Positions 1 to 64,000 of a stretch of 64,000 nucleotides of DNA are shown here, piece by piece. The DNA comes from Daphnia pulex (Eukaryota > Arthropoda > Branchiopoda > Diplostraca > Daphniidae): contig NC_060026.1 in NCBI RefSeq assembly GCF_021134715.1, forward strand, positions 5,571,001 through 5,635,000, read 5' to 3'. The position numbers were made by a program, and so were the translations under genes. Under the pieces are notes generated by a model. The model had not been told where the DNA came from. It ran no database searches and was given only the letters and a program-made list of their open reading frames with translations. The stretch's first letter is position 1, and the number at the start of each line of letters is the position of its first letter.

Positions 1-609
1 TTTCAAAATTGTAATAGAGAAAAAATTAATTGTAGTGTAATTCTAAAAACAGAAACATTTTACATCAAATCACCAATTCGTTAGAGTCTGCCATAAATTT
101 AAAACTAGTCACATTTACGTATACTTACATGAAATAACATTGAAGTGGAAATGGTGTCATATTAATGTATTACTGTATTGAATTTTAAATGTAACCATTG
201 TTGTGAATGATACAGTGATAGCTGTATTTAAAGTTCATGCAAATCCTACACATTTGCAAGAAATGAAGTGTCTATTTGAAATGATATCAGCGCTAACAGC
301 GTTTGATTTATACACAGAATTCATTTAAGGGCAGGGACTCAATACTGATTGTTTTGAGAATACACAAAAAACTTGAATCCTATTTTGGTGAGACTTTGAC
401 ATCCATTACCGTTTACATAACTTTTAAGTTTTAACTTGGAACGTGAACATTTTCTAGATTTTAAACTGTATCAATTAATGAAGATAGGTTTTGGAATATT
501 TCATCGTCGCATCACCTATCCTTCGATTACTAAATCCAATAATGCAGAAGAAAATAATAAAATAAAATAAAAAATAAAGCACTATAAAGGGGGGAACTTG
601 CCAATTAAT
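1..609. other. AT-rich stretch, no gene seen
   Basis: No open frame of note, no repeat pair and no RNA gene is visible. It lies just downstream of the stop codon of the partial gene at 610-1041, so it may hold that gene's 3' UTR; AATAAA-like words occur around 555-575 on the plus strand only. Confidence 0.4.
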
Positions 610-1041
610 TTAAATGAGTACTTCGCACGATTGTCCTTCCCCCACTTTTAAAATGATCCTTTCGTTCGTAGTAAGCTTTAGCTTGAATTCTGCAAGAACT
701 CCACTTACTATACATTAATGAAAGGATAGGTTAAAAATATGTAAGTATTTCACATAGCAATGATTACCTGATGCTCCTTTTATAATTGGCATTCGTTCAA
801 CAATTGAGTCTTTCAGTAGTTGGGCAGATAGAATAGTCCTCGACGGAATCACTCCAGATTTTGACATTTCTAGTCCAGCAAACATGAAATAAATGTCTTC
901 CAAATTTACTTTGTAAGATTCAAGATTTAACATCAGTACATCTGGAATTTTACAAAAAAGTATTATTTCTTTAAAAATCATACATATATAATACACATGA
1001 AACAAAGAACTACCAAGGCATACGATGAAACGAAAAATCCA
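610..1041 (-). CDS. 3'-terminal exons of an unrecognised gene (partial)
   Basis: Three minus-strand exons join in one frame: 1041-1014, 941-768 and 689-610, ending in TAA. The introns show GT donors (CTTG|GTAGTT, ATCAG|GTAATC) and acceptors with pyrimidine tracts (ATTCCAG, TTCTTGCAG). The encoded tail is about 93 residues, with short words such as NLEDIYFMF, GVIPSRTIL and VGEGQSCEVLI at the C-terminus. No usable ATG exists: the open frame starts only at a TTG, and a stop lies just upstream, so the first exon must begin at an acceptor near 1041. The upstream neighbour is a LINE remnant starting about 40 bp away, so the 5' exons are either beyond that remnant or lost. I do not recognise the family. 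The splice structure is good evidence for a real coding tail. Confidence 0.5.
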
Positions 1042-1079
1042 CTTGGATGACAACAGCAAACAATAAAAGTCTTAGACTC

Positions 1080-3060
1080 CACATAGAAGCGAGTGAGGCT
1101 TCAAGGTTGGTAGGAAAAAGAGGAAAGATGCAGTTGAGGGGAGACGGTAGACGTACTTCCGCACGAGGTAGTGGAGTAACACCTCAACCAAAGGGAACAG
1201 AGAAGGAGATAAAGGAGTGGTCAGCAAGCGACGGATAGGCTGGATATTGCCAGCAGCTTAGAGAGGCGGAGACCCCAGCCAGAGTGACGTCAACAAAGGA
1301 CGTGTTAGACGGCTTGTGTGAAACAAGGTTAAAGTCCACATTGGAAATAGAAAGGGGGTTGTTTAAGAAGCAGAGCTCAAGGTCGACGCCGATATGGTCA
1401 GAGCGAACGCTATTCCAAGCCGGACTTTTGGCGTTGCAGTCAATGCCGAAGATGACGTGCTTTTTCACGCACAGGGGAATAGATTCAAAAATTGACTCGA
1501 AGAGAGACGGGATCGATACCAGAGACGGTATGCAATAAATAGGAAGTAGGAAAACATCGTATGACAGCTTGTCGCCTCAGCAATTGTTCGTCAAACCAAA
1601 ACTGCAGAGCGAAGCGTTGAGAGAACTTTTTGCGATAATCACCAAGCCGAAAGCGTGTTTAGAGGAGAGACTGTGAAAAGAAGAGTAGCCGTGAGGAATG
1701 AATTTATGCTCAAAAGAAGAGGACTGGGAGGACGCTGTTGCATACGACTCTTGAATTAAGACCACATCGATATCCCGATCTAATATTAATTGAGATTTTA
1801 GTGCGGCACAACGAGAGTGCCTAAGATTGACCTGGAAACAATTGAGCTAATAGAGTTCAGTGCTGAAGGAGAGGTGGAAGGAAAATTGGTGTAGTTCATG
1901 GTTGGGCTGCAGAGTTGTATTTCACAAAGTTGGCAACCACTTTGAGATGGGCTGGGCTGGGCAACCATACGAGCCAGCTGCCTGATTAAGAGAGCAGGAT
2001 GAGCATTTGAGGTTTGGATGGGAGGCAGCGGACGACTGCGTGGAGTGCAACAGACTACATTTACCGCAGGTAATCGGATTGCTACAGAACCTGGATAAGT
2101 GGCCGTAACCTTGACAGTGATTACAAAATCTGACCTCTTTATTAGCGTCGACTTCAACGACTGCGTGAGCAGAGTTCTCTAATTGAATGCGACCCAGCAT
2201 CCAGATATCGGTCGCGGGTTGTTTTGCAGCGAAGTCTGAGCCTAACTAAAGTAAAGTCGTCACGATAAAAGGATACGTGCACCTGCAATTTTGCCCTTAA
2301 GAAGAGAATTTTCGGTTTGGAGTGTGTTGATGATGGCACAATTTTGTTTTGTTCTAGCGTTGAATAGGTCCATATTGTTGCTGGCACCTTCCTCACTAAC
2401 TCTATCTAGCCCACTGACACCATTGAGCCTGAGAATGGCAGGGTAGCATTTTTCTGGCGCGTGAATATTTTGGAATACCTTCTCCTCCTCAGGTTGATCT
2501 AGAAGCTCGCGAGTTTTGTCTCGGTTTTTTTCGTCCCTAAAAATTTTTTTGACCAATTTGTCGCTGTGCTTTTTCAGCTGTTGGACTACTGGATCTTCAA
2601 TATCCTTATCCAGACCGAACAGGTTGTTGATTTTACTTTCCGTGATCGGATTGACCGAGACGGAGTCCCTGACTCTAGCAATAAGGAAGGATTTTGCAGG
2701 GATTTGCTTTTTGAACCCCCCGTGCGTCTGGTTGGGCGTATTTATAGCCGGACGCGTGGCAGTGACTGGGGCTATTACGTATGGGGACACAGTTTGGCCG
2801 AAGTGATCTCGAAAAGCTTAATATCTCTGTCTGCAAGGGCAAGTTTAGCCAGGAGAAGTTCTTTCTTAATGTCAGATAGCGAGTTTTACGACTTCGACGT
2901 GCGAGATGGGTCATTCTCCAGCACGCTGATCTTTCTTTTGAGCCGGCACATATTCTATCTGGTTTTTAAGTCGATTTCGCGGAGGTTGCAAAGGAGAGTT
3001 TTTTAAAAGTAGAAATCTGACCATCACGATAGAGAAGATAAAAGGATTCGACGTTGAGGC
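1080..3060 (-). mobile_element. Decayed non-LTR retrotransposon (LINE), ORF1 and endonuclease parts
   Basis: Minus-strand fragments in several frames give a LINE order. An ORF1/gag-like protein spans roughly 2900-1922. It has a charged, probably coiled-coil, N-terminal half and C-terminal CCHC knuckles (CNHCQGYGHLSRFC near 2130-2090, then CGKC and CSSC). An AP-type endonuclease runs from about 1800 to 1184. Its recognisable motifs are VLIQESYA, a GYSSFHSL/AFGLVII core, GIDCNAKSPAWNS, TSFVDVTLAG and a late ADHSF. Frames are broken repeatedly and no reverse transcriptase follows; homology stops near 1080. Layout matches the better preserved copy at 10488-12481. No poly-A tail or target duplication was found. 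Boundaries are approximate. Confidence 0.75.
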
Positions 3061-3236
3061 CAAATCTTTCATTGATTACATAAAAACTTTAAAATATGAT
3101 GTATGTACTTAGCTTGACCTCAAAATATGGCCTGTTCCTACCCACAGGGACAGCCATGCCACGCATTATTGGGTTGATCCAATATTAAAAAACAATACAA
3201 TAAAATACAGATCCCTTTCACCTTTTAAAAAAATAT

Positions 3237-3495
3237 TGTAACGGATGTCTCACGCATATCATATAGATCCGCTGACCCATGTATCAGTAACGGCTAGATC
3301 AATAGCCTTTAGTCAAATAGCATAGCACGTGACGGAAGCATGCAGAACAGACCCAAACATGAAGTGTCAGATAGTTCCGTCAGATAGGACATAAAAGAAC
3401 ATGCAAGCCGGGCAACCGGGATCAGTCTATTGTATCGCATCACGTTGTATACTTCATCTTAATAAACGGTCCAACCATCTGTCACTCTCGTTACA
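3237..3495 (+). repeat. 5' LTR
   Basis: 259 bp, TGTAAC...GTTACA ends. It contains a poly-A signal (AATAAA) near 3463, as expected at the R/U5 side. By eye it is identical to 7220-7478. Confidence 0.92.
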
Positions 3496-3536
3496 TGGTG
3501 GAGATGCAGGGTACCGATCCCCGTACTTCTCGCATT
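3496..3536 (+). promoter_or_regulatory. Primer-binding site, tRNA-Ala-like
   Basis: TGGTGGAGATGC directly follows the LTR and is the complement of a tRNA-Ala 3' end (GCATCTCCA plus CCA). The similarity does not stop at the usual 12-18 nt: the next bases follow the complement of the T arm, variable loop and anticodon stem of tRNA-Ala(AGC), about 35 of 41 positions against the sequence I recall. A second TGGTGGAGATGC, again preceded by TTACA, lies at 3540-3551. Confidence 0.75.
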
Positions 3537-3842
3537 ACATGGTGGAGATGCTAAAGGTAAGCCCAAACTTGAACATATAGTCGAGGAGAAAAATAGACCT
3601 AAGACGAATAGAGAGTAGACGAATAGAGAGTGACAAGAATGAGTGGACCAGAGAAGAGCAGGTCTACAGGAAGCCGGATCGGCTGTCAGACGAAGACGGA
3701 AAGACGTTTTAAATCCTCGTGGGTTTGACGAGGCGGAAGACAACATCGCGGAAATCGGCTCGCCGGTTGGAAAGATCGACAGACGAAGAACAGATCGAGA
3801 GAGGAGGAAGAAGAAGACCCACTGGAAGACGGTTCGACGAGG

Positions 3843-4460
3843 TTAAATGGAAGGCCTACCAGCGACCAGATTGCCAAAAACACGAGGACGAAAAAGACGA
3901 ACAGACCAGACCAGATCGCCGGAAGTCGAGGACGAAAATACGACCCTATGTCGTCAATTGGACGAGAAAGAAAGGCCTACAAGTGGCCAGATTGCCGAAA
4001 ATATGACCAGACAAGACCAGAGACCAGATCACCAAAAGGCGAGGACGAAAAGACGACCCTACTTCGTCGGTTGACGAAAAAGGAGAACCCAACCGTTAAA
4101 TGGAAGGCCTACCAGCGACCAGATTGCCAAAAACACGAGGACGAAGAAGACGAACAGACCAGACCAGATCGCCGAAAGTCGAGGACAAAAATACGACCCT
4201 ATATCGTCAATTGGACGAGAAAGAAAGGCCTACAAGTGGCTAGAATGCCGAAAATATGACCAGACCAGACCAGAGACCAGATCACCAAAAGGCGAGGACG
4301 AAAAGACGACACTATTTCGTTGGTTGACGAAAAAGGAGAACCCACCCGTTAAATGGAAGGCCTACCAGCGACCAGATTGCCGAAAACACGAGGACGAAAA
4401 AGACGAACAGACCAGACCAGATCGCCGAAAGTCGAGGACGAAAATACGACCCTATATCGT
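3843..4460 (+). repeat. Tandem repeat, unit about 253 bp, about 2.4 copies
   Basis: The phrase TTAAATGGAAGGCCTACCAG recurs at 3843, 4096 and 4349, each time followed by nearly the same text (GACCAGATTGCC, GAGGACGAAAA, CGACCCTAT). The copies differ by scattered substitutions. Part of the interior of the LTR element. Confidence 0.85.
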
Positions 4461-4549
4461 CAATTTGACGAGAGAGGAGAAAAGAAGAAGACGGGGACGC
4501 AAAAAGGACGAAGCTAAGACAAAAAAACTCGGAAGGTGCCAAAGAAGAT

Positions 4550-6760
4550 TCAGCAGTTTGCTAGAAGACGAGGAAAATCCGAGGAAACAGGAGAAGACGA
4601 TAGAAGGCGAAGAAGAGAGGTGCAGTGGAGGAAAGGAGAAGGAGAAGAAGACAAAGAAGAAGAACGCCTACTGAAGACAGGTACAGTAGAGGATAGAAGA
4701 AGAAGACAATGACGCAAAAAGCACGAGGGAGAGAGATAGAGCACGAGGAAGACGCAAAGGAAGAAGCAGAAGAACACGAAAAGATGGGGAAAAAGCCGAG
4801 AAAGCAGGGACTGAAGAGAAGAAGGCGAAGGAGAAGAACGCCTACCGAAGACAGGTTCAGTGGAGGAAAGACGAAGGAGAAGAAGACGAAGAACGCCTAC
4901 TGAAGAGAGGTATACTGGAAGAAAGAAGAAGAAGACAAAACGCGGAAAGGACGAGGACGAGAGAGAACACGAGGAAGAAGCCAAAGAAAAGCAGCAGAAC
5001 ACGAGGATAAAGCCAAAGAAAAGCAGCAGAACACGAGAAGAAGAAGAAAAAAAAAAGCCGACAAGGAAGGAGCAGAAATACGAGGGAAAAGGCCGAAGAA
5101 GCAGAAAAAGCCGAGGAAACAGGAGGAGGAAAGAAGAAGAAAAGGACGCGAAAAGGATGAGAGCGAGAATGAAGACGAAGGCGACGCCAAACGAAGATTC
5201 AGCAGTATGCGAGAAGACGAGGGAAAAGTCGAGGAAACAGGAGAAGACGATAAAAGCCGAAGAAGAGAGGTGCAGTGGAGGAAAGGAGAAGGAGAAGAAG
5301 ACAAAGAAGAAGAACGCCTACTGAAGACAGGTACAGTAGAGGAAAGAAAGGGAAGAAGACAAGGACGCGAAAAGCATGAGGACAACAGAGAACACGAGGA
5401 AAACGCAAAGGACGAAGCAGAAGGACACGAAAAGATGGGGAAAAAGCCGAGAAAGCAGGGACTGAAGAGAAGAAGGCGAAGGAGAAGAACGCCTACCGAA
5501 GACAGATATAGCGGAGGAAAGAAGAAGGAGAAGAAGACGAAGAACGCCTACTGAAGAGAGGTATATTGGAAGAAAGAAGAAGAAGACAAAAAAAAGCCGA
5601 CAAGGAAGGAGCAGAAATACGGGGGAAAAATAAGCCGAGGAAGCAGGAAAAGCCGAGGAAACAGGAGGAGGAAAGAAGAAGAAGAAAAGGACGCGAAGAA
5701 GACGAGAGCGAGAACGAAGACGAGTGCGACGCCAAAAGAAGATGCAGCAGTATGCGAGGAGACGAGGAATAAGCCAAGGAAACAGGAGAAGACGATAGAA
5801 GCCGAAGAAGAGAGGTGCAGTGGAGGAAAGGAGAAGGAGAAGAAGACAAAGAAGAAGAACGCCTACTGAAGACAGGTACAGTGGAGGAAAGAAGACGAAG
5901 ACAAGGACGCGAAAAGCATGAGAACAACAGAGAACACGAGGAAGACGCAAAGGACGAAGCAGAAGGACACGAAAAGATGGGGAAAAAGCCGAGAAAGTAG
6001 GGACTAAAAAAAAAAAAAAAGAAAAGAAAGAAGGCGAAGAAGAAGAACGCCTACCGAAGACAGGACCAGTGGAAAAGAGAAGAAGGAGAAGAAGACGAAG
6101 CACGCCTACTGAAGACAGGTATACTGGATGAAAGAAAACGAAGGCAAAACACGAAAAAGACGAGGACGAGAGAGACCACGAAGAAGAAACCAAAAAGAAA
6201 AGATGCAGAACAGGAGAAGACGAGGAAAAATCCGACGAAGCAGGAGCAGGAAGACGAGGGGAAAAGCCGAGGAAGCAAAAATAAAACGAGGAAACAGGAG
6301 GAGAAAAACGAAAAAACGAGCAAAAGAAGGAAGAAGACATACCGGCTGACCGGAGCGCAAGACAGACGAGGAAGAAACAGAAGAAGAAGGAGAAGAAGAC
6401 GAAAAACGCCTACGGAAGATAGGTACAGGGGAGGAAAGAAGAAGGAGAAGAAGACGAAGAATGCCTAAAAAAAAAAAAAAAAAAAAAGTGCAGTAGAGGA
6501 AAGAAGAAGAAGACGAGGACACAAGAAGGCCGAGAGCGAGAAAGAAGACGAGGGAGACGCCAAAAGATGATTAAACAGTACGCGATGAGAGGCGAAAGCC
6601 GAGTAAACTGGAGAATACCATAGAAAGAACAAGGACGAAGCAGAAGTCAGAGAACAAAGCCAAAAGAAGATTCAGCAGTACGTGAAAAGACGAGGAAAAT
6701 CCGATGAAGCAAGGAGAAGACGATAGAAGCCGAAGAAGGAAGAGAAAACAAAAAGGACGA
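4550..6760 (+). repeat. Purine-rich (GAA/AGA) tandem array
   Basis: Almost all bases on the plus strand are A or G. A longer unit can be followed by the phrase GAAGAAGAGAGGTGCAGTGG near 4604, 5253 and 5797, with a further partial start near 6721, giving spacings of roughly 545-650 bp. Shorter repeats (AGAACGCCTACTGAAGACAGG and variants) recur within. Open frames on both strands (Arg/Glu-rich plus, Ser/Phe/Leu-rich minus) follow from the base composition and show no protein domain. Confidence 0.8.
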
Positions 6761-7208
6761 GGCAGAAGACGGATACGGAAAAAAAAACGAAAACCTACCG
6801 ACGGAGCGGAGGAGAAACAAGTAAAAAAGGAAAAGATAGAAGAAAACCAGGAAGCAGCCGAGAAGAGAAAACTGGATGGTTCGAGGGAGCAGTAAGAGGA
6901 TATAGACAAGAGAAAGAAGCTTATTACTTATATAATTCCATTGTCAGTGCAAAAGTCTCGTTGATGGGGAAAGAGGAGCACTTTGTCCCACTCATCTAGA
7001 GCAGACAGAATGTGAGAGAGAGTTTAACAGTAATGTGTATTGGGTTGGTAAACAATGAGCTTTACAGTCCCACCATTAGGTAGTTCAACAAGTAATCTTA
7101 AGTCTAGTAAAGAAAATTTTTTTTACTTGTTGGGACGATAAGAAAGTAAAAAAGGGGATGTAAAAGATACGGAAACACGTATCCAGGTCCGCATCCGTAC
7201 CTTAGTTT

Positions 7209-7219
7209 AAAAAAGGGGA
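7209..7219 (+). promoter_or_regulatory. Polypurine tract next to the 3' LTR
   Basis: A run AAAAAAGGGGA ends exactly where the 3' LTR (TGTAACGG) begins. An echo of the same motif, AAAAAAGGGGATGTAA, sits at about 7148-7163. Confidence 0.75.
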
Positions 7220-7478
7220 TGTAACGGATGTCTCACGCATATCATATAGATCCGCTGACCCATGTATCAGTAACGGCTAGATCAATAGCCTTTAGTCAAA
7301 TAGCATAGCACGTGACGGAAGCATGCAGAACAGACCCAAACATGAAGTGTCAGATAGTTCCGTCAGATAGGACATAAAAGAACATGCAAGCCGGGCAACC
7401 GGGATCAGTCTATTGTATCGCATCACGTTGTATACTTCATCTTAATAAACGGTCCAACCATCTGTCACTCTCGTTACA
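7220..7478 (+). repeat. 3' LTR
   Basis: Second copy of the 259-bp LTR, by eye identical to 3237-3495 and followed by the target duplication ATAT. Confidence 0.92.
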
Positions 7479-9490
7479 ATATCATGGATGTAGAGTATTC
7501 ATTTTTCCTTCCGAGGAACAAAATGAAACTCGTAGCTCCAATTTCATATAGCAACATTGAATAAAAATTGTTAAATAATTTAAATCACACATATCAACAA
7601 ACTAACAAGAATAACCGATCAGATAGAACGCCAGTCATGACGCTATGTAGGCACACACGTGTTGGCACAAGTTTAACATTGTATAATAACTACATATTTT
7701 TAAAAAATATAACATAATTAAATTCATCGTATTAACAACCTGAATTGGAAGGTAATCAAGTAGATAACGAATGAACAACATTGACCAAGCCATTGATCAC
7801 GTTTTGCGTCTGCATACTAAAAGAGTGTGAATCAATTAAATAATTTGAAATACATTAATTTTAAATAATGTCAGATGTAATGAAAATTCCCATTTTAAAA
7901 GTGATTAATAAAATATATATATATATTGTTATGGTCTTATTTTTTTCTTCGCCAGAGCACGTAGGCATTGGCATTGGTAGAAGGAGAACGCGTTAAGGAT
8001 GAAGGGGCTAGTGGCGAAATTTGTGGATTGAGGAAGAGATAAAGATTCTTGGGTTTTAAAGAAATAAAAAATGTTTCACGCTGCTGACAATCACTTTTTC
8101 GAATCTATCATGCGTACTTTTCTTAAAAGTTTGTGTACGTCCGTTTCTTCTAAAACTCTGTTTACGCCAGCGGGTGCATAATAATCAACCACAAGTCGCT
8201 GGTGTTCCATTCGTTCCGAATTTCTGAACCAAAGAATTAAATTATTTAATTTCGGTTTCTATGAAACGAAGATTAAGCCTTCGGCAAAATTCACGAATGT
8301 CTCACTATAAGAATGTGGCAATACGAGGCAAAGAGCTAAAAAACTGGTGTTTATTTCGCAATTTTATTGCTGTGTTTGGATATGTCTTTCCAAATGCTGA
8401 TGTGTACTATTCCTGCATCCCTGTTCAGTGGAAAAAAATAATATATTATCTCCAATAGCGAGCACCTTTGTCACTGCTACAATCTGCCTACCCTGGAACT
8501 GCTACATGGATTTCAGTTCACTGGTCAGTGTTTTTGTTTTATCAGATACTGTTTTTTTTTAATTGCTGATTTCTCTATATTCTTAATTCTGCAGGAGAGA
8601 CTGTGTTAGTAAGTGGACTAAAAAACATAAGTAATAGGAATAACATTTCTATTTTTAGACCATGTTTGTTTCGATTGTTGTTTTTTTTTGTCAATCGAGA
8701 CAATAATTGGGCGTGTTCGGAGGAGAGTCAAAACGCCAATCACGGCAATGGTTCGTTGGTGCTATAGCTATCAACACATTTTATAAAGATTTTATATGGA
8801 ACCTTCTCCAATTTTCTTATCCCTTCTCAGAGTTTCCGCGATCGTAAACTTAAAAATTTGTTGTACTTTCTTTTTAAGTCAGAACCTAAACCCCTTACAA
8901 AATCGTACGGTGGGATCTTATAGAAATATGTATTGATTTACATGTGTTCAAATTAAATTGCTTTAATTAACATTTATTATTAAAAAGTGAATTTAAAAGA
9001 ACTTATAAAATTCTTATCAAACTTGATTTTGATTTTGAACGTGATTTATTGAAATCCCCCAAATTCAAAAATAAAAATTATTTTGTTTGTCGCTTCCATA
9101 AAATATTTGTGCTTTGTCCGTCTTTAACATTGTCAATTAATGGTTTTGAGAGCTTTTTTCGTCTTTGAAGAAGTTTATTATTTCTCAATATTTTTCATCC
9201 CGCTAGGCTTTGAAAAAAAGAAAAATTTGCTATCAAAAGCATATTTTTAATTTATGAAAAATCTCTTTGTTTACCCAAAACGCACTTTTAAAATGAAGTG
9301 GGGGGGGGAGTCGAGTGGCAGGGCAAATTGTTCAGTAAATATGAAAAAGTAAATAATTTGTTAAATATTAAAAAGGTTCAGGGTCAGATTGAAGGCAGTG
9401 CCCTCAGCGATTCAGGTAGTGAATAACATGTTCAAACAAAATGCAACTACAAAAACATCCTAGACGAGAAAAAAAATACGTATAATGGCA
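7479..9490. other. Noncoding stretch, no gene seen
   Basis: AT-rich sequence with short homopolymers, an (AT)n run near 7912-7926 and a G run at 9300-9308. The only open frame of any length (8261-8458, 65 codons) shows no recognisable domain, so I do not call it. Confidence 0.4.
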
Positions 9491-10190
9491 AATCCCATTT
9501 CACAAGGGCACATGATGGAATTTAACCGAAATGCAATTCATGCAATTTATCAGGCCACATCGCTCGTCACTGCAAAATGTTTGATAATGCAAAATGAATA
9601 TGCAAAATATGTGTTTTAAATGTGGAGATTCTATCCCTTTAACCAATACTTGTAGAAAAAATTGAACCACCTCATCTAATTCCAATCTTTCTACAAAACC
9701 AATAAACTCAAATCGATGCAGAGAACACGGCTAGTATTTAAGGATTATGTTTGTTGTTGTAACTATTTGGTGGAGGTTATCATAGACACTGTATCTGGAA
9801 TAACTTTTATTGTCTCTTCTAGTTTTAGTAAACAAATTTATGTACCATTATGACCGAGGATGGGATCCAATATTCTGTTGGGCAACGGTAAACGCACAGT
9901 ACCACTTGGAAGTCTTGATGTTAAGATTACCATTGACCGGATTTCCATTCTTGTTGCTGTTATTGTGTCTCCAATTAATGAGCGTGATTTACTGTTACGA
10001 AGTGATGCCTTAGAACAACTTAAGTCTATATGGATTGATTACGACGAGGAGCAGGCTTCCTTTCGACTCGGAGAAATTGATTGTATCGTTGAAGATAAAA
10101 TTCACCCCAGCTTCATCTTAAAGAAAAAAGGCCAGGCCATTTCTGCCTATTCCGTGAATGCAAGTAGGACAGGTAGAAAATACTAATGAT
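9490..10190 (+). pseudogene. Gag zinc knuckle and retropepsin C-terminal fragment of an LTR retrotransposon
   Basis: On the plus strand a CCHC knuckle (CNSCNLSGHIARHC, C-x2-C-x4-H-x4-C) is encoded around 9523-9564. After stops and frame breaks, 9860-10186 gives a retropepsin-like second half: a flap-side NGKRTVPLGS, then ITIDRISILVAVIVSP and the late RDLLLRSDALEQLK, where functional relatives have a D-[IV]-[LI]-L-G-x-D type motif. The order matches gag-pro of Gypsy-like elements. The active-site DTG region is not readable and no reverse transcriptase follows. A dead fragment; it shares nothing visible with the LTR element upstream. Confidence 0.65.
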
Positions 10191-10487
10191 GACAAGGTTT
10201 CGACGAAAATTGGACTTGTTATGGTTGAACCTTCACCTTACATGCGTAGGACGCTTCTATTTGGTACATTTATTATGGATTGATCGCCCAATACGAAAGA
10301 AAGGACGAGTAGGGAAATACCCACATAGGTACTATAGTCCATTCCAAGTTATATAAAAAAATCTGTCCAAAACGATGAAAAATATCATTTGAGGTGGAGC
10401 CAGTGTGGTCACACATTCTTTCAGGACAGAAGTGGGCATGTGGCGACGACTTTGAATGGGCAGGCCAGAAAAAAGAGCGTAAAATTA
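10191..10487. other. Unassigned stretch between two retroelement fragments
   Basis: Short frames on both strands; none gives a recognisable domain. It may be more of the decayed LTR element's pol region. Confidence 0.3.
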
Positions 10488-11147
10488 TCAACAGAAATAT
10501 GAAAGAAAGATAAGAGTGGTCAAAGTAATGTCCAAAAACGATGTGCCACTTGGCACGAAATCAAGTTCGTTGCGATTGCGATTTAGAACATTCAATCCGT
10601 ACTCCAGCAAAATTCCTTCAAATTCCACGCCTTTCCTGTCAGAAAAGGCGCTATTCCATAACCTACTCTTGGCATTCGAGTCAACCCCGATCACAGTAAG
10701 AGGAGAGAGTAGCGAGTGAAAGACAGAGCGAAATTTGGCAGACGAAGCGACACATGAGGGGCGCACATACATGGAGATAAAACGGAAAATTTTGTCACCC
10801 AAGTGCAGATATACGGCTGCCACATGGTTGGCTAGACAGTGAGACACGGCCCGACACGAAATTGCAAGGGGGAGTTTGATCAAAATAACGGCACCATACG
10901 CATGGTCACGATCAAGGGAGTGAAACACAACATAGCCTGGTGGGATGTCAACAAGGGTTGGTGATTTAAAATTACATGCATACGGTTCCTGGACTAGAAC
11001 GATGTCCAACTCGTTCTCTAAAATGACTTCAGAGAGAGACGTCACTGCCGCTTTGGAATGGCGCAGGTTTACTTGCATGCATTTAAAAGAGTTTTTAGTA
11101 GGGGTCGGAACAAGCGATGGATTACGACTATGAGAGCTTTCCATCAT
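10488..11147 (-). pseudogene. LINE ORF2, truncated AP endonuclease
   Basis: A 219-codon frame starts ATGATGG and reads as the N-terminal part of an apurinic-type endonuclease: CMQVNLRHSKAA, then DIVLVQEPYA (catalytic Glu), a GYVVFHSLDRDHAYGAVIL core, IGVDSNAKSRLWNS (D-x-N with W) and GTSFLDITL. The late S-D-H motif with the catalytic His is missing because the homology ends at DITL; the last 10 residues belong to other sequence. Without that motif and the reverse transcriptase the product cannot be functional. It overlaps ORF1 by one base. Confidence 0.8.
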
Positions 11148-12481
11148 TAGTTGCGTTCCAATCTGATACGGTACCTAGCGACAGCCTTCATTTGGACATT
11201 GCAAAATCTGTCGCCGGCTTCGTGAGGACCGGAGCAGTTTGCGCATTTTTTTACGTTACTCGTACAATCTCTCGTAAAATGTGCACCGGCACATTTTCCG
11301 CATCGTGGGAAGGGGGAGCGACAAGATGCTTGAGGGTGGCCGTAGCCTTGACATTTAAAACAACGCCGGACTTCTCTGTCCAGCAGTACTTCGACTAGGC
11401 GGGCAGTCGTGTTGAAAAAATCAACCTCGCCTCCCATCAGGGCATAGTCTCTCGTATCCCGACAATTAAAAAAGATCTTTACGTGGCCTTTGTTCGTACC
11501 TGGTTTTTTGAAAATTTGGGTAACAGAGTCGACTTTTCCTTTCAAAGACTCATTCCTTAGCATCAGCTCCTTTTTTAACCCAGAAGAAAGCTTAGATCTA
11601 CAAACAAAGCAACAGCAGGGTACAGTTTGGATGATTGAGAAATAGATGAAAACAGATTGTTACTATCAACATTTTGTTTGGACTCCAGGATGTTTTTGGC
11701 TCGATCGAAGTCGGCGGGGTTGTTCAGCCGGACGAAAACAGTTCCATCTTTCTGCCGGACGGAGGATGGCACCGGACCACCGGCGTTTGAATCCAGGAGT
11801 TGTTCCATCTTCTCCAGTGAGATTTTATCCGTTGGGGCGGAACCTTTTGTGAAACTGGCAACCAGGACTGGTTTCGGGTCAACTCTGGTGGCCTGGGCGT
11901 ATGATGGCCTGGTAGGAGGATCCGATGTTGGAAGGACTTGGCTGGCCAAAGTGGGCTGAATGGTGTTGAACTGGTTGATGGCGGCATTGGCGAAGGCTAC
12001 TTTGGCATTAAGCAGCTCCGATTCAAGGTTGGAGATTCTTTGGTGTTGAAACTTCAATAACTCGAGCGCTGCTTCCAGTTTCGTGGCGATGGCCTCTTTG
12101 CTGAGGGAGTCCAGTCGAGAAAGCTCTTTGTCTTCCGTGATGCTGACCAGGTCTTCATATCTGAACTTCTTTGGCTCGGAGAGAGTTTCGTCCGTGCTAT
12201 TCGTCACCAGACAGCGGACGCTTTGATTTGCTTCTGGCATTCGGGGTAGAGAATATCTCTTGACTTCCACCGGTTGAGCCGGCTACTTGGGCGAGACAAC
12301 TGGCTAGTGTCGCAGGCTGCTTGTTGGTAGTCTTCTGATGTTCATAAAAGCATGGTTTGCTACAGAATTTTGAATCTTTCTTGCCTTTGTACGGGGCCTG
12401 ACATTTGAAGTAGAGGCAGACTTGTTGTGCTGGAGTTGCCACATCTTGCGTGGAGATGTCGCCACCGTCGCCTTCGTTCAT
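11147..12481 (-). pseudogene. LINE ORF1 (gag-like, CCHC knuckles), two frameshifts
   Basis: Three overlapping frames in order: 12481-12197, 12270-11575 and 11563-11147. The first carries an unusual Cys/His cluster (CLYFKCQ... FCSKPCFYEH) near its start; the second a charged segment and a region resembling the ORF1 RNA-binding core; the third three CCHC-type knuckles (CFKCQGYGHPQASC, CGKCAGAHFTRDC and CANCSGPHEAGDRFC). The frames are joined by one shift near 12215-12260 and one at an A-run near 11565-11575. The start is the ATG at 12481 (MNEGDGGD). In an active element this protein packages the element RNA. Confidence 0.75.
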
Positions 12482-13265
12482 GTTGGTGGCTGGGACAACT
12501 CACTCGGGCACACAGAAAATTACAATCAGCAGACACATTTCAAAATTTGTTACACCGAGATCACGGGTTTTCAGGCAGCAAAAGGAGACCACAGGCGACT
12601 ATGATGGGCGAAAAAGTGATTGATTGGAGACTAAAACTCTGACGTCTGATGGAAGAGCAGACGAAAATCTGACAGGTCTAGACATGATGGGGATAAATAA
12701 ATAAAGGGGACAATGAAATTTAAACACGTTTAGACGTTGCATTAATTAATTACTACAAGCGGCTCAGATTGATCGTCGGTCATTCATTTAACACGATCCA
12801 GTACATCCTTTAGGGAAAACCAATGCAAATGAGGAGAGCGTACGGGAGGAGGCAGGATGAAGGTTGGCAGAAGGGAAATGATACACGCCGACTAGGATAT
12901 TTGTCCCTAACAAAATTTTTAACTAAAACACCTGTACCAATAACTAATAAGAAGATTACGGCGTAAAACAATAATCGTGATCTCGAGCATGAACGCACGT
13001 AATAAGAATAAAGCTTGATAAAAATTTTACAAACGATAGAAAAAAACTATGCTTTCGGTGGTGGTTGGAAACCATTTTGATTCCCCCCCCCTCTTTTTAG
13101 GCCGGCACCCTGAAACGCAGTTGGAAGGAACCTCCCAAGGCCACAATTTTGGATCAAAACCTTGACAAGATAGATCTTTCTTATGCAATTACCTGAATTT
13201 AAGTCCTAGACATGAAGGAAAGGTTAGATATCATTTATCATCGACGTCATCACGTGCCGCACTGA
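12482..13265. other. Noncoding; part may be the LINE 5' UTR
   Basis: From 12482 to about 12660 the sequence may be the upstream leader of the minus-strand LINE. The rest shows no gene. No target duplication could be paired, because the other end of the element is missing. Confidence 0.3.
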
Positions 13266-13520
13266 TTTTTGCTATTTAAAGAGGCTAGGGACAGAGGAAA
13301 TTGTCAGTTCTCCTCTGTCACTGAACGAACAGCAACTTACCTTTCTTGAACTCGTAAGTTGTTTACTTGTTTGCTGATTCCTATTGATTATTTTGGTTGT
13401 TTTGTATTTTACATTTCTTTGTAGTGGCAATCGTTGATAATAACGCCATGAATTTGTTTATTTTTATGCAGTTATTCAACGCGAATTTCAGCTTCTCCAC
13501 TTTACAATGCCCCCCTTTGA
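13266..13520 (+). promoter_or_regulatory. TATA/Inr promoter and spliced leader of the MATH-BTB-like copy
   Basis: A TATA-like TATTTAAAG at 13274-13282 lies about 28 bp upstream of an arthropod-type initiator TCAGTT near 13303. A donor-like CTC|GTAAGT (about 13351) and an acceptor TTTTATGCAG ending at 13470 suggest a 5' UTR intron, followed by ATG at 13507. The promoter and intron show that this copy arose by DNA duplication and not by retroposition. Inference from motifs only. Confidence 0.45.
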
Positions 13521-14229
13521 GTACGTTCGCCCGGGCTATAAACTTGCAGCTGGCAGTTGGAAATAGAGGGTCGAAGTGCCATTCCTAACCACCATCACCG
13601 AGGATGCTACATCATTGGCTTCGCCTTCATTTTCTCTGCCAGAAATTCCCAATGCTACATTCAACCTGACCGGACCGTTCGTAGATGATACGAGTACGTC
13701 TGTCATGCCCCATGGAGATTAATGAACAACCCGATGGGCCAATGGTGGTCAAATTGCAGTTGATTAACCAGCAAGGAGACAAGGTGCGGCGACACATGCG
13801 AATCATTGAGGCACGAGTCATTGAGACAGGAGAACAACGGTGGAAAGCCAAATTCACGCTGGACAAAGATGACATCAACGAAAACTGTAAGCAACTGGAT
13901 GGCACCTTGATGTTCAATATCGAAATACTATGTCATGTGCATATGGAGAGGGCTCAACCGACCGACATAGACTGTAGCTCTTCTCTGTCTAAGGACTATG
14001 AGGAACTCTTCGACGCAAGGCAAGATGTTGACGTCTTTTTGATTGCCGGTGACCGCGAACATAGAGCCAACAAAATCATGCTTAAAGCCAGATGCCAGTA
14101 TTTTGCTAAAATGTTCGCAACAGACAAGAGAGAAACGAATAGCGGAGAAGTTCCTATCGAAGACATTGGATCCGAAGTTCTAGAGCAGCTGCTACACTTG
14201 CTGCTAGCACCTGCTTTTTTTTGTTACTA
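13507..14229 (+). pseudogene. MATH-BTB (SPOP-like) protein, broken copy
   Basis: The frame from ATG 13507 begins MPPFEYV and stops at TAG 13564-13566. The same frame continues after the stop to about 13720 (FSLPEIPNATFNL), then shifts. The next frame gives the end of a MATH-like domain (GPMVVKLQLIN, WKAKFTLD) and the start of a BTB domain: YEELFDARQDVDVFLIAG, HRANKIMLKARCQYFAKMF and EDIGSEVLEQLLHLL. In intact relatives, which act as substrate adaptors of cullin-3 ubiquitin ligases, the BTB continues into YTG and a BACK region. Here it ends abruptly at 14216-14226, where the CTAGGTA-rich array starts. One stop, one frameshift and 3' truncation make it a pseudogene. Confidence 0.7.
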
Positions 14230-15107
14230 GGTATTACTAGGTAAAATACCTAGTTTTTTTAGAGAACTAGGTAATACTAGGTTATTTTACCTAGTTTTTG
14301 CTAAAACTAGGTACGGTAATTGAAAAAAAAACTAGGTACTAGGTAATAGAAAAAGTAGTAAAAATAACTAGGTAAAATTTTTAACTAGGTAATTACCTAG
14401 TAATTTAGGTACCTAGTTTTAAAATTCTAACTAGGTACAACTTTTAAACTAGGTTCTTCAAAAAATTTTAATTTCCCAAAATATGAAATGTAAAATGCAG
14501 TACTCATACGAATTAAAAAATGACCATTGACTTCGACCTGCACAGTATAGTACACAAGACAGAAAGATCTCTGTGTGAACTGTGATTGGACAAGCAAGAG
14601 AGTAGTCTAAAATTTGTTCGAAGAAAAAAGAGATGAATCTACTTACATAATGACAGAAGGAGATTGGATATTTCAACTGAGTAAACTCTATTTCGCAGAA
14701 GCACTCGAGTCTTAAGCCAAACCGAACAGCAAGATATATGAACAACAATTTTCAACTTCACTCTTTCAGATTCAGACAAAAATGGCGAAAAATCTTAAAA
14801 CATGAGAGTGTGAGAGATGATAGTCATGACTCATAAGACGTGGTGAGGGACTGTGCCTGTTGGCGCGAAAAACCATGAGGTTGGGAGCGAAAAATATCAA
14901 GTGGGTGACATAAAAATGACATAAAAATTGAAATTACCTAGATAATTACCTAGGTAATTATCTAGGTAATAATTTTTAAAAACTAGGTATTACTATTACT
15001 AGGTAATTTCTAGGTAGAAAAATTGGCCAAAAACTAGGTAAAAGTAGAGAAAAAAAAACTAGGTAATACTAGGTAACTAGGTAAAACTAGGTAATACTAC
15101 CTAGTAT
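14226..15107. repeat. Paired CTAGGTA/TACCTAG-rich arrays around a 480-bp centre
   Basis: 14226-14457 and 14937-15107 are made of irregularly spaced ACTAGGTA and TACCTAGT words in both orientations, many forming ACCTAGGT palindromes. The centre (14458-14936) has no such words and no gene. The symmetrical design suggests a non-autonomous element with subterminal repeat clusters. It sits at the point where the MATH-BTB copy breaks off. No convincing target duplication was found, though CACC occurs next to both edges. Confidence 0.6.
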
Positions 15108-15840
15108 TGCCACCACTACCCGTCCCGTCAACAAAAATGGCTGACGTAAGCTATTCCCGACTACTGCTGCGTGCTGTCTGCATAACGTTAATAAAGGTAA
15201 ATGTCTAAATGACTAGACAATTGCGTCTATTATTTCGAAATTGAAAATCTGACATAAAGAAGCGCTCGATGACATAACGGGATGGAAAATGATGGTCGAC
15301 AACAGACGTTATCTACCTAGGCACTGGCACTTCCCAATTTACTTTCGGTCTTATTCACTTTCGACTCGACGATGAATTCAACAATTATTTACTCAAGGCC
15401 ACTTGATAGAAAACTCACAAAAGAAACTTTTCGTAAGTAGAACTGAACAAGTTACTCTATACTGGGCGGGTCAAAAAATAAACCAAGAAAAGAAAATACG
15501 CAACTTACTTGTGTCAAGAGCGATTAATGCTAAAATCTTGTCGGCTGGATGTTCAATCCGCCATTAAGGGAGGACGGACGGAGTCAGATCGAGTCAGATC
15601 AATCGGCTGATTCCGTTTTGGGTTGCGTCGTTTCGTTCAAGGCCTTTAAGTTGTTCCTCTGCGACCGACAGGTAAGGGGGAATCCACAATTCCTTGACGT
15701 TTTCTTTTTTATTGAGCCATGGGCGACAATCTCGTCCTAAATCCGGCGGATGCTGATAATTGTGCCATTTCATCTCAGTTGTTGTTCGCTCCGATCTTGG
15801 TCAACAATGTATCAGCCTAATATTTACCAACAATTATTTC
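15108..15840. other. Noncoding stretch, no gene seen
   Basis: No recognisable coding sequence. The BTB frame does not resume after the array, so the array is not a simple insertion into an otherwise complete gene. GAGTCAGATC is directly repeated at about 15580-15600. Confidence 0.35.
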
Positions 15841-15849
15841 AGGTATATT

Positions 15850-18352
15850 GATTGTAAAGCTTATCCAGACAAGAAAAAAGAAACTTACCAAAAAGAACTT
15901 ATGGGAACCAAAAGAACGAATGGGAGTCAATAAAATTAAGTTCAGAAAATATACCGTTGCTGATAAAACTAAAAGCTGAAGAATATCTTAAAAAGCTTAA
16001 TGCTATTGCTGCGAAAAAGAGAGGTGGACTAATGCAATTTTTCGCCAACTCAACTCATAGACATCTCATTTAAAAACCAAAACAGCCGTCGAAAGCCCAC
16101 AAGAACTAGAATTTCAACCTGATTCGGATCAAGCCTGTATCGACGGACTCTGAAACAGAGTAGAGAATTTCTTCAAAAGTACCAGTTCTGCGAAGACGCC
16201 TGCCCAAGAAGCAACTAAAAATGAAATTGACCTATTAAATGGGCGACCCTAATTTAAAATCAAAACTGAAGATCAAGGACACTGGCAGTGCAGGTAGGCC
16301 TCGCCTTGAAGAAACACAACCTTTGTTGTTGTCCGAAATTGTTCGAATTGCTAGGCATGGATCAGCGGCTCATGAAAAACGACAAGATGAAATCTATCGT
16401 AGTATCTTAACCTTGGATGATTTAACTGAGCAACTAACTAAAGACGGATTTCACGTGAAAAGATCATCAGTATACCTTCGATTACAGCCAAAAAGGAGTA
16501 GTAGCCACCAAGGAAAGCGTCATATTAACACGGTTCCAGTGAGACTTATTCGGGCTCAGAACGACTTTCATAAAAGTCATCCCGATCAGCGACTGTGTCA
16601 AGCAACTATACGAGCCATGGATGAACTTGCATCTCTTTTGGGTCCCTCAGAAGTGTGCTACATCTCTCAAGACGACAAAGCAAGGTATTTATAATTTCAA
16701 ATATTTTCTGGTCTGTTATTAGAACTATTTTTCTATTGCCACTGTCGTTTTATTTACTGCGTTTGTAAACTTAACGTGTAATTATTTTTTTATTTTGACA
16801 AGAGTGGCCATAGGGATAACGGCAGCGAAAATACAGGCCCCTATGCTCTTGCACATGCAGTATCGGGTCAAACTTCCGGATCATGATTGGGTCGTCGCAA
16901 CCGGGCACAAGCTCATCCCGTCTGTATACGCAGGTATAGCTGTTGACAGAAATGACCTATGAATGTCCGGTGCCGTCGAATATTCAGGTCCAACTTATGT
17001 CGCCATCCGCTCCGGCAAACATTGTTCATCAACTGCTTTAAGTCATTGTATGGACTTTGAACGATTACTGAACCTCCCTGAATTCAATTCTATAACAAAA
17101 AGTTCAGATGAGAAAGTGAAGCCGATTGTTATGTTCTCAGGTATAAATCACATTGAAATGTAATTTCTACCACTTTCTATACAACTGTTTTCTTTCTACC
17201 TAATTGATGGGGGTCCCGACGAAAATATTCGTTACAACAAAGTTATTGAAGTTGCTATACATCACTTTCTGTCACATGATCTTGATGCAATTTTCATCTT
17301 TACAAATGCACCAGGTAATATCGACTTTATGATAACCCTATCGGATGAGATTTTTTATATACACAAATACGAAAACGCTTTTTCATTTATATGTTTTCAC
17401 ATAAAGTGCCCATAATCGAGCAGAACGGAGAATGGCCCCTTTAAGTCGTCCACTATCTGGGTTAATTCTTCCTCATAATCACTACGGAAACCACCTCGAC
17501 GCAGCTGGTAATACCATCGATGTGGCCCTTGAAAAACAAAACTTTAAAAAAGCTGGGACTACTCTAGCAGAGGTATGGAGCGAAGTAGTATTTGATGGCT
17601 ATCCTTGTGTTGCTGAAAATGTGGATCCGGATCATTATGCACTCAGTCAAGATCAGCTCAATGTGAAAGATCAGTATCGGTTTTCGGAGCATGTTCGCAC
17701 TAGCCAGTACTTTACGCAAATTGTTAAGTGTAAAGATATAATGTGTTGTAACGAGCCGAGAAGCTCATACTTGGCCGTTGTTCCTACGCGGTTTATTCCT
17801 CCTCCGATTCCGTTGATCCAAACTAACAAAGGGATAAAAGCTTCCGATCGAAGTTGCTTTGAAAGTCACGTCTTTCCATCTTTTTTTTTATCGCTTCATC
17901 TTTCACGTGACTTATTGTCTACTCCAACTAAAGAATTCCTAACGCTCCCTTATGATCTGTACACACCCTCAGTTCAGTCACAGCTATCGGATCGAATTTG
18001 CCAAAAATTTTCGCTTTATTTTGCATCAAAAGTTATGCTGAAGAGTCATATGATCGTTCACAAAAAGAAGACTCAAAGCGAAAACGCAGTCGTTGAGAAA
18101 GAGATCTTTGTCTCAAGAACTAGACCTGTTCGCATCGCAGCGATGCGACAGAGAGAGATGATGGCTATTATTGTATCAGATGACATTAATGGCTCCAAAG
18201 CAGAGACGCAGAATGGATTGACAAAGACGAATTGGATATTTCTGGAATCCAACAATTTGCCGAAAAGCCCTCAATCTAATCGTGCCCAGTTGTGACGCTT
18301 GAAGAGCATTTTTCTAATCCGTGGGAGAACGATGAGTGAATTAAAAAAATTA
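15850..18352 (+). pseudogene. Intron-containing DDE-transposase-like gene of a family I cannot name, decayed
   Basis: Exon-like blocks: decayed coding from about 15850, then 16239-16684, 16803-17140, 17204-17314 and 17407-18352. The first intron is clean (GCAAG|GTATTT...GACAAG). The order of conserved-looking words is GRPRLEETQPLL, HEKRQDEIYRS, LRLQPKRSSS, SQDDKA, PDHDWVVATGHKLIPSVYAG, GPTYVAIRSGKH, DGGPDEN, NAP, HNRAERRMAPLS and a C2H2-like C-terminus (CQKF...HMIVH). The acidic residues in SQDDKA, DGGPDEN and RAERRM are plausible D, D and E of a DDE nuclease, but this is inference. Damage: TGA at 16960-16962, an acceptor reading AA instead of AG before 17204, a frame break at 17407 and a shift near 18285 before the C-terminal LEEHFSNPWENDE. 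Similar proteins are repeated in several aquatic invertebrates, as I recall. Confidence 0.6.
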
Positions 18353-18790
18353 CTTGTCCTGCCGGAATTGTTTGTAACACAGTAACTGCCAATCAATCAA
18401 TATTTCTGATGTTGAATGTAAAATTTATAAAGTTTTTCAAATACAGTTTTTTAACCAATTTATATCCTACTTTTTATGTTGGGGTTTTTAGGGGGGGGGG
18501 GGGGGTCTTCGCGTTTACTACGTATGTACGTAATTAGGGGGGAGGGGGTACCCGATTTTACTCAGCTTACCACAATAGGGGGGAGGGGGTAATTTTCCCT
18601 TTTTCGTGCTGCCTATACCCCCTCTTTTGCCAATGGCCCAAAGGCGAAAGACGAAAAGGGTGAAAAGGGGGGAAATTTATCAGATTTTAAGGACCGCCCA
18701 CCAAAAATGGCGTGGGGTCCGTTTTAAAATGGGGGGAGCCTAACTCAACTTTGAAGTGAGATTACGGGGATGAATTATTATTTTAAAAAT
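18353..18790. other. G-rich, repeat-like noncoding stretch
   Basis: Contains a run of about 15 G at 18490-18506 and two GGGGGGAGGGGGTA words near 18537 and 18579, followed by the C-rich ATACCCCCTC near 18615 as a rough inverted match. Looks like a dispersed repeat; no gene. Confidence 0.35.
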
Positions 18791-18796
18791 TAAAAC

Positions 18797-18844
18797 AAAA
18801 TACCATGAGAATCAGCGTGAAAAACTGATTCTAATGGTATTTTA
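18797..18844. repeat. Short near-perfect hairpin
   Basis: Arms AAAATACCATGAGAATCAG and CTGATTCTAATGGTATTTT pair over 19 bp with one mismatch and a 9-base loop (CGTGAAAAA). It could be a small foldback element or part of an RNA hairpin; the short loop and lack of extended lower stem make a microRNA unlikely. Confidence 0.6.
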
Positions 18845-21800
18845 TTCAAACGAATCCCTTATTCATGCACCATCCCTATTGACACGCGAAACCGCGAGGT
18901 GAATAGCCTCTATTCGTCTGCTGATGATGAAGGGAGGGCATTAGCCGCTAGATGGCGCGCGGAAAAGTGTCTTGGCCGCTTTAACACGGCAGTGTCCCAT
19001 CTCCTTATCTCTGCTTAGGACATGCCTCTCATGTAGTCTTAGCCACCCCCACCCCCAAGCCCGAGTTGCCGAAAACTCCTAGCTTCAACTGTCATCCGCC
19101 AGGAGCGCGAGGGAGAGTAATAAAAAATTGTGGCTTTGCTGGTGGGAAACTGGCCAAACGAGCCCTCTACCATATTACTATTAGCTCGGTCAATGAAATC
19201 CGGAATATAAATTCCTTTTTTATTTGCATAGGAATGGCTGAGAAAACTTTTGGGTAAATTATTATTTTTTGAATGCGATTCTTTCCGAAAAGCGATACCA
19301 ATAAACGAAAAAAAAATGACGAAATTGAAATTGGGAAAAAAATCCGAAGTTTAAAGTTAAATGTCTCCTGAACTACAGGGAATATTTCAAATGTGTGAAA
19401 ACAGTCGAAACCGGAGTGAAAATTGGATTTCCTGTATTTCTTTTTCATTATTCTACGTCACATAGCGGAATGGAGAAAAAAGGGGAGTCCATGGATTTGG
19501 TGCTGCTGAGTCGTGGATTGCTTGTTATAAATTTTGAATATTTAGACTTTCTAGTTTAAATTTTGGCCGCTAGATGAGCCACTTCTCAGTATCGTATAAG
19601 AGATAGGACGGTTTGTTGTATGGGTCCTTAAAAGTTGTCAAATATTCCCATTAAAGTAGGCCTACTAAATAAATCAGTTTTATGTGCGTGTAGAATGTAC
19701 GTGTAGAATGTAGAATTTTTTATAGAGTAATTAAAGGATTTTTTTATTCGTTTTCCCGAAGCGATTCGAATTGAATTTTTGCAATAGAGGCAATTCAAAT
19801 TCAACTCGAATTGCATATTCAAAAAACCTTAACTTAGAGCCTCCTTATACCTTTATAGTGGAGCATGCAAATTGCGTTTGGTTGTGTATGCGAAAGCGGC
19901 TGGTTGAAGTACAGTATCATGCAGAAAAAGCTGCAACATAAGTAGATATCCCTTTTTCTACGATTGTTTCATGAACTATGATTCGTAAGTCTAACATATT
20001 GCTTAAATTGCGATAAGTAATTTTGCTTTGCATATTTCTGGCATTCACATTCTGGATACACAATTATTAGAAAGGCCGTCGTATTTTTCGTAATTTCGTA
20101 ATGCAGGGATTTAGGCCATTAAAAACATTTAGGGCCTATCGTGCAAGGATCGTGCCCAACTGCTCATACAATCACCAAATTTATCTCGTATTTATCTTAT
20201 CGCTTTATTGCCATAAGATATATTGATTGCATTTACCAACATTTCTTTGCTGGCGACCTGTTACAGTGACTCATCGCGATCTCAGTATTTCCATGATTTT
20301 TTTTTAATATTCTGACGTAGGAGGTATGCGTCATATCTTTAAGTTCTTGAAGTCCTGAACTGATTTATGTTGTTATTATTATTTTATTATTTGAAATATT
20401 GTGTTAAAATTAAAAACGTTCTTTCTTTAACAAATGTATCTGAAAGTGTTGTGCCCCTGTACATAAAAAAAGGACATCCTATTTGTCAAAAGCGTTCTTC
20501 TGCTTATGAAGTACGCATACACCAGTATTAATGACGTCTCATGCTGCTAGTATGCTATTTGTGTTAGGGAGCGGAAACGGGTTCTGTTATTTCCTGTTAG
20601 CTAATTGCCTCACCTACAAAAACTACTTAGTAAATCGTAGTAAATGAACTGAAGAATTCGTATAATTTTTCCCGTTTCTTTCTTTGAAATGATTTCCTCT
20701 GTAAAATAAAAGCAACATTATTAATTTTTTATCACATTATATCTCAACATGCAAACTCACTTTCCCTTCGTCTCCGGAAGTCTCGTTTTCAGCTCTTTAG
20801 CCGCTCTTGCCTTTGTCCACCGCTGTAGGGCATTTCCGTTTTATTATATTAGTCAGCATTCGGTCAACATCGGGTCCATATGTAGGTCCTTTTACTTCAC
20901 CTGCGCAAGTCCTGCTTCACTGCTATCTCCCACCCTATCTGTAAATAAATACCTAAAATATTTAAATGTGTTACAGCGGGAAACTTGTTTTCCTGTTCTT
21001 TACCATTAAGCGTAGAGGCAATTATTTACAGTGTGTTTTTAGAAACATTCGGTGGGAGGAGACAAACTAAAACGCCTTATCAAATTTCCTGCAGTCCGTC
21101 GTTGGTTCATAAACTGTTCACTGGTTTCTAGATCTGCAGTTCAGTTAGCATCTATTCTAAGTTCAAGTTGTGACGAAGTCATCAGTTAGTTGCAGCTGTT
21201 CAAATATATACTCCGGTGCTTTGCCGGATTATAGATTTCGATATTAGCTGGAATATCCTTTTAACCATATCATTTCACTGGTAAATGATTTTAATTAATT
21301 GTCGTTAATTGTCAGTTTGTTCATAACTTTGCGTAACTACTGTGTGATTGAAATCCAATTCCATTTCAAACGAGAACATAAGATAAGGTGGTTTGTATAC
21401 TGAAATTCGAAGTAGTAATACTGTAGCCTACTTCCAAAGAATAACAGCAGGATGTCAGTATTTACTTTGGCTTTGCATTAGTTAAGTGGAACGTTTCGTT
21501 TTCAGACTCGATAACTGGAACGAAAACCGTTGACTTTCTTCTGAGTTTATACCCCCTAGGAACTGCATTTTGTTTCTAAGCTATCATGTAATCAGAGGGG
21601 TTCAGTAAAGATAAGGGACACTTTCCGCCAACATGTCCCTATGAGTGTGTGTAACACGTCGTTGATGGGGTCATGTTTCGAGTGCCTGTCGTCGTGGTAA
21701 CGTTAGTGGTCAAACATACTACACGATAAAGAGCATTTAGGATCAGTTGTACTTGCACCTCTAGAGCGAAGGTAACGTTGTATTTGATGTCGATGAAAAT

Positions 21801-23648
21801 TCGGTTATCTGATGGCCATGGTGCAAGGTGAATAAAAAATGTGTAGTGTTTAAATTGTATGTAAATTTCCTTGACTGGATCACGACAATTTCCCAAACTT
21901 TTTTTTCCTCGTTGCGCTCTTTCCGTGTCTGATGACGGTAAGAATATTTATTTTGTCTCCCTTTGCAATAAAGAGCTTTATTGCTAGTGATTTGAAAAAA
22001 AAAATACGTTTCAGAAACGTGAGAGCCCAATGACTAGTTTTACAATTTAAAACACTAGTTTTGTCAGCTAATATAGGCCTAAATATGCTAAAATAGCAAA
22101 AAAATCAATCATAAATAAAGATCTCAAGATGAATTCTTTTGAAGAAAATAGTGACAGTCCAAATTTAATTCTTGAAAATTTGCCATTTGTTTTTTTTTTA
22201 CTTGCTTATTATCATATCAACGCTTTGTCGTGTATTTTTTTATTAATAACTCGAAATTTTAATTAGTTTAACTTTCTGTTCGCTGCAACTGTTCTATTAC
22301 CCAATAAATTTTAGATGTCGTTTAATCTAAAGATGTTTTTAATCTTAGAGTAAAGTGCTTTTTTAAGAAGTACGAACATACAATGAATCAGCATTTTTTT
22401 GCAGTGCTCCTTAGACCTTAGTGTAGGATATTGGGCACTTAATATTTTGTAAACGCTATTTTGGTTTGTAATATTTAATTGTTCTTATGTGATTGAAGTC
22501 CCTGAACTCTTGTATGAGAAAAAGTTACATTAAAACAAGTTAAACATGGGAAAATTTCAAATTATTGATTAAAACCGACATTCCAGTCCCTTCCCTTTCC
22601 TGTCTAACTCTGCACAGTACATAATAACTCAATTTTGAAAAAGTAACAAATTTGAAAACTATCGGTGGGTGTGTGCGACCAAAAAGCAAGAAGCGAAAAC
22701 CCAAGTTCAAAGGACAACTCGACTGTAAAAATCTAACTTTCATCTAGCACTAGAAACTAAAAAAAATAACTCTGTAGGAGTGATGGATAAATCCGAATAA
22801 AAGATAATTTTATCTGTCCCCGTAAACTAGAAAGAAAAAAAGAGGCATCTTTCTTCGCGGGGTTGTTTCTTTTAAAAATTTAAAAATTAATTCATGATTA
22901 CTTTTGTTGACAGAACCTAGATGGCAATCTAGATCAAGAGCCTAGGGCAAAAGGAAGGCAGGGTCAAATATTTGAAGGAAGAGAAATGTTGAAACGGAAT
23001 CAGGGCACAGAACCATTGCAGAACAGGTCAAGAGCGCGAAAACGGAGGGTTGTGATGAGTTTTTGTCTGGTTAACTGGCGTTTATAACTGTGTTAAATGT
23101 CATATGATCTTAGTGTGCCATTGCGGTGTGATGTTCTCGTGTCTCGAGTGAATAAAAATGTAGACGAAAGGATTTTGTGAATTAGTGCTGTCCACTTGCA
23201 ACAGAGACTTCTGAAGGTTGTTTTGTTTTCAACGTATTCAATGCCTTTTTGTCTAATACAATTCAACGACTGGAAAAACAAAATGTACTTACATCTTTTC
23301 ATTTTTCCTAGGAAGAAAAGTGAATCGCAAAAACTCTCGGGGATACATTGACTTAAAAACTTAATTCGATCAATCAAAGTCCGATTACTCAATCTACGTC
23401 AACACAACACAAATTACATAGCACCTCTCACACATTTTGTTTGCACAAGTGAGCTTGAAAGAGACTCTACTCAAAATTTGTTACTTTAAATTGAATTATC
23501 ACTAATTAAACACGGATGTCGCCAACACTATGGATTATCACTTCTGGTCCGTCAGTCGTTTGCCATTAGACGGAGTTACTGTTATTTTTACATTTACTTG
23601 TCCAATCACACAATTGTCTCAATTATTTGATGCACCACCGCCATCGTT
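18845..23648. other. 4.8-kb intergenic region, no gene seen
   Basis: Many open frames below 100 codons, none with a domain, splice pattern or codon bias I can support. An initiator-like CAGTTCAGTTAG near 21140 follows no clear TATA box. The last few hundred bases should hold the promoter of the ceramide glucosyltransferase gene, but no core motif stands out. Confidence 0.45.
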
Positions 23649-25353
23649 ATGTCACACTCTTACGTCGATTTCACCTGCCTAGTCGCAGCCGTAGCCGTTT
23701 TTGTTTTCTGGATCGGATACTGGTTCGTCCATGCTCTAGCAATTGCTTATGGGTAACGTATATTTTAATTCATTTCTAGATAACTGAAATAAATGCATAA
23801 TGTTTTCCATCCATAAAAGTATTATTGATCATTTCAGAAAATGGAAGTTGCATCACAAGAGCTGCAAGCTACCAATGGAAACACCATATCCGGCCGTTTC
23901 TATCCTGAAGCCGCTCACTGGAGTTGATGTTAATTTGTTTAGTAATCTCGAAACGTTTTTTACAATGGAGTATCCGGTGGTAGGTTTTCGATTGCCAAAA
24001 GATGGATTCGACAAAAATTTAATATAGAATTTGTTTTCTTATTTTTCCTTTCCAGTACGAATTACTTTTTTGTATCAGTGACGAAAGCGACCCGTCATTG
24101 ATGTTGGTCAAAAAGTTAATAGAGAAATACCCCAAAGTAGACGCCCGAATTTTTGTTGGTTAGTAACTTTCTAAGAACCTTTCTATTTAAAAATGTTAAT
24201 TTTTGAAATTCCAGGTGGCGAAAAAGTAGGCATCAATCCCAAAATAAACAATATTCAGCTTGGTTATGCTTCTGCCAAATACGAATTATTTATGATCTCA
24301 GATGCTGGTGTTCGTAGTAAGTATTTTTTTGTTTTTGTGAAATTTTAAAACGTATGCTTAACCTACGATGTTTCTTAGTGAAAGAAGACACGCTTCTTGA
24401 TATGGTACAACATTTGAAAGAAGATGTTGGATTAATTCACCAAATGCCATTCGTATGTGACCGCGACGGGTTCCCAGCCGTCTTAGAGAAAGTAAGTTGT
24501 TTTATTTCCAATTAAATTATTTATGCATCGTCTACTATGGTGATTTGTGGAACTCACTTTTTTTATATTCACAATCTATTAGATTTATTTTGGAACAGCC
24601 CATGCTCGAATCTATTTGGCAGCTGATTTCGCAGGAGTTAATTGTGCTACGGGTATGTCGGCTTTGATGCGAAAGAAGCTGATTGACGACGCCGGTGGTC
24701 TTAAAGCATTTGGATGCTATTTGGCCGAAGACTTCTTTCTGGCCAAGGCTATTAAAGACCGTGGCTGGAAAATTGGCATTTGCAGCCAACCTGCGTGGCA
24801 GAATCCCGGCGTCTGCCACATACCCACTTTCCAGAAACGAATCATTCGTTGGGCAAAACTGAGAATTGCAATGGTTCCCAGCACAATTGTCTTTGAACCG
24901 CTTTCAGAGTGCATGTGAGGATTAGTAGCTACAATATTAAATGTCTGTTAATTTATTACCCAATCCAATGATTTATTTTTCAGGATGCTTGGTATCTTAG
25001 CTGCATGGTCCATTTATTGGCTGTTTGAATGTGATCCACTTGCAGTCTATTTATTGCACGTTCTTTTTTGGTTTTTGCTAGATTGGATTCTTCTTTCTAT
25101 TGTACAAGTAAATACTGACGCTTTCTTTTACTTTGAATAATCGATAAATTTTTATTATTTTTTGTTTTTACAGAATGGGCCGCTACCCTTCAGCAAGTTT
25201 GAATTTGTGCTAGGATGGTTTCTGCGAGAGCTGAGCGCACCTTTTCTGTTCCTCAATGCTCTGCTTCGACCAGCCATCCGCTGGAAAGCAGGAGTTTACC
25301 GCCTCAAGTGGGGAGGAGTTGTTGAGGAGATAAACCCTACTGTGAAACAGTGA
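23649..25353 (+). CDS. GlcT: Ceramide glucosyltransferase (GlcT-1/UGCG)
   Basis: Eight exons keep one frame: 23649-23752, 23838-23979, 24056-24158, 24215-24316, 24379-24491, 24583-24914, 24984-25107 and 25174-25353; 399 residues (human UGCG 394). It transfers glucose from UDP-glucose to ceramide on the cytosolic Golgi face, the first step of most glycosphingolipids. An N-terminal membrane anchor (about residues 8-30) is followed by a GT21 catalytic domain with [17 protein letters not shown] (D91 region), [14 protein letters not shown] (D146), AED (D238) and the R-x-x-R-W motif RIIRW (274-278), i.e. the D1, D2, D3, (Q/R)xxRW signature. Hydrophobic segments near 300-345 and 350-375 match the C-terminal membrane region. 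All expected catalytic motifs are present, so it should be functional. Confidence 0.95.
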
Positions 25354-26518
25354 CAAGTTTTCCGTATGACTTATGCGATTTATATCGCGAGCGATAACAA
25401 ACAGGGAACAATGAAAATCTTGTTTTTCAGTGTATTGATCAGTTTGATCACAAAGATAGTCGTACAGAAAGTTATGCGTCATCATTTTGCATTGATATCA
25501 GAGTTGTGACAATGAGTCAGAGTTATGACTCTTCGTGACCAAATAGCGTACATGCAGTTTGTAAAAGATAAAGAGAGTATCAATTTTAAACGTGAGTCAT
25601 CAATTACATGAAATATATGTCTATATATTGTTGGGGATTTTCATTTTTATTTATTTTGTTATACTTCTATTTGTTCCGTTAAAGTTTGACTACGATTTAT
25701 TAGGTCCCGGAGACCTTCGGGTGTTCGGGAGCTACTTTTTTATTTTGCTATTCCTTTTCCTCAAAGCCTATGTAAGATTCAATTTTTTATTCTTTTATAT
25801 GGCGAATTTTAAACTGAACTAATGTTTGCTTATCGGATTAATCAAATAGCTATAGATTTGTTACGGCAAAAACTCAAAATTTTGGAAAAAGTTTATTTAA
25901 GGTTTGGTAGTAAAAATTTTTTATTTTTTCAAGTGCATGCCCATAGGGATCACATCATTTGCCTAGCCGGCATAGCCCGTACCCTGACCTTCACTCCGCG
26001 ATATTGGTCCCCCACCTTATTAAGGAGAAACTGTCGTCGTCCTCGTCACCATTACTCTGTCGTAACGTACGGCACCAAAATTTCGGGATCTCATATCGAA
26101 ACTAAAGTGATTATACGTAGCTGTTCCCGCTTCCAACTCCCAGCAAGAAATTTGACGAATTTTCAAAGCTGATTAAAAATGAAAAACTAGCCTAGTAACT
26201 TGTTTGTTCAAATCCAAATCCAAAATCGTGCTGGGCCTGGGCGATTGATTAATATGTAACGATTGTAAAAGAGATGAAAGAATTTTTACTAATAAAAAAA
26301 TTACATATTTTTTCTTCCAATTATTTTGTGCTGTAAAGGGAAGGAAAGGAAGAACCATGGAAGAACGAGAGCAGGAGCCGCTAGATTTTAGGCGATTTTA
26401 GGGTTTAACAATTCATCTTTATTGAAAACCGGCAACTACTAGAGAATGTATACACATTTTTTGCAGTATTTTCTGAGTGTTTCGAGTTTCTGATCCGTTT
26501 TTTCTTGGTCTTGTAAAA
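25354..26518. other. Intergenic region between GlcT and the GANP-like gene
   Basis: Holds the GlcT 3' UTR and the promoter of the next gene. Frames at 25592-25822 and 25822-26172 show no recognisable domain. No repeat pair was found. Confidence 0.4.
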
Positions 26519-29500
26519 ATGAGATCTCAGAGTAGAAAACAACCTGCTCATGAAAATCATAGCAGCAAAAATGAAATTGCAAATTCTCAACAGGGCGAAG
26601 ATTCTGAAGCAGCTGTCAAACTGCCACAGAAAAAGAATCCCGTGTTTAGCGATGGATTACCAATGAACGTTAGTGTGGAACAACTAAAAGCTATTCTCAT
26701 CCAGCCAGCCCAAAATGTTGGAGATAGAGCAGTGTTACTTGATGCTAGAGATAGACTTGTACGTTTGATTAAAGATGCCAAGGATAAAAATATTAGTACC
26801 AAACGAGTCACCACTCTTAGTGGTACTTGTTTGGATATGTGCCCAGAGAAGGAAAGATATTCAAGAGCAGAGAAACATAGGCTTGCTCTTTATGAAATGC
26901 TGGTTTCTCCTGAAAAAATGGTATTGTGTTGTGTACTCATCAAAATTGTATGATTATTTACATACATGTTAAATCATTATTGACAGGAGTATGATGTGGA
27001 TCACCGATTGGCCGTAAAAGAATACTCCAGAAGCTCAGCAGATCAAGCAGAACCATTGGCTCATGAATTAAGGCCACTTCCAGTTTTACAAATGACAATG
27101 GATTACCTTATTGCAAAAATTGTTGATCGATGCAACAAACCAGGTGAAAATCTTGGTGATTGGTTTAACTTTTTATGGGATAGAATGAGGGGAATTCGAA
27201 AGGTAAAATAATTACATAATTATCACTCTGAATTGAAACATATGGGGTTTTTAATAATTTTATTCCTTTTCTATTTCTAGGACATAACTCAGCAAAGCTT
27301 ATGCGAAAAAGGATCCGTCGATTTGGTTGAAAAGTGTGCTCGGTTTCACATCCATTGCACATCGCGTTTGTGTGAATTGGATATGCAAGACTTTGATCAG
27401 AAAATCAACGATGAAAATCTTACCAAATGCTTACAAACACTCAAACATATGTATTACGATCTTTCCGTAAAAAACATATATTGTCCAAATGAGGCCGAAT
27501 TTAGAAGTTATGACGTCCTCCTGCACTTAAACGACGGTGAAATTTTAAGGTATATTAACTGAAGAAAAAGCAAGCCGTTTTTTTTTTTTTAACTTTTTCT
27601 TAAACTTTTTTTTAATATTATTGTAGAGAAGTACTACAGTTACGATCTGAGATCCGTGATTCGTACGAAGTTCGATCGGCCCTCGAATTTGTAAATACGT
27701 TAAACAGCCGTAATTACGTTCGCTTTTTCAAGTTGGCCAGATCTAACCGAGATTATTTACAATGCTGTCTACTTCAACGCTACTTTAATCAAATGCGTAA
27801 CCAGGCTTTTCAAATAATGGTACAGGCCTATGGGCCACCAAAAAAAGGCCAGGTATATTTACTTTGCTTATATCTCATGCATCTTTTTTGAAAGTTACTA
27901 CTGTAATTCTAATTTCCATTGTTTCGATATTGTCCTGTAGATGAAGCTGTTCAGTCTAATAAATCTTCTTGGTTATGAAGATGAAGAGGAAGCAGCGATT
28001 TGGTGCGATTACCATGGGTTACCCCTCGATCCTCAAAAAAAGACCGTAAAATTTGATCGTTCCAGCTTTATTGAACTTCCTGAAAAATTCCCTCCTATGC
28101 GGCGTTCTTCTCTCATTGAAAACAAGCGAACATCTTCTGTCAGCAACTGCATTGCCAAAAGCGGGGTACCTGAAGATCCTACCTTACATCATACTCCGCT
28201 GAACAGCTTCGACTGCAACGGTGTATTACTTCCAGAGGCATGGTTAACGGAAGATCAAGTTGAACTTGTTAAAGCGTCGCAGGTTCCAGCCGTCTCATCA
28301 ACCATCACTGCACCCACGTATACTTCCGTTCCACAAAACATGGTTGAAACTATGTCTGTTCGAGTTCGGAATGAATTAATAATTGCGACAGTAAACGAGA
28401 TCCTTGAAGAAATTGTTCAGAAAATAGTCGTTGAACAAATTAAAGTTAAAACTACTCATCGAATCTTCAGACAACTACTTGAGGAGTTTACGAGGTATTC
28501 CTGCTTCCGTTCAGCGGCCTTTTTCCCAGTTTCGTTTGATCTTACATTATCCAATTCATTAGAGATTTTTGCACGGAGCTGGCGAGTGAAGTTATGTCAG
28601 AGATTAAGACTGCAAAGTACCAGTTACAACACAAACTAGACCTGGAGCGTAAAGTTCGAGTTTTTTCAAGCAAGGTAACTTATTTTTACTATTTTTAATA
28701 AATTTTATTTTCTGTCTATTATTTTTATAAAGATTTTTGGCGATATTTTGGATTCCGTTATTTGCGAACAAGTGAAATACATTGGCGTTGAAGAAATTCA
28801 ATCCGCGACTCGCTTACGTGTTAACATCATGAAAGAAAAGCATGCCCGTCGAATGCTCGATGCGTTAGTAAATGAAATTATTACGGTCGAAAGCCGTGCA
28901 GTTGCCTCGGTTGTAGCGTCTGAAGCCATTGAAACAAGGTAAAAAAAAATATATATTATGTTTTATTAACTGAAAATATTTTTCTATGTTATTTCGTTTG
29001 TTTAGGGAAATAATGGTTTCACGAGTTTCAGAACTAGTTAAACAACTTAGAGTTCGTCGTTGGATTAGAAAATGGCGAAGATTTACGGCTTTGCAAATCC
29101 GTCGAAGAAAAGAAAAGCAAACATTTCCAGCTTGCCCTTCTCGTTTAGTATTTGATCAACAAATAGCTTCTTTGAAATCAAAAGGCGAGTCGCCGGGTGT
29201 GTCTTTAAAGCGCAAATCTCTTGTCGAACAAACCGTCTCTGTCAAACGCTGTAATTCTCTCTCTGGTAAGTGTTGCTACATATCATTATTGATCGCATTT
29301 CTGTTTTCAAATCTGTTTTTCTATTTTTAGACCTTCAATTTAATTTAAACAAGATTAACTCGTCATTAGAAGAAAAAATATTCGATTTATTTTTGCTTCT
29401 TGAGAAATTGCCTTGGAATTCTTTGGAAAGAAACCGCTCCTGGAAACTTGTTATTATGTCTATTGGGGATGAAAAAGTCGGAGATATTTTCCGTAAGTGG

Positions 29501-31380
29501 TTGGGCTTCTCCACAACAAAACGGACTAAAAACGGGGTAAGCCATTAAAATCGGTGCTATTATGTCATTTACTTAAAAAATTTACACATCTCTTTAGTGG
29601 GTGTATACTGAAACGAAAACCAATCAAAATCCTATCACGCTTTGCGTCCGTTTTGTGAATGGTTGTGACCAAATATTGGAATTTTTGCGAGGTGCAAACG
29701 CTTTTCTGGTGGTCTATGATCCTCTTTCAGAAGTGGAAAACACCTTAAAAAATCTGGCTCAGTTGGTTTTGCTGCACTCGAAGTATTTTCCGCTGTCCGT
29801 GGCTTCGATCGCGTCAAAAGATCATTCTCAAAAGATGGATCACGTGGTTCAAATTTTAAAGCCATGCTGTCACAAGAAACTAAGTTTTGATAAACCTGGT
29901 TTCGATAAATATTATGTTGTGAGTATTCAAACTTTTCCTCCAATGATAAGTAAACTATTATTTAATTTTCCCGCTTAGCTTACAGAACTTTTCTCGACCC
30001 TTTTTGAAGTCGGCCAAACCACCGTCATCCCGCCTTCTACTCGCTTAAGCACTACCACAGTTTGGGATCTGGCAAATAATTTTATTACTCACAAAGTCCT
30101 CCCGACAATTTACCGTGATATGCAACTGCGGTTGGAGTACAACCTTCCTCATCAGGTACAAGATTGTTTGTATTGAATTAATCTGAAACTTCGAATTGTC
30201 TTAACTTTTTCTTTTTCAGTCGTTATCTCACCTGCTTGATTTTAATAATCATGCCATCCAGAGCTTTCTTGAAAACATTGTGTTAGATTCTGAGCTCAGT
30301 CAAGTTCGTTGGCCGGCCTCAGAATTTGTTTGCATACCCCACCTTACTTTTCCTCCTACCAATTGGAACTCAAAATCATATCAAAACGAACTAAAACAGG
30401 TATGCGTTCTTACTTGTTGGTTGCATTCACATGTGAATCATCTAGTTTAATCTAAATACTCATTGCAGTCGCTTGAAAGATACTTGGTTCTCCCATTCTG
30501 GCATCCTAATGAGGACAGTTTTTTATCAGTGTGCGTTTCATTGCGCAACTATTGCGTCGATCTTTCTGTAGAAACAGATGTGACAGCGTTACTCTCGAGG
30601 TAAATCAAATGTGGTGTTGATTGCTTGACATAAATGATTTATTTATTTTTATTGCATTTTAGGGTTGATTCCATCTTGTTTCAGACTAAACAACGTTTTG
30701 AGAAAAATCATTCTAATCAAAATCTTCTCCAGAGTCACATCATACCTTGGACTGATATTTATCAAGTAGTTTTAGCAACATTAGACGGATTTTATTACTT
30801 CCACAATAATCTGTTTTTCTTCCAGGCCTGTATCGATTATCGGTTGCAAGCATTTGTCAATGAAGGGTCGAACAAATTAATGGGCTATTTTCCTCAAGCA
30901 TTTGACGAAATCCAGTCCGATCTGTCTTGGGTAAAGGCTAGAAGTTTTTTGGAACCCACAGGTTAGACAAAATCTATTATTACAACACTATACCATACTT
31001 ACATGAGCATGTTTTATTCGTCGACAGATCAACTATGTACGGAATTGAACGCTCAGCCATCAGATCGCGGAAAAATTTCGATATCCGCCAATCAACAACC
31101 CAAATCCCTTGATTTACCAGACAGTATTGCAACACTTTGTAGCGCCATCGCTGATTCTTCAAGACAAAGTCATGAAGAAAACAAACTTTTTGAAGCAATC
31201 CTCTTGCGTGTCCTTACTCCTGAAAAGAAATCACTCAAACGTTCACCGGCCAAGCAATCTTCCACAACGCCTGTTAGTATGGAGGATCACTTCGATTTGC
31301 TGGAAAGAAGACTGCAGCAATCTCGCTGTGAGAGCCAACAGTTTGAATCCTATTTAAAACGAGCGTTGGATGATGCTTGA
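26519..31380 (+). CDS. GANP/Xmas-type SAC3-domain protein of the TREX-2 complex
   Basis: Fifteen exons stay in frame: 26519-26920, 26987-27202, 27281-27549, 27627-27852, 27941-28494, 28563-28674, 28733-28938, 29006-29265, 29331-29536, 29598-29918, 29979-30155, 30220-30399, 30469-30599, 30663-30961 and 31028-31380; 1303 residues. The SAC3 domain starts at [13 protein letters not shown] (about 102-114) and runs through [41 protein letters not shown]-like text and [10 protein letters not shown]. The long C-terminal part resembles the MCM3AP/GANP tail. In metazoans this scaffold couples transcription to mRNA export at the nuclear pore. Compared with vertebrate GANP it lacks the N-terminal FG-repeat and RRM parts and is closer in layout to Drosophila Xmas. 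ATG 26519 was chosen because the longer frame begins at GTG. The penultimate exon contains a possible 60-nt in-frame intron (see findings). Confidence 0.9.
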
Positions 31381-31879
31381 AGACTTACGTGTAGCGCTAC
31401 TATTGCCATTATCAAAATGTTTGTGAAGTGGTAAATATAAATAATTTTTTTAACGAAGTAAGTACTCTGTAGTTTGAATACATTTTGTATTGAAATATTT
31501 TTTGCGCTCCTTGAGCAAAATTCTTTTTTTATTTGTTGTTGTTGTTATTAGTTGCTTCATAGTTTAAACTTGCGCATTCGACTGCTGACTCTTGTATGTA
31601 TATTGTCTTGTATAACCGAGAAGTATAGTTAGAGGGAGGCAAGGGGACCAGCCAAGCTAAGAGTTAATTGAATTACTGGAAGGTGTGCTTAAAGGCAGCG
31701 AAACTATCCCCCCCCCCCCTCCTTCACCCCACTCTAGGGTTTCACCGTTACTCCCTGATACGTCGTATCGTTACATTTGCGCTCCGTTTCAATTGAAAGT
31801 TGGGTCGAACGCAATCTGTTCGCCAGTCTGTCCGGCTTATGCATACTGTATGAGGCACAGTAGTTAATCACAGGCGTAA
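31381..31879. other. Short intergenic region
   Basis: GANP-like 3' UTR and upstream region of the first channel gene. A C run of about 10 lies near 31710. No gene seen. Confidence 0.45.
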
Positions 31880-34535
31880 ATGAAAACGATGTGGACTATA
31901 GAATGGTTCCAGATCGTTCTTCTCATCTTTGTCGCCCTTTTTGCTGAAAACCAAGCCGAGTAAGTTTTTACACTTTTGTCTTGTAGAGTCGAACAGCTGA
32001 ATGTGTTCTGTGTTAGAACAATCGATACAAGTGCAACTGTAATGCTAATCTTGAGCGGTACGACACCGTACGTATGCACGGTAGTACTACTGTAAAATAT
32101 CAAATTTAGTGTACAACATTGGAATATAAGAACAATGTGAGATTGAAATATTTAGTTATGATGCTTGTAGAATCTCATCTAATTATGGTTGTCGCTGATC
32201 GTTAAACAATCAGTTTGCACCAAGTTTACCAGCCAACAACTTCATTTTCGATGGGGCTGCAGTCAGTCACGTTCACAGTTCACAGTTAAAATTTCTTTAA
32301 TAGGGATGAAACAAGCTTGGTATTAACCGATATCTTGCCAAAGGATACTAAAACCTACGACAAAAATCGACCTCCAAAGTATTCCGGACAGCCAACAGTC
32401 GTAATATTTTCTATTTCGCGTTCTTGATCGATAAACCTATCTTTTCTTTTAAAATTGTTACCAAGGTTTATTTCCACGTAACAGTTCTGTCACTCGACAC
32501 CATCAATGAAGAATCAATGGTACAAGTTCCTGCAAAATTATTTTTATGCTAGTATAAATTTGATACTTTTTTCTTTGCAATGTGATGTTATAGACATATG
32601 TAGCGGACATATTTCTGGCACAAAGTTGGAGAGATCATCGTCTACGTTTACCCGAAAATATGACGTCTGAATATCGGTAAGAGGGAAAACCCTAAAAAGT
32701 TGTTTTCTTTTCTTTTTAAACTAATAGTGTAAGGTCCCCATACAATCCATACATATATTGAACCTAATAACTTACGAATTTTATTACGTCATTGGTATAG
32801 CTTCTCTTCTTTAGAATAACTGGTACCTTCTTCAGATTTAATTAAGTGCTGAGAAGTGAATTCCAACTGTAATAACAATTTGATATAATTTTTTTTATTT
32901 CAATAGAATTCTCGATGTCGGTTGGCTACAAAATATATGGCGGCCTGATGTCTTTTTCAAAAATGCCAAACAAGTCACATTTCACGAAATGAGTGTACCT
33001 AATCACTATCTGTGGCTTTATCACGACAAAACACTTATCTACATGGCCAAGTAAGTCGGCGGGGATTCCCTTCGCTTATATCATAATTCATCAACACTGT
33101 TTCCTTCAGACATATATGTCTTAAGATCCCTAAATGAATTAATGAGCTTTATAGTTCAGAGAACCTATACTAGCCCAATTGAATTAAATGAATTCATCCC
33201 TCATGATTGCATGTTTACAAGGTTGACGCTGGTTTTGTCCTGTGCCATGAAATTCGAATCTTATCCGCATGACACACAAATCTGTTCGATGCAAATCGAA
33301 AGCCGTAAGCTATTTTTTTTTCTAGCCAATTTGTTTTTGTTAATTACAATAAGTCACTGTGCACTTCATTTACATTTTATTTCATTAGTTTCTCACACGA
33401 CGTTTGATTTGGTGTTCAAGTGGAATCTGACTGATCCTCTAGTAACGAATCCTGATATCGAATTGCCTCAATTAGACATTGCCAAAAATTTCACGGAAGA
33501 TTGTACGTTGGAATATTCAACGGGTGAGTCATTTCTTCTTCGGAACTTATTGAAGCGTTTTTTGTTACAATTATTGACCATTCTTATTATTCATTCTAAA
33601 GGTAATTTCACCTGCCTGGCCGTGGTATTTAACCTTCGACGTCGATTAGGCTATCATTTATTTCATACGTACATCCCATCGGGACTGATTGTCGTTATGT
33701 CTTGGATTTCATTCTGGATCAAACCTGAAGCAATTCCTGCCAGGGTTACCTTAGGAGTGACATCGCTACTTACACTAGGTATATTCCTTCTTTAGCTTCA
33801 ATTTTTTTTCACGGGTTTTATTATTGCTCTCTATATATTCTATCTGTACACGTAATCCACAGCTACACAAAGTACGCAGTCACAAAGGTCACTGCCTCCC
33901 GTGTCTTACGTCAAAGCTATAGACGTATGGATGTCGTCATGCACTCTTTTCGTATTTATGTCTCTCATGCAATTCGCCGTAATATTTTTCTAAATGTTCA
34001 CTAAAAAAAAGGGTACAACTCAATCTATTCTTTTTTTTTAATAATCAACAAATAAATGGCACAGGTTTGCAATCACTTCATGGGAACCGGAACTCCCGCA
34101 AAACCAAAAGTGCTATCAGACGAAGAACTTCATAATAGTGGTCTTGATTCGGTGAGAATTTTTTTTTTCTTTTTTTTTTTTTTTTGTTGCTGGAGACTAT
34201 ACATTTGAAAAAAATATTATGTAACGTTTCCAATGCCATTGCTTGTTTTCCAGCCGGGTCATACCAATGGGCTACTACGCTTTCGGGCGAAATCCCCCAA
34301 TGCAGCAGAGCGGAGAACGACTCCCAAATATGTCACTTCTTGTTATGGTCGCGAGGTATGTTGCTATGTTATCTAATATTTGTTTCAGCATCCGCAAATG
34401 TAGTCTTTATAATTTACGCAGGTTGCGCTCTCCATAGACAAATGGTCGCGATTCACTTTTCCATTCGCATACTTGGTCTTTAATATTTTCTATTGGACCA
34501 CTTTTCTAGAAGATGTCAATGTCATCAACTTGTGA
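31880..34535 (+). CDS. Cys-loop ligand-gated chloride channel subunit, tandem copy 1
   Basis: Twelve exons in frame: 31880-31959, 32304-32400, 32466-32519, 32594-32676, 32907-33050, 33222-33304, 33389-33523, 33602-33778, 33863-33978, 34065-34151, 34254-34355 and 34422-34535; 423 residues. A signal peptide (about 1-26) leads into the ligand-binding domain with [27 protein letters not shown] and the Cys loop C160-x13-C174. A second cysteine pair, [12 protein letters not shown], is typical of inhibitory subunits. M1 begins at [12 protein letters not shown]. The M1-M2 linker reads IPAR, the PAR anion-selectivity signature, and M2 continues [14 protein letters not shown]. The M3-M4 loop is short. 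M4 and the C-terminus ([21 protein letters not shown]) end the protein. It resembles the arthropod pHCl-2/CG6927/CG7589 group more than GABA or glutamate receptors. The ligand cannot be told from sequence. Confidence 0.9.
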
Positions 34536-36232
34536 AAAAAAAACTTTCCAAAGAATTTCGAAGCATTTCAGTCATTTCTGTAGCCCTCTTCTTTGTACAT
34601 TTTCTCACGTGACAATCAATTCCTAATAATTTTTTGGCTGTTTTTTTTTTTCCTTGTCCGTTTTCAAATAATAAGACCAATCATAAGACCAATTGAGACA
34701 CTTGACTAATTTCATCTGTCTGCGTGATTTTCATCTCAATGTTTCATCATTCAGAATCAGACATCATTGGTATGGTGGCAAAAAAAAATGCAACACTTAT
34801 TAATTCAAATAACTGAATTCACAGTCAAGATTTTGAATGTAAAGTATACGAAATTTCAACACTATATACACATCATAAATTTAATTTATAACAATTTTTT
34901 TACCAACAAGAAATTTACGCTTATGAATTGTTAAATGCTAGGCTCTTAAAGTAGAAAAAATCGATACAAATATGTGTGTGTGTGCTCGCAAGTTGGTAAA
35001 AAAATACTAGTGAATTCTTCATTTCCTGTGTTACTGCTAATTACTAAGCTTATTGTGAGTTATTCCAATCAACGCAAAGCATTCATTTGATAGTTAATTT
35101 CTTCATAAGAATCTATCTTGGTCAAAACTTAATAAGACCACGGTATTTGGCGTAATGTTTTTTTTTTGTTTTTTTAAAGATTTGTTTAAGGCTGATTTAC
35201 AAATCGATTTTTCTACGCGACATTTAATGCCGCGTATATTTGAGACCTTTACTTCTTAAGCACCTTTTTAAACCAAAGAGTTCTTTGACCTTATCCCTCT
35301 GCAGTCTGCAGAAGGGCAAACCGTAAAATCTAGCTTTTCTTTTTGTAGTTCTTTAATTTCCCTTCGAAACAACTCGAAGAATTTTCCATATCCTTTCTCT
35401 CCACACCATTTTCATGTATTTCTCTGATGTGGTTCTACATCCGAATTGCGGATTGGATGAAAAAAGACAGTAATTTTTCGGAATAAAATTGACGTGACGT
35501 TCACTTTTCATTTGATGTAACGTGAAAAAAACGAAATAAAATTAAGTGTGGTACTACATTTTCTGTAAGTTAGAAATCAGCTAAACATGATTCATTCAAT
35601 TCACGCGAATGACATATATTAGAATTGCCATATTTTTAATTTCGTCGTCCGTAACGGAATCAATACCTACAGATTACTTCACCAAAGTTTAAGTTCGGTT
35701 AGTTCTAGGCATTAGGCTGGGCGGCGGCACTGTTCAAGAGCGGTTTCTAATTCATTTTATAGAGGTAAAGGTACATCATATATCACCCCTTCCGGCAGTT
35801 CTGACGTTGATAATGCTATATTCTTATTCCGAATGGAATCAATACAAGAAGGTCTCCGGTCTCCCTCTACCTGCGATGCCTCAGCGCTCTTGGCCAGTTG
35901 AAAAGAATAAGGAAAAAAGAAAAGAGAAATTGATCCCTATCTTAACGTCTTCGGAAAGGGGGCACTGGGCAGCTCTGTTGTGTCGCTTTCCCTTCGACTT
36001 ACATCCAGGATAGGCAAAACAAGGAAACAGTTCTGTAATTTGATTATGGGCACCGACTGTACCTCTTGCAGTGAACTCAGAGCCATGCAGAAGCGGTAGG
36101 TAGACACCTTCACTAGCTGGGCTTCCTCATCGCGACGTCGTGTAGCGAAAATCTTCTGCAGTCGTGTAAGCCGTGCGCTAGAGGCTAGATGGGATTCGTT
36201 CGCTTTGCTTTTGTTAACAGCTAGCACAGATC
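34536..36232. other. Intergenic region between the tandem channel genes
   Basis: No gene and no obvious transposon. Homopolymer T runs near 34645 and 35160. It should contain the promoter of the second channel gene; no clear TATA box near 36150-36200. Confidence 0.4.
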
Positions 36233-39200
36233 ATGTGGATAATTCACGCAGCTCTGCTAGTTCTCACTGTTTTCGTCCTAGGCGGTGGACATGAGTGAGT
36301 CATTTTTCGCCACTTTTATACAGTTTATAGTGATATTTTCCAGGATATGATTTGTGAAATAGAGAAAAAGAATAACATGTTTTGAAATTTGTAAATCTGT
36401 ATCGAAACATATCGCAACCAGTGGGCGTCAGATCCATTCATTTCATTCAACATAATTTGTTTTCACCAAATGTTAGATGAAAATTGATATTCAATAAGTC
36501 TCTGTAACGATTCTACTAAAAAAATTTACTATTACTGTTATTGTTATTACTTATTAGTGATAGCAATACCCTATTTGTAGTTGTGCCTTGTGCAACTGAT
36601 GGAACTAATTTCTTGGATTACACAACTAGCTACATTATGGCTGCACAGACACAGTATTTTGTACGCCACTCTTCAATACTTCAACGTCATATTTCACAAT
36701 ATAAGGAATCAGTATACAGCATATTTGTCCATCTTTGCCTACCACGACATTTGACATTTTCACTCTAAAATGTTTGCGCTTTAATATATGTTGTGCATTT
36801 TCTAAATGAGCGACTATATCTTTCAAACGCATTGTTACTTCAATCGAAGTAGTCAATAAAGAGCGACAGCAAAGAAACATTTAAAAATCCAACTTCTTTT
36901 ATAAAAGTAGTAGTAGCCCAGCTGTACAAAGTGACTTTCTTCGCCGTTCGACATGTTTAGCAAATTAAGTTTAAAGAAATTATTGCAAAATAATAAGAGA
37001 AAGTAAGAGAGACAATGAAAGTTCGTACCTTGTATTTACGTATATAGTGTCTTTTGTTCTTCTCCTTCCTAATCCTCTTTTCTCAAATCTCACTGTATAT
37101 ATTTTTTTTGTTTTGTTTTTATTTCTTCATTTTCATGTCAGAGTGCCTGCAATGTCTCTTCTAACGAGAAAAGGTAAACGTTGGCCGGAATTACCCAAAA
37201 ACCACCAACGGTTCTCATCGACGAGCCCATTCCAGCAGCCATTACACAGTGTGCCAGCAGCTAGAGAACCCGAATTAGCGCTGGATTTATTTTCCGTCAC
37301 GGGTATTGAGAGAAAGGGGCGTACGGTCAACCCAGATGTCTTAAAACGAAATGAATTCAGAGCTGGTCATTTACCGGCAGAAGAAAACGAACATCATCGC
37401 ATTCGCCACAATCGGCGCAAAACTGGTCGGCGGCACGCTTCCGTCGAGAACAAACAATTGACATTCGAGGCCGAAACGGACGACGGCCACGACCTGTCGA
37501 GTAACAACATGCATGAACTCGACAGCTTGACTTCAACACCTCAGCCAGCCAACGGTGATGATGATGAAACGGAAAACGAAATAACGGAGGAGACAACGCC
37601 GCCAGACCCAACCTCCAATCGTCCACCAATTCTTCCACGGAGATGCTCGGGAAAGAACAACGATTCCAGCTGTACGTCCGAGCGCAATAATCGTTTCCCG
37701 TCGTCGGTCTTGATGATCGAAGCTCATTACAATCAGACGGTGCGAGACTTTTTGCAGATCTGCACACCGGTGGAGCGGGTGGAAATCGAGAGCGTCGATG
37801 ACGTCCAACTGCTTCTCAACGCTCTCTATGAGCAGATGACGGTCAAGGACAAAGCAAGCGGCAAGTCGGCTTTTCTTCTACTCATAATGCTTAAATATCT
37901 CATCTATTAGAATCTTATTCTATTAGATGAGTCATTCTATTAGATATGCGGCAATCCACCGTGTTAGATGGTGTTAGATATGTGGCAATATGTGTTAGAT
38001 GGGTCAAATCTCTGTACAATGTACACATATGTTAAATAGTTGTTGTAATCCAATATATAGGGATTGCGGCAGCTATATAGCGGTAGCGGGTAGCTATATC
38101 TATACCAATGTCAATTGCTATATATTGCTACAACCAACACATCTACCAGGCCTAACGGCCTACCGGCCTAATACCTAGTCTCTAATACAGAATTCTCTAT
38201 TACAGCCAGTCTCGTCTTGCTTTTCAATTTGGAGCACTACGCCAATTGGACCAAAGAACGGGTCATCGATGTTTTGCAGTCCTCGGTCAATGCCCTTCAC
38301 AACGGCTTCAACGACATGACGATTTACAGCAAATTCCATCAAGATGGGGCCGATTCCAACGACACCCATCTCACGCTAACCTACGACGTCAAGTATTGGC
38401 TCTCTGAATTGTGCAACCAACGTCTGACTCCGTGTGCCGACTTCGCCTCCATCATTCTCGAGTCCGTCTTACAAATGAACGACATTGAAAATGAAGGCGT
38501 CACCAATCACTTGGCGTCAGGAGAAATGGATTCGTTAGAAGATGCGTCGTCGCAAGCCAATGCGTAAGTATTGATCGGCTGGGTTATTTTCTAGCTAGAT
38601 TTAATGCAATTAAACTAATCAGTTCTGTTTCTGTATAATGCTTCATTTTGCTGACTTGCAGGTGGTGCCAGCAACTTGGACTGGGTCCAGGCTCCCGAAT
38701 CGTCGATGTGAGAGCATTGCCTCTCAAATCTGCGGGTGGCTATCATAGGTTAGTCAACTCAAATAAAATAATTAAGTTTTTTTTTTTAATTAACTAAATT
38801 TCTTAATGTGATTTGGATATTTTATTAACAATACAGGGAAGAATCAAGCTTGGTACTTGGAGATATTCTGCCGAGAAATTCCAAGTCATATGATAAAAAC
38901 AGAGCGCCGAAATTTTTTGGACAACCAACCATAGTACTTTGCAATTACATTTAACTTTAATAGAAATCTAATCCTTGTTTTTATAGGTGTACTTTCACGT
39001 AACCGTCTTATCCATTGATACCATTAATGAGGAATCCATGGTGGGGCACCGACATTTAACAAAAATTATTATGGAAACAATTAAATAATTAATCAACTAA
39101 TCAATTATTTCTTTCTACTCTGCTGATATATCCTCCAACAGACGTACGTAGCAGACATTTTCCTTGCACAGAGCTGGAGAGATCACCGTCTGCGGTTACC

Positions 39201-41158
39201 AGAAGATATGACAGAAGAGTACCGGTAACGGGAAATCCCCCTAACTCGATTATTTAGTGCTATAGCCAATACATAGGGCTCGTTTCTTGTACGGTAGCTT
39301 CAAAAATAAGTTCTACAGTACAAGGCACTGCTATATCGTTATCTTTAAGAACTACCAGAGCCTCATCAATAACGAAAACGTGTTGTATTTTTTCTAGAAT
39401 TCTTGATGTCGGTTGGTTGCAAGACATTTGGCGGCCGGATTGCTTTTTCAAAAACGCCAAGAAAGTAACATTTCACGAGATGAGTGTTCCTAATCACTAT
39501 CTCTGGTTGTATCACGATAAGACCCTAATTTACATGGCCAAGTAATGACCTACTTTCTATCCAGTTTTAATAAATCAATGAAAAAGAAATTTGAAATGAA
39601 GTTAAATTCAAACACCAAAATTTGTAAACAAACCATATCGAATTCTATAATTTTTTAAAAATTATAACTTAGGTTGACTTTGGTATTGTCCTGTGCAATG
39701 AAATTTGAAAATTATCCGCATGACACGCAAGTTTGTTCCATGCAAATTGAAAGCTGTAAGAGGATTTTTTTTAAACTTCCAGTTTAATTGTAATCTGTTT
39801 CATAAATAACGCAACCTTCTTTTGCAAGTGTCCCACACCACACATGATCTGGTATTTAAATGGAACTTTACCGACCCCCTGGTAACCAATCCCGATATTG
39901 AGCTGCCGCAATTGGATATCGCAAAAAATTCCACAGAAGACTGCACGCTAGAATACTCGACCGGTAATCATAATCAAAGATTTTTTTAAACATTCAACAA
40001 ATTGAAATCTAGGCTAGTACGACACATGTTATAATTTTCCGCTATAAAGTAAAACGTGTTATAATTTCCAATTAAAAAATAAATTTATTTTTTATATTTA
40101 TCATTAGCCATTATTAATGAACTATTTTACTCAAAGGTAATTTCACCTGCCTGGCCGTGGTATTCAACCTTCGCCGCCGATTAGGCTACCACTTGTTTCA
40201 TACTTACATTCCGTCAGGATTAATTGTAGTTATGTCTTGGATTTCCTTCTGGATCAAACCCGAAGCTATTCCTGCCAGAGCTACATTGGGTGTAACTTCC
40301 CTCCTTACTTTGTGTAAGATATTGGAATGCTTTTATATTGATGTTTAGAATGAATGCACATTTCATTCGACAGCGGCACAAGATTTCGCTGAATAACTGA
40401 TTTTTTTTTTCAAACAGCGACACAAAGTACGCAGTCCCAGAGATCTCTTCCGCCTGTTTCCTACGTCAAAGCGATTGACGTTTGGATGTCTTCTTGCACT
40501 GTTTTCGTCTTTATGTCTCTAATGGAATTTGCAGTCGTTAACAGTTTTATGGGACCGGGTAATACGATTTTTTTACATTGTTCTCTGCTCTACTTGCCAA
40601 TTTAATCCCTCTTCGTTACAGTTGCAACCAAGCCGATGAAGGGCTATTCTGAAGAAGACTTAACGATCCATCGAGTACGTAAACTTTTTTGTTTTTCTCC
40701 CAGCTCTATTTTAGCTTATTTAAGCTTATTCACAACTTGAATTACTGCTATCCTTTGTTTTCCATAATGAAAAATTTCCAATGTTTTAAATTTGTTGCTG
40801 GTTTGTTTTGTTTTTTAAATTTGTTCAACAACTATTTTTTAACGATTATACCATCTCCACTCCAACAATTGGATTACGTTGCATTTGATTTCCTCACTTG
40901 AATTTAACTTGTGACTTTTTTTTTATCCGTTCGGACACAAAGCCTTCCGGTTACAATGGCACTTCTTCATCCCTTCGCTTGAGAGGAAAAGCCTCTAGCC
41001 CTGCCCGTGGACCGCCGCCACCGCCGCCAGGCCCTCAATATGTTACCTTCTGTAACGGTCGCGAAGTGGCCTTGTTTATTGATCAATGGTCGCGTCTCTT
41101 TTTTCCTCTCGCCTTCATCATTCTCAACATTGTCTACTGGACTACTTTTTTGCACTGA
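36233..41158 (+). CDS. Cys-loop ligand-gated chloride channel subunit, tandem copy 2, with large N-terminal extracellular insert
   Basis: Fourteen exons in frame: 36233-36294, 37142-37860, 38206-38563, 38662-38748, 38837-38933, 38987-39040, 39142-39224, 39398-39541, 39673-39755, 39829-39963, 40137-40313, 40418-40558, 40622-40674 and 40943-41158; 802 residues. Exon 1 gives a signal peptide. Exons 2-4 add 388 residues absent from copy 1, after which the receptor matches copy 1 exon by exon: [18 protein letters not shown], Cys loop C-x13-[28 protein letters not shown] and M4 ending [14 protein letters not shown]. The insert has a basic/acidic low-complexity part, then a helical-looking part with sequons (NQT, NWT, NDT) and [10 protein letters not shown] before the receptor. 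The M3-M4 loop carries GPPPPPPGP. The intron after exon 2 is GC-AG (G|GCAAGT). Splicing exon 1 directly to exon 5 would also stay in frame. Confidence 0.85.
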
Positions 41159-41769
41159 AAAATAATCTTTGTTGTTTCCTACTGCTGTTATGTGTGCAAC
41201 CCACTGTACGCGCTGTCGATCGACAGTAGCCTAGTACACCATTGTGTTCCTCTGCTGTGCAGTGTAGACTAAATTCTGAAGAAGACCGACAACAATTTGT
41301 GAAATACACAATTTAAAAAACTGTTTTCATCAAAAGCGTTTAGGCCGCGCATTTAGACATTTGCACATGTTTTTATTATTCAACAATCGAAAATCATTTT
41401 AGATAGCATAATTCCAAATCATTTCTTTTTACATGTCTGACTAAAAAACGGCCAAATAAAATTCTCTTAATGCCATCAGTTACATCCTTGTTTGTTATAT
41501 CACCTTACTCTGAGGAGATTTGTTCACATTTTGCCATTTTATTTTCGGCAAAAGACAAATTTTTGGTGTTGAGGTATCGTGCACGTATACAAGTTCGCTT
41601 TTAAACTCTTATCTAAAATCGAGTCTAAAGTGAAGCAACGTGGATAGCTTATCAGTCGTTGAAAATGTCAAAACGCTATCAAATAAAAGTGATAAAGAGC
41701 CTTCAGTCCCAATTACAGCAACCAAGTTTACGGATTTTTTGTTTCGCAGTCATAGACAAATCTTGAAAG
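41159..41769. other. Intergenic region with channel 3' UTR
   Basis: AATAAA near 41455 may end the channel transcript. An initiator-like TTATCAGTCG near 41650 lies about 120 bp before the next ATG. No gene. Confidence 0.4.
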
Positions 41770-44054
41770 ATGACGGAATTCAACCTTAAGTGTTTCTGTT
41801 TTTCCAAATTGTTTTTTATTTCAATTTTATTGATTGGTGGTAGTTATGCTGCTTACCCTCCAGTGGGTGATATAAACTGCTATAAAGGGAGCTGCGAGTC
41901 AGTGGAATGCCAAAGTGTTGATTGCAGTTTTGGTAAATTGATGACCAATCCCAGTAGCTCCTGTGGATGTTGTAAGCTGTGTCTGAGCTACATAGGTAAG
42001 AACGTATAGATTTTGTTGACCATTCATATTAACTAATTTAATAATTATATAACTGTAACATGACCTCAAAGGAAGGATCAGTTATATAACTTACTTTGCT
42101 GACATGCAAATGAGTACTTTTCCTCTTTTTCCCTGCATTGTCGCAATCTACTCTACGAAGCGTCGTATGCGCGATATGCAGAGATTTCTATTTGTTCCTT
42201 TTCGAAAACTCATAGAGGGTTTGAGATATCGAGTTGAAACTTTTTATTGTAATTATTGTTGCTTGTAATGGTTGTTTAGGAAGCTTTAAAACTTAAATTT
42301 AGTCAAATTAGTTCAATTAAGTTTAAGAAAAGTGTCGTTTTCCATGGTAGCGCAAATGGCCGAGCTAGCGGCGGGCGTCAGTTATACGAAAATTGGACTA
42401 CAATATTATATTAACAAAGCATAAAATGAAATCCCGCATATATTTTTTTTCCCGCTATTGTGTAGGGGAAAATGAGCCTTGTAGTCTTAACATGAATAAC
42501 CAAGAATGTGGCCCAGGTCTTACTTGTGCAGCCGCGTCTAAGAATTCGAAATCGGACTACATATGTGTAAAAAGTTAGTAAAAATGTTGGCTTCGAAATA
42601 AGATCACTGTGTGCTTTCAGTAATGAATTACCCAAATTTTGAATTTAGTGAACACGAAATGCTTCGAAGCTCAAGATGAATATGAAGTTCGGAAATTAAG
42701 TGGTTCACTAGGAATGTATGAGACACGTCCCAGATGTGACGACAATGGTGACTTTATTGCAAGAAAGTGCCAACCAGGTGGCAGGTACAGTACCGTGTCC
42801 AAATTCTGTTTATTAATTATTATTTTTTTTTTTTAAAATTTGAATTGCAATTTTTACAGCTGTTATTGTGTCGATATCAACAACAATCGGATTTTTGGGG
42901 AATCCCCGCCTAGTTATGCTGCAACTGACGCAGCCATGAATTGTGGTATGTGTCCATCCCAAAAAAACGAAACAAAAAATAACTAAATAAATAATAAATT
43001 CCGATGAAACTTTTAGAATGTTCCAGAGCTTATCAACTGGCACTGGCGGGTTCGCTACAATCGGTACAGTTTCCTCACTGCCTACCAAATGGCAACTATG
43101 ATACACTGCAGTGTGTAAATCAAGCCTGTTTTTGCATCAGTTCTACCAACCAAACCCTCACTTCTTCTATCCAACCCATTACTGCAATTACGGAGTTACC
43201 GTGCTGTAATTGTTTCATCTTCAAGAAATACTTTTTGCGATTTGTACTCGCGAATTTACCTATGCTCATCTCTATTCTGAACAGATAACACTGACGTGCA
43301 TTCAGCTGATTACTACCGGCCTTGCGAAATGAAAAGGTTAAAGACTAAATTTTTTGGGAATAGTTACATCCGCCAGAATATCACAGTACTTGGACTGGAA
43401 CAACCGGATTGTTCGCCAGATGGATTCTACCAATCGATTCTTGAGACAGAATCCACGTATGTATTGCCAAACCTCTTCTTTTCTCTTCGGCTTACTTGAA
43501 AAGACAAAAGAGTGGCCACCAGACCAGTAACTCGGTTTATTACTTTCTGAATTTTATTTTCATGAAACCACGAGTATTTTCGTAACAAAACGCATGAGAA
43601 AATTTGTTAACTTTTGCGAGATGTGTTCGTCGAATCTTTAGACTGGCAATGAACGTGAAATTAGTCAAATTTAATTTCTTAATCACAACGAATTTTGAAT
43701 TTCAGACTTTACTGTGCAGATCCTTATGGGGAAAAAATTGAAAATTTCGAAATCAACAAACCGGATGACAGTTCTATGAATTGCAGTATGTTAATTTAAA
43801 AGATGCAAGATATACTACACAAAAAACAATGTTATTTTTTTGCAATAGAATGTGCGCGAACAAGATTTTGGCTTACCAATCAAAAATTAGCCAAACCAAT
43901 CTGTTGCAGCAACGGGAACTATCGACCAATCCAATGCCGAGGGGGGGTTTGTTTTTGTGTAGATGATGACGGAAATCAGACTGGCCTAGAAGTTCAAGAG
44001 AATAACTTAACTGAGTTACAGTGCTATCAGTTAAAGCAATATCCTGATTGCTGA
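41770..44054 (+). CDS. Secreted cysteine-rich protein with thyroglobulin type-1-like repeats
   Basis: Eight exons in frame: 41770-41995, 42466-42573, 42649-42784, 42860-42945, 43017-43205, 43285-43456, 43706-43785 and 43849-44054; 400 residues. A signal peptide (about 1-27, ISILLIGGSYA) precedes an IGFBP/antistasin-like segment (CQSVDCSFG, SSCGCCKLC, CGPGLTC). Then come about four repeats with the thyroglobulin type-1 order C...C-x-x-x-G...C-x-P, C-x-C-V-D: RPRCDDNGDFIARKCQPGGSCYCVD is the clearest, followed by CLPNGNYDTLQC/CFC, PDCSPDGFY/LYCADPYG and CCSNGNYRPIQC/CFCVDDDG. Each repeat spans an exon pair or single exon. Such domains inhibit cysteine or aspartic proteases in several animals; whether this one does is open. 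Lineage-specific family likely. Confidence 0.8.
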
Positions 44055-44624
44055 TTAATCTTTTAACAACAAGACAACATTTAGATATTTTATGTTAGCC
44101 CGAAAATAGCACTTCAAGTTTCTGCGTAAATTTAACGCTTGTAACATTTTCCCCTGTTATGGAATACACCGTCTTCTGGAATGGTAAAAGTTTAAATAAA
44201 TAACGCTATGATTAAAGAAAATAAATAATAACAATCAATAACAATAGCACAATGAAATTGCAACTATATAGAAGAAATTTCGGCAGCGATTTCAACAAAA
44301 TTTCAAAGATTTTATCATTTTAATAGTAATAACGTAAAAATGGATGTGCAGTCTTACTGACTTAGAGGGTTTAGTTATCAAAGGTTTGTATAGGCCTATA
44401 GGAATCAAGAAATTCATTTTTGCGCTTTACGTATGCTCCGATAATATCCATTCTCGATTGTCGCAGAATATTAATGCTGTCAATTTTCTACAAACTATTC
44501 ATATTATTAATTCAAATTAGGGGTTGAAATCATAAGTTCATTACTCATTTTTTCATTTATACAGTAAAACTTTGCATTTATTTCTGCACAACTCAATTGC
44601 AAATGATATTAATTCAATTAAATT
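44055..44624. other. Convergent 3' intergenic region
   Basis: The plus-strand gene ends at 44054 and the minus-strand gene ends at 44625. AATAAA-like words occur near 44195 and 44220 for the plus strand. No other feature. Confidence 0.5.
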
Positions 44625-46767
44625 TTACCGCTTAAGAAAATGTTTGTAGACTGATCTCAACGATAAGAGAACAGGAATGCCTATGGGAAGAAAAAGTGGG
44701 ATGTAAATCGCATACCTGGAACACAACAATAAAACGATGTTAAAACGAGTTGAACAACAAAAATACATTTTAAAGTTAGAAGACAAAAAGAAGATAAATG
44801 AAAGTTTTAAGTGCACCTAAATCACTTACTTTTGGTCTTCAGGAAAGTATAACAATGCCAAAAGAGAGGGATCGAAGAAAGCCTTTTCGGCACATGAATT
44901 AGATACTTTGGCATCTCGGTACGCTTGTTGCAAATCGTCATTTTTCAAAGCAATTCTGGAATCGTCCCCCATCTTTACGGAAGCAACAATCAAATCTCTT
45001 ATTTCTTCACTAACAACGATGTTTCCGATCTGTTTTAATAGTTGTGATAGAGACTAAAGCGATTGAAAAAAAAAATAAAATAATTGTTACATGCTTCATC
45101 GAATGTATAGTATTTTAAATTTTTAATTCACGTTTACCTTTAGAGTAATGGTAGCTTGATTTAAAAATTGTACCGTACGTCGCCGTGTCAACAAATACAG
45201 CTCCCACGCGTGAACACCAGATTCATCATAATTCAAGGAGATGTAAGAAGTATCTGCATTCTTTATTATGCAATAGTAATTGCAAGTAAACATTAGCTCA
45301 AAAACAGGATCAAATAGGAATATTATCATTTCAAATTTATATTCACCTGTAGAGAGAAAATTCCGAGAGCATTTCTTAACTGGCATAGAGCAAGTCCAGC
45401 AAAGGAATGATCTAATTCATTGACAATTTGTAAACCTCCTCCATTCCACCGTGGACTAAGGACTGAATTGGTCACAACTGGCAAGGATCCTTTGAAAATA
45501 TACATTGGTGACTGATTTATGTGGGGAACATAAAGCACCCAATGAAAAGTGGGATCCGACGACAACTGACTTCCTATTTATCCACGAAATTCCATTTAAA
45601 CTCTATTTTCTTTTAGTATCTTAAGGCTTCGTTCATATACCTAGTCGCGGTTCGAGAATATTAATAAGAGATACCACTTTTTCTTCATTTAAAGAGAAAA
45701 TTTTTTGTTCAGTATCATGATTGGCATCAATATGGCCGTTTCCAAGATAAATCATTTGGGATGAAATTGAAAGGTCAGCAACGTGCCGAAATTTTTTAGA
45801 AAATGCAGCAAAATTTTCTAACAAAAAAAAGGGAAAATGCAATTTTATGTACGCCTAAAGCTGTGAAATTTTTTAAAAATTCTTACCATCATATAAAGAT
45901 ACTATACTAGAATATTCTTGGGTTGCATTTGCGGTCGCCAAAGTAAGAAGAACATTATAATGATTAGAAATGGGAAGGTGCGCATCGGAATTTCGGTCTG
46001 AATCGTGAAGTGCCAAAATTGAACGTATAATGTGGCCAAGGGAATCAAAATCTAACAAAAAAAAAGGAAAAATTTATCAATTTAAAAATTTTGATTTATA
46101 AGTGAATGAAATCTTTTAATTCCACACCTGTTTCTTCCGAGAAGTACAGAAAGTTATGCCTTCCTACACACACTTTCCCAGATGGCAAATAATTAGATGG
46201 TACTTCAACAATTGATAATATGTTAATAAACTCTGATTCAGATAGTTCCTCAAAGTACATGTCTATGGCATCAACTGACTTTTGTGACAACAAAATTTTT
46301 ACTTCTTCAGGGCTGAATTTATATGGAACAATACTGAAGTTATAAGTTACTAAAAAAATTTTGAAAATTGTTAACATAATCTTCAAATCTAAACATTTAT
46401 TATATTGTTTTAGTTACTTACATGGGTCCTTGGACTGAACTAGTGCACTTTGCAGTTTCTTTGCCATTATTTCAGCATCATTGATGCCTTTTAATAAAAT
46501 AGGGATACTTTGTTCACTCCCAGACACTTTAGCCATAGTGGACAGTTCTTCCAGTGGTAAAGATGCTCTTTGTACAGTAGTGGTATTCCACCATACTGGT
46601 ACTCCAAGACCCAAAAGTATCACAATGAAGGTTAATGCAGCTCCAATTGGATGAGAATGCCTATCTAAACAGTTATTTTCATTAGTTTGAATCATAAGTA
46701 AATCAAGAGTAAATTAATTTTGACATTTACCTTGCCTATCTAGAGAGCTGTTATTGGAGCCCTTCAT
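44625..46767 (-). CDS. PIGS: PIG-S, GPI transamidase subunit
   Basis: Nine minus-strand exons in frame: 46767-46731, 46664-46422, 46349-46128, 46051-45887, 45817-45641, 45573-45347, 45260-45138, 45053-44830 and 44715-44625; 502 residues (human about 555). The subunit is part of the ER-membrane complex that attaches GPI anchors to proteins. An N-terminal membrane helix (about 20-42, ALTFIVILLGLGVPVWW) and a C-terminal helix (YAIYIPLFLPIGIPVLLSL, ending HFLKR) bracket a lumenal domain, the known PIG-S topology. Family words: VGRHNFLYF, LTLATANATQEYSS, GSLPVVTNSVLSPRWNGGG, ESGVHAWELYLLTRRRTVQFL and AFFDPSLLALLYFPEDQKYA. ATG 46767 (MKGSNNSS) is the only start that leads in frame. It is head to head with the TPRKB gene, 381 bp between the two ATGs. 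Confidence 0.93.
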
Positions 46768-47148
46768 TTTTAAAAAAGGTGGAAATATTTATACCTAAAC
46801 CAAAAAAGAAAATTGTATCAAGAATTTTTCAAATCACTTTTCAATAAATAAATAAGAAAGGACCACCATCAAACGTACAGGTTCTTAAATTTGTTGTTTA
46901 GTGTTTACTGTAGTCGATGTAGTGTCTACTGAAATGAAGATTTGAAGTCGCATTTTAGTCTGCAAATAATTGCCATGACAACGTCTTGCAGTGTTACAGC
47001 CAGGTTACATACAGCCGGTTGAAGCAGACAGACTATAAACTGTGGGAACCAGCAGCAGTCAGAACACGTTTTGAAATAAAAAAATTTACCGATTCGTGAC
47101 TCCCATATTTAGTCGTTATTTAGTCATATTTGAGCAAACAATAATAAA
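46768..47148. promoter_or_regulatory. Probable bidirectional promoter of PIGS and TPRKB
   Basis: The 381 bp between two divergent start codons must hold both 5' UTRs and any promoter elements. No TATA box is evident on either side, as is common for divergent housekeeping pairs. Shared control is inference. Confidence 0.55.
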
Positions 47149-47786
47149 ATGTGGGCATTTAAAGAATGCGAGCCCAAGTTGTTACTTTTTAAAAATGTAA
47201 CCAATGCAAGTGAAATTCGAGAAAGGATTATGAAAGCTAGCTTTCCTTGCGCTGCAATTAATCCTAGATATGTATGCATTTCAATTTTCAATTTTATGTT
47301 TGACGAAGAATATAAATTTATGACTGCTAGGTATTGGACACCTTTCAAGTATTAGTGGCCACCCAACTTGCTGTGATGAGCCATCAAAGTCATACCCTTA
47401 AAACACATTCTGTGTTTTCTGAAATTGTTTATAACATGTCCCCAACAAAAAAGGTATTTTTTTAATGTGCAGTTGTACAGCATGCAAACTTTATTAAATA
47501 TGGAAATTATTTTTAATGCTTGGAACAGATTACAGATTCCTTAAAAATATTTGGAATGAATGATAAAGATACATATTTTCTTTGTGTGGTACTTAATGAA
47601 GAAGATATGGAACTTGTCTGTTCTAAAGTCAAAGGAGAATTGGCAGAACCCACCCAAGACAATTTTGAAACATGTGATGAAAATGAGCTGAGGAAAATTT
47701 ATAAAATCAAAGAAGAAGAAACAAAAATTGTTTCTTTATTGGATGCTATAATTAACCGAATTTCGACAAAAGAAATTGCTACATAG
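47149..47786 (+). CDS. TPRKB: TPRKB/Cgi121 subunit of the KEOPS complex
   Basis: Three exons in frame: 47149-47271, 47331-47453 and 47529-47786; 167 residues (human TPRKB 175). Cgi121 proteins bind the PRPK/Bud32 kinase within KEOPS, which makes the t6A modification of ANN-decoding tRNAs. Family-like text in order: KLLLFKNVTNASEIRERIM, INPRYVLDTFQVLVATQLAV, a middle LKTHSVFSEIVYNMSPTKK, ITDSLKIFGMNDKDTYFL and the C-terminal ELRKIYKIKEEE...LLDAIINRISTKEIAT. The length, exon sizes and C-terminal LLDAI-x-(R)-x-S-x-K ending agree with the family. It diverges from PIGS and converges on PPIL1, 55 bp between stop codons. Confidence 0.9.
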
Positions 47787-47841
47787 TACTAATATTTTTT
47801 GTGTAAAACTAGATTTAGAAGCAGGATCAATTATGTATTAT

Positions 47842-48694
<853 letters not shown>

Positions 48695-49363
48695 ACTTGG
48701 GATGACAAATATTTATGTAGTAAACAAACCGTTTAAATTTTTTGAAAGGAAATATATTAAGAAAAACAATTTTGGATCAGAACGTCAAACGTGTGGACAA
48801 AATCACAAAAACTCAAAAAAGAAGCCGGGAAGCAGTCGACGCATTGTCTTGTTCGTTGAAGCAGCATGTCATGATTTCCAGTTATATATTTACGGGTAAC
48901 ACGACGCCTGCTGCAGGCACCATGCTGCAGGCCGCAGCACAAAATGATAATTTCAGTCAGCACAGCAATTAAAAATTCACTTAATAAAAAAAAAATAATA
49001 ATAAATACCAAAACAATTATAAATACGAATAAATAAATAGATCTAAAAAAAAAAAATCGTGATCTCCGCAGCAGCATTCAGAAGAACATCCATAAGTTTG
49101 TTGGTAAAAATTGAAGTTACCAAAATTCAAATCCTTTCGAAAACAATCAATGACTATTACTAGAGGTTTTAGGACTCAGAAAATTGTTCATAAATATTAT
49201 ATACAAATTCAATACTTGTAGAAGTTTGCTGACCAAAATCTTTCTAACTGAATTGTACATTTCATTTATGATTGGAATTAACTTGAAAAACCACTAGAAA
49301 CTGGCATATTACATGACATACAGCATGTGTATTATTTCTTTTAACACAGCGTACAACAGACTT
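48695..49363. other. Intergenic region between PPIL1 and RPF1
   Basis: Contains PPIL1 upstream sequence and RPF1 3' UTR. An overlapping plus-strand frame at 48742-48972 shows no domain. CTGCTGCAGGCACCATGCTGCAGG near 48907-48930 is a small imperfect repeat. Confidence 0.4.
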
Positions 49364-50702
49364 TTAAAGAAAGAATCTGCGCCTGCTCGTCTCCATTTCG
49401 TGCCGTTTCCCAGCGATGATCCATTCATAGTCACCCTCAATTGTGTCGAAAGTTCCTTTTTGCAACCATTTCAGTCGCAATGTAAATCGAGGGCCCAATT
49501 CACGTAAGGCAGCTCTCTTCTGAGATTTGAATTCATACCTATCATTACAAAGGTAGTAATTATTATTTTGTTATTATTAAGAGTCTAAGCTTTCCCAACC
49601 GGTGGTGCCTGAAAAATATGTAGTCTCGCTGGTTGTGGAAAGTCACCGCACGACGACCTTTAAATTGGGGATCGTAGTGAAACAAAGAAGCTAACATTCG
49701 ACTCACTGCTTGACCAAGGCGTGTCTGGAAATTGTTAAGAATGACTTCGGGACGATGAGTGGTAAACTCCTTGATAATGTTCTTGTACTTTTAGGAAAGA
49801 TAATAAATATGAGTAATATTAGATTGCAAAAATATTATATAAATATATAAATTACCTTCATATCCTTTGTTAATTTGACATTGCTTATTTTGAAATAAGC
49901 AGTTGGGCCATCAGGTAAGTGTGATACCAACATTCCATCTATTTAGCATAATTTAAATATAAACTAAACTTTATTAACATTGAAAAGAACTTACTTGGAA
50001 CTCGTCTATCTTCATTTATCACTACAACATCTGTGTAATCTTTTTCCTTAGCACTCTCTATCATTTTTTTCACACTGGAACGCTTTCTCCATTGACATTC
50101 AGATTTTGGGAAAATCTTTGTTAATTCACGGATAAAATGAATAGTTTTCTAAAAACATCAAATAATGAACCAGTTCATCAATCTATTAACATAAATCTTA
50201 AAGTTAATTTTTAAATGAAATTTACTTACTGAGTGAGGGTTGTCTGATGATGTTATCAAAATCTTGGGCTCATAGGTTTTTGAAAAATATGCTTCATATT
50301 CATCATGGGTGATGTCAAATGTAACTTCTTCATCTTCTTGATCAACAGTTGTCACATCAGCTTCCCTAGTATTTTCAATTGTACGTGGAACCTGTTTAGG
50401 AGGAGCCTTATCTCCTAAAGCTTCAGCTTCCTTTTTTCGCTGCTTTTGACCTTCTTTTTTAATCTGTTTAAGAACTCATTGTAGTTTAAATAAAATATTC
50501 TTGACATGCTGTAAAAAGATTTCACCTTTCGTTTTTCTTTTTTCAAAGTAGCCCACTGAGCATTCCGTAACACCTTGTTTTTCATCGTTGACAGTCTCCT
50601 CTGAGTACGAAAACGTTTTTTTGCTGCAAGGCGTTCACTCGCTGTTAAGATTTTCGGCTTCGCTAGAACCTCTCCAGCTTCATTTTCCTCGGCGTTCTCC
50701 AT
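49364..50702 (-). CDS. RPF1: RPF1, Brix-domain ribosome biogenesis factor
   Basis: Six minus-strand exons in frame: 50702-50526, 50463-50230, 50148-49995, 49938-49856, 49787-49600 and 49538-49364; 336 residues (human RPF1 349). It works in the nucleolus in pre-60S assembly, binding rRNA near the 27S/5.8S region. A basic N-terminal region ([22 protein letters not shown], then [11 protein letters not shown]) is followed by PRTIENTR and the Brix domain: [24 protein letters not shown]-like text, [77 protein letters not shown] and [17 protein letters not shown], ending [10 protein letters not shown]. All Brix landmarks are present and no lesion is seen. Confidence 0.95.
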
Positions 50703-52900
50703 GGCAGATTTTTTTTTAAATATTGAACAAAATCACGCTGCTTAATAGGAAGTGAGGAGGAACTCTATACAACAGTTTCAGCCTTTCAGGTCGTGAACAC
50801 GTGCCAGACAGCCTCGGAAAAATTAAACTGTTTAACAGACGACACAACTCGCGAATAGTACGGCCCACAGCGGGCCCTTTCGGAAACCATGAACCTATAA
50901 AATTTTTACATTTGATGAAAACATTACTCGCACAGTACTACAAAAATATTTTTAATTTAACACTCGTGTGTAGCTACATATTATTTTTTTAACACTTAAT
51001 ACTTTTAACAAGCGATTCGCCACTCAAAGAGACCGTTTTGGGGGTATTTAATTTTGCGGAAATCATCGCTAGGGGTTGTAAAAATAAACAAATTAATAGG
51101 TTTAGTTCAAAATTTTTTTCTAAGTCGATTGGTGAAAACCACAATCCCTTAGCTATAGTCGTTTTTGAGATATTAGCAAAAAACTGTGGGGGGTAGCCGA
51201 AAATTGGACTTTTTTCGGTTTTTGTGCTGCAGTTTTCTCGTCAACTGCTGCACCTAAAAATATTCTGATCATTTAAAAATGATGGGATAGCCCACCTCTT
51301 CACAAAATTTTCATGTTTTTTCGATACTCGGCTCAGAAGCCGAGATATTAACGTTTGAAATTTTTGAAATTCCTACAAATTTCTTGGTTTTTGGGTCATT
51401 TTGGGCTTTATCCTATAAGCCACCTAGCGCTCGCGAAAACAACATTTTCCCCTCTTTGCCTTTAGGGTCTGTTGGGGTGGCCAACCGCCAACCCTCTCGA
51501 TTGGCGTAGGCTCTGACGTTCTGAGGGAGAACACAAATGCACCAGGAACATCGCTCCTCCTCATTTGTCCGTTGTTTACGGAAAGGACTTCTCGTTAAAG
51601 TTTTATCTTCCGCCCAGTTGCCGCTTACCATGTCGGTATAACGTGTGCTGCTGGGTGTACAGGATTCAACGTCCTAATTGATTGGATTTATAGGGTGTAG
51701 TGGAGTCAAGATAATTTTTAACCGTGAACAATCTGCAACATCAGAAAGGAAAAAAAATTTCCCGATTTTCCCTTCATATTTCCCAATTTTCCCAAATTTT
51801 CGCAACTTTCCAAATTTTCAAAAATTTTCAAAATGTTCAAAAATTTCAAAATTTTTCCAATTTTGTCTATTTTCCTCGATTTCCACTATTTCCAGTAAAA
51901 TTCTATTTACAAAATTTGTTTCCGAAAAATAGCTTCCGATTCTAAATAATCCGAGACAAAAAATTGAGAAGCATCACAATATTTTTATACGACGGGATGA
52001 TTGGAGGAGGGTAGACTGAAAAACTAAGTATTGCAAGGGTGGAAATCGTGAACAATAACAGCTAGTTTTTTTTCCGTTTGTTGAGATTTTCTTCGATTTA
52101 TCTGTTTGCCCATTAAATCGGTACCAAGTACAAATTACTGAAATGTCCTCGTTAACTTTTTTGTCATTTCCTCTTTGCCACTCTAATTGTGTTTTTTATT
52201 ACTCTGCGACAGAAATTGAAATTGAATAACGCGGCTTAATAGGAATAAATAATCGCGCTTTGAACCTGAAAGAGTCTGAAAAAGACACCAACCCGCACGA
52301 TTTCCCTTTCTTCTACTGTTTTCACTATCAGTTTTGTAGCATCAGGGAACGAAAAAAGCTGGCACACTTTCAAGTTACGATCACTGCTCATCTTCTTCAT
52401 TTGTGTTTCCAAAAACCAGCAGAGCGTTTTAATTTGAACAAGTCGCATCAACGCTAAGGTCATTCATTTTCTTTAAGGCGATAGGGATGCACTTTTTATC
52501 TCTATGGTGAATTCATCATCCTATGGCAGCACGATAACTTCAAGTGCATTTAATGAACCCCTGCTCCGATGCCTGTTCTCATCGACGCGCCGATAAATTA
52601 TTACGTCTTTTGATAATTTCTGTTGTAGCAGGAGATTAGCAATTTTGCATAACATTTTCTAGCTTGATCCAAAAATTCCCCTTCTGTGATGTTAGGTTTG
52701 TATAGACCGACAGGACAAAGTGCACGGATTCCCCTGAGAAAAACTTTCGCATTGTTGGCTACTAAAAATCATGTTAGTAGCTGTTCAAGCGATTTCTCGA
52801 TGTGGCACTTTCTGATGAATAGTACAAGTTTCCTTTGTTTTTGATGTCCTCACGAGAAAAATATCAAAACAAACAAGTTCAAAAGCAGATATTGTAATAA
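50703..52900. other. 2.2-kb intergenic region, repeat-like in places
   Basis: RPF1 upstream sequence to about 50900. From about 51010 to 51660 the text resembles a dispersed noncoding repeat (CATTTTGGGC, GAGATATTAGC, CGGCTCAGAAGCCGAGATATTA with an internal GGCTC/GAGCC inversion), without coding content. 51755-51905 is pyrimidine-rich with short TTTTCCCAA/ATTTTCAAA tandem words. The rest shows nothing. Confidence 0.4.
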
Positions 52901-52917
52901 ATAGTTGAAGTATACAG

Positions 52918-55690
52918 ACGATTCGGAAAATTTGACGTTTGCCGAATTGGTTTTGGCCGAATTGGATTTTTTATTTATTTTGCCGAACCGGACAACCAAT
53001 TCGGCAAAATTTGCCGAATCACCACCAGGTGGTACACTATTAGTTTTACATTTATGTTTACAAGTTTTACATTTATGTTTACACATTCAGAACATTTCAC
53101 TCACTCAAATCATCTTTATCGTCGTCATAACAAAAAGCTTCATTTAGAAAGTTAGTTTCGCAATAAACTTCAGACACAGCTTTCAGCAGTTGTTTGCCGT
53201 CAAGCTTTTCAGGATATGACTCCCACAAATCGAACAATTTTTTGTTTACAGAATCGCTTATTTTCAGCGCTCGTTTCACTATTTTGTTTCGGCACATCAA
53301 TTTTTTGTAGAGAGGAATCAGTTTTGACTCCTTATGTAGTTCGGGGACCAAAGCGTAAAAATTCATTTTATCTTTTGTGTGGCAATTGATGCGATTATGC
53401 CAACCTTCCGCGTCATTGTTTGTGCGGATGGGCTGATTAAACACACACCATTTGGACGGTGACCACACTCTACTCTCAATCCAGTTCTCTCGCATGTATG
53501 TTATAAATTTTTTGACTAGAGCTAGTTGGGTTTTTTTCTTTTTTAATTCCTCGCCCGTCGTCCACAAAGCAAGTGTCTCCCTTTCAAGGTACTTAAACAT
53601 TTTGGGGATTTTTTCCATTGGAATCAGGTGTAGGCTTAAGAAACGCTTTAGAAACTTGTGAACAGTATGGTGACTTTTGTATAAGCCAACGAGGCCGATC
53701 TTTTTCAAGTTACGAAATACAGCCTGACACCAATGGAAACCACACCCGATAATGGTAACATCTGGCAGCGTTTCTTTCACCCCTCTCCAAATTGCGCGCT
53801 CAAAGTCAGTTACGAACTCCTTTACGGAACATTCCCCACCCAATATCTCCAAGATTTTTTCGAACACCTTCCTGTAATCTCTCTGTGTCCTTCCGGACAT
53901 AAAAACAAAACAAAGGGGAACTTGCTTAAGCTGGCCATTTTTTTCAAAAACCCATGGAGGGAAAATAGCTGGGTGAACGGAGCGTTGATAACTTTGAAGG
54001 TTCCGTCCGCATACCATCTTACTGCAGTTTTCAAAACGGAAATTTGTTCGTCCGTCATGAATATTAGGTGCCTTTTCGCTCCTACAACGACTTCCCCTCT
54101 GTAGAATTGTTTGGGAAGAAATTCCATTTTTTTGAGAAAAAACAGATCAGTTGGGTTTTTTGCAGTAAGCTTAGCTTTTACCCGATTCACCGCCCTGGCT
54201 AATGTAGTAGGGTTAATAGGGTTCCAATTTGGATTCCCATCTAGGACCTTAACGTCGTTAAGGAATCGTTAAGTTAACGATAAGGGGCTCAACAACTTTT
54301 TGAGCAGGTTCATTAAGGTGATCTAAGGCATACTTTTTTGCTTCGGCAGCTAAAATGACGTTGACTTTGTGATGCGACTTTGGGTTGCACGAATGGGGGT
54401 GATGCTCAGCAAATTTATCCCCAATCTGGGAGACTAGACCGTGACAAGGATTCTTTTTGGGCCGGAAGTTGCAGCGCCACATCACCGTTCCATTTTTTCG
54501 TGTGTAACGAATGCCAAGCCCGCGATCAGTGTCGTCGATAAGCATTGGTTTAAGTCTAGAAAGCAAAAAAATAGTTTTAGGGTAATGAATCACAATAACT
54601 GATAACTATTTAGATACCTTTTTCCGGCTGCTGGCTCAATATGCCATTTTCGAATCCCATTTATTGATCGATTAGATCGATCACGAGAGCGTTCTTGAGC
54701 TAAGGACGGCAGACTCGATTCTTGAGTAGCAACAGGCCTGGCGAAAAAACTTGTTAACTCCATGGGGGAATTTGGCTGGGCGCTTGGCCTTTCATTGTAT
54801 CTTTCAGAGTCTTCTAGAGTAGCCATCTGTCTTTCTAGTAAACTATTTGACCCCTGCTCCATCGGCGAATTCACCTCTTCGTTAGTTGATATCATCTGAA
54901 AAATTCGTTTAATTAAAGTGAAGGACTCTTAAGACTTAAGTTGCTTATTAATATACCGGAAGCCCTGCGAATGCATCAGCCAATTCGATCTCAGGAGTTA
55001 TAATAGGACGGCAAACACCATCGATCGGAGTAAATGGAATTATGTCAGTAGCATCTGTACGAGGTTTTGGATGTAGATCCTTTTTTGGGCTCGAGTGTAA
55101 CTAATATAGATAGAAAACATTATTTACTATAGGTTTCGAGCTATTGATACATTAACTTACTGGCCCTAAAATAAGCTTAAATGTTGCAGCAAGCGTAGTT
55201 CGTGAATTCTCAACCACCTCGGTAACCTGTGCCATCAGGTTAACACGGATTTCAGGCACTGGCACAGTTGGACATTTCGAACACTTATAGAAAAAAGCCT
55301 CATTGTTCTTGTTCATAAGTACATATGTGGCTTTTGAAAGTACTGAAATATAATATGACATGTACTTCTTTTTAAAAGTTATAAATAATTCAGCAATTCT
55401 ACCTTTCCCTCGTTTGTTTCCAGGAATACACGTGAGATGAACGGGACCTTTACAATCAACACAGGAAATAAATTGAATGATTCTACCCGGAAATCCACTA
55501 TTGCAAACAATGCAAACTTTTTCAGCAGTTTGAGCCATTTTAATTGACGGTAGACAAAGGTAGACTAGTTCTGTGACAGGTATCTCTTGTGTATTTTTAT
55601 ATATTATTTCATACGTAGTTGCCGAATCGACTTTTGGCCGAATCGGTAGGTACATTAGGTAACAATTCGGCAATTTTGCCGACGCATGAA
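52918..55690 (-). mobile_element. Mutator-like (MULE) DNA transposon with accessory zinc fingers
   Basis: A five-exon transposase gene (55538-53097, minus) lies between two end modules built from the same words. Left (52918-53022): GCCGAATTGGTTTTGGCCGAATTGG then CCAATTCGGCAAAATTTGCCGAAT. Right (55619-55685): GCCGAATCGACTTTTGGCCGAATCGG then CAATTCGGCAATTTTGCCGA. Each module is internally near-palindromic, so the ends work as inverted or direct repeats. I could not fix the exact termini or a 8-10-bp target duplication. Confidence 0.7.
53097..55538 (-). pseudogene. MULE transposase, PHD + FLYWCH-like + MULE domains, two frameshifts
   Basis: Exons: 55538-55403, 55342-55161, 55100-54957, 54895-54618 and 54555-53097. 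Exons 1-2 encode a PHD-type finger (CIVC, CVDCKGPVHLTC, CSKC). Exon 3 is a linker and exon 4 is Ser/Arg-rich. Exon 5 starts with a FLYWCH-like finger (RNGTVMWRCNFR-type W-x-C, then C and H-x-H around HHPHSC). It continues into a MULE transposase: WYADGTFKV (first Asp), VTDFERAI (second Asp), GCGFHWCQAV (C/H motif) and WHNRINCH (candidate Glu in NDAEGWHNR). Two one-base shifts break exon 5, near 54262 and at a 7-A run near 53950; otherwise the frame is open to TAG/TAA at 53097. The lesions are few, so the insertion looks recent. Confidence 0.75.
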
Positions 55691-56034
55691 AATGTTGAAA
55701 ATTCATCGGGGAACATGGGCTGTGAACAATATTTTAAATTTAACATACCCAAAAATAAAAAAAATGAATTTAAACTACAGGGACCCCGATTTCTTATGGG
55801 AATTTACATGGGAGAAAAATAATAGGAACTAAAATGACCGATTTCTGAGTTACCGGATTAAAAAATCCAGACTTTCCGCATTGTGAAAAAGGTTTATTAT
55901 ACCAATTTTTCTTAATTTTCCGGATTTCCCAGGTTTTCCCCGATTTTCCATTGACTGAACCACTGGAAAAAGAGTCTTCGTTGTTTTTAGATTTTCCTGT
56001 GATCAAAAACCAGGAGACGTTCAAATACAGCGTC
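55691..56034. other. Noncoding stretch between two DNA transposons
   Basis: Pyrimidine-rich TTTTCC/GATTTTCC words around 55905-55950 resemble those at 51755-51905. No gene. Confidence 0.35.
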
Positions 56035-56042
56035 ACGGTCGT

Positions 56043-57338
56043 CAGGGCCGCAGAGAGCTATTTTGGCGCCCGGGGCAGGCGTCGTCCGGCGCCCTGACAT
56101 CGTATTGAAAATCCGCAAAAGGATGCAGATCGATGGAAACATGGGTTCTAGCCCCTTAGAAAAGATCTGATTGAGGAGTTTCAATGAGTTGCCAGGATTA
56201 AACAGGGCCCCTTTCACGCGATCAAAGTGACGAATTTCTGCCACAAGATCTTCTTCATTCACGTCGGTAGAGTAGAACTTGGCAAGCTCACGGGCTTTTC
56301 GTTCTTGAGCAACAATATCATCAGTCAATGACCATATGAAATCAAATCTAGCATAAACCTCTTTAACGACTTCGAATCTTGATCGGATTTGTTGTATAAG
56401 ATGATCCAATCCAACGTTGAAAACTCACCTCGAACTTCTTCTCTGCGCCGTCGTGGAAGTAGGCTGTATTCGGAGGTTCATCATGGTGCCTTTTTGTTTT
56501 CCTTGTTCGTTTGACTTCAAAGTCCTTTTCAAAACCGAGAGATTCGGCCACCAATTTTGCTTCTGACAAAAGTTCGTTCCATGACGAACGAATGCGGCCC
56601 AAATCATCTAATAGCTGATTGATGAGGATAATTTCGTCGTCAATTGCAATTGAATTAGATTGCAAGAGACGACTGACGTCGTCCACCGCTTGAAGCGTCT
56701 TGAGCCATACAGTAAGAAGGACCACCGTCTCAAAAGATTTTAACCATTTCTTTAAGGATTTGGCTTGATTGACCATTTCGCCAGTGAGGTCGAGTTTATC
56801 GACACAATAGTCAAGTGCCGTGATGATTTCTCGCGGTCTCTTAGCCAAGGGTTTGACTGCGTCGATGCGCGCTGACCATCTAGTGTCAGATAGCTTGTGA
56901 AGGGATATTCCGGTTGATTCTAGCAATATTTTCCATCTAGCAGGACTGCAACTGAAGAACACGTAAAGCGCTTGAATATTTCCGAAGAAAGTCTTCATTT
57001 CTGCGGATGATTCAGCGGCATGAACTCCAGCTAGATTTAAGCTATGAGCGCTACAGGGAACATACACTGCCATCGAGTTTTTTTTTAGAACGAGAGCCTG
57101 CGCACCAATGTAGGTACCTGCCATATTAGAGCCATTGTCATAGCCTTGTCCTCTGCAGTTTTAAGTATGAAATAACATAGACGATTTCCTATTTCAAGAC
57201 ACATCATTTACAATCATTTATTTATTTTATTTTTTAATTTCTGTTTTTTTTTTCGCGCCCCCCGTTTTTTGGCGCCCCCCGCTTCTTGGCGCCCAGGGCA
57301 GCTTGCCCCTCTAGCCCCCCCCCCTCTCGGCGGCCCTG
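56043..57338 (-). mobile_element. Internally deleted hAT transposon with perfect 8-bp target duplication
   Basis: ACGGTCGT stands at 56035-56042 and again at 57339-57346. Between them the ends read CAGGGCCGCAGAGAG (left) and, on the opposite strand, CAGGGCCGCCGAGAG (right): 15-bp terminal inverted repeats with one mismatch. An 8-bp duplication and a CAGGG start are hAT hallmarks. The 1296-bp copy carries part of a transposase (minus strand) and lacks both its N-terminal finger region and its C-terminal dimerisation region, so it cannot move by itself. Confidence 0.9.
56095..57160 (-). pseudogene. hAT transposase middle part (ZMYM/TTF-finger type)
   Basis: Reading down from an acceptor-like CTGCAG near 57156: GQGYDNGSNMAG, VYVPCSAHSLNL, FGNIQALYVFFSCSPARW, LSDTRWSARIDAVKP (the D-TRW landmark), and after a one-base shift near 56410 HLIQQIRSRF, FIWSLTDDI and PMFPSICILLRIF. 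The last phrase is where the hATC dimerisation region should begin, but the transposon end follows instead. Best match by memory: TTF-type or MYM-type zinc finger hAT proteins. Confidence 0.75.
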
Positions 57339-57346
57339 ACGGTCGT

Positions 57347-58320
57347 AGAGGGAGGGAGGGGGTTGGTCTTAATGTGAAGTGTGACGAGGGGGGTTGGGGT
57401 ATGCCACCAGATATCCTAAACAAAACAAAAATTTGTGTGCTGCCATCTATGAAGATTCGTTGAAAACCATCTCCTTATCCATAACCTTATCCACAGCCTT
57501 GTGCATCAGTCTTTCAAACTGCTACCAGTGCGCCGAGGCTCCTTGGAGAGGTTCCCGAAAGCATTTTTTTAATTTGTAAAATATGGTTGTGTAGTAAATG
57601 TGTTATTGATGGCGAGTTCTTGGTTGTTGATATTGAATGCACGTTTGTTGTGGATGGGTTTGGGGCCGAGCGGCTTTCAACCAATAAAAAATAGCAAAAA
57701 ATAACCATTTGCATACGACCTGTATTTGATGAACTCAACCAGAGGGGATGATGACACAAAAGGAGGATTCAAACGCGAGGGGTAGCCAGCTAGAACGGCA
57801 GGGCTCCCTCTTACACTTTATGTCCGGCGGGATCACACGGCTTGACTCGACTGTCTTCCCTGGCTTGAGAGACAGGTGAGCTCGCCGGTGTCCCGCTACC
57901 GCCCGATTCTTGGACTACATGCAGCCAGTCCGCAACATTCGGCCTTTCCTGACTTTTGGTGAAAGAGTGCAACACAAATACAACAAACACCATTCGAGAG
58001 ACAAAACAATTCAACACGAAATAAATAAATAAATAAATACGACATAAATCATGCCCAACCCTGTGGTCGCTTATGGTGGTAATGGACGAAGGAAGGATAA
58101 TGCAGATAGAAAAGAATAGTTAAAGCGAGTTTAAGAGAAGAATAGAATGGAATAAAGAGCTGAAAGTTGGCTGGATCGGTACTAAATGGATTGCTTTTTT
58201 CGGATGGAATGATGATGGATTTGAGAAATGAGGGTGAAATGAAAACCACGTGAATTAACAATGAAAAATGTAAATGAGAAAGCATAAAAAAAACAAAAAA
58301 ACAAACGCAAGTCAAGCCTG
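57347..58320. other. Noncoding stretch, may include LTR-like sequence
   Basis: GA/G-rich text near 57347-57400, then sequence downstream (minus sense) of the Gypsy pol C-terminus. A 3' LTR of that element would be expected here, but no second copy of any block could be found in the window, and I see no clear TG...CA unit. Confidence 0.3.
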
Positions 58321-58323
58321 TGG

Positions 58324-59698
58324 TCAATATCGTGCGTAGTCGTTGTGCCAACGTGGTGGTCGAGTTTGTCTACTAGTTTTCGTTTTCTCTGCTTCTCTCG
58401 GCTGGAATTCCGGCTCGTTCTCCTCACCAACCGCCTCTGACACAGCAACCGGCAAATTTTCCTCTGGCTCTTGTGTGTTGTTGACAACTCCATTTTCTTC
58501 TTCCGACTCAGAAATTTCTTCTTTTCTTCTTCTTCTGTGTCGGAATTTTCTTCCGACATCATCACGAGCGTGAAAACGACGGATTTGAAACACATGAGCA
58601 TTAAATCTTCTTAACTGTTTTTCTTCCGCCTTGCGGGCAAGTCTTCCACTAAATAAGTTGTTTCACACACACTTTTTTTACCATATGATACGGACCTACA
58701 AATTTCGGCAAAAACTTTTTTGTTTTACCCTTCTTGATTAATTTGCGTCTCACAAGTAAAAGTTCACCGACACGTAAATCCTGAGTTACTCGGCGACTAC
58801 GGTCAACACGGTCTTTCACTTTTCACTGCTTCTCGAAAATTCTAAGTATGGCTGCCTCTCTCATCTCGGCAACTCATCTGGCAAAAAATTCGTACGGTTT
58901 AGGACGTTCTGGTGGACACGGGAACTTAATTTCTTGAGCAATCACTGGACGTATACCATAAACCATTTCTAAGGGGGTGACTTCTGTTGTTGGCTGTCTC
59001 ACTGTGTTGACGGCGAGCGCTGCTCCTTGAAGTTTGGTATCCCAATCGGGGTGTTTCGTATTCAGGTACGCTGCCATTGCTACTGCTGCTGTCTTGTTCA
59101 GCCTTGCACACAAACCGTTTGTTTTCGGGTGCTCGGGGGTAGCCGGGCTGTGATCGATTCTCCATTCTGAGATCTTGGCGTCGAATTCTCTCGATGAAAA
59201 CGCAGGACCTTGGTCAGTCACCAGTCTTTTCGGGTGACTATGGCGATGAATGATGTTGTCTTGAATGAATGGGATGACGTGACAGGTAGAAGTGTCAGGG
59301 ACGGCTTCCACTTCTACCCACTTTGTTAGATAATCAATTGCCACAATCACATATTTATTTCCGGAATTCGTAGTTTCTAGGGGACCAAGATGATCGATGC
59401 CCAACATTTTTAACGAGTGAGCTGGTGGAGGAATCGGCTGCAATCTTCCGACGGTTTGACCAACGGCATGCTTGTGCAACGGATAGTACATACAAGAAGA
59501 CACACATTGCTTAACACTTAAAAACATTTTGGGCCACCAATAGCGCGCACTAGACCTCGTAAAAGTCTTTTCCCCTCCCATATGAGAGCTAGTGAGAATT
59601 TTCCTACGAAGGACAGAGGGGACAACAAGAAGAAATTTCCTACCAGGACCAACATTGTTTTTGTATAAGACTTTTCTACCTTTTTTTTTCACACTCAC
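58324..59698 (-). pseudogene. Gypsy-type retrotransposon integrase fragment
   Basis: The frame 59698-58874 (274 codons) encodes an integrase N-terminal region (RRKILTSSHMGGEKTF, RYWWPKM; the HHCC finger reads CVSSCMYYPLHK, imperfect). The catalytic core follows: MLGIDHLGPLETT, VEVEAVPDTST and LVTDQGPAFSS. The segment equivalent to the usual NGLVERLN reads NGLCARLN, so the catalytic Glu is Ala. After a gap of stops (58870-58600) the pol C-terminus (58593-58324) continues in another frame with an acidic tail ending TRPPRWHNDYARY. No protease, reverse transcriptase or RNase H is present upstream; the element is a fragment. Confidence 0.8.
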
Positions 59699-60140
59699 TC
59701 CTGCACATCGTAATTTTCATTGGAATTTTAAAATTATTAGCTTAGATGAAACCTTATTATGTTAAGTAAAAAGTAGCATGAAAAATAATAGAAAATGAAA
59801 AATTCTTGCAAAAGAATACGTTTTATTGCGAAACCTTAAATGGGCAACTTGTCCGACCTACGAAGTTGGCATTGCATTTTTTACACAGCACTTCGGACGT
59901 ATTATTACACATACATATAATTGTTGCTCTCCTCATAAATCGAATCACCTGTATACCGAATAGAATCTTCTTTTGTGAAATAAAACAGACACCACACCAC
60001 ACGCTCGACAACAGCCTCGAACTCGTTCAATTCTAACGAGGAAAAAAATATTATATGGTATTTGCTTGTGTTTTTTATTCATCGGTAGTCGCTTTTTTAC
60101 CTATCTCTGGAACATCACAGTTAATTTAATTTGGTTCGGC
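59699..60140. other. Noncoding stretch, one small Cys-rich frame
   Basis: A 62-codon minus-strand frame at 60011-59823 contains CMCNN, CKKCNANFVGR and CPF, a zinc-ribbon-like spacing. Too little context to call it a gene. Confidence 0.3.
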
Positions 60141-60149
60141 CGACAGGCT

Positions 60150-61440
60150 CTGAGCTGCTTTCAGTTGAATTTCAATTTGTTGATGTCCGTGAAGCCAAAT
60201 CAGTTAATGGAAATGTAGAGTCAAACGGAACTGCTCTTCGACGATCCGCAAATTACCACTGGGAATGCCCCACACACCACGGTTTTTCAATGGAGCCTCA
60301 CAATCCCACCCGACTAGATACTCGATAGCGATTTTGCAGCACCGCTCGAAGTTGAGAGCTCCGGCCACTGAAGGATTAGCTAAAGTTTCAAATCTAATTA
60401 TTCCTTTTGGAATTTGGTCTTTGTAGATGGCCGATTGCTCTGGACCCAGTGCATACCACAAGATTTTGAATGATCTTGTGTTATCTGGGCAAAAAGTAAA
60501 CCAGATGTGAGCTTTTCCGAGGGAATTATGAGCTGCTTAGACTCCGCCTTGATTTTCAGCGGCAACGGCCATGGAATGTTGATTGTGTTTTGTTGCGACC
60601 GTGATGTCGTTGAAAAATTCGGCTGCCACTCCATCAAGGCTCACGTGAGGAGGAGGCAAATTCCACCTTTTCTGGCTGTTTTGGCGCAATTAATTTTGTG
60701 CTCACATACTTTCTTCATATCTTCCAAAGTTATTTTGCCGAACCCTTCTGCTTTCGTAGATAAAATTCCATCGACGCCCCTGCGACGAGACGGAATTTTC
60801 GAGCGCACAAAACCAATAGTTGACAGTTGTTGACGGGTGACCATATCATACATTGGCAAAACGAAATCGACTTCTTGAAATTTTCGTGTGCTGATATTCA
60901 ACATGTAGGCTAGTAAGGCCTTGCGCAAAATTTTAACCCTTCTTGTCTCGCCTGTTCCAACTCTGCCAAAAGGTAATAAATCAGAAAAATGGATTTCAAG
61001 GTAGTTGGGGTTTGAGTCTGAAACGAAAATGTTGTCAGGTCTCACAACGTAAATCTAGGAGAAAGAACTTTGTTTCTAGACAACGCCTCGGCGACTTTTC
61101 CGTGGACGTTCCATTCAGCTGCCGTGTCTCCACCAATGGTAACAGTAGCAGTTGCTGATGTTATTACAATTTCTTCCACTTCTTTGTTAGTGCGCAATAG
61201 TGAAGAGCCGTCGGATGAGTGTTCTGTCTCCTCCGCGACTTCATGTGAACTTCCATCGAGTTCTGTTTCAGCTTCTTCGTTGTCTGTGATCGTAATGGTA
61301 AAAATGGATGGAGAAACGTCGTTGATAGGAAGCTGTTCACAATTAGCCTTGTTGAATTCAACTTTTGCCATCACTTTGTTACCGACTTCTTTTCAAAAAC
61401 TCAAAGTATCTTCGATTGCTTTAGGGTCAATGATGTAATT
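60150..61440 (-). pseudogene. Helitron Rep/helicase-like N-terminal fragment
   Basis: Minus-strand blocks in shifting frames. 61374-61042 is an acidic Ser/Thr-rich part. 61045-60641 reads NPNYLEIHFSDLLPFGRVGTGETRRVK, LLAYMLNISTRKFQEVDFVLP and RQQLSTIGFVRSKIP; 60660-60470 reads FFNDITVATKHNQH and KAHIWFTFCP; 60461-60204 reads ILWYALGPEQSAIYKD and FERCCKIAIEYLVGWD. This order (P-N-Y-x-E-I...LFPFG-R-G-G, then FIT/F-T-F-C-P) is that of the Helitron-like N domain upstream of the rolling-circle HUH motif. Neither HUH nor PIF1-type helicase is readable. Family assignment is by recall of the pattern. Confidence 0.55.
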
Positions 61441-62290
61441 TTTCTTCATGGCCGCGATTTTGACTTTTTGAATGATTGTTTCGTTCTTGCTGAACGGTGA
61501 TACGACGATAACGCGGAGGGGGACCTCACTCGGCTGCAGAGGAAGACCCATACGAACCAGCGGAGTATCCAATCGATTTGAGTAGATAATGCCAGTGATG
61601 GACGTTCCTCTGACATAACTTTTTTTAGGTGTAAGCTACCAAGTGGGCAGAGTAGTGGACCAGTGACTTGCAATCGTTATGTTTGGTAATTCCAAAGCCA
61701 AAGTCTCTTTTGGCTCGCTTTCTATTCTACAAATATACAATAACAAATAGATGCATTATACATATGTCTTGGTTTTTTAATTTTTTCACTGTCTTTCATA
61801 CCTTCGAACACCAAACAAATCGGCAATACGCAGCAGTGTTTCTTAGCTTTGCAATTATAACCAGCACCCAGACTTCTTTTCCTACTCTCGCTCTCAAAAC
61901 CATAAGTGAATGTAGGTTCATATTCAATAGATTCATTGAAAGGAACTGTAACTGGTTTCTTACTTGAAGTAGATACAGCAATTTTACTTTGATTGAGTAC
62001 ATTGGCTAAAGGCTTTCCTTTGTTCAATAGAGGTTCAATAGGGACACACACTCTGCCTTGTTGTACAAATCTGGCTGTTTCATTTTATGGTCAATGTAAG
62101 AACTAGTTGAATTGAAGGAAAGAAATCAAGATGTTATAATTTTTTAAGAAATCAGCTAATGTTACTAGAACTACATAGAATATTTCATTAATACCTTTTA
62201 ACAGACTGCACGGTGTTAAGATTTGACACCAATTCATCTTTCAACTCATCTCTCAATGTTTAAAGCAAAAGTGACCTAATGATTCAATAG
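61441..62290. other. Unassigned region with one open frame
   Basis: A minus-strand frame of 109 codons (62051-61722, words such as VCVPIEPLLNKGKPL and FTYGFESESRKRSLG) could be an exon but has no recognised family and no convincing splice partners. Remaining sequence shows nothing. Confidence 0.3.
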
Positions 62291-62294
62291 AATT

Positions 62295-64000
62295 AGTGAT
62301 GTCGAGTTCTACCCGTCGACTCTACTCGATACCCGGTGTACCCGGGTGATATCGATTACTACCCGTCTACTCGGGTGAAAATCGAGTAGATCGGGTAGAT
62401 GTCAAATCGTTATAAAATATTTTATTTTTTGATGCAATAATAAAACAACACATTAAACTATTAATGTATGTTAAAGAACAAAAAATAAAAGTAATTTAAA
62501 ACTTAGGAAATGAAACTGTAGTTTTTATGAAATTCTTCTTAAAAACTGGCAACATGTTTTCACGACTTTATTTCGCTCCATTTTTTCTCCTCATCTTTCT
62601 CATTTGATTGTTCACTGTTCGTGAGTTCTGCTCATGTGAGTAGCTCGGCATTTCAGGTAAGTTCATGTTAAGCACGTTTTCATAAGTATTTATGCATAGC
62701 CCATCGGTTTTTTTATTGTGTGACAATTGTGCAGTATTTTTTGGGGAAGATGGTAGAATTAAAATGCTTGGGCATAAAAACGTATAATTTTAAATAATTG
62801 TAGGGTACTGTTTGAAATATTTGCAATTGAAAGCTGAGATATTTTCTTGTAATTGAGGACGTCATTAGTTGACTGGTAAACAAGCGTTCCATATTTTTTC
62901 ACAGAAAGCATAACACTTTTTGCCAAAAAGCCACACCAAGCCAAACATTACTGCGCAGTATTCATTGTTAAAATTTTAAAAGTTAAGACCTTTCACGTGT
63001 TACTCATTTGTTAACTTTTTAAATTTATATTGGAATATTCAGCATTGAATTTTTTAGAATGGCGAGTGTGAGTTCTGGTGGCTCCTTACCCGATGACAAC
63101 TTGTCCAACGACAGCATCAATTTCGTCCTTCAGGACGTTCAAATTCAAACTGAAAACGATGCAGATGATTTCAGATCATTGATGGATGAGATTGGCATAG
63201 TGGTACAGCACATTCTTTACTTTTGATGCATTTCATTTTTTAATTTCTTTACTTTATTCTGAAGGAAGGTGACCATGATGAACCTAACGAAAATTTGGAA
63301 AGTAAAGTTTGGCAGTACTTCACCACTGATGGGACAAGTAGAAGCAAAGCCACGCGTAAGCTCTGCGAAAAACTTATAGACCGCTCGGGTGGGTCTACGA
63401 CAAATATGATTCGTCATCTTCGAACTGTACACAAGAAGGAACCTGGCTGTGCATCTGGCAAAAGTATTTCAAATTATTATTGTTACATTTCATTTATTTT
63501 AATATTTTTTTTTATAGAATCGTCGGGGAAAAAACGACAACAACGTGTCTCCACTAAAGAAAATCTCCGCCTGGATCGTCTGTTTGCCATGTTGGTGTGT
63601 GCTGATTACCAGCCTCTCAGCATGAGTGACAGCGTGGCTTTTCGAAACTTCGTCCGTGCATTGAATCAGTCATGGCCACCACCTTCCAGAACTGCAGTCA
63701 GCGAATGCCTAGTTCCGGCGCTGGCCGGCAAACTGCTTCGAGGAATGAAGTTGACAACTATTTATCTGAAACAGCCCTCGGCCATCAGCTTGATCCATTG
63801 GAATGGTGGAAGGAGAGACGGGATAGATATCCACGTCTGGTGGTCCTCGTGCGCAGATATCTTTGCATCATCATGAATTCCGTGCCATGTGAACGTATAT
63901 TCAGCAAGATGGGTTTAGTTGTAACCGATCGAAGAACAAATCTAACTGCCGAAAAGGCTTCACTGGTTGGCGTTGTGGCTTCTAATCTTAAACATCTTGA
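62295..64000 (+). mobile_element. BED-finger hAT transposon copy, internally deleted, cut by window end
   Basis: 62295-62400 has a candidate end, TAGTGATGTCGAGT, followed by about six ACCCG/CGGGT words in both orientations, typical of subterminal transposase-binding repeats. A three-exon plus-strand gene follows at 63059. The right end lies outside the window, so a target duplication cannot be tested. Confidence 0.65.
63059..64000 (+). pseudogene. BED-type hAT transposase with central deletion, partial
   Basis: Exons 63059-63202, 63265-63463 and 63518 onward. Exon 2 encodes a BED-like finger (WQYFTT, LCEK, MIRHLRTVH) in which the first of the two zinc-binding cysteines is replaced: KATRKLC where relatives have a C-x-x-C. 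Exon 3 gives FAMLVCADYQPLSM, FRNFVRALNQSW and VPALAGKLL. At about 63745 it jumps, in a different frame, to the C-terminal dimerisation region: DPLEWWKERRDRYP, VPCERIFSKMG and RRTNLTAEKA. The roughly 400-residue catalytic RNase-H-like core between these parts is missing. It cannot encode a working transposase. Confidence 0.75.

Follow-up and report, generated by a model that had tools for sequence, protein, structure and literature searches.

A candidate 388-residue cassette before the ligand-binding domain of one of two tandem Cys-loop anion channels in Daphnia pulex

The prokaryotic pentameric channel DeCLIC carries N-terminal lobes that are packed against the extracellular domain and affect the gating kinetics, and such N-terminal domains are stated, in the portion of the source consulted here, not to have been observed in any eukaryotic homologue (PMC9897478). 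The arthropod channel subunit HclB is presented as a typical one, in which variation mainly concerns the signal peptide and the intracellular loop, and the part of that paper used here describes no extracellular addition (PMC2805722). A survey of the open-licence PMC literature, by titles and the openings of abstracts, returned no work on an N-terminal cassette in the Cys-loop channels of arthropods.

Here we describe a locus of Daphnia pulex that lies in a stretch of 64,000 nucleotides (the window; positions 5571001-5635000 of contig NC_060026.1, C10 of assembly G000 in our numbering) and holds two tandem Cys-loop channel genes, hereafter copy 1 and copy 2. Genome searches covered the complete assembly (133,188,837 bases, 13 contigs). 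Judging from the sequence, we consider it reasonably probable (roughly 0.6) that exons 2-4 of copy 2, together referred to as the cassette, are real coding exons fused to the copy 2 channel.

Two tandem channel genes and their surroundings

Copy 1 (31880..34535, plus strand) encodes an intact Cys-loop anion channel of 423 residues in 12 exons, free of the cassette. Copy 2 (36233..41158, plus strand) is an intact Cys-loop anion channel as well, with 14 exons and 802 residues in its predicted long form and 11 exons and 414 residues in the short form. The first exon of copy 2 (36233..36294, plus strand) contains the start codon and a hydrophobic leader that, judged by sequence, resembles a signal peptide, and ends in phase 2. 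Exons 5-14 (38837..41158, plus strand) encode the ligand-binding domain, the membrane region and the stop, and exon 5 is entered in phase 2. A strong donor (score 8.0) at 36096 and AG sites shortly 5' of the start codon (36096-36230) suggest that an intron may be present in the 5' UTR of copy 2.

Over 410 aligned residues, the channel parts of the two copies share 78% identity. Their divergence was taken from a count of fourfold sites (the NG86 dS is undefined), and as 86 of the 134 sites have changed, the duplication is old. A preliminary description of the locus had paired the two copies exon for exon. This pairing holds up to M3, but after M3 the intron positions diverge and the correspondence is therefore incomplete, with exons of 116, 87, 102 and 114 nt in copy 1 and of 141, 53 and 216 nt in copy 2. 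Close to the end of M3, copy 1 is interrupted by an intron (33979-34064) at a point where copy 2 has none, and the M3-M4 loops of the copies align poorly. The proposed absence of the cassette from copy 1 was borne out: at the site occupied by the cassette in copy 2, copy 1 has intron 1 (31960..32303, plus strand), 344 nt long and in the same phase (phase 2), and the one match of the cassette to it by tblastn is a chance one of 17 residues (E 1.0).

The short form of copy 2 matches Pfam PF02931 (4.3e-35) and PF02932 (3.6e-33) above the cut-off, and TIGR00860 with 318.9 bits (cut-off 280.2). The solved structures closest to the copy 2 channel are glycine receptors (2.4e-88). The Cys loop, with its two Cys 13 residues apart, reads [15 protein letters not shown] in copy 2 and [15 protein letters not shown] in copy 1, and the PAR motif before M2 is IPAR in both. 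We take the ligand-binding domain and the M2-M3 region of both copies to resemble HisCl1 closely, and as a lead, both are perhaps HisCl1-type channels that are gated by histamine. The W-to-P spacing, which is 182 in both copies, was rejected as a test for HisCl1, since glycine receptors have the same spacing. In HclB, W111 and P293 are spaced as in both copies (PMC2805722).

In the parts of the literature used here, Daphnia is reported to have two HisCl genes and no counterpart of CG11340, CG6927, CG7589 or pHCl (PMC3879215), two decapods have three to four ionotropic histamine receptors (PMC5096308), and CG12344 is named as another near relative of HisCl (PMC2064938). The loci that we compared are five: copies 1 and 2, one locus on contig C4 (3.34 Mb) and two on contig C10 (4.93 Mb and 6.97 Mb), a set of nearest relatives rather than a tree. 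As five loci group here against the two HisCl genes in the consulted portion of PMC3879215, the HisCl naming is provisional.

Upstream of the channels, at about 23800-31400 of the window, lie a glycosyl transferase family 21 gene and a SAC3/GANP gene, and a gene with a thyroglobulin type-1 repeat follows downstream (41767-44054). Further features were observed closer to the start of the window. A BTB-domain frame is located at 13685-14227. The minus strand at 10488-12282 encodes an Exo_endo_phos_2 domain (E 1e-17), with zinc-knuckle-like Cys motifs noticed by eye in a neighboring frame, and looks like the remnant of a non-LTR retrotransposon. The region 3800-6500 is strongly purine-rich (AT skew 0.75 at 4001-6000) and contains several tandem repeats, the largest of which is 253 nt x 2.5; its long frames, which are rich in Lys/Arg/Glu or, on the reverse strand, in Ser/Phe/Leu, are probably not genes.

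Coding potential and splicing of exons 2-4

Exon 2 (37142..37860, plus strand, 719 nt), exon 3 (38206..38563, plus strand, 358 nt) and exon 4 (38662..38748, plus strand, 87 nt, phase 2 to 2) sum to 1164 nt or 388 codons, with phase 2 at entry and exit. The preliminary description had these three exons added in frame ahead of the ligand-binding domain, and exon ends, frames and phases could all be rebuilt from the sequence. Its further statement, that the flanking junctions are equal in phase so that exon 1 can join exon 5, is correct too: both junctions are in phase 2, and the long (802-residue) and short (414-residue) forms are both open to the stop at 41158. A short isoform of copy 2, made by skipping exons 2-4, is thus possible as far as phases permit, but equal flanking phases would turn up by chance roughly one time in three and are uninformative on actual skipping. 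The frame is also kept when exon 4 alone (87 nt) or exons 2 and 3 together (1077 nt) are skipped.

The open frame of exon 2 comprises 311 codons and is unlikely to be due to chance: when this stretch was simulated 3000 times under an order-2 Markov model, the longest frame had 296 codons. The frame of exon 3 (131 codons) was attained in 251 of the 3000 simulations, and exon 3 is therefore not provable by length alone. We also scored the six frames of each exon with a codon model, for which 30 long open frames served as the training set. The proposed frame came out on top of the six for exons 2 and 3 and lowest of the six for exon 4, in a model that is weak: it framed correctly 25 of 53 left-out pieces of 360 nt, 9 of 18 of 717 nt and 96 of 279 of 87 nt, where chance is one in six. 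The codon score is 0.076 for the joined cassette and 0.051 for the copy 2 channel part, and the GC content of exons 2, 3 and 4 (0.51, 0.49 and 0.56, respectively) compares to 0.31, 0.37, 0.34 and 0.17 for introns 1-4.

Splice sites were scored with models trained on 20 donors and 20 acceptors of the two channel genes, the acceptor model spanning 15 bases. Intron 2 (37861..38205, plus strand) is of the GC-AG type with the donor gcaagt, which scores 9.1 when position +2 is excluded, compared to at most 8.3 among the 20 training donors. A short degenerate tandem repeat is present within this intron (37940-38002). The acceptor of exon 2 scores 1.8, compared to at least 2.7 among the 20 training acceptors, and is preceded by a long T-rich tract. 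Under lax thresholds, 890 in-frame splice paths connect exon 1 to exon 5, some of which start exon 2 at 36977 or omit exon 4, and in-frame splicing by itself is for this reason weak evidence. The boundaries of exon 2 and the inclusion of exon 4 are accordingly provisional.

The same observations, the weakness of exon 4 and the many alternative in-frame paths, fit the alternative that exons 2-4 are non-functional, that is, decayed, chance-open or mis-joined intron sequence, with the 414-residue form as the channel, and the lack of relatives in the searches made (see below) points in the same direction. The length and composition of the exon 2 frame, together with the first rank among six frames of both exon 2 and exon 3, argue against this explanation, which we consider improbable.

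The weak acceptor 5' of exon 2 is also consistent with a separate or differently started transcript that runs outside the channel, for instance from the ATG at 37152, the first in the frame of exon 2. No in-frame ATG is found between the upstream stop and this position, so exons 2-4 have no leader of their own, and secretion would require an upstream exon such as exon 1. The product of such a transcript would thus be leaderless despite its six Cys and four sequons. Moreover, the cassette frame is not closed by a stop codon before the splice site of intron 4 and continues into exon 5. An AATAAA is present at 38762, but the intronic stop at 38795 is 33 nt downstream, and poly(A) cleavage from this signal would mostly precede any stop codon. 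A transcript of this kind is distinctly unlikely, and we proceed with exons 2-4 as putative coding exons of the channel gene.

The encoded cassette and the search for its relatives

Residues 22 to approximately 185 of the long form, encoded by the first part of exon 2, make up a charged arm without Cys that is basic first and acidic after. The six Cys of the cassette (residues 189, 198, 228, 330, 337 and 382) and its four sequons (residues 194, 218, 274 and 312) are all located after residue 185, which fits an exported, disulfide-bonded domain beside the ligand-binding domain. The remainder of exon 2 accounts for Cys 189, 198 and 228 and for two sequons, exon 3 for two Cys, two sequons and several helix-favoring windows, and exon 4, the least certain exon, for the last Cys and a linker. 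The cassette was further analyzed by segment, using simple composition measures that do not amount to structure. Several helix-favoring stretches follow residue 186, and some windows of the arm favor helix as well. The fold index is negative for 13 of 15 values sampled over residues 35-203 and positive, mostly weakly, for 14 of 17 over residues 215-407; by these measures, the arm is probably disordered. Sequons, acidic and basic stretches and a helical-looking part with Cys had been noted before and are recovered here. Structure prediction, which had been put forward as a check on the cassette, was of no help: the model that AlphaFold2 produced for exon 3 by itself, with no alignment as input, is unusable (pLDDT 39.5, pTM 0.26).

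The cassette contains eight dibasic pairs, two of them overlapping, as well as R-x-x-R strings at residues 78, 109 and 202. Seven of the pairs are located in the Cys-free arm and the eighth (187-188) just before the first Cys, which makes it a serious alternative that the cassette is a propeptide or a shed ectodomain, cut at basic sites to leave an ordinary or nearly ordinary mature channel, in which case some of the cassette would be released or would serve in folding only. A cut at 188 would release the arm, with the Cys-containing part staying attached. However, dibasic pairs are common in basic arms, and past residue 188 the only candidate is the R-x-x-R string spanning 202-205, with Cys 198 before and Cys 228 after it; no site near the end of the cassette would free it as a whole. 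Overall, processing of this type seems unlikely to us, and a cassette retained on the copy 2 subunit is preferred.

We searched for relatives of the cassette in several collections. The 388-residue cassette, entered with one junction residue off, had no match in Pfam up to E 10, and pieces of it had none above the cut-off; the best (SepF, 0.03 and 0.016; Terminase_4, 0.16) were taken as chance. The 222-residue Cys-containing part, the only part queried in these two cases, had no match in NCBIfam, and in the PDB had matches that were taken as chance (Gp24, E 0.25; cyclodipeptide synthase, E 1.3). Exon 3 gave one pattern match among viral contigs and 18 among contigs of prokaryote genomes, and the last 81 codons of exon 2, compared with viral contigs only, gave 27, none of which was confirmed. 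The domain had been called novel, with a fold that was not recognized. The searches agree with this in that no family was found, but the collections beyond Pfam and the PDB hold almost no animal sequence, and the parts of the cassette were queried in different collections.

A likeness to the extracellular helix-rich domain of ZIP4 was considered and rejected. The two are helical and Cys-containing alike when compared by eye, helix by helix, but their alignment is no better than that of shuffles (z -0.94 local and 0.02 global, against the stretch of PDB chain 4x82), and the Pfam scan of the cassette showed no match to the ZIP4 domain (PF18292). Some insect chloride channels are gated by zinc. 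Elsewhere in the genome, there are 26 matches to the Zip family.

Within the D. pulex genome, the cassette (one residue off) and its first 185 residues matched only their own locus up to E 10, and a DNA search up to E 1 also returned the own locus only, in searches that score the best candidates only. The same search with the ligand-binding and M1-M2 part as query served as positive control and gave 41 matches. As the matches of the cassette are limited to its own locus, there is no sign of a transposon or retrocopy as its source. Against the stretches of the three related loci, tblastn of the cassette did not rise above chance level (lowest E 0.42 in one comparison and 0.18 among seven matches in another). 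The cassette is therefore found in one of the five compared loci, copy 2, and a gain there is simpler than four losses. On this comparison, intron 1 of copy 2 is the probable site of its gain. The related gene on contig C4 (at about 3.337 Mb; L014, 9374-9853) contains a low-complexity stretch rich in Ser, Gln and His ahead of its ligand-binding domain; this stretch is read in one open frame, is shorter than the cassette and is possibly an independent N-terminal extension.

Possible role of the cassette and comparison with known systems

The expression, topology, fold and role of the long subunit we infer as follows. On the mature extracellular side, the subunit would start with the flexible charged arm of approximately 165 residues, followed by a disulfide-stabilized, N-glycosylated and probably helical domain of approximately 190 residues directly before the ligand-binding domain. 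By its position, this domain would be located on the membrane-distal rim of the pentamer, one per long subunit, where it could cap or brace neighboring subunits and tune gating or assembly, and the arm might extend away from the pentamer and bind a partner in the cleft or matrix. Ordinary subunits would be available from copy 1, so that pentamers could be mixed and carry few heads. Taken to its full extent, the proposal would be that an orphan, disulfide-bonded helical head with a charged arm, the first among animal pentameric ligand-gated channels, is spliced in or out, and that gating or synaptic anchoring depends on how many heads a pentamer carries; put in this form, it is tentative and rather doubtful.

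If the D. pulex channels are gated by histamine, photoreceptor synapses are a possible site of their action, and a tuned variant could bear on light-driven behavior. If expressed, the long form would also provide a natural experiment, the same channel with the domain and, in the head-free sister copy 1, without it. It would further exemplify how a large extracellular domain, for which the searches have so far returned no relative, can be gained via exons in an intron of symmetric phase.

With the arthropod channels HisCl1/HclB and HisCl2/Ort, both D. pulex copies share the Cys loop and the PAR motif before M2. Arthropod Cys-loop subunits with extracellular additions are known from Drosophila GRD and from splice variants of Tribolium GRD and pHCl, which are similar to copy 2 in this respect (PMC2064938). 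As far as the consulted part of that work describes them, however, the 75 residues of GRD and the loop C insertions of the beetle are short and lie inside the ligand-binding domain, whereas the cassette has 388 residues and precedes it (PMC2064938). In gene anatomy only, copy 2 is more like DeCLIC and other prokaryotic pentameric channels, which have an extra block N-terminal to the ligand-binding domain. In the portion of its description used here, DeCLIC has two jelly-roll lobes, whereas the composition of the cassette suggests helices and disorder. If the long form is expressed, copy 2 would place an accessory N-terminal domain on a Cys-loop receptor of an animal, an architecture not observed among eukaryotic homologues according to the portion of the DeCLIC study cited at the outset (PMC9897478).
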